A stretch of DNA of 64,000 nt, from assembly GCF_002775205.1 (NCBI RefSeq), contig NC_036451.1, positions 20,880,351-20,944,350 on the forward strand, written 5' to 3'. Position numbers and translations under genes: made by a program. Below are positions 1 to 64,000 of the stretch, one piece after another (position 1 is the stretch's first letter; every line of letters begins with the position of its first letter). The notes under the pieces were generated by a model. The model was given only the letters and a program-made list of their open reading frames with translations. It ran no database searches and was not told the DNA's origin. Origin of the DNA: Xiphophorus maculatus (lineage: Eukaryota > Chordata > Actinopteri > Cyprinodontiformes > Poeciliidae).

Positions 1-3000
1 CCCTCACCAGAAGATGACCCAACCCATAAAGTAGATGACAGCAACACTCGCATTCTGATTGGCTGTTTGGTGGCCATCATATTCATCCTTGTTGCCATCA
101 TTGTCATCATTTTGTGGAGACAGGTGTGGCAGAAGATGCTGGAGAAGGTGAACTCCCCCCCCCCTTCTTTTTTTAAAATATATTGACACAACTAACAAAC
201 ACAGTATAATCTTACGCATTTCCAGTATTTCCTCTCGGAGACGGTCAGATGTACTCCCTGACACGCGTGTTTTATTCCAGGCCTCTCGTCGGATCCTGGA
301 CGACGAACTAACTGCTAGCTTATCGATACAGAGCGAGACGTTCAGCTACAATCACACCGGCAACCGGCCAGGTACAGCCGGCGAACAGGAGTCTAATTCC
401 ACCTACGAGCGCATCTTCCCTCTGGGTCCAGACTACCAGGAGCCGTCGCGCCTCATATGTAAGCTGCCGGAGTTTGCACAGAGCTCAGAGGAACCTGGTA
501 AGCCAGCAAATCCACTCACACACATGGACATTAACACACAGTGCTTTTTTTTTTTTTTTTTTTAAAAAAAGGATTTGCCCCCTAATTTGCTTATCCAAGA
601 CCAATTAAATCCAGAGCACAATTGCAAATTGGAAGTAAAAGCAAGGATTTTTCATTTGTGTTTGCAAATAAAAATGCTAAAAGTACGGCATACATTTTTA
701 TTCAGCCACTCCTGAGTTTACAGTAATTATAACCACAATTCACAGGGTTTCTCTACCGCTTTTGTAACATCAGTTACTGACATTTTGTCAACTGTACAAA
801 TGTCACAGTTGTACAGTTGACAACTGTACTAATCTGCTTTCATTTGAATCTTTCCATTGTAGCTATGGTTTACTTATAGGGTCATAATCCTTCCAGGTCT
901 TTTGCAGCCCCTGACATGGTTTCTTCCAGCCCTGTTTTTAGCTCCATCTGTAATACCATAAATTCTGAGCAGCTTTCCCGTCCCTGCTGAAAAGTAACAT
1001 CCCAACAGCATGATGCCGCTGTGGAAGACGGTCAACTTCGTCCACATGTATGCTGTCTCTGCTGTCTGACATGTAGGAAACAGGACTTCTTCTTGTGCCC
1101 CTCCTGTCCTCTTTTTCATAAAATGTAGATTTGCTTCCTCAACTAAGCCTGCTTTAAGCAACACTGACCTGTCTGTTGTGTTTCTTGGTCTTTATGATGC
1201 TATTTGTTCACTAAAACACTCTAAATAAAAAGCATGGAGACCTTTATATTAAACTGAGATGAAACTACACATAGCAGTAGTGTGTTTATCAATGAATTGA
1301 CCTCTAAGACAAATGGTTGCAGTGGATTTTATTTTAGCTGAATCCAACTTTGATCAAAAATGTGCTTACCATATTTGTTAAGCTCCCAATACTATTGCTG
1401 TCTGAAGAAATGCACCAGTCCCTGTCAAAAACAACCAATCAGAGCCAGGAGAAAAGTCTTGGTGCTGTCAATCACAATTGTGTACAAACTACTCAATGTG
1501 CAAATGGTGGAGAAACAACTTATAACAGGAAAACTATTTATACGCTGTCATCGGTGGCTACGCTAAATAGCCTGAGCATACATGGCAGACTGAGCTAACG
1601 ATGAGAAGCTGTAATGTGCAGAGAGCAAGGAGAGTGAAGGGGGGGTGAACAGCAGGTACATGACAGTGATTGGCAGTATAAAGACCCTCCTCCTAGCTCT
1701 GATTGGTTCTTCCTAGTTAGCACAGAGAGAAGGCAGAAGAGCTTGTCTTTTCACATATGTCAAATATGTAAAAACAAACAAAAAACATTCTTTTTTATTA
1801 AAGTTACATACTGTAGCATTAAAGGTGCTGGACAATAATGTACACCACACTTTTCAGATTTTAAGATGTAATGTATACAAAATAAACATGCAGCTTTCCA
1901 TCGTATTTCACAAAAAATGCATGATGTGTTTGTCTAGCTAGCCTGTAAATTACAATCAAATACATTAAAGTTGGTGGTTATAACGTGAAAAGGTTCAAAT
2001 AGTTTCCCATGAGAAGCGTCCATCCAGTTGTGGTTTCAGCTACTGTGTCTCATGATGTGTTGCAGCTTCGGCCGCCACTGCAGCTTCAAAGTCCACAACT
2101 CAAACTGTGGTGCAGGACGGCGCCCCCCACTACGCAGAGGCAGACATCGTCAACTTGCAAGGCGTCACCGGAGGCAACACGTACGCCATCCCCGCGTTGA
2201 CAATGGACCTGTTGTCCGGGAAGGACGTCGTTGTGGAGGAGTTCCCGCGAAAACTGCTCGCATTTAAGGAGAAGCTGGGAGAGGGCCAGTTTGGAGAGGT
2301 GCGAGTTCTTTACTTTCCTGCCGTACATACAACTTCACTTAAAAAAAAAAAGCACGAGCAAATGTTAAACCCCTTAATTGTTTGTTTGTTTGGTTTTTTT
2401 TATTCTTTGCTGGTTCAGGTGCATCTTTGTGAAGCAGAGGGAATGCAGGAGTTTATAAATGAGGACTACTTATTTGACGTCCCAGAGGGCCAGCCAGTGC
2501 TAGTGGCTGTGAAGATGCTCCGCTCAGATGCCAACAAGAATGCAAGGTGCGCTGCCTTCGTCGTTGGTGCTGGAAATATAACGACAAATGAAAGCAAACA
2601 TGAGGTTACTATTCACCTGATTTATATAAAAATAAACTTAAGCAACTTGCGCAAACTTTTTCTACATGGACAGGAATGACTTCCTGAAAGAGATAAAGAT
2701 CATGTCGCGTCTGAAGGACCCCAACATCATTCGTCTGCTAGCCGTGTGCATCTACAGCGACCCGCTCTGTATGATCACAGAGTACATGGAAAATGGAGAC
2801 CTCAACCAGTTTCTGTCCCGCCATGAACCCGAGGGACAACTCGCTCTCCTCAGCAACGCACCTACTGTCAGGTCAGCCAGCGACCATCGCATTTCATTTG
2901 TAGTTTTGTCTTCCCACCACATGGTGACGTCTCTCATCTCCCCTTCAGCTTCGGTGATCTGTGCTACATGGCCTCCCAGATAGCCTCGGGGATGAAGTAC

Positions 3001-4197
3001 CTCTCCTCCCTGAACTTTGTCCACCGAGACTTGGCCACACGGAACTGCTTGGTGGGGAAAAACTACACAATAAAGATAGCTGACTTCGGCATGAGCAGAA
3101 ACTTGTACAGTGGCGACTACTACCGCATCCAGGGCAGAGCGGTGCTGCCCATACGCTGGATGTCATGGGAGAGCATCCTGCTGGTGAGGGCTGCTGCTGA
3201 AACACGACTTTGTACCGGGCGCAAGTTCTTAGTTTCACTACTTGAGTGGAAGAAATTTTCCTACTGGTCAAATATTACTCCTGTAAGAGTAAAAGTAGCT
3301 CTGTCAAATTATTACCTAAGTTGGAGAACTGTAGTATGTGCTTTAAGTATTTAAATTTCACTGGAGTGTAGTCCTATTCTGGACAGATCCCAGATCATCA
3401 ATAATAATGTCTTATATTTTTCTAGCTTTTTTGGATGCTCAAAGACACTAGGCAGTTTTATGTATTATTCATTCACATCATAAGGCAACACTACTAGGAC
3501 AAAAAGGGTTCTTCTTCTTCTTGCAACCGGTTAAAGCTGCATATTGCCACCCATCGCTTAGGGGTGCAGTGTGTAAATTTACTGTGTGTTAGAGTAACAC
3601 AGTAGACACTACACAATAAGACCAACAGAAGTAACATGATGGAAATTTAATGGTGTAAAACAAAATTCAGCATTAAAATGTAGTGGAGTGAAAGTATTAA
3701 GTTTTCCACAAAAATCCTTCTCAAGTGAAGTGCAAGTTCTCAAAAGCTGTACTTAAGTGATGTATTCAAGTAAATCCACTTTGCTACGGTTGTGTCAAAC
3801 CGCGTACAACGCAACATCTCCGTTTGTGCAGGGTAAGTTCACCACGGCGAGTGACGTCTGGGCCTACGCCGTGACGCTGTGGGAGATCCTGAACTTCTGC
3901 AAGGAGCAGCCGTACTCCCAGCTCACCGACGAGCAGGTGATAGAAAACACAGGGGAGTTTTTCAGGGACCAGAAACGACAGGTGAGGGCGACTAAACGGT
4001 TCTAATTTCACGAGTGGGGAAAATAATTTAGCGATGTATTTCATGTCTCGCCCTTGGTCTCGCAGATCTACTTGCCTCAACCTGTGCTGTGTCCGGCCTC
4101 GCTCTACAAGGTCATGCTGAACTGCTGGAGGAGGAACGCCAAGGAGCGGCCCTCCTTCCAGGAATTACACAGAGCCCTGGTGGATTTACAGCCTTAA
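1..4197 (+). CDS. ddr2: Discoidin domain receptor 2, 3' half (transmembrane helix to stop)
   Basis: Receptor tyrosine kinase for fibrillar collagen at the plasma membrane. Exons by splice sites and phase: 1-147, 281-497, 2066-2298, 2419-2546, 2674-2871, 2949-3183, 3832-3981, 4066-4197 (479 residues; the extracellular discoidin part lies before the window). Exon 1 gives the transmembrane helix [20 protein letters not shown]. The juxtamembrane part contains [10 protein letters not shown]. Kinase motifs in order are GEGQFGEV (P-loop), VAVKML (lysine), HRDLATRNC (catalytic loop), DFGMSR and the activation loop [14 protein letters not shown]. The juxtamembrane region, the [19 protein letters not shown] stretch and the C-terminal [14 protein letters not shown] resemble DDR2 rather than DDR1. 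All exon phases join without a frame break. The intron at 498-2065 holds a nested transposon relic and the intron at 3184-3831 a repeat. I am sure of the family; whether this is a teleost a or b copy cannot be told. Confidence 0.95.
786..822. repeat. 14-bp inverted repeat in ddr2 intron
   Basis: The arm TGTCAACTGTACAA (786-799) is repeated exactly inverted at 809-822 with a 9-bp spacer. It sits just before the Tc1-like relic and may be a small foldback element or a chance hairpin. Confidence 0.6.
880..2010 (-). mobile_element. Decayed Tc1/mariner-like transposon in ddr2 intron
   Basis: On the minus strand 874-1164 reads through transposase-like peptide such as [19 protein letters not shown] followed by DGAK. 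This resembles the GSIMLWGCFSAAGTGKL core of fish Tc1 transposases. The part before it ([11 protein letters not shown]) is joined directly to this block, so an internal deletion is likely. The flanking 1150-1345 and 1840-2005 resemble the untranslated ends of the same common fish element, for example the ACACCACACTTTTCAGATT stretch near 1845. Family recognition is from memory. Confidence 0.75.
1365..1790. mobile_element. Inverted-repeat MITE nested in the Tc1 relic
   Basis: AACCAATCAGAGCCAGGAG near 1431 is mirrored by CTCCTAGCTCTGATTGGTTC near 1690, and CTGTCAATCAC near 1467 by GACAGTGATTGGCAG near 1660. The pair defines terminal inverted arms of a non-autonomous element about 400 bp long that splits the Tc1 relic. 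Exact ends are uncertain. Confidence 0.6.
3230..3800. repeat. AGTAAAAGTA-type dispersed repeat in last-but-one ddr2 intron
   Basis: The intron carries scattered fragments such as GAGTAAAAGTAGCTCTGTC (3287) and GTACTTAAGTGATGTATTCAAGTAAATCC near 3750, typical of a common teleost repeat built of AGTAAAAGTAC motifs. No coding potential was seen. The 3' end lies close to the acceptor of the exon at 3832. Confidence 0.45.
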
Positions 4198-5340
4198 GCC
4201 TGCGTAGTGTTTAAGACACTGTAGAGTCTGCGCAAATCTCTGGAGAAACGGATGCCGCAGGATGTCCAGGTTTAAGCTACGCTCCTATTCAACAGAGACA
4301 GGATGGGAGGCCACCTGCTGGCTCCATGCTCCATTTTTGAGGACTGAATAATCTAGGTTGATCTGTATTCCAGTTAATGCAAAGGTTTTATTTTTATGAA
4401 GCATAAATTTAGACAAAGTACTTTATCACAGTTTGAAAAGAGAGGCATGAACTGTCGGGTGGGTGTGGAGGAAGCCAACATTTAAATGTAGCAAGAGACA
4501 TTTGGCACTTTTAAAACTAAACACTAAAAGTAGGGAGACTTGTGTCTGGACATTTATTTTCTTTGTTGCAGAATTGTTCTTGGAAAAAAAAAAAAGAATC
4601 TCATACCTGTTTATGTCCCCTACAGTGGTGCCACATTCAAAAGGAAAACGCATTTATACATTGAACAGCAAGGTTGAGTACCAGGGTACTGTGAAGTCGT
4701 CACTTGTTACCCCACAGAGGTTTATCAGAGACTGGATACAGGCAGGTTGGTTTGACCGGCCTGCAGGCCTGACTTCAGACCCACTGAACACGTGTGGGAT
4801 TAGGTTGGGCATAATAATTATCCTGAAGTCACCAAAATAATCACATCGTCCAATTTAAGACATGACAAGGATGTGCCAGGATGTTAAAGTGGCAACATGT
4901 CTTGTTTTTCAAACCTCCATTCTCCAATCCAACAGATAACATCAAACAGGAGTCAATAACAAAATATACTGAAGAGAAGATTTAACTTGTTTTTTTTTAT
5001 TCTTACAAATGTGGCCCCGTTTAAAGCAAAATAAACAGACGGTGGAGTGGAATAAGATTTGCAGCCAACGTTCCAGCATTTTTACAACAAAGCAACAGTA
5101 CACCAGACCTGAATCTCCTTACTATTTCTGTTTGGTTTATGTCTAAATGCAATGTGTAATAAGTGGTTTATATATCCCATGTTACAGTGTTGTTTGAAAT
5201 ACTGCTTTCTTGTCTTTTCTTTTGGAAGACTGCTTGAATGTAGAAAGGGAAAGTGCAGTCAATGATTACTTTCATATTTGATTATATTTTAATAGTTTTA
5301 TCATGTTCAGAAAAACTTCATACACACAAAGTAAAAATAA
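4198..5340 (+). other. ddr2 3' untranslated region and flank
   Basis: AT-rich sequence after the ddr2 stop with no convincing coding exon. An AATAAA at 5030-5035 is one possible cleavage signal and other AT-rich signals follow, so the true 3' end is unknown. Confidence 0.4.
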
Positions 5341-6530
5341 CAATGAGTGCATTTTTTTCCCTTCTCCCTGCCATTTTCCTGAAGTAGTTTTAACAAGTGT
5401 ACATGACTGTGTATTTCCAATAGATATGTTTAAATTTCATGTATCATTTTTTTTTGTATCAGTATTTATAAATTGACTTGTGTTTATGACTTGTTTATAG
5501 ATGTGCATAAGAATATGCACTCAAACCAGAGTGTCGTATTTGGTTTATTGCAGCATTTCTTCTTCTTTGATTTGTATACGTTTTCTTTCTGTTGCAAAAT
5601 CTGTTGCGGCATCCTTTTGTCTGCAGTTGAATATGCTTTGAAGAAATCCCGTTGGAACTTCGTGCTGGGTTGTTGTCGTGTGTCGTGTGTTGATGCAAAG
5701 CGTGTGTGTGTGCAGCAGGTGTGATTAGAAAGACGGTAAGTGTTTTCTGCAGGGATCCTAGACAATCAGGAAAAGAGAAAAGTTTGATCCAAGTATTTTC
5801 CAGACGAAAGGCATGAAGAAGAAAACTCCTTGGGACATCCATCCATTCGTTTTACAAACACATTAGAAAAGAGTCACAAGTTGAGAAGGTTAGGAAAATA
5901 TCATCAAAGATTTACAAGAACCCTGGTTCTAGATGTCTATAGCTATTTCTTATCAATAGCTCCTTATAATTAGAAGTTTTTTAGGGAAAAACTCCTAATT
6001 TTTTCTGCTTCAGAGTTTCACCATAACAATGAATTTTCTTGGATGGTTGGAAAGAGCACGGTCGATGAAGATCAACTTTAAGTGCATTAGTTTAGAGCTC
6101 ATATCTTTTACTGGTGCGTCTGGACTTCATGCAGCATCTGTCTCGTTGATTTTCTCTACTTGTTCTTGCTTTATGTTTTTATCTTTAAACACAAGCCCAG
6201 TCGTCTCACCCGTGAAAGACAATTGTGACTCTTTTTCTGCTTAGCAGGGTAAAAAGATATCGAGCTCAGGTTCAAATTGATACACTTTTATGAGTTTCAT
6301 TGCATTCATTCTTCTTTCAATATTGTTAGAAGTGCAAAAAAAAGTAAAAACATTTGAATAAAGTAATAGTTTCTTTTATTTTTAGGATATTTTTGTATGA
6401 AAATGGTTGCATTTCTGCAAGATTTATGTGTTGTAAACAAAACTTAAACCTTGATGGCAAAAATTCAAATAAAAGTCCTAACGTACTCTTTCTCTTGGTC
6501 AGGACTCCTTGTTTTGCTCCTGTGATCCAA
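5341..6530. other. Intergenic stretch, nothing recognised
   Basis: AT-rich sequence between ddr2 and hsd17b7. The short open frames here lack splice context or family resemblance. Confidence 0.5.
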
Positions 6531-6742
6531 TTTTTCAGTGTCTGGAGTGGGCGGGACCTTTGTGGCTGGGCTGAGGCGTACTAAGATCTTATTGGCTGGA
6601 GTGCTGCCTCAGGATCCAATCAGAACAAGGGAGGTGGAGCTAAACTATGATTCCACAGAAGAGGAAACCAGTTCCTGAACCAGACGCGCAACCTTTTTCC
6701 CCCCAGTTCTCCTGTCGCGCTACAGGTTTTGGCTTTACCAAG
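6531..6742 (+). promoter_or_regulatory. Likely hsd17b7 proximal promoter and 5' leader
   Basis: A GC box GGGCGG (6549-6554), an inverted CCAAT box in ATTGGCTGG (6591) and a direct CCAAT in CCAATCAG (6616) lie 120-200 bp before the ATG. Sp1 and NF-Y sites are the usual partners of SREBP at sterol-synthesis genes, which would fit HSD17B7. I did not find a clear sterol element, so sterol regulation is inference. Confidence 0.5.
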
Positions 6743-9700
6743 ATGAAAAAGGTGGTTTTGGTGACCGGAGCGAACAGGTAACAACCCAATTTATAACCTC
6801 TGTTATGAGAAGCCCCGTACTTCACGAAACCAATTAAAAGTTCAATCATTTCAGGCAGAATAAAGTATTGTTCCATTAAACATTGATTATATCAACTGTG
6901 CTGTCATTTTTAGTTAAATGTGTACTGATCTTGTTTTTGCGACCAATTTCAAATATCCTGTTTTTCTTCTTTTAAGTACTATAACAGCTTTAAAATGTCT
7001 TTCTTGCTGTGAAAGGTCAATAATTTCATAAAAAAGGAGCAGAGGAGACGTCACACTGTGTGTGTGTGTGTGTGTGTGCGCGCGCGCGTGTGTGAGAGAG
7101 AGAGATTGGTCAGTGTGAAACAGGGTTTTACTATATTCAACATATTTGCAATTTGTGCGTTAAACATTGCTCTCAGTATTTCTAACAGAATGATAATCTT
7201 TTACCTTAGATTTGGGTTTTCCACAATGCTAACAATATATTAAAATCCTACATGTCCCACAAGCAGACTGAGGTTTACAGCCCAAAAAGATCAAGCAACA
7301 CAATTTTGCTTTAAAATATATATAGTCTTCATTTTATCTTCTGAATCGCTCAAGATCCATTTTGCCCTTCGGTGTTTCATACACAAAAAAAGCCAGGCAT
7401 GAAACCACCAAAACTGCAACAGTACGATATGATGGAGCAAAATGACCAGCACCTCCTGACGTCTAGTTGTGCTGTGGAAGCCTGAATGCACAGGAGAGCA
7501 GTCATATAAAACACTTTGAGAAAAAAAAAACATAAACAGCTTCCTATAGCATCTGTGCTTCCTCTGGCTTCTTTTTTAAAAAACCCACTGATCCTGGAAA
7601 TGGATCACCTTGAATTTTCTTCACTCAATAACAAGCACAGGCGTGGTGCTTTCACTTATCGGGGAAATGTTGGATTTAAGTCTGTACAAGAAGTTGAACA
7701 TTTCAATTCACCAACCGTTTTCTCATTTCATTTCTATGTTTAATGCTAATGCATATGTGAGCGTATAATTATTATATTATGTCCTAATTGTATAGTTGTA
7801 ACATTAAAACGGTCTAACGGTTCCCCCTGCAGTGGCATCGGCCTCGCGCTGTGCGAGCGTCTCCTCTCACACGACACGGAGGGCCTGCTACTCTGCTTGG
7901 CCTGCAGGAACGTGCAGCGAGCTCAGGCGGCGCGCGCTGCCCTGCTGGCCTCTCACCCTGCAGCCCAGGTGGACCTGCTGCAGATGGACACCAGCAGCGT
8001 CTCCTCTGTTCTCAGAACGGCGCAGGAAGTCAAAGTCAGGTGGGAGGATGGACTTTTAGTTTTTCCCCTCTTAAGGCATTTTCAAAAAGAATTCGCAACA
8101 CACTTAAGTTTACGTCTGCACCTCAGAAACGTGCTACAGGATTCCATTTTTTATTATTATTATTTTGTCATTTTCAGGTACAATCGGCTGGACTACCTCT
8201 ACCTAAATGCCGGCATCATGCCAAACCCAGAATTTGACGCAAAGGCCTTTTTTAGAGGCCTCTTCTCCAGGTAAATAACTGACTTCAGTCATATATTTGT
8301 AAGTAAAGACAAAAACAGAATAAATGAATTAAATTCAATTAATAAAATATTAATCTGTATCAAGGCCTTTTGCGGAACAAATTTATCTTTAAAAATAAAT
8401 CAATAAAGAAAAGTAACTGGTTGTTTTCAGTGCTTTCATCTCATTCATTTTGTTAAATATGTGCTTACAGTAAGGTGATCACTATGTTTGCCACCGGTGA
8501 CGGGATTCTGACTCAGAAAGATGGTGTCACTCCTGACGGCTTGCAGCAAGTTTTTGCCACCAACCTCTTTGGTCACTTCCTTCTCGTAAGTCGCTGCTGC
8601 AGGATGTTTTGACTCCTAAATGATAAAAAAAAAAAAAACAAAGGTTTGCTTTCAGCCAGTCTCTGGTTTTCTGCAGGCAGCCTGTGTGTCCTTGATGGAA
8701 AGAAGCAAGGCTGACACTGAATCCGTTTGTCACTTAGCAACTGTCCTCATTAAAAATTAACAGCACATTGAGAGCCTAAGGTCACGGCAGACATTATTCA
8801 GCTCAATTTGCTTCTGCAGGGGAATTTATGATTGTATTAAGTTGCCATCGATGAGTGACTTTTGCGAGGTTCATGGTTGGATGGCAAGGAATCGTTGGTG
8901 CTATTGGTGCAGTGCAAAATCAGTTGTTTTTTTTACCCTGTAAGGCTGAACTGAAGACAAAGCCGAAATCAGAGTTTTTCAGGATGATACTAATTTGCGG
9001 TTTTCTTTGATAGTTTATAGCGATTGCTATTTCTAATCGCTAACAGTATTCGTTGATAGAGGTAGTATTTTTATTTCTGCGCATGCACTAAAGCACATAT
9101 CGCAAATATTTATCCAGTGTTTATTAAACTCAAAAAAGCACAACTTCATGCTTTTGGTTCATAAAAATAAATTTGAGTTCTGTAGTTTCGATAGAAATAA
9201 CCCGATTCTGAAGTTTTGGGGATGCGCATCCAGAATTGATTCTTTGTTTTGTCCCAGATTAGGGAACTAGAGCCGGTTCTGTGCCAAGAAGGTCGAACCT
9301 CGCAGCTGGTTTGGACCTCCTCTAGTAACGCTAACCGTTCCGCCTTCAGTCTCGAAGACATACAGCACCGGAGAGGAACTCAGCCTTACAGCTCCTCCAA
9401 ATACGCCACAGACCTGCTCAGCCTGTCTCTCAATCAGCACTACAACAAGCAGGTTAGAAAATCAAAAATGCATGCATTTAACGTCACTTAATGCTAAAAA
9501 AATGAATCAATACGAGCCTTTGCTTTAGGGTTTGTACTCATCTGTCGTCTCGCCTGGATTTGTGATGACAAACCTGACCTTTGGCATTCTCCCGTCGTTT
9601 CCGGCCTTTCTGTGGACACTGCTCATGCCTGTCTTTTGGCTGGTGGGTTCAGCTTCATGAAGTGTGAGAACAACACGAAAAACGGCCATGCTTTTTTTTT

Positions 9701-10213
9701 TTTTATTCTATAACGACAAACATCTCCTTCTCCTGCCAACAGATCAGGGTGTTTACCAACACTTTTACCCTGACACCTTATAATGGATCTGAGGCTTTGG
9801 TGGGTAAAACAAAAATGTTATCACTTTAAAAAAAAAAAACAGCTCTGCGCAAATTCATGTTCTGATTTCTACCCTTCTTGGCAGCTTTGGCTATTTAGGC
9901 AAAAGCCTGAATCTCTGGATCCTTATGCTAAATACCACAGCTTAACATCAGGGCTTGGAAACAACTACACCCAACCCCATAAGGTGCAGCAAGTAACTGG
10001 ATGTTTTTTTGTTGTTGTTTTCCTAAAATGTGAATTATGTTTAAAAATAATCTGTTTAAAACAGCTAAATGTTATGTGGTGCTTTCCCATTTGCAGATGG
10101 ACATTACTTTTGAGACATCAGAGTCGTTATATATCAAATTACTTCAACTTGAAAGTGACACAAGGAAGAAACTGGCAGAAACACAATCTGCAGGCCCCTC
10201 ACTGAAGACCTGA
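6743..10213 (+). CDS. hsd17b7: 17-beta-hydroxysteroid dehydrogenase 7 / 3-keto-steroid reductase
   Basis: Short-chain dehydrogenase that reduces 3-ketosterols to 3-beta-hydroxysterols in cholesterol synthesis and can convert estrone to estradiol, acting on the ER membrane with NADPH. Nine exons: 6743-6777, 7833-8039, 8178-8270, 8471-8585, 9258-9452, 9529-9642, 9743-9799, 9885-9983, 10097-10213; 343 residues against 341 in human. Visible features are the start [19 protein letters not shown] with the cofactor loop TGxxx[13 protein letters not shown] (NAG motif), [16 protein letters not shown] with the catalytic serine region, [12 protein letters not shown] with the YxxxK pair, and the hydrophobic [15 protein letters not shown]. 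All exon phases agree. The last exon is the least conserved part. It lies about 2.5 kb downstream of ddr2, as in human 1q23. Confidence 0.95.
7056..7104. repeat. Compound microsatellite (TG)n(CG)n(GA)n in hsd17b7 intron 1
   Basis: Uninterrupted TG dinucleotides pass into CG and then GA dinucleotides. A purine-pyrimidine alternation of this type can adopt Z-DNA. Confidence 0.9.
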
Positions 10214-10725
10214 AGGAGCTGAATGATCCACATTCCACACTGAAAGAGAGAAGATGCTATTTTTTTTCCACCAGCAGCTTGCAGGAAAATTTACACCCGT
10301 TGAACTTATCTGCATTTTCTATGCAACCTCAAAATTTAATGTATATTTTATTGGGGGTTTTATATACGAGACAAAAGCGTTGGATAATTGCGAAGTGGGG
10401 GGAGGAGAGGATCTGTGATTATCGAAACAACTAAACAATTCAGAAATGTGGCTAACATTTCTATTTAGCCACAGGTATTTTTTGGGTACAACTACTCTTA
10501 AATTTTTACTCACTCTGTTTTGTAAAATAGCTCAACGTCAGGCACATTCAAGAAAACTCATCCAGTTGGTCATGAATTTAATGCAAATTATTCAACCCAA
10601 AACATTTTAGTGTAGCTTTTGCAGTATGTCAACAGGGTCGTGCATTTTCTGAAATATGGAGCAAATGATAAGAAAACAATAACATAAGAATATTACCGAT
10701 TTTCTAAGAAGTTGGCGTCCAGTCA
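10214..10725. other. Shared 3' flank between convergent genes
   Basis: About 510 bp separates the hsd17b7 stop on the plus strand from the stop of the minus-strand small membrane-protein gene, so both 3' untranslated regions fall here. No further gene seen. Confidence 0.5.
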
Positions 10726-10816
10726 TCACATTGCAATCCAGGAGGGACTGTTTGTAATCTGGTTATCAATCCCCAAATTATCCAGACAAAACGCAGCGCT
10801 GTCCGACAGCAGACTT

Positions 10817-10848
<32 letters not shown>

Positions 10849-11163
10849 ATCGTCATCATCTTCCCAGAAGTTGACATATGTGCTCTGGGTGAGTGTCTCC
10901 GCGGTGTACGGCGGCGCGGCCACTTGCAGAAGCCCAGCGGCGCACCTGACGTCCCGCTGTGGGGAACCTGGTGCGCACATCCAGCGGCGCTGCCTCGGCT
11001 CCCCGGCTTGGTTTCCAGCGGCGCACTCTCCCTCCTCCGCTTCGCTCAATTTGGGGTTGCAAAACGCCCACACCATTCCGCAGAAGTAGACGAAAAATGT
11101 ACCCATGACCATGACCATGAGCGCATAGGACTCTATCATAGCTTTAGTAACTGGAGACGTCAT
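10726..11163 (-). CDS. Unrecognised small single-pass membrane protein with poly-aspartate tract
   Basis: I do not recognise this 145-residue, apparently intronless protein. It begins MTSPVTKAMIESYALMVMV and has one hydrophobic segment at about residues 13-34 (LMVMVMGTFFVYFCGMVWAF), giving a short N-terminus and a roughly 110-residue polar tail. The tail contains several cysteines, then FWE followed by 14 aspartates at about residues 101-114 (encoded by mixed GAC/GAT codons, so not a pure repeat), and ends DNQITNSPSWIAM. The frame stays open across a GC-rich stretch, and a TATA-like TTTATAAGG lies about 90 bp before the ATG on the same strand. Conserved-looking context is tail-to-tail with hsd17b7 and head-to-head with serbp1. 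It could be a lineage-specific gene or the single coding exon of a longer gene. The open frame is certain; that it is a gene is likely. Confidence 0.6.
10817..10860. repeat. Coding GAC/GAT trinucleotide tract
   Basis: On the plus strand a run of TCG/TCA/TCC triplets, on the coding minus strand GAC/GAT codons for polyaspartate. Codon mixing suggests either selection on the protein or old decay of a microsatellite. Confidence 0.85.
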
Positions 11164-11244
11164 GTTTCTTTATGGAGAGCAGGAGCATTGATTGTGCTCA
11201 GAAGCGGCTGAGCGGGTCATCACCGTGATCATGAATAAAGGGGG

Positions 11245-11262
11245 CCGGGCCTTATAAACAAG
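11245..11262 (-). promoter_or_regulatory. TATA-like box for the small membrane-protein gene
   Basis: Minus-strand TTTATAAGGCCCGGCC lies about 90 bp upstream of the ATG at 11163. This spacing suits a short untranslated leader. Motif only. Confidence 0.4.
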
Positions 11263-11639
11263 AGAAAATCTGCTTTCAAAGTAAACTATTGCAAATAAAA
11301 ACAATTTAAAAAAACAAAAAAAGGGAGAACATAATTAAAATGTTACTGAATAGGCCCACCAATTTTTGAAGTGAGTACTTTTGTTCAGTGGGGGAAATTT
11401 TCGCGGGGTTGTAAATCCTCTTACGTCACTGTATGACTTTATGTGACACAGTCCAATTTCACACAGCCACTGATCAATGCTGGAAAGTCAAGAGAACATG
11501 CCGTTCAATGTGTGCCGATCTTAAAATGGAGACATGGGAAAGCTGCCTCCTTCATGTTGATCCAACCTACAATCAGAGTAATAATTAAAAAGCTTTAAAC
11601 TGTTTATCTTCACAAAGGGGAAATATGATCATAATGGAG

Positions 11640-12230
11640 GTCTTTACAGAGAAGTGCAGAAAAGATGGACAGACTTTGTCTCTGCTCGTTTGCATAATTG
11701 GAACCAGTTGTTTGAAAGCGATGCAAGAGAAGTTTTGTTTTTTTTGTCACACCATCACAAATTTAAAGGTGTGGAGTTTGTTCATCTGAGACTTTGACTA
11801 GAACCTTGTGCTTTGGTCAGATGAAACTATAAGATTTAACTTTTTGACCACAAACACTCCAAATGGTTTTACTGCACCGTGGAGAACGTGGGATGCTGTG
11901 GTGCCTGATGGGTCACCACTGGGTCCTTTAGTAGAATTATTAACCAAACATAAATCAACAGAATTTACTCACTAGATCACCTTACCAGAACTTAATCCAG
12001 TAGAAAAGCTTGACCTCTTTTTTTCAATGTATTCTGTAACCTTATCAAATGTTAGGAGAAAATATATTTGAAAATGGGGTACCAACAGTTGTAGTCCTTG
12101 TGGTGTTGTTAAAAATTTTTTATTTCTAAATGTGGTACTTTAGATTTAAATTTTTTTTCCCCCTGTAAGTTTTACTGTTGTGGGAGATGCAGTTTCAAAA
12201 TAAATAAAAGACTGAATATTTTTGACAATT
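11640..12230 (+). mobile_element. Decayed Tc1-like transposon
   Basis: Plus-strand sequence around 11790-11900 resembles the transposase stretch around the SDET motif (ACCTTGTGCTTTGGTCAGAT, then CACAAACACTCCAAATGG), and 11975-12015 resembles the region encoding the DLNPVE motif. The tail at 12075-12150 is also Tc1-like. Heavily mutated, no long frame. Confidence 0.5.
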
Positions 12231-12269
12231 TTTTACGATGGAAAAATGTGTAATAAATACTATTTAAAA

Positions 12270-13283
12270 AAACACTGGAGTTGAATTAATCTATGCACAA
12301 GACCGATTAATTAAAAGAGTGTGATTGCAAAAAGAGTGTTGCATTTCTTAAAGTGTGGAAAATGTTTTGTTGAGCTTCTTTCATTGCTCCAGATGCACTT
12401 CACTGGCAAGCTGCATAAGCCTAGCATTTTCTCTGTCATTTAATGGAACCCTCCTCCAATTATGTGTTTTAACCACATGAACATTTTTTAACCTGTTTAA
12501 TTTTTTCCTCAATACTCAATTGAGAGTAAACATATTCTACAAAATAAGTAAAGATGCTATCCACACCAATAAAAAAAATTGACGACAGCAAAAAAATACA
12601 CATTTCTGCAAATAAAAAAGCCAATTCTTGATTCTGTAATTGCCAAATGTAACATGTGCACCACTGTAGGTTAAAACTTACTGCCAAAAGCAAGGGCGTA
12701 GGCAAACAAGAGTGAAATAATTTTAACTTGCAGCACGGTTTAAACATCTAGATATTAGTGTGTAGACGTGTTTCTGGGGTCATTTCTTGTGAACTTGATA
12801 AATAATTAGGCCCAACTAATTTCCTGTCCTTTTAAAAAACAAATTAATCCCTAATATCAAGATATTTCTTCCTCTGTGGTCTTGAATTATATTAAAGAAC
12901 TAGCAGGTTATCTGCTAATGTAAGTTTTAAAACGGACAAACTGCTGAGAAAAGCACTCCTGACAACTAAATAGTTCTTTCCTAAAAGTCAAAACAACAAC
13001 AGAGTGCAGACCGGGGCGACCATGCTTTCCTTTGCAAAGCGATTCAAAAACATTTGCATTGTGGGTAATTGAGTTTTTCTTTCATCTACTCCCTAGCTGC
13101 TATCATGGCTACGGGTTTCCACGGAAACTACACAACCCACCCGCGCAAACTCCGAGGTCCCGGATGTCTACCGTGCCGGAAGAGAAGAAGGTCCTTTCCC
13201 AGCCATCTTGTGGCTTCATCTAGCGAAGTGCTCGCACCAAGCCTCGTAGAATCGGAGGAAAATCCTGCTGAAGGGGCGCCATC
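12270..13283. other. serbp1 upstream region
   Basis: AT-rich to about 12950, then rising GC towards the start codon at 13284, which suggests the serbp1 promoter and 5' leader between about 13000 and 13283. No clear TATA box, as usual for a housekeeping gene. The open frames at 13032-13323 are probably leader sequence. Confidence 0.4.
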
Positions 13284-18422
<5,139 letters not shown>

Positions 18423-18570
18423 GCTCCGGCTGTCAAACCTCCCTCAGGCCTTCAGGAGCCTCCTGAGCACCTCCACTACGAGGCTTGCATGTTCCTGGAT
18501 CCTTCAGCAAAGTCAAATGATGGCGAAGACTGTCATAGCTATGACACTCTGTGAGGACTGAGTTTTATTC

Positions 18571-18576
18571 AATAAA
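18571..18576 (+). terminator. serbp1 polyadenylation signal
   Basis: AATAAA 150 bp after the serbp1 stop, in an A-rich setting; the first such signal after the stop. Confidence 0.6.
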
Positions 18577-18599
18577 AACAAAACAAAGGTGGAAAAAAA

Positions 18600-21500
18600 A
18601 ACAAAAAGATATTAACAAAAAAAAAACACATAAAAACAAAAGGACTTCTTGCTACTCTGGAGCAACTTATTGGTAGAGGTTTTGTACTTTGAAACAAAGT
18701 AGCAGGGATGTTTTCATACAGTATTTTTTTCAGAGGTTATGCATTGTCCATTAATAAAGTTTTGTAATTGCTGCTTGAAAATATGCATTTTGAAATGTAA
18801 GCATAAGAATATCTTTTGGCGTGGTGAGTGCTGTTGCTTGTTTGCTTTAAAGCGGGCGCCGCCAGAGCTCCAACACGAGCTCCGCCTCACCTTGCTGTTT
18901 CAGAAGTTACAGCTCCACTCATTGAGATTTATGGGCTCCCCCCCTTACTTTAGCATGGAGATATTGTTTTATATTTTATAGAGGAGGTCTATTCTTATAT
19001 GATCTTCAGCCTGTAAATCAACTATTTTCATAAATTCTTTCAGAGACTGTATTTCACATGGTGCACATAAAAAAACAACTGGTATTTGAAAGAGATGCTG
19101 CCTACATTGGAAATGTACGTGGAAAGGCACGCAATCTGGACTTTTCATTTTTTTTAATGAAACGTTCTTAAAAGCTCGTCATTTTTTTTATTGAACACAT
19201 TGGAAACGCGTCCCAAATTTTAACCCCGGTTCGGTTCAATCGAGAAAAGGGCTGTGTCCATGCGTTTCGGATTTGCCCGTATCGGAAGGATAATCTTCAG
19301 ACGTTTCTTCCTCCCACGCTCATTTCATCTTAGGTCATCATCAGCCACGTGCGAGTCAGTTGCTGCCTTCCTCTTAGTTCTGAGTGACGAGGAGAGGCGT
19401 TTCTTTCCTTTTCCTCCCCAACAGCTGAGATGTGACCGGAGCCCGCTGGAAAACCTCCGACCCTCTCGTTTACACACTCCACTCGGCGTCCTTCCACAGA
19501 TATAAACTCTGCTCGGCCTTGGGTTTCTTTCCGTCTGTGCTGAATGTTTTTTCTCTGCTGGTGACTTGTTCTGTAGTTTCCACGATGGCATCACTGCATA
19601 ATTGCTCTGAAAGAAATACAGTTGTCCATAGTGTGGAACAACTGAATTGCTCTACAAATGTGTGAATTCTAGCCCTGCTATTAGACCTCTGTCGGTAAAT
19701 AAAGGTGGTCAACAAAAAGCTTTTTCCTGTCGTGTTATCGGGGGTTACAAACTGCTGCTCTAGACATATTTGCAAATGTCCAGACCTATTTTAATGCACC
19801 TGCTTCCTGACGAGATTTACCCGAGTGTCTTTTAAGTTAGGGGTGAAGATCACTCATTTACTGTTTTTATACAAGCTCCCGCAATTTTGAGGTAAAAAAA
19901 AACCATGACTTTTTTACACATTGGCAACCACTTCATTAGTACCATCAACGGTTTAGACCTCAGACTTTTTATTTTGTCTGTGCTGTGGATTTAGAAGCTG
20001 GTTGCATTTCAATCAATCAACTATATTGATTATTAAAATGGATTATTGATCCAATAGGTATCTTTGTTGCCAAACTGAAATTTTGACAAATACACAATAA
20101 ATATGATTAAAAGTGAACCTTTTAATCAAAATATTAAGAGGGACAAAAATAAAATAAAACACAATGCCTCAGCACAATTGGGCCGGATTAAAATAAATTA
20201 AAAAAAAAATTTTTTTTGAAGATTTAAAGTGTAAAAATTCAAAATCAAACTTTGTTTTCCAGTTTCTTCCCTTTAATTTGGACAAAATATAGTTTAATCT
20301 GAGTTGAGTTTCAATTTCACTAAACAGAGCTGCTAACGTTCTAATAAAGCCTGGAATGATTTCCAGAAATAAAAATATTACAAGCACATCTGGAATATTG
20401 GAGAAAAAAGTAAAATATTCACATGGTATTTGTCCAGCATCTTCAACTCAACATATCAAAACTCGCTGTTTTTGCTCAGATCAGTTTTAAATGCGGTGCC
20501 TACCTGGGGCCCCTGGGCTGGAACCGGTTTGGGGTCCCTGTCCACTACAGAAACCTTCTTCTACTAATGAAAATTACAACACATTAATATATAATCCTGG
20601 ACATAAATCGGTCCATGGTAGGTTTATTAAGTCCGCCTGGTCACTAGCTCCATGTTGTCCCCCTTCCAAAGAAATTACTATATCTTCTTAATTTTTAAAT
20701 ATTTTATAGTTTATGTTAATAAAAGTCCCAAAATTTTAATACATTTCACTTGATGTAGGCCTATAAGTTTTAAGTAAAGTATATAAGTTTTATGTAAAAC
20801 TTACATAACCTGATATAAGTTTTATGTAAGTTGTTATATATATATTTATTTTGCAGTCATTACAAAAAAAAGTCTTTGGGGCCCCCAAAATCTGGAGCCC
20901 TGGGCAATTGCCCCAGTAAGCTCTTTTTAAAGTCTGGCCCAGTGCCTACCAATACTGTGGTGAGAAACGTTATTTAATTGAGGATAAGTGTCACAATGCT
21001 ACACATTCACAAGCTAACTTCGGAGCATTTCTCTAGTCTTTTCCAGCGACGTGCTAGTTGTGTCACATCCCAGTTCTGTTCTCAGTAATATAGTGATTTA
21101 GGAGGGCGTGGGGGATTTGACAGCTTGACTTCATGTCTTATTTTAAGATGTTTCACCTTCCGTTCAGAAGGCTTTTTCAGTTCTAAACATGGGTTGGAAA
21201 CATCACGCCTGCAAGTTACGCTCACAAGAACGAGCTGCATGAGTCACTGAACCTACATGTTTGGGTCGTTGTCACTTAAAACCCCCAAAATGCCGACACG
21301 TGATTTGCTACGACTACATTACGCGCAGTATTGGCAAGATTGTGAGGGCTTTTTAGGTCAATTTTGAAGAATACTACATTCCTTTCCTCCAATTAGAGCT
21401 TAGGAGGAGGAAGTTTAGACCTGGAGAGAGTTGTAACAAAGTTGCTCTTCCTCTGCTATGCCGTTGTTCCTCGTGGTTGACTCAGTTGCAGTTAAAAGCC

Positions 21501-21880
21501 TCTTAACAGGTATTTCTTGTGGAGAGGTGGTGAAATCAAGTTCATTGGGTAGAACTGCTTCCTCGAGTTGTGTCACATTTTTTGTGGGACGTTTGTGTCT
21601 CGGTGACATGTTGCATTGTCAGGCTGCCATCATAAGTAGTAAACTAGGCATGAGGGGATCATAGTGAAGTGTGGATGTGGCACATTAACTTCCAACAGAG
21701 CATCGATGCATTGTAAAAACAAAGCAGTTTTCTGCTCTAGTTTTACTTTTACTGTACTTTTGCGAGTATAGTGGCAAATAAACTGGAGTCTTTGTCTATT
21801 AAGACCAAACGGTTTTGGTCAAACTGACCTAAGTTGCTCAAATACACGTTTTTATGTTGATGTGAAACTCTGCTTTTTTA
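18600..21880. other. Intergenic region between serbp1 and il12rb2
   Basis: No gene recognised. The sequence is AT-rich with short poly-A/T runs and one dispersed repeat near 20490-20950. Open frames up to 101 codons lack family resemblance. The two flanking genes are tail-to-tail. Confidence 0.5.
20490..20950. repeat. Dispersed repeat with GGGGCCCC-type ends, possibly hAT-like
   Basis: The left end ACCTGGGGCCCCTGGGCTGG is roughly mirrored by GGCCCCCAAAATCTGGAGCC near 20880, followed by CTGGGCAATTGCCCCAGTAA. Such ends belong to a common fish DNA element. Assignment is from memory. Confidence 0.4.
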
Positions 21881-22201
21881 CATTACAAAAACACTAAATC
21901 TTTACCAAAAAGTTTTGGTCTGGCTTTCTAGTGCAAATACAATTGAAATAAAGATAAAACTAACTTGCAAGTAACTTTTCTGTATAATATGGGAGCTTGT
22001 TTTAAGTCACTAATTCCTAATAGTAATGGAAAAGTGCTAGCTATTAGTGAAATAATAAACTTTTTTTTCAGTATTAAGAAATTATTGACTTAAAACAAGC
22101 TGCTTTCAGCACAACTGTGATTTAGTTCTGTTTTATTTCAAGTGTATTCAAGATATTTGCACTAGAAACTAGACCAAAAATACTTTTGTGTTTTTGCAGT
22201 G
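21881..22201. mobile_element. MITE with long terminal inverted repeats
   Basis: The left end (CATTACAAAAACACTAAATC onward) is matched inverted by the right end, which closes with TTTTTGCAGTG. Arms include TTTTGGTCTGGCTTTCTAGTG against CACTAGAAACTAGACCAAAA, and GCTTGTTTTAAGTCACTAATT against its mirror near 22080. This is a well-known CACTGCAAAAACAC-type foldback MITE of teleosts. No coding content. Confidence 0.75.
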
Positions 22202-22765
22202 TGTGTGTGTGTGTGTTCTATATTCGGCTCTGGAACCTGAATGAAAATCTTAAAAACTTCCAAAGGTTTCACTGTGCTCACAATAATTTTAGTCAGACAA
22301 ATCGAACAAAGGATTCGGTTTTAATTTGATCAAATTTGCATCCACATTGAGGTAGAATGAAGAGCGTAGCAATTAATATACAGCAGTACATATAAAAAAA
22401 AAAACATGTAGACTTTTTTAAATAGAAGCTGTTACATCTGCGCATGTAACAGGAAGAATAGGCGTAGATCCTAAAGTTCATGATGGACGATGATGCCGTT
22501 ATGATGCCGTCTCCTACTAAGAGAAGTCAAATCTGCCTTTTCGAGATTAAACCTTAGTAAAATTCCTCTTGTCTCTTCCTTTTAGTTCTGCTTAGTGTGT
22601 CCATAGACGTTCCATTGGAAAACAATTGTAATGCCAGAGAGGATTTCTGCTGAACTGAAAGCTTAGCTTGCAGAGAGGCAGTTCTTTGTGATTTCTAAAA
22701 GCAAAGGAGGTAGTTCATGCACATCTCGGATGAGAGTTCAATTTGGAGAGGCTCGGCGTGTCGCT

Positions 22766-25700
22766 CTAAGCATTCTGAAAGAAGTCACCGCAGTCGATTT
22801 TCACTGCGTCCAAGGTCAGCTTCCCTCCAAACCCCACGGGCTCCATGAGGATGCTGAGGCTGGGGAAAAACTGCATCCCTGGAAACTCCTCCTCATCCTC
22901 CTGGTCGGAGTTGTCCAGATTGTCCTGCCCGTGGGACGAGATGTAGTCGACAGTCGTGTTCGTGTCCAGGGAGGTCTGTGTGTGGCCGGAGCTGTCCGAG
23001 TCGTGCGAGAGGCTTTTGATGTAGGTGGTCAGAGGAGGATAGAGCAGAGCCGACAGCTCGGTCTCTTGGCCCTCGCAGCTCTTGGGAGGGAACGCCGAGC
23101 GGTCGCTCCGGGGCGAGGAGGAGTCCCCCATCCGCCTGCAGAGCTCCTCCACGTCCACCAGGATGGTCTCTTCTTCTGGGTCAGTGAAACTGGAGTTGTG
23201 AGACGGGAGATGCAGGTTCATCTTGCCCTGAACGGAGAGGAGGAGGACGAAGAGGGTCAAATCGGAACTGTGGCGGGTTCGACCAGTTGATCCGTTAAAG
23301 TTTTCTACATTTTTACCTTGTCTTTGGTGCACTCTTTTGCCCACTTGCTGTTTGCAGGGTCTGGCACAACATCAGGCATCAGACACTGGAAAATCTCTTT
23401 GAACCTGAGATATGGAAAACTGTTAACCAGCAGTTCTCAGAAGTCATTCATGCAATGTAGCTTGAAATTAATCATACCCCTAGATTTAGATTGAAAGTAT
23501 TCTTTGCATCCGGCTAATTTTAAGAGTTTGGAGAGACCTTTCCAGAGTGCTGACTGGAATTTAATTGAAAGTCTTTGGATAAACCTAGAGCTGACAAAAT
23601 GGCTGAAAAACATATTACAGCATAAGCATTTCATATCGGTTGATATGGATCATTATTGATTAGTTTCTTGCTTTGGTTCATCCACAGTTTTCACTCCATG
23701 TTGTTGTTTATTTTTAAGCAATTTAAAGGAAAAACTTGAAACTGCTGCTGCTGCGTCAGTTACTCAACAGGTTGTTGCTAAGTAACCAAAGAGTGAGTGA
23801 GTGAGTGAGTGAGTGAGTGAGTGAGTGAGTGAGTGAGTGAGTGAGTGAGTGAGTGAGTGAGTGAGTGAGTGAGTGAGTGAGTGAGTGAGTGAGTGAGTGA
23901 GCGAGCGAGTGAGTGATGGACGGATGGACGGACAGACAGATAGAAATACATGCCTACATCCCCCAGAGTGCTGTGTGGTTCTGGTTGGGAGTTCATTAAA
24001 ATCATTGAATATTCTGTCAGACATATCCACTGATATTGATTATGTGTCTATTGTGATGTATAATGCTATTGTTATTGATTTATTGCTCAACCCCAGATAA
24101 ACCTAAAGATTGAGTCGATGGGCTATAATAAGAAGGATCACTTCTCAAAAATATGATACTTTGTGTACAGATACATTAGAATTGCTCTTTCTAAAATGAC
24201 AAAATGTCATTTTGTCATTTTAGAACCTGCAGCAACCTGCTGCATGTGCAACTGCATTGTGTGGTGCTGCTAAGCCCCAGGGGGTCACATACATACCTGT
24301 GCTTTACTGCTGAGCTCTTCCACAGACACAGAGTAAACAGCACCATCACGGTGACGAACACACACATCAGCACAGGGGAGAGATGGTCGTCTTCTGCAAC
24401 AGCAGCAGGAGGATGAAGTGTTACACCGTGCGCCAATCAAATCAGCAAGAAGAGTCAAAACTGCCACCGCAGCCGGTTTAATGATCAGACGATGCAAATG
24501 GCCGATACGTAGATGCTCAAAGTTTTCAGTGCAAGACTTTGTTAATGGAATAAAAGCTTAATTTAGCGTAATGTGTTGCACGTCGTCACAAGGAGTGCCG
24601 GTAAATGTGGAAAATCTACTTACCCTCGATGTAGAACTTGATCTTCTGACCGGGAGGACCTTCTCCTTTCGAAGTGGAAGCGCTCATCCACAAACTGTAG
24701 GAATCGGGAGAAAGACCTTTGATGGGATGCGACCTCTGTGATGCTTTTGCTGAGTCTGGTTGGGACAAAAGGAGACATTCACCGTGAAACTATTCATGCG
24801 TCTGTCAGCCAAAAACCAATATTTTGTTGTAGTTTTACTGCAGCCCAGTGCTCAAATCTTATTCTAGTAACATTTCCCTGCCTGGCAGACTTAATAAAGC
24901 TAATAACCATGAATAGGAAGCGGTTATTAAATAAACACAGCTGGCAGCAGCGTTCTGACAAGCTTTGGCACCACAGTGTTTTTACCCCTAACCACATCCT
25001 CTTCACATGGCAAAACAAGATGCGAGTGTTCACTGGATAGCTGCATCTCCTTTCGTCATGAGCATTAAAGTGAAACAAAACGAGTAAAATGGCATAATGC
25101 AGCACGACTGCTTTAGTGAGGCTTTACAGTTAAAGCGTTCTTACAAAGCTTCAGGTCTCCTCGGCTGTTCTGCAGGTAGATGGTGAACTTTGTGATGCAT
25201 CCCCTGCGCTGCGCCCTGCGAAGCTGCGTCCAAGACACCGTCACTTTTTTTCCCTCCACCTTGTCTTGGGCCGACGGACCCACTTCTGGAGCTGCAAGCA
25301 ACACGGCAGAGCAGCGCAGAGATGTTGATTAAGTCAAAATTACCAACACGAATATGTGTGACCATTTCGACTAAGATTTTAAACTCGGGCGTAAAAAGCC
25401 GTAGTTATGCTGTTGAACCCTACCTGCTTCCAACGTGGCGATCCGTTTAAAGCTGGTCCTGCTGACGGAGCTCTGGTTGTAGAAAACATACACCGCTCCT
25501 TCATAGCACTCCCATGGATTAATATCTGCAAATTTTAAAAATATATATACACTTAGAATCTGTTATTAACAAGAAAAACATATGAATATGAAGTTCAACG
25601 TGGAGTGAAAAGGCTGCAGAGTAAGAGCAATCTGGCTAACGTGACAAGAAATTGCTGGTTGAGTCAAGCTGAGACTTTCAAACCTGAGAAAATATCAAAT

Positions 25701-28700
25701 GTCAAGAATGGCGGTGGCAGCATCATTCTGAGGGTTTGTTTTGCTGCCAGCAGCACCTCTGTGTTGCACAGAGAGAATGAAATATTGAAGAAAACAAACT
25801 GTCTTCAACATTTCATGTCTGTTTTAATGCAGGGGTGTCCAAAGTGAGGCCCGGGGGCCGTTTGTGGCCTTTTGAATGACTCTGTGCGCCCCTTGACCAC
25901 AATGTTGAAAGAAAATTTATAATGCAATTTATTAGCCAGGCTTCCACATTTATCTTAATCTTGAAAGAAATAGCCCACGTTCAACTTCCCAAAATTAGGA
26001 AACAGTATGCCTTTCTTTCAACAGCAACACTCTTTGTATGTTTTGGATCTGCAACGATTTCCTTCTTGTACAAAAGTCTCTTTTGTTTGTTTCATGAAAT
26101 TATTGCACATTTTGTTCACTATTGAGCAGATACGATAAATTAAAAAATCATTTTCAAGCTCAAAAGAAGACACCACTGATTCAAATCAACATGTAGATGG
26201 TTAAAACATCAGCTGGGTGTGCCAACAGGACATTTATTCCAAACACACATCAGAACTGGAACTTGGAAAGGAGAAGGAAGGCCAACATTAACATTTTGGA
26301 CCCCAAGTTCATTGAAAATTTTGTGAAAAATGTTCAACTATTCTGGAAACATCCAGCCAGAATGATGCCTGAACCCAGCCGATACGATTTTTGCAACTCG
26401 GCTCTAACTTCTTACCCGTGACGGTGACGAAGTTTTCATTCCCGTCCAGTCTGGCCCATCTGAGCTCGTCCAACATGTGCCCCTCCGGGTACCACTCCAC
26501 CACGGAGTAGGCGGGTGCAGCTTCAGCTTTTCTCCAGGAGATGGCGACAGTGTGGTTCCCCGCCGTTACTTGAACGTCAAGAATCGGCTTGGCTAAAAAC
26601 AACACACGTATGTATGTGATAAAAGTGAAGCTCTAGTTTCAGAACCATCAGATGAAGATCCGACAAGGTGTTCATGGTTTTTACCTGCTGTGTGGCGCGT
26701 TGTCATGGTTGCAGGAGGCGACGAGCCTTGAGAGTTCACAGCCTGCACCGTCACTTCGCAGTCGGAGCAGAACGGGAGAGAGCGGCTCTTCACGTCAGCG
26801 CTGACGTTCGTGACGACCGTCAGGTTGTTGCTGTTCACTCTGATGGCATACTGAACGATGCTCCCTCTGCAGACGGACATGTTGGACTCCTGAAACGTTT
26901 GGAAAACATTAACTTTAGCTCTGCAGGTGAATGCGTTCTTTGCCTCGGTGAGTGATTACTGTCGCCAAGGATTTACAGCCAAACCGCAAGATGAGTGTGT
27001 AAGACACATCATTTCTGTTCAGCTCCTCTTTTTCTTGTAAACTGAAACTGCGGTGCGTCTACTGTCAGGTTTCAGTTACCCCTGAGTGTGTGTGTGTGAC
27101 ATTAAAACACTCTAGGTGTGTGTTTTTAACTCTGTATTTGGCGATAGGGCGTTCATCTCTCTCTCTCTCCCTCTCTCTGTGCGTGAGGATGTCACAAGAT
27201 GTGGTCAAGGTTTGACCTTTAGTCTGTGCAGAACAAAGCAGGGAAGCAGAAAGAAAATGTTGCCATGGTTACAACACCGCGATCATGCAGCAGTGTGAGA
27301 ACAATGGAGATGTGAGAACCCTCAAACTCATGAGGCTCCAGTGAAATCTAACATGGACTTTTTATGTATGACGAGGAAACAGCATCCTCATCCAGAAAGC
27401 ACACACGCTTCTGAACATGTTTTTTTCTCCCTTCTGAATATTAAAAACAGATTCATAAAGTTTTATGAAGTAGCAGTAGTAAAACAAATACACCTAATCA
27501 AGACAAAACAAAAATGTACATATTCTCATGAGAAAGGATATGAATCTCTTAAGATTGGTGGCCATTTTTAAGGTTAAATTCCAATGTTTTCAGTGGCTTT
27601 CAATATATATATTTTTTTGGTATCTGGAAGCAATTTGTGTCCATAGCCTACATCTGGATGTGGAGGTCTATCATTATTAGAAAAATAATGACAGATTACC
27701 ATTGCTCTTTGCTGATCCAATTAGTAAATACCACCAAATAAAGCTATGGTTCTCCTTGATATAAAACACATCACATATAAATTAATTCAATCAATGAAAG
27801 TCGACATAAACCAAAATGCAGATCCACCTTTTGAGGTGATTCTAAACTTTTTTCACTCTGTGAGCGATAAATACATGCATGCCACAATATTTAAGATTTA
27901 TTTATTTATAGAAAACAGTGCTGTGCTTCCTGGTATTGGCTTACTTCTCTATATTCAACTCAATAATCAGCATTAAAGTTGGTTGTTGTGACATAAACAA
28001 AATGCGAAAACGTTCTGAAGACATGGGAGTTTTTTTAAGGCTTTGCAATGAAATACATCAAAGAGCAATTTTATGTATGTGTGTGTGTGTTTTGCTGCCT
28101 AAAACAAATCATTGTCCTTGAAAAAGATGTGTCATGCCTGGAACTGGGTCAACCAATCTACCTTTCTGAGGCTGTGACTTTTAGTTTTTCCTGTCGAGCT
28201 GCAATCATCCAGCACCTCAGGACTCGTCTCTACAAGTTTTCAGTTCAAACTTACATTCGCCTTATTTTTTTTTTTTGGTTATATCTGTGCAAAGGCCTAT
28301 GCTTTTTAAGGAGTTCAATAACTTACCTACACCATTTCAAACTACTACTACTACTAATAATCAGAAAACATAGAAAACAGGTAGTTTTCAACACTTACGT
28401 CCCAGTAGACTCTCATGGTTCTGAAGTCGGGGCCAGCAGCGAGCCACACATCCAGATGTTGGGCAGGAGCTTTAAAACCAAACATTAAAAAGTTACTTTT
28501 TTAACTCTCTGTTTTTAATAGATACCGGATAAATGTTTCTTGTAGACTTATGAATCTTCAAGACGTTCTTTTCTTGTGCTACATTCCTCGATACGTTTTA
28601 TTCACTAGTTGGTGACGAAAAGCTCAGACATCTTTTTTATTAAACTTTAATTCAATCTGATGCTTTCAAACTTCGCAGCTCAGCAAGTTACGACAATAAA

Positions 28701-31700
28701 ACACAGATCGCACTTCTGTTCTTGAGTCTGGCAATTTATTATGAATTATTATTTTTAGCAGGTGTTTATGACTGTGCAGCAAAAACAGGAAGGGATACTT
28801 TCGCACAGTTGGCAGCTGTGTTTGACGCCCCTCCACCCTGCTCTATGTTCAGCTGCGCTGTCTGCATTCACATATAAAAGACAGATTGCAAATGAGTTTC
28901 AGCAAGAATTCAACCCAGCAGTTACGAGCACAATCAAACTCGATTTGGCCTTTTTTTTTTTTTATTGGTCATTTTTTCAGGAGATGAACAAGACGTTTGC
29001 AAAAACTACAGAGTAAGAGACGCACGAGTAACAAGCCGCAGGCATACAGCGCAGACAGAAGCGCAGTGATGGGTGCAAATCCTCCTGGAAAGTTGCTGCT
29101 ATAAACTGCAATGTTCTTATTGTTTGATAGAAAATAATAACTTTGTCTTTTAGTCTTCAGGAGACTTCTAACCTTCTGTTTAGTAATCAAATGAAACAGA
29201 AATAGATTTGTTCGACTGCAATAATGCAGTCCTTCACATGGCGTAAAAATAAAATGAATGTAACCCAAAGAACACAATCTCTACGGTCAAGCAATGGTGG
29301 TAACATTACGACTTGATGGTGTTTTTCACCCAGTGGGGCTGGCATTAAAAAAAATACTAAATCTAAAGATTCTAAACAATAACATCAACGTTCGTCTGCA
29401 GAGAAACGTCGTCTCGGACAACAATGGACATTTCATCCTGATGACGACACGGCTACAGCGAGGAAACGGTCAGCTAGCAACTAACGTTAACATTTTGAAC
29501 GTGGCCCAGTTGTAGTCCTGGTTTAAATCTGAGCTAAAGATAAGGGTGTTGGCAAGGAGGCCTTCCAACCTCAAAACTCCTCACAAAGAACGAATGGTCA
29601 AAGATACCAACGAAGACATGCATGATTGCTGTAAAAGCGAATAAAGACTTGCCAGCCATTACTAAGAAGGGGATAAATAATTTTGAACATAGACTATAGA
29701 TAAAATGACAACGAGTTTTTTTTAACGACAGAGCCTTTTGTACTTTCAATGATGTTTTGGGAGAGCTTCGTCTTGTTTCCAACCTTAAGACAATAGTTTA
29801 GTTGATGAAAATAATTATATGTAAATCTCCTGGGGGTATGAATAATTTTGGCCTTAGCGGTGAAGGATCAGGGGGAAAACAAAACAAAAAACGATGGAGA
29901 ACAACATGAACTCAGCCCCACAAGGTGAAAATCAGCACACGACCTTCCTCATCAATAAAAAAGAGGAAGGCACCACAAACCGGTGCAGCTGATGTTTTCG
30001 ATACCTGCTCACTCAACATCGTTAGCGTTTTTCCGGAAGTGGAAACTGATGACATGTCACTGCTGCGTATTCATAGCTCATGCATTTTTATAGAGAGATC
30101 TCCATATCTTCACGCCATCAGAACTACAAAACACACACTTTATTTCCTATAAAACAAAGCTTTCCTCTTCACTGGCTTCCTTCACTCTCAACTGATGCAA
30201 GAGCGAGTGAAAACTAAATTCGCCCAAACCAATTCAATAAAATCTCAGTAGGGACGAGGCGCATCGGTCACCTTATCAGCTAGAGCGGTTATGTTCGCGA
30301 GATAAAACGGAAAAAAAACTTCTTTTTTGTCAGTCAGTGGTGATCTGATAGCTGCCTCACAAACCCAGACTTTAGGAAGCACTGCTGCACTGTCTGATGG
30401 CCTATATTGATACAGTTCCTGAGACATTAGCCTGCAGACAGAACGAGCAGAGCTTTAAATCAATATTGGCTTCAGACTCACCCTCTTCTTTAGTCGCTCT
30501 GGAGATGACTGAGCTCCACTCGCTCCACTGGCCGGTGCTGAATCTGGACCGTGCACTGAAATTGTACACACTGCAGGGCTCCAAGGAGGAGATGTGCTTG
30601 GCCTCGAATGAAGTCGTCAGTCCAGCCTGCAGGCGATCGATGCACACAACGTTTCTGATCAGCTGTTTGAGTTCAGCTGAAGTACATTTCAAACATTTTG
30701 CTTTTTTTGAGAAAGGAATTTGAGGAGATCTTCGAAGCAGGGTTAGATTGTTAAACAACACCCTGTGATTTTTCTTTTGGAGCACTTTGAAACCCATTCC
30801 ACAAAAATATCTATACCCTGAAAATGCACAGGGTACCAGCATCATGCTGGTACAGCTGGTCAGGGTTGAGGTGCAGGTGCGTGACGATAGATTCACGGCA
30901 ATCCTGGAGAAAATAAAATCCAATTGGACGCTGGAAAATACTTGAGGCTGGGGTGAAGGTTCATCTTCCAGGAAGGCAATAACTCCAAAGATACAGCCAG
31001 AGCCGCAATGCAATTGCTTATGTGAAAGTACATTTATGTTTTAGAATAGCCTAGTCAAAGCCAAATAGTCAAACTGTGGCAAGGCTGGTCTCCATCCAGT
31101 CTAACTGAGCTTGAGCTGACAGCAATGTACCAACAAAGACTCGCAGCTTTAGCTGTTGTGGAAAAATACAAATGAACAATTTTTGACTTTTGAGTATAAA
31201 AAATTTTCCTCCCACTGAATAATTATGCACTACTTTGTGGTTATCTATCACTATCACATCTTTTCATCTGTCATGGTTTTGTTTTTTTACTTGATGCAAC
31301 AAAAAAAAAAGAAAAAAAAAGCTGAAATGACTTGAATACGATTTTGATGGGCTTCTGTTGATGAGCAAAACGCACAAAGGAGCCTGAAAGGTCAAAATTT
31401 CAGCTTATTCCTGAGACAGGTGAGTCATCTCAAATTCACTTCTTCACACGTCGACCGAGAGACTCATCTCTGCCTCCAACTCTGAATCAGCAGAAGCTCA
31501 GAGCAAGACAAGTTCAGCAGCCAAACATATTCAAAGACCTGAAATTGCCTTTTGCAATTTCTGCGCCTCACTCAAAATCCCCCCTGAAAAGCTTTCAGAG
31601 AGTCGAGGGTTGGGGGAGTTAAAACTTCTTACAGAGTCTGGATAAGTTGTCCAGTCCCGCTGGCGCTTGTCTTGGTACTGGACCTGCAGATGCGGAGTCC

Positions 31701-34348
31701 AAGCAGGCTGTTCCACTTTGATGGTGCAGTTCCTGGAAGAGCACTCGACTTGATCAATAACGGGCGTCGATGGCATCACTGCTCGGATCAGAACAAAGTA
31801 ATGGGACGTGTTACGATCGAAAAGTAATAGCAAGATTTACAGGATTATGGTGCAAAGGGGGTTGAGGAATGAGTGACTGGAAACGATTGCTGGTGACTAG
31901 ACGCGCTGTGGATTCATCTGTGCAGAGCCGTACCTTAACAACAAGCGCTCAAAGTCTTACCGATGTCACTGAGGTTGTAGCTGACGATGGAGGATTCAAC
32001 AGAACCCAGGGAGTTCAGGGCTTGAATCTGCACCGACATGAGCTGGACAGATCTGGGCAAAGTGAAACAGGCAGACGTCGACTCAGTCCCCTTGCGGTAC
32101 ACGTTCCACACCAGCCGTCCCGTTTGGTTTCCACTTGAAGTTCCAACCCTGCAGCCCACAGAGCAAAGTTTCAGTTTAAAAACATCTGCACAGCTCTAAC
32201 TTTTACAAGCAGAATAATGTGGGAAGAGAGCGTTCTCACCGCACCACGAAGCTGTTGTCAAGGTGAGTGTCCCTTCCTCTGTCCCAGGAGCAATTCACAC
32301 TTCCGGTATCATTTTTGAGGATCCTGTAGATGCATGAGATGTTTTTGGGCTTATCTGGTGGGTCTAGAGAGGAAAGGAGACAAACATTGCTTGTGAATGG
32401 ATATCCTTACAGAACCGGATGTAGTTAAAAAAAAACAAAAAACCCCACAAATTTATGACTAATAGAATCATTTTTCTCTGTTTCAATGTTCCGTTGATCA
32501 AACTGTCTGATTGCATGTGTGAAAACAAACAGCCACCCTACTTCAGCCAGAAAACAACAATAATCTCCTAACGGTTTGTTATGAACTGTGTGTCACCAAG
32601 CAGCAAAGAGAAAGCAGAACAAGCTTTTTTTTTTTTTAACAGGTTACTAAAGTTAATCCCAGTGTAGGTCAGGAAAGCTTTATGTGAACATGTTCTGCGG
32701 TTCTTCCAGAGAAGATTAAATGTAAACAGGAAACAAACTCAGCTGTGTCATGTGCAATAAAACTGCTTCATCAAGAAACTCATCTCAGCCAAATAAAACG
32801 CCCCACGTACATCCAGCTAAGATGTCCAGTCCACAGGCGTCCAGCGGTGGGTGGCAGTCGGACGAACAGCTGTATGTCCTCTTCTCCGTAATGTTCTCCA
32901 CCCTCAGGAATATGGTTGTGTCGTTGAGCCGTTCGTGTGTGGATGTGATGTGGCTGTCGATGTACATGGATCTCTGGGTCCTACATCTGGGGAGGAAGGT
33001 GCAGTACACCACGAAGTCGGAGCCTCGCTGCACCACGGCTCCGGCACTGGACCACAGCACACAGGACGTCCCCTCACCTGCAAGCAGGGAGGCTCGTTAT
33101 TTCCTCAGGACTCTGGAGAATGGACGCACTTCTACGTTTTGGACACATCAGAAGAACCCTGGTGAAATATTCACCTTCTATTGCACATCAGGCGCGTCTC
33201 AAGAAATTAGAATGTCTTTTAGTCTGACTGTGCTCGGGGTTTCTTTTGCATGAATTACTGTATTAATGCGGAGTGGCCTGTGGCTCTGTTCAGGAAGCCC
33301 AAACCGCTTTGATGGCAACCTTCAGCTCGTCTGCGCTGTTGGCTCTACAGTTTTACGTCTTCCTCTTGACTCTATAGTGGCAGGTGGGTTTTTAGGTCTA
33401 CAAAGTATTTGTACTTTTGTCAGTGTTGGAAAGTGTCACGTCCAGGTGGAACATAAAAGCAGCATCTCCAAAAAGCTTGTCAGTCGAGGAAAGGATCAAC
33501 ATTTTCCCAATGGACAGCGCTAATTCTGGACTTGATTAAAAATAAAATAAAATCAGGCGTTGTTAACTTCTTTCTCTCAGCTCTCCCTCGCCACAATCTG
33601 GGGTTCTTAATTTTTTTAATCAAATGCAAAATTTACTTTCTTTAGAAAAGAAAAATCCACTTAGCCCAGGTAACTATATTTTACATCTTGTTCATATCTG
33701 CCTACATTTGACAGTTTCCTCCCATGTCATCGCTACGTCTGTTTGGTGGTGTTATTGTGTCACAGCAGGTAGAGCAGTTGTCTTGAAATTGGAAAGTCTG
33801 TCTTCCTTCAGTCACATGTTGATGTGCCCTTGTGCAAGGCACCAAGTCCCAGGGTGTTTGTGTGTGTGTGTGTGAAATGTAAACTCTGACACCAAACATA
33901 GAGTACCTCTCAAACTAAATAGGATCGATGCAATGTCTGTTTACGGTGGTTTTGTTATTTTTGTACCTTTTTCTTCTTCCACTAAACTTTCCATCTATAT
34001 GCTTGGAAACAACACTCTGTGAACAGACAGCTTTCATTCACAATGACCTTTTGGCTTGGCCTCCTTGTGGAGGTGTCAATAGCTGTCTAAAAGGTAACAC
34101 AGCAATCTTCCCAATGACTGAGGAGACCATCATTTTTTTTTTTCCATTAAAACTCAAATTACAAATGTAAAAGTTTGAACCATAAATTTATGAACTCTTT
34201 AGATAAGTGTAATGTTTTTTTATTTATTGAGATGAGACGCCCCAGACTGTTGAGTTATGTTTACCATGCGTATATGGGGTTTACCTGCGCACTGCTGCAC
34301 GACCAGCAAGGCAACCGCGACGACCGTAACAGACCATGAGAGGAACAT
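22766..34348 (-). CDS. il12rb2: Interleukin-12 receptor subunit beta-2
   Basis: Signal-transducing chain of the IL-12 receptor (gp130 family, class I cytokine receptor), paired with IL-12RB1 and JAK2/STAT4. Fifteen exons from the start: 34348-34285, 33077-32811, 32363-32240, 32148-31961, 31778-31633, 30662-30482, 28469-28399, 26889-26685, 26592-26416, 25525-25424, 25291-25145, 24749-24624, 24393-24297, 23404-23317, 23227-22766; 814 residues (human 862). It reads signal peptide MFLSWSVTVVAVALLVVQQC, an Ig-like exon, then five two-exon fibronectin domains. Domain 1 has CIYRILKNDTGSVNCSWD; domain 2 ends with QWSEWS. Then come the helix LMCVFVTVMVLFTLCLW, box 1 VVPDPANSKWAKE and a 153-residue tail. 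The tail end FFPSLSILMEPVGF..KLTLDAVKIDC matches the human IL12RB2 terminus, which fixes the identity. The human STAT4 site GYLPSNID is not seen; candidate tyrosines are TTYIKSL and VDYISSHG. Introns hold Tc1 relics and microsatellites. Confidence 0.93.
23790..23908. repeat. (GAGT)n tetranucleotide microsatellite in il12rb2 intron
   Basis: About 29 nearly perfect copies of GAGT/TGAG, ending in GCGAGCGAG variants. It lies between the transmembrane and box 1 exons. Confidence 0.95.
24191..24223. repeat. 33-bp near-perfect palindrome in il12rb2 intron
   Basis: CTAAAATGACAAAATG (24191-24206) is followed by a single T and then its exact inverted copy CATTTTGTCATTTTAG (24208-24223). It ends 74 bp from the donor of the transmembrane exon. 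Confidence 0.9.
25600..26390 (+). mobile_element. Decayed Tc1-like transposon interrupted by a hAT-like insert
   Basis: The left part (25600-25829) encodes NVKNGGGSIILRVCFAASS, resembling the GGGSIMLWGCF core. The right part (26190-26380) resembles the sequence for FQQDNDPKHTS and beyond (GTTAAAACATCAGC, CCAAACACACATCAGAACTGG). The two parts are separated by the element at 25830-26178. Heavily mutated. Confidence 0.65.
25830..26178. mobile_element. hAT-like non-autonomous element nested in the Tc1 relic
   Basis: The left end CAGGGGTGTCCAAAGTGAGG with GGCCCGGGGGCC is the usual start of a common fish hAT-type repeat. A right end reading AAGACACCACTG could be its degenerate inverted partner. 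Flanking 8-bp duplication is not convincing. Confidence 0.5.
29290..29860. repeat. Possible Tc1-like relic
   Basis: The tail GGGGGTATGAATAATTTTGG near 29835 resembles the end of a fish Tc1 element, and AAGGAGGCCTTCCAACCTC near 29555 resembles part of its transposase region. Weak, based on memory. Confidence 0.35.
30740..31290 (+). mobile_element. Decayed Tc1-like transposon 3' half in il12rb2 intron
   Basis: GGTTCATCTTCCAGGAAGGC with the following CCAAAGATACAGCCAGAGC corresponds to the FIFQQDNDPKHTAR stretch. CCATCCAGTCTAACTGAGCT corresponds to the SNLTELE stretch. The tail around 31215-31255 (ATTATGCACTACTTTGTGG) is the usual 3' flank of this family. It lies directly upstream, in the transcription sense, of the exon carrying WSEWS. 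Confidence 0.75.
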
Positions 34349-34840
34349 CGTCGACGTAAGTCACCAGAAACGGCATGTATGAGTCTTACATCGCCGCCGA
34401 TCCTGTTAGTTCCTCTTAAAAACACATAGCAGAAAAGAGAACAATAAAAACGGGCGCACAAGCCCAAAGACATTTATGGCACGAACGGTTCTAAACATGT
34501 GAGGCAAAGGAAAGTTATGGCAACCACTTAGACCTAAAAGGATTCCATTTTGATGGTGTACTTGTTTTATGTTTATTGTAAACATATCTTTAATGTGGAA
34601 TCATAAATGCAGCGACAGTGTTATGTTAAAAGAAAGGCGCGATAAACGGAGGGGTGGGATCCGTCCCCAGAACTCACCGGCGACTCGCATCCCAGCGTCC
34701 TGGCCACGTTCAGCGCCTCTGTCAGCGGTTTGAGGCTTTATCCGTGATCGCGTCTGTTTCCACGCATCTTCTTCACTCAGAGCTTCACCGCGGGGAGACT
34801 GCGCGCTGCCTCTGCTGAAGTGACAAACTTCAGCCAAATG

Positions 34841-34882
<42 letters not shown>

Positions 34883-34935
34883 CAGTTCATCAGTGACGAC
34901 ACACTCTGAGCACACCCAGCCTGAACATCGACAGC
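34349..34935 (-). promoter_or_regulatory. Probable il12rb2 5' leader with an upstream noncoding exon
   Basis: On the minus strand a donor CCG/GTGAGT lies at 34678, and an acceptor-like TTTTTAAG/AGG near 34419 precedes the coding first exon. This suggests a noncoding exon ending at 34678. A (GT)n tract at 34842-34881 sits just before it. Splicing here is inferred from motifs only. Confidence 0.4.
34842..34881. repeat. (GT)20 microsatellite near il12rb2 promoter
   Basis: Forty bases of uninterrupted GT dinucleotide about 500 bp upstream of the il12rb2 start codon. Confidence 0.95.
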
Positions 34936-35013
34936 ACTTCATAAAACTATTCCGCTAATAGGAATGGGCTGGTATTCCTCCACAGTGCAGTAGATATTTA
35001 GAGGTTTAGAGGG

Positions 35014-35014
35014 A

Positions 35015-35062
<48 letters not shown>

Positions 35063-35063
35063 G
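35014..35063. repeat. (ATT)n microsatellite
   Basis: About 16 copies of ATT between il12rb2 and il23r. Confidence 0.95.
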
Positions 35064-35757
35064 TTGTTTTTCACATTTTTTGCTAGTTTAGCTTTCAACT
35101 TTTAATAAGTTAAATAACAATTTGAAAACTCCAGTTTTTGCTTTTATCGTTTTAGTCAATTTTTTTTATAGTATTTACTAAATTAATTATTGCTAAATTG
35201 TTAAAATTTTTTGCTTTATGATCTGATACACTGTGTGTATTTCTGCTCAAGCGCAAGTCATTCAGGCAACTAAAGTGGCTCACATTCTCCCTTAGCATTT
35301 CTATTTACTTCACATTTTTCAATGTATCAAACCTGCGTTCTCACATTTTCCACCCAGCCCATGTCTGTGGCTTTCACAAACACATGCCCATGTGGTGCAG
35401 TCTGGGACTTTCCCTCAAAACCTGCACCTCAACTACACAGCCGTAGTTCAGAACTTGAGGTCAATTGAAAAGCAACATCAGGGATCAAACTTCTACATGG
35501 AGAGAAAGCGTGCAGACTCTATTTGTCGGGTTACCCAGGTGAAAATGCGATCATGGAGAAGGAGGAACTGAGACGACTCTCAGGAAGAGATAAAAACTTG
35601 CACAGCGCTGCAGGTGGTGCTAGTTTGAGTAGGACTGAAGGTTCAGGGACCTGTCACCCTATTAACCATGAGCCACGGGGGAAGTCCCAACTGACTTCTG
35701 CCTGTTTTGGAATAATTTCCCTCTCTGTGCCACTTCATTGATCACTAAACACAGGGG

Positions 35758-35780
35758 ACACACACACACACACACACAGA
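35758..35780. repeat. (CA)n microsatellite
   Basis: Uninterrupted CA dinucleotide, about 11 copies. Confidence 0.9.
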
Positions 35781-35939
35781 GGTCACACCCCAGGGTTAAA
35801 GCGACAGAGTGGCTGCTGTCCAAACGCTAATGTGGTGCAACGTATGACGCTGCAGGATGCAGGTCACTTTGTGTGGTGTTGTATTAAAAATATTAATGTT
35901 ATTAGCTAACACTAGAGGACAACACAAAGTGAAGTTAAT

Positions 35940-37398
35940 TTCATGCATGTTTCTCACATGCAAGTTAATAGGACATCAACATCAAATACATTGAAATATT
36001 AGCCAAAGACAACACAAGAAAACACAAAATGCAGTTTTTAAATGAAGATGCTCATTATTATGGGAGAAAAAAAAACCCTACACTGTTACTTCGCTGTGGT
36101 TTGTCACACCTGAGTTCACGGTCTCTAGTCAAACACGGGCCTAATTGCTGCCACACCTGTTCTCAATCAATACCTCACTTAAATAGGACCTGCCTGACAA
36201 AGTGAAGGACACCAAAAGATCCTGCTCATGCAGAGATACAGAGAAAATCAGGAGCAAATAAGAGAGAGAGAAAAGCAATTGAGATTTCCCAGTTTGGAAA
36301 AGGTACAAAGTTGTTCCTAAAGCTTTGGGACTCCAAAGTTTTGGTTCTCCAGCAAACAACAGTGAGAACTGTTATCCAGAAATAGAAAAAAAAAAAAACA
36401 CAACAAAAAAAAACACATGCAACAGTGGTAAACCTTCCTAGGAGTGGCTGACTGAACAAAATTACCCCAAGAGAGCGCCGACTCATCCAAAAGGTCACAA
36501 AAGACCCCACAACAACATTCAAAGAACTGCAGGCCTCACTTGTCTTAGTTAAGGTCAAAGGTCATGCCTCCACCACAAGAGTTTGTCTTGATAGAGTTCC
36601 AAAACTAAAACCACTGCCTAGCAAAAAAAACAAAACAAAAAAACATTAAGGCTCGTCTTAGTTTTTCCTGAACACATCTTGATGATTCCCAAGACTTCTG
36701 GGAAAACATTCTGTGGACTGAAAAGTTGAACTCGTTGGAAGTTGTGTATCTCGTTACATCTGGTGTGAAACTAAAACAGCATTTCAGATAAAGAACATCG
36801 TACGAACAGGAAAACATGGACCTGCAAGACTTGCTGTGACAAATGGAACGATGGACGCTGCCGTCTACCTAAACATCCTGAAGGAGAACGTCCGGCCGAA
36901 CGTGTCTGGCCTCAAACTGATACGAACTTGGGTTCTGCAGCAGAAACATGATTCAAAATGGACCTGAAAAGTCTTCCTCTGACAGGCTAAAGAAAAACTA
37001 AAACCAGTCTGTGGAGTTGCCTAGTCAAAGTCCTAACCTGAAACCTATTGAGAGGCTGCAGCATGACCTTGAAAAGCTGGAAAACTCTCCAATATGACTG
37101 AATTAGAACAAATCTGCAAAAATGAGTGGCTCAAAATTCCTCCACAGCTGCAAAAGACTCACTGCAAGTTATCGCAAATGCTTGTTTGGAACTGTTGCTG
37201 CTAAACATGACGCAACCAAATTTAGGGGGCAATCACTTTTCCACACAGGGCCATGTAGGCTTGATTTTTTTTTCTACCCTTAATAATGGGCATCTTGTGT
37301 TCTCTTTGACGGTTTGATGTTCCGAAACACTTAACTGTGACAAGCAAGCAAAAACAGGAAATCACGAAGGGAGGTCAACGTATTTTTACACCACTGTA
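35940..37398 (+). mobile_element. Nearly full-length but decayed Tc1-like transposon between the two receptors
   Basis: The right end (GGCAATCACTTTTCCACACA near 37228 to TTTTTACACCACTGTA at 37398) matches the terminal region of a common teleost Tc1 element. The left part has the inverted counterpart (ACACAAAATGCAGTTTTTAA near 36022). Between them are transposase-like stretches TTFKELQASL (about 36510) and a DLNPIE-like region near 37040. No open transposase frame remains. Confidence 0.7.
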
Positions 37399-37605
37399 GC
37401 ATATTTGTATTTAGGGGAATAAAGTTTCAAATTGAATCAACATCTTTGTTCATTTATTCAGACAGGTAGCACACATTGACAGAACATCCATCCACAAAGA
37501 TCAGCAGACTCTCACCTGAGAGTGCAGCCATCTAAAACCTCTTACACACTCGCTTCCACAGTAAAAATGACATTTAAATACAATCTGTAACTACAATATG
37601 GGCAG

Positions 37606-37611
37606 TTTATT
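37606..37611 (-). terminator. Possible il23r polyadenylation signal
   Basis: AATAAA on the minus strand about 100 bp after the il23r stop. Confidence 0.45.
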
Positions 37612-37709
37612 GGTACAATGATTAAAATGTGCGCTTTTGTAATGCTTTCTCAAAATTATCCTTAAAAGTGCAGTTCTTGTCCCTCCAACATCGCTGCCAC
37701 CTTGGCGTG

Positions 37710-40700
37710 TCAAGTGTCAACGTCAAGGGAAGCCACCTGTGGGAAGTAGCCACCGTTCAGGAACATGCGAGCTGAAAACGGAGAGGAGCAGGTATCATCT
37801 GAATCGAGAGCCTCTCTCTGATCCTGCTGCAAATCCAGAGAAGAAACATTGTTCTCCGTGTCTTCCTGCGTTCTCGGAATCTCTTGCAAGCAGACTCCTT
37901 TCCAGACAGACGTTTCAAAGGTTTTAGGCCACAAAAGATCCCCGGTAGAGCCAAGAGTGGCCCAATGAGACGAATTAGAGCAATCCATGTTGGACAGGAA
38001 GCCTCCCAGAAATCCTTCAAATCCAACCAAAAGCCTGTCTTCCTCTGCGTTTTCTGGATGTTCCCGTTGCTCCTCCCTTGCATCCTTGATCTCCTCGTCA
38101 AGCGGAAGCAGCGCAGCAATCTGAGGCTTGTAGCCGGTGTGTTCAACCAGAATGGTTCTGGGGAGCGACTTCGCCTGTCGGGCTCCGTCCGGGGACTCTT
38201 CCACGTGGATGCTGGGGTACGCTTCGTCCCTCTCGTCCTGGGAGACCACGAGGATCGGGGAAAGGGTCGGGTCACTGTCGGTGAAGGAGAAAAGAGGCTC
38301 ACTTCTGTCGTCCTAAAGAAAAGAAAACAGCAGGAAAAAATGATTGACAAATATTGAGTTATCACTACAAGGCAAATATGTTTGTTGGACAAATGCACAT
38401 TTTATAAACATTGAGATCTAGAAGGGCAAAAGAGACCATTAGCAATGGTTTCTCTTCCTGTAGCGTTGTTCTATAGGTTTAATATTAGAATAATCCTTAA
38501 ATGGCACGAATTTGCAGCTGTTGTAGCTGCTGGCTGTCTTAGGTGCTAATACATCCAGAGTTGATTACCTCCAGCAGCCTGATGGCGTTGCTGTGCCCTG
38601 GTTTGGGCAAGTTGTCCACGAGCCACTCAGGTCCCCATGCTATACATTTCTGTTTGATCCTACAACAAAAGAAGAAATAAGATTTATTTTTTTGGATACG
38701 CAAAGTTGTATAACTTTGTTTTATTGGTCTGAATTGACAAAGTTAAACACAGATTACTTCAAAAAGTGTTCAAACCACAAGCATATTCACGTTTTGTCAC
38801 ATATCAGCCACATATTATATTTCATTAGCATTTTGTTTTAAAGGCCAGCATAAACTAGCGGAAAATTGTGAAGAGGGAGCAAAATCATGCATGCTTTCAA
38901 CATTTTGTACAAATAATATCTGGACACTGTTGTTCAACTCTCTTTTACTCTCATACCCTTAAATAAAAAAGGCTCCTCGTGACGCTGAAGGAGCTGCATA
39001 GATCACTGTTATCTTGTTGTCAGAAGGTTCTGGGTTCTTTCTGCACGGTGTTTTCATGTTCTCTCTGCGCATATGTGGATTATCTCTGGGTACTCCAGTC
39101 CAAAACTGTGCATGTCAGATGAACTAGCTACTCTAAGTTGCCTTTTGGTCTCGACCATGTGCGTATGCATGCTCATCTGTCCTGTGTTCTGTGTTGCAGT
39201 TCAGCTCAAGGCTTGTTCACGTGTTAGAATGGCCTAATTAAAGGCCATACCGTAAGCCTATTGAGAATCTGTGCAATCTGACTGAGATTGGAACTATGTA
39301 CAAAAAAAAAGAATCCACAAGAATGCGCTTTTCGTTGCGATTACGTGGGTCCAATATTTTGTGTCGGTTTAAATTAATGAAATCCCATTGAAACACACGG
39401 AGGTTTGTGGTTGTGACGTGACAATATGTGGTTAAAAGTGCAAGTGGAGCCAAAGCTTCTGCAAGGAAGCGCACATAGATGCTAATGTCATGACTAATGA
39501 TGCAGATAGCCAAATAGCAACATCGGAATGAGGTTTAGGTTTCTGTTCACTACAACCAAGTGGGTTTTTACTCATGTTGCGGTGTGGTTTTTCACTAAAA
39601 ATTAACCACAGGGTCCTCCATCCCTTTTACTCGTAAAACAAAACTTATGAACGTTCAAGCTGCAGGACAAAAAGCCGAAGAAAAAAACGACGCCAGCTCA
39701 GACGTTTGTCTAGTAAAATGACTGAGGCTTTCTGTGGAAAAGGAAGCTTTTCTTTTTGTAAAATTACCGTTTCCTCACACAGCTCCAGCACATCAGGTTG
39801 GCTACAATTGCTATGGAGATCGTAATGCTGAACACAATCGCAATCACCAGCCCCACTGTAAGAGATTTAAAGAAAAAGTCATTATTTGGATGAATCCCAG
39901 ACTCAGAACCTTATTTTTCCGTACTGATCAGGTGAAATTAAGACTATGTATGTAAAGATTTTATATATGGTGATATTTTGCGACTAAAGATAGAGAAAAT
40001 GTATTGACCTGCTGGAGCTGGAGGCTGAGATAAGGTCTGTCTCCCTCGAGGCCCTTCTCCTTCTGAGTTCGATGCAGTCAGCTGAAGGGACAACGTTCCT
40101 TCTGGACAGTCCAGCCACGTCTGTCTTTGGCCAGATCCAGACACTGTCACTGTGCAGAAGAAAACGACAGTTAGCTTTTTTCCCATCCTGCAGAATCAAA
40201 AGAGTTTCTTGCTTGATTGCTCAACTTAAACCACTGCAGCTGTTTTTCGAGCTGTTTTTTTTTTTTTGCACGAAAAACAGCTCAGCCTAGAGCAAAGCTT
40301 TTTGAACTGAAAGTCAGCATTGGCTGCTGCTTGATATGCCCAGTGATGCAACTTGTGTATCAGCCTTGAGAATATTGACGTGGAGTGTTTGAAGGGTATT
40401 CAACTCACGGGCTTTGCATTGTGCTGCATGCCAGCTTGAAACAGTGCAAAGTTGACCCAAAAGGAAAGGAAAATGATACATTGTTTGCAAACTTAGGGTT
40501 AGATGAGAGAGCATAGGTTAGGGGTGTCCACAGTCGGTCTTCAAGGGCCGGTGCCATGCATGTTTCAGCTCTCTCTCAATGTTCTGCAGAGACCTCCTAA
40601 TGAACCATCGCTTGATTCAGATGTGTTGGAGAGAACGACAAACATGCAGGACAACTTTGGACACCTCTGGCATAGGTTATTCATGGACCAATCAAATTAG

Positions 40701-43700
40701 AAATCGAATCTCACAGATGCTCTTATGCAAACTCACTAAGCTGTTTTGTCAGGAGGAACAGGCAAAAGTTCTGTTTTCTAAACGAACAAAGCCCCAAAAG
40801 ACTCACGGCTGTAACTTTGGCAATAAGTGTTTGATGCGTGACAAAATCTAAAAAAGTTGAAAATACATAAATACTTTTGGCTCGGCAAAGTCAGCGGTCA
40901 GTAGTATTTACCCTCTGCTACTGAGTGTATTCTGTTTGACGTCAGAGACTCGTACTGAAACTCACATGAAGTGTAGGAGAGACGAACATTTGCAGTCAAT
41001 ACTGACCCACAGACTGTAGGCTGAGGAAGCCGCACGGTTCTGCATACTGACTAAACCAGTTTCTGTTCTTACACCCAGCCAAAAGTCAAAGTTACCTTTA
41101 AGAGCTGGATGCAACTTGGAAGTCCAAAAAACAAATGCTATCTTTTTTGAAACTTTGCTATATTGCATTTGAAGACAAAAAAGGAGAAAGCAAAAATAAC
41201 AGTTAACCTGAAAAGATATGATGTTGCGTTTGTTGTAACTAATCATCAAGCCCCATGCCTGGATCCAGAAACCCATCCAATGACAGCCAACTGATTGGGG
41301 ATTAATGTGTGCATAATGATGCCATTTAAAAGTTTCTGTGCACATGTACAAGTTAAAATAAACCAGGCAAAAGGAAAAACCTGCAAATAATATTCAGAAG
41401 CAGATAATTAATATAGAGTACACCAGAATCATTTTGTGCAAAAACCCTCAACCAGACTAACGGCGAAAAAGACAACACAGATCATTCAGCGAGCACATGA
41501 CACTTTAGAAAGAGGAAAAGGTATAAGCTCTGAGGAGCTCTCATAGTCAGGCCCTACAAATACAGAACCAGGCGGGCTAGCTGGTAACAGCCTCTTCTGA
41601 CACATGTGCATGAAGCCACATGGCTTCCTGTTTTGCGGTCAGAACGAGTTCGAGGAACCTCTAAAGATTCTCCTAAAGCGACATCAACTCGTGTTTGGCT
41701 CCAGTTTCTTCACTACTGAAAATCTTCTTCAAATGTCAAAAACACTGGATTGTTTTGTTGTTTTTGTGAGCAGATGCTGGCTTTGATGTTAGGTTGCTAT
41801 GTGTGTGTGTGTGTGTGTGTTTTTTTGCGCTTTGAAAGAGTGATTAGCAATAACAGAGAAATAATAATTTGAGCTCCACGTCTGAATTTCTTTTCGTTAC
41901 GGGAAGCCTGAGCGAAAAATACCCTGCTGATGCACTGAAACTTCGAGGGAGGGGAATATCAATGGATTGCCACTTGCACGCTTTCCATTTTGTAAGTGTG
42001 GTTTGTGCCGAGACGCAACGCATGCGAACTGCTGAATGTATAATTCACCACACCTGTGCACACACAGGTGTTAGGAGTTTGCCTTTGCTTGAGACCAAGG
42101 TGAAGTACAAGGACACACACACACGCACAAAAAATTTTTGCTGTTACAGGAGGGGAAGGGCAGGCTGAAGCGGTGATGAGCAAGAACAGGAAACTCACTG
42201 CAAAGTTGTGTTTCCTCCCACACTTTCAAACCAACATGGAGCTTTATTGTGAATGAGAGGCTCCACTTAATTTCAAGGTCAGATATGATCAAGTTGTTGT
42301 TATTTTGGAAAAAGGATTTTCTTTTCCTCAAAGTCATTCAATGACTTTCTCCAGACTGCAGGGTAAACCGAGTTTGAAAATATAGCAGCGGTTTAAACAT
42401 GCTCAAAATCCTTAGTAGTTTTCTTTATTTTATATGTAAAGATGTGCCTTCAGTATAACTTTTTACTCATTTGTTTATCCTTTCAATTTTAGTACAATAA
42501 ACTGGTTCTACTATGCTACTTTAGAGTACAATCCCTTAATAATGTACACATTATTTCCTTCATACTTTAACTGCATAATCTTGTAGCTTCAAATAGAAGT
42601 CTGGTCATGCAGAGCATTTGAGAGTAATCATTAACTTACGCTATATTGCCACAAGTATTCATACAGATGTGAATTTGATTTAAAGACTTATTTTTAATCA
42701 CCGGGGTTTAATATGCCAGCCCCCATGTGCTTTCTCTCCCACTTTTATATGTTTTTGATCATTTTTGACCTTTTGTTCCAGAATCGCATTTGTGGGGTCA
42801 GACACTGATGTTGGATGAGATGTCCTAGCTTGCGGTCTCCGCTTTAATTCATGCCAAATGAATGTCAAGGCACGTTGAAGCATTACGGTTTCCTTTCACT
42901 GGAACTTCAGGAAGCCCAATTCCTGAAAAAGCTGACAATCACCCTACTTACCTCAAATCTTCACACCTGAGACAATGCAGTAAAGCAAGTGGTGTTACCC
43001 TGGCAACAGCTAAATCCACACTCATCCACTGGATCGTCATTAGCACTGTGCTCTAGAATCTACTGGCATGCCTTACATCACCACATCTGACGATTTGCGT
43101 TTCCCTTGGTCAAGTAGAATATGGATGCAGCTGCTTGGCCATGAAAACCCAGGATAGAAAAGTATAGTACTATTTGATTTCAGCATTTTAGGTCTGGATG
43201 AGTTTTAAAAAAAGAAAATTAGCGTGCATGATGGAATAAATAAAGATCTGACTACTCTTTGAAAATTGAGTCTGTGAAAGTTTTCAACTTGACAGCTTTG
43301 CAGGAACCCTGTTGAAAGCTTCTGCACTTTTAAATGCTACAAAATAAGATGTCTACTTTGGAAAGCAAAGAGGCAACACTGCAAATAAAGGGCGTGAGAG
43401 ATTAAGAAGACTTAAAAACGCACAGCCGGCAGTAAACCGAACAAGATGAAAGAACTGCCATGAAGACATGTGAGAGGAAGTCTCGGGTCTATCTACAGAC
43501 TTGATGACACAGAGCATAGAGGAAGTTGTTGAATCAAAATAACTCATCAGAACATTATCCAGTTCAGACAATCTGTAAACAATCAAGAAATCTACAGAAT
43601 ACTAGGTTACAGTTTTTGTTTCTTACTGTAAACAGAAAGGCCAGATGAAACAAATACATAGCAAAAGGAAGGAAGGAAGGAAGGAAGGAAGGAAGAAAAG

Positions 43701-46700
43701 ACTTGTGGTTGTAAGATTCTTAAAGAAGCACGGATCAACATGTTGAACAAGCTCAAAGGAGAGGTTGTCCAAGTCCAGTGTGGATGATGCAATACTTTTA
43801 AAACACAATGTTATATTTTATCAACATGAGAAATGTTGGAGTAGGTTTTGTATATGACGCTTCAATGGCTTTAATAAATTGGTATTCATGGCAGTAAGAC
43901 AACTTAGAGCAAATCAGTAGCTACTCTGGTCAAAATCGCTGATATATTTAAACATGAACATGAAATTGCTTTCACTTCATTTAGTGGAGGATTTACTGAT
44001 GCTGCAAATAAAACATGAGCTACAGCAGCTTCCAAAACCGTTCAAATCCTTTGCATCTCTGCACATTTGGTCCTAATACAGTCAATAAACATCAGAGCAT
44101 TTAAGTCAATATTAATGTGACAAACCACAAAATAGTGTAAAGTTAAACAAAAAGGCCGTTGTTTTCATATTTCTTTTCTAAAGACACAAGGGAAATCTAA
44201 CTTGGATTTGTATTTGGGTCTTGTAAATCAATACTTGATTTACTAATTGTAGATTTTGCCTACACTTCTTTGTAAAATAGCTCTAACGCAGTCAGATGGG
44301 ATTGAAAATGTTCAAATCTTCGCAGAGCCTCAGCTGGATTTAGGTCTGGACTTTGGTTAGGTCATTTTAATACATGAATATGCTTTGACCCATAGCTCTG
44401 GCTGTATGTTTGAGGTGACCTTCAACCCCAATCTCAAGTCCTTTAGTCAACTTTTCTTCCAGAATCGCCCTGTATTTTTCTCTATTTAATCTTCCCAAAA
44501 TCTTTGAACATCTCTCCTTTCCCTATTGAAAGGAATCATGCCCACAGTATGATGCAACCACCACTATGTTTAACAAAGGGGATGGTGTGTTCAAGGTCAG
44601 ATAAAGTATAAGTTTTCCATCACACATGGCAAAAACATACATTTTGGTCTCGCTTGACCCGAGCACCTTCTTTCATGTTTTTCCCAACCTTGTTTGTAGC
44701 AAACTGCAAACAGACCTTCTTATGTCTTTCTTTAAAAAAAGTAGAATCATCTATCAAAAGGCCAGACTTGAGAGCTATTAATAGTTCTCTTGTTTGAAAA
44801 GTTTCTCATGATGTGTTGTTTGTATGTTTGTATTCTTCCTAAGTGCTCACCGTTGAGCTCTGCGCTGCTGGAGTCCAGTGTATGCAAGTAGACAGTGTAC
44901 TTTGAGATGAAGCCTCTCCGTTGGTCCACGGGCAGCTCGTCCCACCGGACCAGGACCCGTCTGGCCTCACGGGTCAGAACATGGAGCACGGGAGCTGAAA
45001 GTGGCCCTGAAGCAAACACGCATGGACACAATGATTAGAGAATGGTTGGTGCAGACTGTAAAAAAAAAACAGAAAAGCTGTCTGCTTTACTCTGTTCTCT
45101 GGAGTAGATCGGTGTGGATGTTGGAGCACTGACGCCTCTGGTGGTCACAGCGTACAAAGACACGTTGTACCTCACACCCGCCATCAAACCTGAAACAGAG
45201 TGTGAAGATGAAACCCGCGCTGTATTCTGAAAGCAGGCAGCTTACTTCACTATGTCTGGTTTGTGGGTGTGACATATTATGCTTCCTATACGGTATGATT
45301 AAGGCAAAAAGACCTAAAACTAATTATACTGAACAACGGCCACGCGAGGGCGCTGTTTGACCGCTTTTAAAAGCCACACTGTGATCTGCTGATTTATGCC
45401 AGAAAGTTCTCGAAAAGCGTGGTTAGATGTCTTACGGTGGCACACCGCAACTAAAAGCGACAGCATAATTTTTATTATAGGGAGAGGTAATTTTGTGAAG
45501 ATTAAGAAATGACAGAAACATGAATAAATATATATATAAGTTTATATAAGTGTTGTCTGGTCAACAATTCCTTTTCTCATTCTAATCTAATATGTATTTT
45601 CAACTATTCTTATTGTAATTTGAACAAGTTATTCAAATTTTCATAAAAGAAAACCACTACAAATTTGAACCCAGGACCTTCTTGCTGCAGGGCAACAGTG
45701 TTGCCAACTGCCCCACTGTTCAGCCCTCATTATTATATTGTTCATTAATCCAAAAGTATTTGCTTCAAGTGTTTACCCTTGCTTATATTTTTCAGTCTTA
45801 CTTCAGAGAAGAAGTCATACATTGTCTTTGTTTGAGTTGAAGTCTATGTTGAGTCAAAAAGGCAGCCTCCTCATTTTAGTTGCATATTATCCTCTGAGTT
45901 TGTTTTTAATGGTTAATATAAATTTAACTTCAGACAAATCCAAGAGCAGTAAAGGTAAGAAGGAAAATCTATTTTTTAAAATGTCTCCACAAGAGCAACT
46001 GGTGAAGGACTTTAGGATTTTATAGGAATATTTCCTTATTAACTTATCTTCACTTTGCCCTATTTAAGGTATTTGGAGGTGAAGAAGCATATCCAGAAAA
46101 TTCATAAAAATATGAAATGTGTCTTATTTTAGCAATAAATAAATGCATGTGTGTGAATGAATGACTATACCTGTGATTGTTGTGTCTTTCATATCTCTAG
46201 GCACCTTTTTCCATTGCAGCCCCGTTGCAGGCATGCTTTCCCATTCTACTACAAAGTACAGAAGACCTGTCTGAACCGTCGTAGACCAGGAGACCCGAGC
46301 AGCGCTGCCGTCTGAACTAGGAGCAGACGGCAGCGCTCCTGGTGCTGAATCAAAGAAGGATTCAGAAGCACCTAAATGATCGAGACATTTGAGTGATTAC
46401 CACAGAAACGTAAAGTATTAGAAACATTTCGTCCCTTTTGTGTAACTTTATTTGCACCTGCATGTCTGAGATCTGCAAAAGCCGGCGGAGACGCCCCACT
46501 GGAGGTCACTGCACTGACGTTCAGTCCAAGAACCGCCACTGGTGCCTGGACTGAACACTGGCTGGAAGCGGCAGGACAGATCTCCTCCCGGCCATCATCC
46601 AGGACGATGCTGTACCGCAGCAATTCACCACTGTAATCCTCCACAGGCAGAGGCTGGGAACAAGATCATTTATCAAATTGTTAATGCATGTGAAATACAT

Positions 46701-49700
46701 ACTTCCACCTTCCCAACTATTACAGGAGGAAAATTTGAAAATTAATTTAACAATCAAAAAATAACTTAAACATAAAAATCCAACATTTAGCCTAATTATA
46801 TGGATGTTTGGAAGATTATCAGCAGAAAATATCAATACCTTCCAGAAAACAGTAACGCTCCTCAGCCCGGGTTTGGCCTGGTCTCCTAAGCGTCTCCATA
46901 CATGCAGCTGCTGAGACGGACCTGTTGGAACGGACGCAGCATGAAGTTTCTCTGCCAGGTGTCACACAAGAACCACTTTCACTCCCTTATATTTCAAATA
47001 TCTCATTCTTGCCTTTTCCAGGACTCATCCTCTTCACAGACGGGCTCCATTTGCTGCAGAGAACTCGCTGGCTGGTTTTAAAGCTCGTGGCTTGTCCTGA
47101 TGCGTAGGAACACGCTCTGATTTGGAACTCATATTCAGTCTCAGGCTTTAGGTTCTCCACTAGTATCAGACCCTCGCTCAGCTCTGCTCCCGCTCTCTGC
47201 TCCTGAAAGAGTGCGGGATGTTTTTAGGTTATTGCATGAGAAGATTTAAAACAAGAAAAACTGCAAAGTCAACATGACGCCGCTTTACCCAGGTATTGTT
47301 TCCTCGCAGCCTGATTTGGGATCTGAGGCGCTTCGAAGACTCAAAGGTTTTCCAGTGCAGCATGGCTGATATGGAGTCATTCATGAACTCCACCTTAACT
47401 ACGTGAGGGGTTTCTGGTATCACTGAAACATAAAACAACAATAAGGCGATCTGAACAGGCAATGGCAAATGTGCTAAAAATAAAAAATACAGATTTAAAG
47501 GCGTTCGCAACTTTTGCAACCACAAACTTCAACATGTGACAGAGCAACACAAAGTAGTGCACAATTGAGAATTGTTAGAGAAGGAAATTCAAATAAATGG
47601 TTTTCACAAATAAAAATATGAAAAGTGGGATATTACATTTCTATTCTGCCTCTTTATCCAGATACCCCAAATATAATCCTGCACAACCACTGTTTTCAGA
47701 AGCCACCTGTTTAGCATATAGTGGACCTGAGTGAGATTTAATCTCAGCTTAAATCCAGAATGTTCTACGAAAGCCTCAGAGGTTTGTCAGAGAACATTAG
47801 AGAATAAGCAGCAAACAAAGACCTTGTTTGCAGTTTTCCCACAAGCCATACAGGGGAAACAGCAAAGAAGGGCCAAAATGTATATTTTTTTTGCGTACAT
47901 GAAATACTAAAAAGTCAAGTAACGCTATGAGAAACCTGCAGAAGACTTGAAGCTAGGAGCAGGCTCACCCTCCAGCAGGTCATCAATCCTTGACACGGTC
48001 AAATTTAGCTGATCATATTGTGCCAAAAGGTGAAAACTCTCTATTTATTGAGTTTTGATTAAAAATACAAACACACTATAGTTTTCAGATATTTATTTGC
48101 CAAAAGCTTTAAACCCAACACATAATTTTCTTTCCACAATGTTGCACTACTTTGTGTAGGTGTATCACACACCTACTATCCCGACAAAATACACTGACGT
48201 ATGAATCAGCTCTGTAATCTATTGAACAGCTACTGTCGGTGAACTTGCTAAAGTTCAAACGAGGCATGCAGTGGGCAGGTGGCAGAAAGAAAGAAGAAAT
48301 TGTCCCCTTGTGACATACATTACAAAAAGAGAAACTTTACTGAAAGTCAAATTAGTCAGACTCAGGAGAAAACAACTGATTGAACTAACCACTCGACATA
48401 TGACTCAGCCTTTCAGCGGTGATGATTCTGATTAATTAATTCAAATGAACAACTAGGTTAATGCACTCCCATTGAATGAATGTTGAAGCGTTACCTATGT
48501 CTGCCAGAGAAAAGATGAACGGGTCCGACCTGGACGCTCCAAAGCGGTTGTAAGCGGAGACGGTCAGCGTGTATTTAGTGTTTTCCTCTAAGATTGCTCG
48601 TGGTACGCTGATTTCCTCCCCGTCCGAGATCAGATCTAAAACGCTTTCATTCTCCCTGATAATAAAAAAGGAAAGGAAAATTAGGCCACAAGCACATGCT
48701 GACTAAAGCAAATAGGAAGCAAATCTCTATACCTGTGGACTGAAACGTTGTAGAATGTGTCGATGTACGTTTCCTGTCCTCTGTCCAGTGAGCAGTTTAT
48801 CAAATCAGAGCTCCTTGTTGTTCCACAGTTGATATTTGCAGGCTTGTCAGGAGGAACTGTAGTGATATAAAAAACCAAGAGAATGTTTCTTATCATCTGG
48901 AAGCGCAAACAAATGTTTAGGACTAATTTGTGAGATAAGTTTAGCATCTGCTCTGCACTCACAAAAAAATCCCCCAATCCAAACATGATGTGTTGGCTTC
49001 ACTGCAGCTTTCACCCAACGGCATTTTTAAGGATCTAGCTCTCTTTTAATCGAGCAGCAGATAATGTAGAAAATGTTCAGCTCCATCCAGGTCATCATAC
49101 AGCGGTCAGATTTAGCTGATCATATTGTGCCAAAAGGTGAAAAGTTATCTAAGGGAAGCCAAGCTGTCTGCATTTGAGTCACTGACTTAGCAGCAATCCC
49201 TCCTCCTCAACAAGCATGAGGCAGCAGTGGGGAGTAACAACTCCCTTAAACGGAGGAGAAACCGAATAAACGAGGCCATCTGTAACAACTCTGCACTAGA
49301 TTAAAGCGGTCTAATATTTCACAAGAGAAAGTTATCAGTACAATGCAAAATTACTGAAGGTTTTTTTTTTCTTTAGTTTTTCACTCATTTTCAATTCAAC
49401 TTAAGGCGTTTTAGGTTGTTTTTTTTTTTTGCTTCGTCATTTTCTTTGACCCACAAAATATGAAATAAAAAAGGTGATTTCTCACAGCGGTAATAGATGA
49501 ACTCACAGCATAACCGAGAGAAAGATGATAGATCTTTCAGGTTCAATATTTTAGAACAAAATGAGTACTAAAGCAGACCCTGAAAGAAAAAAAACTAAAC
49601 AAATTTTTGCAATTTTGTGAGACAAATGTAAAGCCGTTGGGACTGATTTAAAAGTATTGCCCAGAAAATTATTAAGTAATGCAATAAGTTAACAAGTAAT

Positions 49701-51973
49701 GCAATAAGTTAACAATTAACTGTTACTAAAATGTGATTCTAGCAATAGTTATTACAACTGCATATTCCAGTTATTTCAGACTGGATTATACAATCGCATT
49801 CAATAAATTAACATATGTGTTCCTCTGGGAGTTATTTGTCAAATACAAGATGCCTTTTTGAAAACAATACTTCTCATTAAATCCACATTTCTGGATTAGG
49901 AATGTCTTTCTTAATGGTCAGGCGTAAAATGCTGATCGTGTTTTCATTAGTTCTAAGCCAAAAGTCATCATAATTTACAAAAATAAAGTTTTGAAAACAT
50001 GAGTGTGTGTGCACTGATTCCAGATAATGTGTTTTCTGAATTGTAAATGAAACACACAGTGAAATATACGAGCTTTCCAATATTATTCTAATTTATTGAA
50101 CATGAGTGTGTATAAACAAGCTAATAAAATGATCATTTTTGAGCAGCCACAATGAGGTTCTGAAATGGAGCAGTGTATACTTTATTACTCATTCCTTCTC
50201 AATATGGTGGCTCAACATGCTTTAGTGCGCTACAACCAAACCGTATCTTGGTTTAGTATTGTTTAATAGGCAAAATTTAGCTGAAGGTACATTTAAAAGA
50301 TTCCTGTAAAATTTGGTAAAAGCTTATTATTCACTCTACAAAATACCATATTTTTAAATAATATAAAATTATCAGTCTATTATATATTTTTTTTAGCGTA
50401 ACTGCACTGTGAGAGAAGATTAAAATAGTTTCTCCCCTGTCCCACACCTCCTTCCCGACCCGCCCAGGCATACGTACGTCCAAGACGTAGATCTAGGCCA
50501 CAGATGATTTCCAGAGCAGGCAGCTGGCTGCTCTTCATCTTGCAGACCGCCTTAGACAGCGGCTTGGACACGCGGGTCAGGTAGAATGCCGTTGTGGTGC
50601 AGTTGACTCTTTTCGACAGATTCACAGTCTGTTTATTCAGGTCCAGGTACATCTTCAACCTGAAAGTCAACAGTAGAAGGCGGTTTTTTATATCTGAAGG
50701 TATCATTTCAGAAAAACAATGCAGAATGCTGCGTCTAAGTGCACAAAGGAGCGTTATAGGAGATCCTTCCTCACGGTCTCTGTTAGACAAACTCAGTAAA
50801 TGTTTACATCCTTGATGTTTTTTGTACATCTCTGTTAGTTTCTTATATTGTAAATAGTCTGTTGTCTTTTAATGAACAAACACACACACACACATTATAT
50901 ACACTAAAAAAATGTCCTACTCAGCTGCATATTACTTGGATCAGAGTACTTGATAACTGCACAGTACGTTTAAGTTGTGATCATGTCCTCAATTTATTAT
51001 TTGGGCTTATATATTTTGAATACTTTTTTAAAAAAAATCTTTGTATGAACCCATATGCTTTAGTTCTGCTGCTAATCCTGAATTTTCCCACTGTGGCATA
51101 ATAAATTACATTTCAGACACATTTTCTATTGAGTGTTTGCAAGTCCAGTGAAAACATTGCAAAGTAAGCCTGGTTGATGACAGCGAAGCTAGTGTCTGAT
51201 GTGTAGCCCAGGCGATGATGCTTGAAGTAGGTGTCTGATTTAAAGCCTGGCTAACGATGCTGAACTTGGTGTCTGATTCTGGGCATGACAAGTGATGCCG
51301 AAGCTACGGATAATCAAATCTGATCGCATTTGGTTATCTGTAGATATCTAGACATGGTTAAACAAAAACCATACTGTTCTATAGAGAACAGAGATGCTAT
51401 AATCACATTTTAAGAAGAATTTACAATGTTTCTCCTTGTCACTAAGACCACCCCTGATCGTGAGAAGCCTGAAAAGCTGAATATGCAGCCAGGTCATCCA
51501 TAAAGTCCTTTTTATGAGGCACAGGATGAGTGATGAGGAGGAAGGGGCTCCCCCCCCCCGGGTGGCATTCTTGCCAGATCCGCCACTGTAAAAACATATA
51601 TGTTCTGCATTCGTCAAAGTTTCAAAGCAAATATGCTCACTCCTTTTCACATTTGAAGGTGTGGCAGTACACGGTCAGGTTTGAACCCATGAGCAGGACA
51701 GTGGCCGGCTCTGCTGTCGCATAGCCGCTGGAAATGAGGTCCATACAGCCTGCAGGGAGCAGAGGGCAGCCTGCGCAAGAAAAAAAGAACCCTTTGAAAA
51801 TTCAGAAACAAGACTCAGCTTCTTGCATGCTTATTCTTTTTTTTTTGTCAAATGAAGACTTAATGAGCAACAGAGAAGAACGCATGGATGGCTTTGTGGA
51901 CGAACAACTCACCATTGATGGAAAAACAAAACAGCAAGATAATGCATCTCCAACTGGCTAACAAGAGATTCAT
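37710..51973 (-). CDS. il23r: Interleukin-23 receptor with full gp130-type ectodomain
   Basis: IL-23-specific receptor chain signalling through JAK2/STAT3. Sixteen exons from the start: 51973-51913, 51770-51641 (or from 51749), 50659-50478, 48856-48733, 48655-48495, 47422-47289, 47202-47013, 46921-46839, 46653-46458, 46344-46171, 45189-45091, 44994-44851, 40149-40009, 39855-39768, 38659-38569, 38312-37710; 866 or 859 residues. It reads signal peptide MNLLLASWRCIILLFCF, Ig-like region over two exons, five fibronectin domains, helix VGLVIAIVFSITISIAIV, the box 1 region WLVDNLPKPGHSNAIRLLE and a 200-residue tail. HTGYKPQIAALLP and GGYFPQVASLD supply two YxxQ STAT3 docking sites and match human IL23R, as does the WLxxxxP box region. 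Unusual points: the WSXWS site reads CSKWS, the usual CxW of domain 1 reads CSL, the donor at 47013 is probably GC, and three fibronectin domains are present that human lacks. All phases agree. Confidence 0.9.
39190..39460 (+). mobile_element. Tc1-like transposon fragment in il23r intron
   Basis: CACGTGTTAGAATGGCCTAA, then AAGCCTATTGAGAATCTGTG, corresponds to the VLEWPSQSPDLNPIENLW stretch. GAGGTTTGTGGTTGTGACGT near 39400 is the 3' flank of the same family. Confidence 0.7.
40519..40669. mobile_element. 151-bp hAT-type MITE with perfect 8-bp target duplication
   Basis: The element starts TAGGGGTGTCCACAGTCGG and ends CAACTTTGGACACCTCTG, terminal inverted repeats of the CAGGGGTGTCC type. The 8-bp sequence GCATAGGT occurs immediately on both sides (40511-40518 and 40670-40677), the size expected for hAT insertion. 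The inside is a rough foldback containing CATGCATGTTTCAGC against ACAAACATGCAGG. It sits in the long il23r intron before the transmembrane-proximal exons. Confidence 0.85.
41799..41826. repeat. (GT)n microsatellite in il23r intron
   Basis: Uninterrupted GT run followed by T7. Confidence 0.9.
42638..43170 (-). mobile_element. Tc1-like transposon relic, second family, in il23r intron
   Basis: The left end reads ACGCTATATTGCCACAAGTATTC, a terminal repeat typical of one teleost Tc1 family. The minus strand at 42698-42883 encodes IWHELKRRPQARTSHPTS then VSDPTNAIL, resembling LWDELERRLRARPSRPTSVPDLTNALL at the transposase C-terminus. The part at 43020-43160 resembles another section of the same element, so the middle is deleted or rearranged. 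Confidence 0.75.
43661..43697. repeat. (GGAA)n microsatellite
   Basis: About eight copies of GGAA in the long il23r intron. Confidence 0.9.
44030..44750 (-). mobile_element. Tc1-like transposon relic in il23r intron
   Basis: TTGGTCTCGCTTGACCCGAGCACCTTCTTTCAT near 44645 corresponds to the complement of the transposase SDET region, and CAAACTGCAAACAGACCTTCTT near 44700 to the part before it. The left part (44040-44180) resembles the usual flank of this family. Transposase would be on the minus strand. It ends 100 bp before an il23r exon. Confidence 0.7.
47490..48190 (+). mobile_element. Internally deleted Tc1-like transposon in il23r intron
   Basis: Both flanks are recognisable: AACCACAAACTTCAACATGTGACAG with AGCAACACAAAGTAGTG on the left, and TTTTCAGATATTTATTTGCC with GTTGCACTACTTTGTGTAGG on the right. 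Between them AAAGCCTCAGAGGTTTGTCAGAG represents the leader of the family, while nearly all transposase sequence is missing. It contains the segment repeated at 49103. Confidence 0.7.
49090..49290. repeat. Dispersed repeat in il23r intron
   Basis: ATGAGGCAGCAGTGGGGAGTAACAACTCCC with AAACGGAGGAGAAACC resembles a common teleost repeat. The left edge (49103-49143) is nearly identical to 47996-48036. Confidence 0.5.
51169..51305. repeat. 38-39-bp tandem repeat, about 3.5 degenerate copies
   Basis: The core GTGTCTGAT recurs at 51192, 51231 and 51269, each preceded by a GATGATGCT-GAAG-like stretch (units begin near 51169, 51207, 51246 and 51284). It lies in the il23r intron between the two Ig-domain exons. 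Confidence 0.8.
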
Positions 51974-54900
51974 CTCAGCTCATCTCTCTGAAACCGGAGG
52001 ACCCTGTAGAGTGATGAGAAAAAAATATTCTATTATTAAAAGTCATGGGTTACATCTTTAAGAATGAAGCACACGAAGAAAGTGATTGTACCTCATCCAT
52101 CCGTGTCCAGAAATAAGGCACCAATCTTTCCAACATGAGGAGGAAGAGCAGTTTATTGTCTCTCCTATCTCACTGCAGGTTTTCCTGTTGATAACATTCT
52201 CATAAGTGCGTCACAGCAGCTGTGACACATCCACCCTGCCACATTAAACAAAAAAAAAAAAATAAATATATATATATATATATTCTGCTGTAATACGGGA
52301 TTGTGATTTTAAATCACCACAAATGACTTGAATTTCAAAGTCATCCTGAAAGCACAATTATTTCCAATTGTGCTCATTTTTCCCCACTTATTTCCCCAAA
52401 GAAGATAAAACTCACCAGAATTACGTCCTCTAAGCATTTTTCTTATCCAGTGATAATTTCAACAACCGTCTGCTTGTCTAACGCGACCTGCTTTGTTCCA
52501 CGCGCTTCCTTCGACTGATCTTTGCAACAACAGAGTCACATCTTAAGGAGGTCACTGACCTAGTTTGGCGGTATTCTGCCAGAGCAGAAACTTTGAACAT
52601 TTGTCTCAGTACTTGTGCGCCCTACTTCAACTGCCTGTTTTTCATCACCACAAAAGGCTGATCTGACGTAAAAGTGTCACCGTCGCCAGAGTGGCTGCTC
52701 TCGCGAACATGCTGCTGTTTGCGGATTATTGAGCGATAAACCCAGATTACTGCTCGCAATTATGCGCTGACCACTGCTTCCATCCAACCCGGTTTCTCTG
52801 CTTCCTGCTAACACCGACTGTTTTTCAGAGTTTCCTACAGTAAATGCTAAAAGTGCTGATGCCCTGAGGAGAGAAATGGTTTATCAGCATGAGCCAAGTT
52901 AGAATTTATATTAAAACAAAAACTATTAGAAAACTATTACAGTTATTTTTGCGTTTTCTACAGGGAGATAAGTCATACTTACATGTTTACTGCTTTGCTT
53001 CACTTGACATGTCATATTTGTTTTCCAGCTCAGCTCTTTGATGGTGTTTGTAGCCTGTCGCTGAACTGGCGTGTCTCTCTGAGCCTTTTTTTTTTTTTTT
53101 TTTTCAGTTAAGCTTGCTTTTGTAAATTTTACGAGTTTTTTCCGTCTCTAACCTCAACCGCTTTGCAGGGAAAACCCAGAATTTGAGCAGAACGCCTGCT
53201 CGTAAAGATAAAACAGACCTCAAAATTGGTGGGCCGCTATTAGTGCTTGGGTTGAAAGAGCAGAATGTTAAACCCGGGTGAATATTAAACGCGCTACTTT
53301 TGATATATGATTTGTTGCGTGATGCGTTCTGTGTCTCAAGCTTCACTCAGCCTGACTGTCTTGACTCGGCTCTGCAATCTAATTTCAAAATTTCCTCACA
53401 TGTCAAACCGCAGACTGAAACGACAATGTGGACAACACTACAGTGTCCTCGTCCCCTTTTCTTTAAGGCATACAGTGAATTGCAAATTAGTCACGACACT
53501 TGTACTCTTTCTAATTTGGTCCCATTAAAATCATTCAAATGCTATTGTTCTCATGAGTGTTTGGGTTTTGCTTTTCTTGTCGGGTTTGTTTTCTAATCAT
53601 TTTTCTGGGCTTTCTTATTAATTTATTATTGCTCCTAAGAGCTTGCCATACTCAATTGATTTGATTCCTCTGTTTAAAGCTTCTTATTGTGTTTTCTCTG
53701 TATTTTTGTGCAAACATTTGTCACTCCTATACGATTTTCCTTTTGAATCCCTCTCTCTGTGTTAAGTTAGTAGTGTTTAAATGTACAATCTTTTTTTCTG
53801 AGAGGCTAAATGTTGGGTGACTAAATGCAACAGACATCGATGCTATGAACTTTTCTTTGGTGTGCTTGCTTTTTTTTAAAACAATCTCCTTTAATAGACT
53901 TTTAGAAAAAAAAATCTACTTTTTTTTCTTTCAAAGGTTTTACTTTTCAAATTTATGGCAAACCATTAATCCGACTTCTGTTTGCTGTCATTGCTGAGTC
54001 AGTGCAAAGACTGTAAAAGCCAGCGAGGCACAATGTTGGATCGACCGGCAGACACACACCAAACCCAGAAGTTTGGACCCAAGTGAGCCTGCTGCACATA
54101 TGTCTGATCCAGCCATTAAAAATTCATTTGTGTTGCTTTTAGTTATGTTAATGTTTTCTGAATTGCAGGGAATGGAAACAATCAAACATCCAACAGAGTA
54201 ACTTCCCTGCAGGGGCAGAAAGCAGTTGTGAGCCCAACGGTTGGTGGCATTTCCGGTTAAGAGAGAGAGAAGCCACATCTGACTGGACTTGAAACAGAAA
54301 GTCAAGTTGGGAAAGTAAAGAGGATCTGAACCAACTGGAAGCTCTTTTCTCCTGCCTCATGATCAAGATGTTTGCCTTCCTACTAATTTAAATGTTCGTT
54401 CTCACTTCTGCTCAGAATTTTGTTTAAAACAACTTGATTTCTTGGTCATTTTGTCTTGTTTCTTCACTTATTCATTTAAAAAAATAAAAGTGGGAGTCTA
54501 TAAATGACCAGTTCAAGTCCTAACATTATGATTCTGAGGATAAATATGTCTTCAAAATATCTGTTTTTTAGGGATTGGCTGATGTTTGGCACCAGATCAT
54601 CTGAAACCCTGCAAGGATAAACAAGGTGTAGATGGATGGATGAAATAAGCAGTTTAGGCTCCATGACAAAGGTAATTAATTGTCACACAGATATGTTTTT
54701 GATATTACAATACAACAGATTTCAAATACATAAAAAGCATATATGTAATCTGTTTTTGAGGTTCATAACCTCTCTAAATTGTCAAAAACTGATTGAATTC
54801 CCCTTTATGTTTTGAAGGTAAAAAAAAAATACAGATTTTCCAAAAGCAGATGACACGTTGCAGTTTAATATCTCTATGATCAGTGTGCTTCTGCTCTTAA

Positions 54901-55430
54901 TGTTGCCATCATCATCAGGTTGTTTCCCCTAAATCTGATTCTTTCGTCTTTCATGCAAAATCTGAACGGCGAATCTCCAAGACAGGAAGGAAGATGCTTT
55001 CCATTTCAAAAACTCTCCCTTTCTGACCTGGAGCCGTCTATTTCTGCTGACGGCAGCAGAGAGAGACAGCAGAAGGAGCTCCATCTTTTCATAGGTTATC
55101 TATAGGAAACTGTCACTATGTCATGACAGTTTTAAATACTAAGTAGATTTTCTTTTCTAAAAGTGACGCATTGCAGACCATAAAAGAACATGTTTTATTG
55201 GCGAAGGCTCATGTAGCACATGACAAATGGGTAAACCCAGCTGCCTCACTCCAGTTCTCGTCATTTTTCTGTGTCTCTGCTTTGACACATCTGAGTGAAA
55301 TAATGAAGTTATCAAGGGGACTGCTCATGTCGGCAAAACTGTTAGTAGCCACTGAAATAACTTGAGCATCGCTTTTGAATTGTGGTTCAACAGAATCCTT
55401 CAAAGACACAGGCTTGTCTGAAAATAATGG
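51974..55430. other. il23r upstream region and start of gene-poor stretch
   Basis: No gene recognised. An (AT)n run sits at 52263-52282 and poly-T at 53089-53104. The first few hundred bases presumably carry the il23r promoter and leader; no TATA box could be assigned. Confidence 0.4.
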
Positions 55431-55439
55431 TCCCTCTAG

Positions 55440-55840
<401 letters not shown>

Positions 55841-55867
55841 TAGTTTCAGGTATAAAACCTGGGCATA

Positions 55868-56259
55868 CAGTACAGACCAAAAGTTTGGACACACCTTTTA
55901 ATTCAATGAGTTTCCTTTATTTTCATGACTATTGACATTGTAGATTCACACTGAAGGCATCAAAACTATGAATAACACATGTGGAAATATGCACTAAACA
56001 AAAAAGTGTAAAACAACTGAAAATACCCCTTATATTCTAGTTTCTTCAAAGTAGCAACCTTTTGCTGTGATTACTGCTTTGCACACACTCTGCATTTTCT
56101 TGATGAGCTTCAAGAGGTCGTCACCTGAAATGGTTTTCACTTCATAGGTCAACCTGCCCTGTCAGGTTAATAAGTGGGATTTCTTGCCTTATAAATAGTC
56201 GTGAAAATAAAGAAAACCCATTGAATTAGAAGGTGTGTCCAAACTTTTGGTCTGTACTG
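55868..56259. mobile_element. 392-bp Tc1/mariner-type MITE with intact terminal inverted repeats
   Basis: The left end CAGTACAGACCAAAAGTTTG, continuing GACACACCTTTTAATTCAATG, is matched inverted at the right end, closing GTCTGTACTG at 56259. TA dinucleotides flank both ends (55866-55867 and 56260-56261), the Tc1 target duplication. The arms are well over 30 bp and nearly identical. No transposase. Confidence 0.92.
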
Positions 56260-57769
56260 TATTTTAGCAAGACACAACCGAACAGCATGGCTTCACAGTC
56301 CCACCCCACCCAACCTGTTTTGAGGTGCTTCTATTGTTGTTGCAAACCAGGAACAATTTCTTAGTTTTGCTCTGATGTGAATAAAATCAGTTTGAGATTT
56401 GTGAAGTGATGCAATCTGTTTCTCCTTCTATGACACGTTTAAACGTTTACAACCGTATGAGAAGCTGTTTTCATTCAGCGGCATTTAAATTGGGACAAAG
56501 CAGTTGCTCACTTTAAACAGCTGGTTTATTCGGGTCTATTGAAGATTAAGATTGCTAAGTGAACATTTGGTTTTGTTTGTGTTCCACCATTTGAAACAGA
56601 CATTTTGAGATAACGACAGCAATTAACTCGTGTACTGTTCTCACGCTGTGTGGTAATTCTGGTGCAAGAAAGAACTTGCCACTTCCTTTTCTGCAGATCT
56701 AATCAGGGTCAGGTCAACGTACTTTTTCCTGTCTTGTCCTGAGAGCGCATCAAGTAAAGCGTCTTCCTCATGGAGTAAAATCCCTTGCTTGAAGTTCTTA
56801 ATACTTTTTGCATTTTGTTTTCCTGCAACACTTAAAAATAATGACTAAAAAATTGAAAAAATGTCCAAGAATAACTCAACAAACAACGTTTTTTTTTATT
56901 ATAATATCATCTAAAATGAGGTAGGTTGTGTTTGAAAATGAAACCAAGCATTGTGATTTCATTTTTAATGTGAACTGTATAAAACTCGGTTCAGATTGCA
57001 TTGAAAAAAATGGCAAATGTCAACATTTATTTTTCAGTTTTAACATCGTAAAATGCTTTTGAAAGTCGGGGTAATGCTTGAGATTGCACGGCAGATGAGT
57101 GGTTTACTATGTTCAGCGCATGCAGAAAGATATAAATCTGGCGGTAGACCAGACAGGTAGCACCTGTCTGTACAAAATATCAACAGTTTCAGTCGGGTGG
57201 AGGGGAAAAAAGAGGCAAAGTGAAACTAAAGCTTACTCTTTATTCTTTTGTGAATATATCCAGCTTTTGAAAGCTCTACAAATAAAATCTGAAGAATTTT
57301 AAATTTAGATTTAAGCAAATTTGCTTTGATTTTGGATTGCATGGCTTCAACTAAACTATTTACATTTTAAATGCTATACATGTGTTGATATAGCTGTTGT
57401 TTTATCCTTAATTATGTAATTGGATACAGAGATACATTTACACATAAGTAAGTTACACTTAATTTACTTAAACAGAAAGCTATGGAGGTAAATTAAAATA
57501 TTTCCATCTGGTAGTAGTTGTTTTTTTTTACATCTTCAGAAACATTTTCCTCCTAAAACATGATCTTTCTATTAACAAAATCTTTAGGAACATTTTCAGC
57601 TCTCAATTTGTAACTAGAGTCGGTAATGTTAATGGCAACAACCATTTAAAAGAAAAAACTTTTTTTTATTTTTCCTTTCAAAAACATATTTCGCAACATT
57701 TTGTACATTTTCAATCACACTGAGTTTCAGATTCACTTTCTTTCCGGTTTTAGATGCAAAGGGTAACGA

Positions 57770-58160
57770 ATCATTAATCAATCAAATTATATTTGTACAG
57801 CACATTTTAGCAACAAGGCATTTCAAGGTGCTTTACATCATAAAAATACAAAAACACAAAGTCGTGTGACACTGAATCAACAAAGGAAACATTACATTTA
57901 GTCCAGTGTCAATGTGAAATTCTTAATCCATTATGTTAAGACCTGTGAAAACACTTGCAGTAACCGAAGCGACTAAAGATAAACACATGGATGAGTTTCT
58001 CCAGGTTTTGCTGAGACATTAGCCCTCTAATCCTGGAAATGCTCTTCAGGTGACAGAAGGCCGACTTTGTGATTGTCTTTTTGTGGCTCTGAAAGTTCAG
58101 ATCAGATTCCATCACTGCACCCAGGATGTTTGACCTTCTTTTCTGCCTCCAAGATTTTGT
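57770..58160. repeat. Dispersed teleost repeat
   Basis: ATATTTGTACAGCACATTTTAG with CAAGGTGCTTTACATCATAAAA is a frequent repeat in fish genomes. The following 58010-58150 (GACTTTGTGATTGTC, TGCACCCAGGATGTTTGACC) looks like another part of it. Class uncertain. Confidence 0.45.
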
Positions 58161-59637
58161 TTTTCAGACAAAGTTAACAAAGTACATATCTAGACCATCG
58201 GCTTAATATCAACAGCGTCACATTGTTACATCATCTTTATATCCTGTCTCCAAACGTGCCCTTTCACGAGAATCATTTTCTGAAAGGTACAATCAGCCTC
58301 AACATGGATGGTCTCTGCAAAGTCTCACAGATGTTCTTGTTTCATGACTATTTTGAAGTATGAACCAAATGCTGGGATAATGTGGGTTCATTATTTTGGC
58401 AGCAGCACATCTGGATTCTCATTCATATTCTGCAACTGCTCAAACTGAGGTAATAAAATTGTCGTCCATAGTTTTTAGCAGCAGCTGAAGTGCAAGAAGA
58501 GCCAAAGAATGTTGTCATCCAGTCTGAAAATAACATCACAAATATTTGATTTTGGAATGGAAATAGTGAAGTGCATTAAGTCAGTGGATATATATTATAC
58601 AACTGATGAAAATTCATGGATTTATAGAAACTTAAATCAAATTAAAGAAGATGCTAAAGGTAGAATTGAGTTGGTCAAACTTAAATACTTTAGATTCAAT
58701 CAATAAATAATGGTTTACTGTTTCAGTGAACAAACTTAACCTATAGAAACTAATTTATTGGATGGAAAACCTGCCCAAAATTGAATTGTGTTCATCCAAT
58801 GAGTCATTTTTTGAGTGCACTACTGGGGGCTGCTGATCAGCAATCCTGGCATCCAAGGTGTGGGTGTATGAGTAATGCTTTTCTGTCTTCTTCTGTGAGG
58901 ATGTAGCTGTATGACCTTTTAGTGTCACCAGTCCCCCACTGATCAGGCTAGGAATGAAAATCTAAGGGAGCTGCATCTTCAGTCAGTCATTTACAAACGA
59001 CTGGGACTCATGTTTTATCACAGAAGCTTTGATTGATCCATCCAAGCAGCCCTCTCTGTAATTTCTCTCATCCACTAGATACACACGTTCAAATAAGGTT
59101 TCAAAATGACGGCTTTATGAATATCTCCAAACGTTATCTTTATTGTTCTACAAAGATTTCTCTGACAATGTCTCTTGTTTTTAAAACAACAACTTAAATC
59201 GTTCCAATATGCTGCTTGTTGACTGAACTGTGGAGGTTTCTCTGAGTAAAGGTCTTTTGGAGTTTACTCAGAAGCTGCTGAAACTTAACTTTCTACATAC
59301 ATTAAGCCAATCGATAAAAATTCTGGTGATAATTTATTATGAGACCTGATAAAACATCAAATCTCATCAGAATACTTTGAAACATCAGAATATTTAATAT
59401 CTGATGCTGAAAATTTAAACAAGATTTGTTTTAATCTTGCTCGTTCATTGTAGTGAGTGACGTCAACGCTTTTACCTTTGTCCAAATTATTCTGCCATCT
59501 TGTGGAGGTAGTGAGTAATGCAGAACCAGCAGAGATTAAAGCAAGAGCATGTTACAATGGTTGATGACTTTGCATTTTTTTTGTTTTTTGTGAAGCATTT
59601 AAACCTTAAAGCTCTTTGAACTGCTTTGTTACTGAAA

Positions 59638-59671
59638 TGTGATGATGATAATGATGATGATGATGGTGATG
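59638..59671. repeat. (GAT)n microsatellite
   Basis: About ten GAT/AAT-type triplets, shortly after the P450 gene. Confidence 0.85.
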
Positions 59672-59826
59672 TTAGTACTGCAACAATCAGCCAAATATCA
59701 AAATCAGCCAATTTTACATTATTATTTCATATTTATTGCATCACAAAGGTTCATCCTCCTAATATAATGATTAAATTTATAAAGGAGAAATATCAGCGGG
59801 GTAATTTCTTGTCATCAGGCAGCAGT

Positions 59827-62800
59827 TTAACGCGGCACGGCACAGAGGCGGTAAGGTTTGGGGCAATGGGTTACTCCCAGTTTGTAATCCAGACTGGGCT
59901 TCTCTCCTGGAGGAGATGAAAATGTGAACCTCTGGAGGAGGGAGGTGAAGAAGAGGAACAGCTCCATCCTGGCCAGCTGCTCCCCGAGACACACACGTTT
60001 ACCTGAGGATGCAGAATTATAACGTTTTTAATCAGATCTTATGTTACAGAGACTATGACATAAAATTTACTTAAATTGCCAGTTGCAACAATTATTGAAA
60101 GTGTGACATGGTATTTCACTGAGACATTATATATCAAATCAGTTTATTAAATCATAACAAGCTTCCTTACAAGATAAATGGATCAAAATCTAGTCGATCC
60201 AACTCTAGAGATGAATTCAAGTTCAGTCACGTGCATTTAATAGATACAATACAGTTAATATCAATTCATTATGTTAGCTGATAGGTTTTCTAGTCATGGG
60301 AAACAGAAAACTAGAGCAGAAGACGTGGAGTTTACAGCTGATTTTGTGAAGCAAGGTTTAGCTTCTGAGATTCTTCCTAAAGGAGAAGAAAACTTTGTGA
60401 TACTTAAATTTCACCGCAGACCTCATATAGAGATTCAAAGTCTCAAAGGACAAGTTAACTATATCTATAGATGTGGAGCTCAGTAAATAACATCACCAAT
60501 AATTTAATTAATTTCATTTGTTTCAACAAGTAAACTATTGATGCGTACAGCTAACGAAAACCCAAAATTATTCAGAAAATAAGAAAATTACTCAAAACCA
60601 TTAAACGTTTTTTGTTGGTCTATGTAACTGTATGGGAAACTAAACTGTGGGTTTTCATGAAGAATATATCATTTTCATAAAATGAATTCTTAATATTGTA
60701 ATATTTTTGATATTGTAAACATATGTAATCCATGAGTTTCATGTTTAATTCATGGGCCTACTTTTAATTTAAAGGTTTCCCAGTAGGTTTTTGAAATTCT
60801 CTCAGACAAAAATGTCTTATTTTAAGAGCTGTCCATAAAACGACATCATCAAAGTTCAACATCCAACCTGCAGAGAAGGGAAGAAATGCTTCTCTCTTCC
60901 TGAATTTGCCGTCCTTTCCCAGAAAGTGCTGAGGATTGAAGGTGTACGGAGTTTCCCACATGGACTCATCGTGTAAAACTGAGTCCAGTATAGAAAGGAT
61001 GATGGTGCCCTGAAAAACCAGTGTAGTGTTAGTCAGATAGGACTGAATACTTTATTTTACTGCTGATTTATGGAAAGCCACATTATTACAAATCTAAAAG
61101 AAAAATGAAATTAGTCAAAATCACTACTTGAATTTTTTTGGCCTTTGAAATTGACTGAATGTTCTTGATTGCTTGTCTGTTGATTCAAAGTTGTCATGAG
61201 TACCCATTGATGAGGGTAACATTGATAATTAAGGCAAATATTTCAATAGAAATTGATTATAAAAACAACAATTACACAGACTGTGCTAACCGAAGCGGCA
61301 CATCGGCTTATTTTGAAGTTCAATCACAGTTACAAGCATTGGGGAGTGCAAGGAAATTTTTTTCTTTAGTCAAACTTCACATCATTTCTAGAGCTATATA
61401 GCAGTAGTTTGTGTTTGGAGTGGGATTGTGCTGAGCAGATATGAATAGAAATATCAGGTCCAAACCCAAGTGTCAGTGATTTTCTCATCAGAGCATTTCT
61501 AAGCAAATTTAGTCACTGACTAATTCCCAAAATCTACCATTGTTGTACCATCAGTGATTTTGTGTCAGCTCCACCAGCCTCAAACCAATTTATATAAACA
61601 AGAAAATCTCTAATCATTATAGTATGCACATCTTGTAAAGCTGTATTTACGTTGCTAATCTCACTGAGACTAAAATTAGTTCACAAAGCTCTGCTAAAGC
61701 AGTGCAGTCTGAAAACTTCCTCTCTCCTCACATTATTTGTCATTCTAAGGCTAAATCTAAGACCTGAAATTTGTCAAGATGTGCGGTTGTAGGGTGGTGA
61801 GGAAAACGCGGAGGACCCAGGTTGGAATGATGAACTAATAATTAATGGTGACAAAGGCACAAATAATCCAAAGGTCCAGGCAGCACTGATGAGCAGAAAG
61901 CTAAGGCTCAAAACTGGTAGCGACTGGTAGCATCAAAAGCGCCACGACAGAACTGACAGACTGGTACAACAAGGACCTGACAAAGACACAGAGATACAGG
62001 TGGCATTAAATACACAAAGGGTAATCAAGGAGCGAGACACACCTAGGAACAATCAAGGGATAGACAGGACAACGTGGAGACTCAAGACACAGAAACCCAA
62101 AAATAAACACACAGAAAACTCAAAACAACACAGAAAAAACCCAATCCTGACACAATTAAAGTTTGAGATATAGAAACAGGGGAAGCATCTAAATGAAATC
62201 ATAATGCATGTGCAGGTTAGACCTTTGGGATGGAGTATTTATCCACTGTGATGTCCTGGTTAGCTGTGCGGGGCACATTTAACGGTATGATGTTCCCCAT
62301 CCTCTGTATCTCATGGATGACAGCGTTGGTGTAAGGCATGTTGTCTCTGTCAGTCATAGACGGCTGCCTGGACGGACCAATCACAGCGTCTATCTCAGCC
62401 TGGACCCGCTCTGCACGTAGAGAAGAACAGAACAATCTGAGTCTATGTGCTGGACTGATGAATATTATAACATACTGTATAATGTTATAATATAGTTGAG
62501 TGTAGCAATGGGAAAATGTTTGACAGACTTAGAGATGTATCAGTCAAACCAACCTTGTATTTGTGGGTTCAGGATCATGAACAGCAGCCCCCAGTGTAAA
62601 GTGGTGGTGGTGGTTTCGGTTCCAGCACCAAACAGGTCCAGAGCGCAAAAACACAAATTGTCGATATCAAAACCAGAATCCTTGTCTTCTTTCTGATTGA
62701 GACACATGAGGCAGATGTTGTTTTCATGAGTCATGTGAGATGAGAAGAGCTTCAAAACAGCAGGGAGGTCTCACCTCTCCCATCTCTATGAGGAAGGAGT

Positions 62801-63808
62801 CGATGTAGTCTCTGGGTGATGAAGGGTCCAGGTTCTCTTTGTGTTCCTTGATCCTTACTTTAATAAAATCTAATAATTCGTATGTTATGGTGAAAATCCT
62901 CTGATGAGGTCCAGGCATCCATTTCATCAGCCAGGGCAATGCGTTGTAAAGCTACAGAAGAGACAGAGAAATATTGATTGTTCCATCAAAATGGTTCTGA
63001 CATCCAAGTAATGAATGAGAAGTCAGAGTTTCCATCAATCATCACATCACCACCACCAGACAAAACCAGTCAGTGCCTTTCATGAACACCAGTCCCTGTT
63101 GTTTTAGCCATTGCTGGGTTTGTCTTGTCTCCAGCCAGTCTACCCATCGTTCTCTGAACGCTGACATCCATTGAGCATTTTGGTATTGGTACAGACATCT
63201 GGATAGGTTCTCTATTTTCAGACCAGTCTTTGTAAACCGGTCTGGCACCAACCGTCATGTAACATTAAAAGCTACTTGAATTTTCTTCTTCCTCTTTCTG
63301 ATTCTCCATTTGAAATTGTCATCGTCGCCTTCACCAACTTCCTGCCATGTTATTGGCTGGCTCATTATTTGTGCTAAAAATGATGTGTTGAACTGACGTA
63401 TCTAAATGGTCAGTAAGTCTATATGTGTGAATGTATCACCTCCAACTTCACTAGACTGAATCAGAGATCGCTGTAAGACTTTATGACCAGAATTACTTGA
63501 ACAAAGATTTCCCATCTGTCTCTGTATTTCCATTATTGGTAACAGAAATTGTGGTTTATTAAGTTGCTCATTGGTTAAGTAGCGCTTATCTCTGTCCCAG
63601 AGTCATACAGCTCCAACCTTCTTCTTCTCTTGGAAACTTGTCCTCACCTGTGCCCACACAGTTCCTTCGAGGTAAATCGTCTCATTGAAGTGTTGAAGGA
63701 TGATCTTGAACTGCTTGTCGTTGTACTCAAATCGATTCCCAAAGACCAAGCAGCAGATGATGTTGGACACAGCGTTGTTGATTAGTTTTTGGACATTAAA
63801 TGGCTGAC
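59827..63808 (-). CDS. Cytochrome P450 family 2 (CYP2J/CYP2N/CYP2P/CYP2AD-like), exons 4-9
   Basis: Haem-thiolate monooxygenase of the ER membrane. Exons in transcription order: 63808-63648, 62951-62775, 62692-62554, 62410-62223, 61009-60868, 60002-59827. Lengths 161, 177, 139, 188, 142 are those of the standard nine-exon CYP2 gene (exons 4-8), and the last exon ends in a stop; exons 1-3 lie beyond the right edge. Motifs in order: I-helix [25 protein letters not shown] (EIQR gives the K-helix ExxR), [21 protein letters not shown] and the haem loop [19 protein letters not shown] with its cysteine. The C-terminus is [13 protein letters not shown]. All phases agree and no break is seen. Fish have expanded CYP2 clusters, so the exact member cannot be named. 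Human CYP2J2 also lies on 1p, which suits the context. Confidence 0.92.
61780..62155. repeat. Dispersed repeat in P450 intron
   Basis: GAGGACCCAGGTTGGAATGATG with GGTAATCAAGGAGCGAGACACACC and CACAGAAACCC is a frequent teleost repeat of uncertain class. It sits directly before (downstream on the gene strand) the exon at 62223. Confidence 0.5.
62995..63262 (-). mobile_element. Tc1-like transposase N-terminal relic in P450 intron
   Basis: Minus-strand CATGACGGTTGGTGCCAGAC, then GTTTACAAAGACTGGTCTGA, resembles the start of a teleost Tc1-like transposase gene (MVVGARxA..VYREWSEKE). Further on GATGTCAGCGTTCAGAGAAC matches the part encoding DARGQRRMARLV. Two overlapping frames of about 65 codons are the shadow of this decayed gene. 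Confidence 0.65.
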
Positions 63809-64000
63809 CTGAAGCAAAAACAAGAAAACTCATTAGACAACAGCATTGTTCAGTAATTCACTATGTACTGAATTTTGTTTTGGTGTTTGAAACTCTGTCA
63901 CTTTGAATCCACATATTTTACTATAAATGTTGGAATCCAGAGTTTAGTAAAACAATAATAATAATAATTCCTAAATTATTCCTAAAATTACAGCTTAGGC

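What the first reader, a model, noticed from the sequence alone, without database searches (positions are those of the whole stretch)
37710..51973. Teleost il23r keeps three membrane-proximal fibronectin domains that human IL23R has lost
The gene is identified as IL23R by its two YxxQ sites in the same contexts as human (GYKPQI and YFPQ), by its box 1 region and by its place next to il12rb2. Human IL23R has an Ig-like domain and two fibronectin domains only. Here five fibronectin domains are encoded by ten phase-consistent exons. The simplest reading is that the ancestral form was gp130-like and the short form is derived in the lineage leading to mammals. It also implies a taller receptor in fish.
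Basis: partly seen in the sequence, partly recalled or inferred. Interest (0 to 1): 0.75.

Follow-up and report, generated by a model that had tools for sequence, protein, structure and literature searches.

The report
Tall fish IL-23 receptor gene
This fish gene encodes an IL-23 receptor that still carries three extra outer protein modules missing from the human receptor; the gene looks intact, but the basic difference was already published for zebrafish in 2007.

Summary
The minus strand 51973-37710 holds an open 16-exon coding model, 872 aa, every exon in phase: signal peptide, Ig, five FN3 domains on ten exons, TM, long tail. One junction, D3/D4, needs a GC donor. The ectodomain aligns collinearly with IL12RB2 (E 3.2e-39). 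Identity as il23r rests on the Ig domain, two YxxQ sites (GYKPQI, YFPQV), spacing equal to human R381-W395-L396-I400-P401, and il12rb2 next door. Against: a seven-sequence D1-D3 tree did not resolve IL23R from IL12RB2, D3 alone leans to IL12RB2, and the neighbour's D1-D3 also ranks IL23R first.

The main claim is not new: Liongue & Ward 2007 (PMC1963337) reported that zebrafish il-23r has FBN domains that mammalian IL-23R lacks. They reported no TM in zebrafish; this gene has one. Extra detail: D4-D6 is an 876-base, six-exon, frame-neutral cassette, where sheep has one 90-base stalk exon; the counterpart of human Y397 is valine. When the loss happened could not be tested here. Well supported, already known; interest modest.

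The parts
51913..51973 (-). first coding exon: signal peptide MNLLLASWRCIILLFCFSIN
   Evidence: ATG, open frame, donor ATG|GTGAGT 8/9; hydropathic N-terminus; no signal-peptide program run
51641..51749 (-). Ig domain (D1), first half; an acceptor 21 bases upstream is an alternative
   Evidence: in phase; D1 raw score 103 to IL23R against 71 to IL12RB2
50478..50659 (-). Ig domain (D1), second half
   Evidence: in phase; aligned to IL23R 6wdq
48733..48856 (-). FN3 D2 of the cytokine-binding module, first exon
48495..48655 (-). FN3 D2, second exon
47289..47422 (-). FN3 D3 of the cytokine-binding module, first exon
47013..47202 (-). FN3 D3, second exon, with degenerate WSxWS (CSKWS); ends at a GC donor
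46839..46921 (-). membrane-proximal FN3 D4, first exon (83 bp, phase 1 to 0)
   Evidence: collinear with gp130, LIFR and IL12RB2; no Pfam match alone
46458..46653 (-). FN3 D4, second exon
46171..46371 (-). FN3 D5, first exon
   Evidence: Pfam fn3 2e-9 for D5
45091..45189 (-). FN3 D5, second exon
44851..45006 (-). FN3 D6, first exon
   Evidence: collinear with gp130 and IL12RB2; no Pfam match alone
40009..40149 (-). FN3 D6, second exon, after a 4701-bp intron
39768..39855 (-). transmembrane exon, including R640, spaced like human R381
   Evidence: top hydropathy window 612-631; numbering from PMC12849345
38569..38659 (-). juxtamembrane exon with WLVDNLPK at 654, counterpart of human WLYEDIPN; the Y397 position is V656
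37710..38312 (-). cytoplasmic tail exon with GYKPQI (Y733) and YFPQV (Y861), stop included
22766..33077 (-). neighbouring il12rb2 (partial model: D1-D3 joined, parts of D4-D6 and tail read; start exon and D4 first exon not found)
13272..18317 (+). serbp1/habp4-like gene beyond il12rb2 (two exons read, no full model)
   Evidence: Pfam IHABP4_N 3.1e-23 above, and 2.2e-4 below, its cut-off

Best explanation
This is the fish orthologue of IL23R, a single-pass class I cytokine receptor of gp130 topology: Ig, two-domain cytokine-binding module, three membrane-proximal FN3 domains, TM and a tail. Shown from sequence: a complete frame-consistent coding model, the domain order, a TM stretch and the signalling motifs. 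Inferred: the Ig domain and D2-D3 bind an IL-23-like cytokine with a partner chain; D4-D6 act as legs that hold that complex off the membrane and bring the tails together; a JAK is activated through the juxtamembrane WLVDNLP region; phosphorylated Y733 (GYKPQI) and Y861 (YFPQV) recruit STAT3. The counterpart of human Y397 is missing, so that SHP2/ERK arm should be weak or differently wired. Mammalian IL23R is the derived short form: the D4-D6 cassette (876 bases, in frame) is gone, and one 90-base stalk exon joins D3 to the TM exon in sheep.
For: Open 16-exon model. Collinear match to IL12RB2 over residues 24-610, E 3.2e-39. For D1-D3, four IL23R chains are the top four of 34 hits (89.6-91.5 bits), then IL12RB2 (83, 78.1), then gp130 (53.6). 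D1 raw score 103 to IL23R against 71 to IL12RB2. D4-D6 hits LIFR, OSMR, gp130 and IL12RB2; none of the 60 rows shown of 68 is IL-23R. YxxQ at Y733 and Y861; human Y484 and Y611 mediate STAT3 phosphorylation according to PMC12849345. Spacing of R640-W654-L655-L659-P660 equals that of human R381-W395-L396-I400-P401. Beside il12rb2, as reported from zebrafish to human (PMC12162339). Zebrafish precedent (PMC1963337). Sheep exon 8 is 90 bases and its skipping removes 30 aa (PMC4748472).
Against: The D1-D3 tree leaves the four IL23R/IL12RB2 rows unresolved and has long branches. D3 alone is nearer IL12RB2 (97) than IL23R (64); D2 hardly discriminates (90 against 97). D1-D3 of the neighbouring il12rb2 also ranks IL23R first (79 against 70.5 bits), so that ranking is a weak orthology test. 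The best full-length hit is IL12RB2, not IL23R. WSxWS is degenerate. PMC12162339 suggests that teleosts might lack p19 homologues, which would leave the ligand open. No transcript evidence: one junction uses GC, and retention of that 91-base intron meets a stop after eight codons. No binding was tested.
Confidence: 0.86

Rival explanations
1. The gene is a second il12rb2-like paralogue, not the il23r orthologue, so its FN3 domains are expected and say nothing about IL23R.
For: Full-length best hit is IL12RB2; D3 is nearer IL12RB2; the D1-D3 tree is unresolved.
Against: Tail motifs GYKPQI and YFPQV and the WLxxxLP block with human IL23R spacing; D1 nearest IL23R; another gene with a different tail lies between it and the serbp1-like gene.
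Confidence: 0.07
2. Ancestral IL23R was short, and fish il23r gained D4-D6 from the adjacent il12rb2 by unequal exchange or gene conversion.
For: The genes are tandem neighbours on one strand.
Against: D4-D6 is not specially close to IL12RB2: LIFR, OSMR and gp130 score as well or better. IL12RB2, gp130 and LIFR align over the part. The fish's own il12rb2 D4-D6 was not compared, because its D4 first exon was not found.
Confidence: 0.04
3. The genomic exons exist but the main transcript skips D4a-D6b, giving a human-like short receptor (580 aa).
For: The cassette is 876 bases and skipping it keeps frame; the boundary at D3b is a GC donor.
Against: The six exons are open with usable splice sites and FN3 content like that of related receptors, as expected of exons kept by selection.
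Confidence: 0.05

Closest known systems
Zebrafish il-23r (Liongue & Ward 2007, PMC1963337)
   Same: FBN domains as in IL-12Rb2; conserved synteny with il-12rb2
   Different: The 2007 zebrafish model lacked a TM domain; this gene has a TM stretch, a juxtamembrane block and a tail with two YxxQ sites
Human IL23R (PDB 5mzv, 6wdq, 8oe4; tail as described in PMC12849345)
   Same: Ig + D2 + D3, TM, two STAT3-site tyrosines, WL....P juxtamembrane block
   Different: Human has a short stalk instead of D4-D6; human Y397 is valine here; WQPWS there against CSKWS here
IL12RB2 (8odz) and gp130 (8d82)
   Same: Collinear over D2-D6, and for IL12RB2 over the Ig domain too
   Different: The neighbour il12rb2's juxtamembrane stretch aligns poorly to WLYEDIPN (13 against 26 for il23r); the gp130 tail was not compared

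Membership tests
IL23R orthologue | N-terminal Ig domain plus two-domain cytokine-binding module, closest to IL23R | tested here: inconclusive
   D1-D3 top hits IL23R 89.6-91.5 bits against 83 for IL12RB2; D1 nearest IL23R, D3 nearest IL12RB2; tree open; the neighbour also ranks IL23R first
IL23R orthologue | two membrane-distal YxxQ STAT3 sites | tested here: met
   Y733 GYKPQI, Y861 YFPQV; 56 of 10000 shuffles have two or more; human Y484/Y611 role from PMC12849345; the human letters around them are recalled
IL23R orthologue | juxtamembrane WLYEDIPN-type block with R381 spacing | tested here: met
   R640, W654, L655, L659, P660 at the human spacing; Y397 position is V656
IL23R orthologue | adjacent to IL12RB2 | tested here: met
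   il12rb2 at 33.1-22.8 kb on the same strand, serbp1-like gene beyond it; adjacency in other species from PMC12162339; human gene order with SERBP1 recalled, and the neighbour's naming by its tail rests on recalled human IL12RB2
IL23R orthologue | binds an IL-23 p19/p40 cytokine with a partner chain | not testable with these tools
   needs protein or cell assay
Class I Group 2 (gp130-like) receptor | Ig + CHD + FBN domains + TM | tested here: met
   topology as defined in PMC1963337
Class I Group 2 (gp130-like) receptor | WSxWS in the second CHD domain | tested here: inconclusive
   reads CSKWS, first W replaced by C
Class I Group 2 (gp130-like) receptor | classical Box1/Box2 | tested here: inconclusive
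   read by eye only: no gp130-like VPDP block (recalled) in the juxtamembrane exon; human IL-23R is also reported not to use classical Box1/Box2

The most novel reading that the evidence does not exclude
Fish Il23r is a tall, membrane-spanning receptor that keeps both STAT3 sites but lacks the Y397 SHP2/ERK site, so the mammalian receptor changed twice: it lost a six-exon, frame-neutral leg cassette and acquired the ERK-activating juxtamembrane tyrosine. Fish IL-23 signalling would then be STAT3-biased, and alternative skipping of the cassette could still give a short form today.
Probability: 0.25. Interest if true: 0.45.

Novelty: already known. Interest (0 to 1): 0.3.

Why it matters
IL-23/IL-23R is a major drug target in psoriasis and bowel disease (background knowledge), and its three-domain ectodomain is short for its family. 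A complete fish gene with TM and tail gives a usable outgroup: it marks which exons were lost, shows that the loss needs no frame change, and lets one test whether leg height or the Y397 site alters signalling. The core fact was reported in 2007, so the gain is detail and a correction for this fish (a TM is present), not discovery.

Tried and rejected
Stalk as relic: I tested whether the mammalian stalk exon (30 aa; sheep from PMC4748472, human from 8oe4) is a remnant of one of the six lost exons. No support: of 20 comparisons (two stalks against six fish exons and four D4a controls) the lowest shuffle p was 0.075 (sheep stalk with fish D4a); human stalk with fish D4a gave 0.96. The 83-base D4a and the 90-base sheep exon share position only; not claimed.

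D1-D3 phylogeny with seven sequences: unresolved, with long branches. Reciprocal test with the neighbouring il12rb2: did not discriminate. D4 first exon of il12rb2: looked for by eye, not found. Structure prediction was not used: the tool takes proteins read letter for letter from the DNA, and this one is spliced. Other vertebrate il23r genes: none of the collections offered is described as holding vertebrate genomes, and none was searched. The gp130 row is a fragment without box 1 and is not used. Ten literature searches (one search returned none); I opened eight papers and saw only listings of the rest. Among what I saw, PMC1963337 alone states the FN difference in teleost il23r; the library lacks most subscription journals. 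Of PMC12162339 I saw abstract, outline and passages, with no FN count for teleost IL23R in them. PMC8573258, PMC10659771 and PMC6795676 (passages) added nothing on this. In PMC4748472 the skipped TM exon is called exon 9 in the results and exon 10 in the discussion.

Full report
What is there. On the minus strand, 51973 to 37710, I rebuilt a 16-exon coding model from the raw sequence by splice sites and frame. It gives 872 aa without a stop. The order is signal peptide, Ig domain (two exons), five FN3 domains (ten exons, two each), transmembrane exon, juxtamembrane exon and tail exon. The introns after the Ig domain and after each FN domain are phase 1. 14 of 15 introns are GT-AG; D3b to D4a uses a GC donor that matches consensus at 7 of 9 positions. 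Phase-keeping GT donors inside D3b exist but match at 5, 4 and 2 of 9 and would shorten D3. A second acceptor 21 bases upstream of the first Ig exon is possible. TM and signal peptide were read from hydropathy (top window 612-631) and from the gp130 alignment, which runs through the TM; no dedicated program was run.

Is it more than chance. phmmer against PDB chains aligns residues 24-610 with IL12RB2 at E 3.2e-39, and gp130 over 76-650. D4-D6 alone matches LIFR (9.6e-17), OSMR (2.6e-15), gp130 (best 1.2e-13) and IL12RB2 (2.4e-12). Pfam fn3 finds D2, D3 and D5 as single domains, only D5 above the curated cut-off, and misses D4 and D6.

Which receptor. IL23R chains lead for D1-D3, but only by about 8 bits over IL12RB2, and the neighbouring il12rb2 also ranks IL23R first. 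A seven-sequence tree separates the four IL23R/IL12RB2 rows from gp130 and LIFR (95/95) but does not resolve inside them, and warns of long branches. By domain, D1 favours IL23R clearly (103 against 71), D2 hardly discriminates (97 against 90) and D3 favours IL12RB2 (64 against 97). The tail decides: Y733 in GYKPQI and Y861 in YFPQV, and a juxtamembrane block WLVDNLPK at 654. PMC12849345 (abstract part and passages seen) says that human Y484 and Y611 mediate STAT3 phosphorylation, that WLYEDIPN around Y397 is indispensable, and that JAK2 does not bind through classical Box1/Box2. With its numbering, R381, W395, L396, I400 and P401 have fish counterparts R640, W654, L655, L659 and P660 at the same spacing. 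The Y397 counterpart is valine, and the tail from residue 642 on has three tyrosines (704, 733, 861).

Surroundings. The same strand carries il12rb2 at about 33.1-22.8 kb, named from its ectodomain relatives and from a tail that I recall as IL12RB2-like. Of eight further ORFs scanned, six matched Pfam: two pieces of a serbp1/habp4-like gene (one below cut-off), a tyrosine kinase, a short-chain dehydrogenase and two pieces of a cytochrome P450; the il12rb2 tail and a second kinase-side ORF matched nothing. That IL12RB2 is nearly always beside IL23R from zebrafish to human is from PMC12162339 (passage). The same paper suggests that teleosts might lack p19 homologues, so the ligand here is not settled.

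How the short form differs. D4a to D6b is 876 bases, a multiple of three. In sheep, exon 8 is 90 bases and encodes 30 aa of stalk; the next exon is 106 bases by the coordinates given (PMC4748472, passages). So one exon stands where the fish has six. A search for a relic of the lost exons in the stalk gave nothing significant.

Prior work. Liongue and Ward 2007 (PMC1963337; abstract, outline, passages and one whole section read) state that zebrafish il-23r has FBN domains as IL-12Rb2 does, that mammalian IL-23R lacks them, that synteny is kept, and that the zebrafish sequence lacked a TM. PMC6238376 (passages) places a cartilaginous-fish IL-23R with tetrapod IL-23R. I found no other statement on FN number in teleost il23r in the listings of ten searches and the eight papers opened.

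Verdict. Observation confirmed; interpretation supported in its main line but already known. Added here are a complete TM-bearing model in this fish, the exact frame-neutral cassette, and the missing Y397 counterpart.

Noticed in passing
38569-38659 (-): The position of human IL-23R Y397 (SHP2/ERK, JAK2 activation in PMC12849345) is valine in this fish, inside an otherwise similar WL....P block.
   Followed up: partly
46922-47012 (-): 91-base GC-AG intron between D3 and D4; if retained, the frame stops after eight codons, giving a soluble Ig-D2-D3 form.
   Followed up: partly
50660-51640 (-): The Ig domain of il23r is split by a 981-base intron, while the Ig domain of the neighbouring il12rb2 seems to sit on one exon.
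   Followed up: no
47013-47202 (-): WSxWS motif reads CSKWS, and an insertion of about ten residues precedes it relative to the other receptors aligned.
   Followed up: no
26950-30400 (-): No first exon of FN3 D4 was found by eye in the neighbouring il12rb2.
   Followed up: no
60767-62528 (-): Cytochrome P450 exons upstream of il23r (Pfam p450).
   Followed up: partly
23791-23916: GAGT microsatellite of 31.5 copies, probably inside an il12rb2 intron.
   Followed up: no
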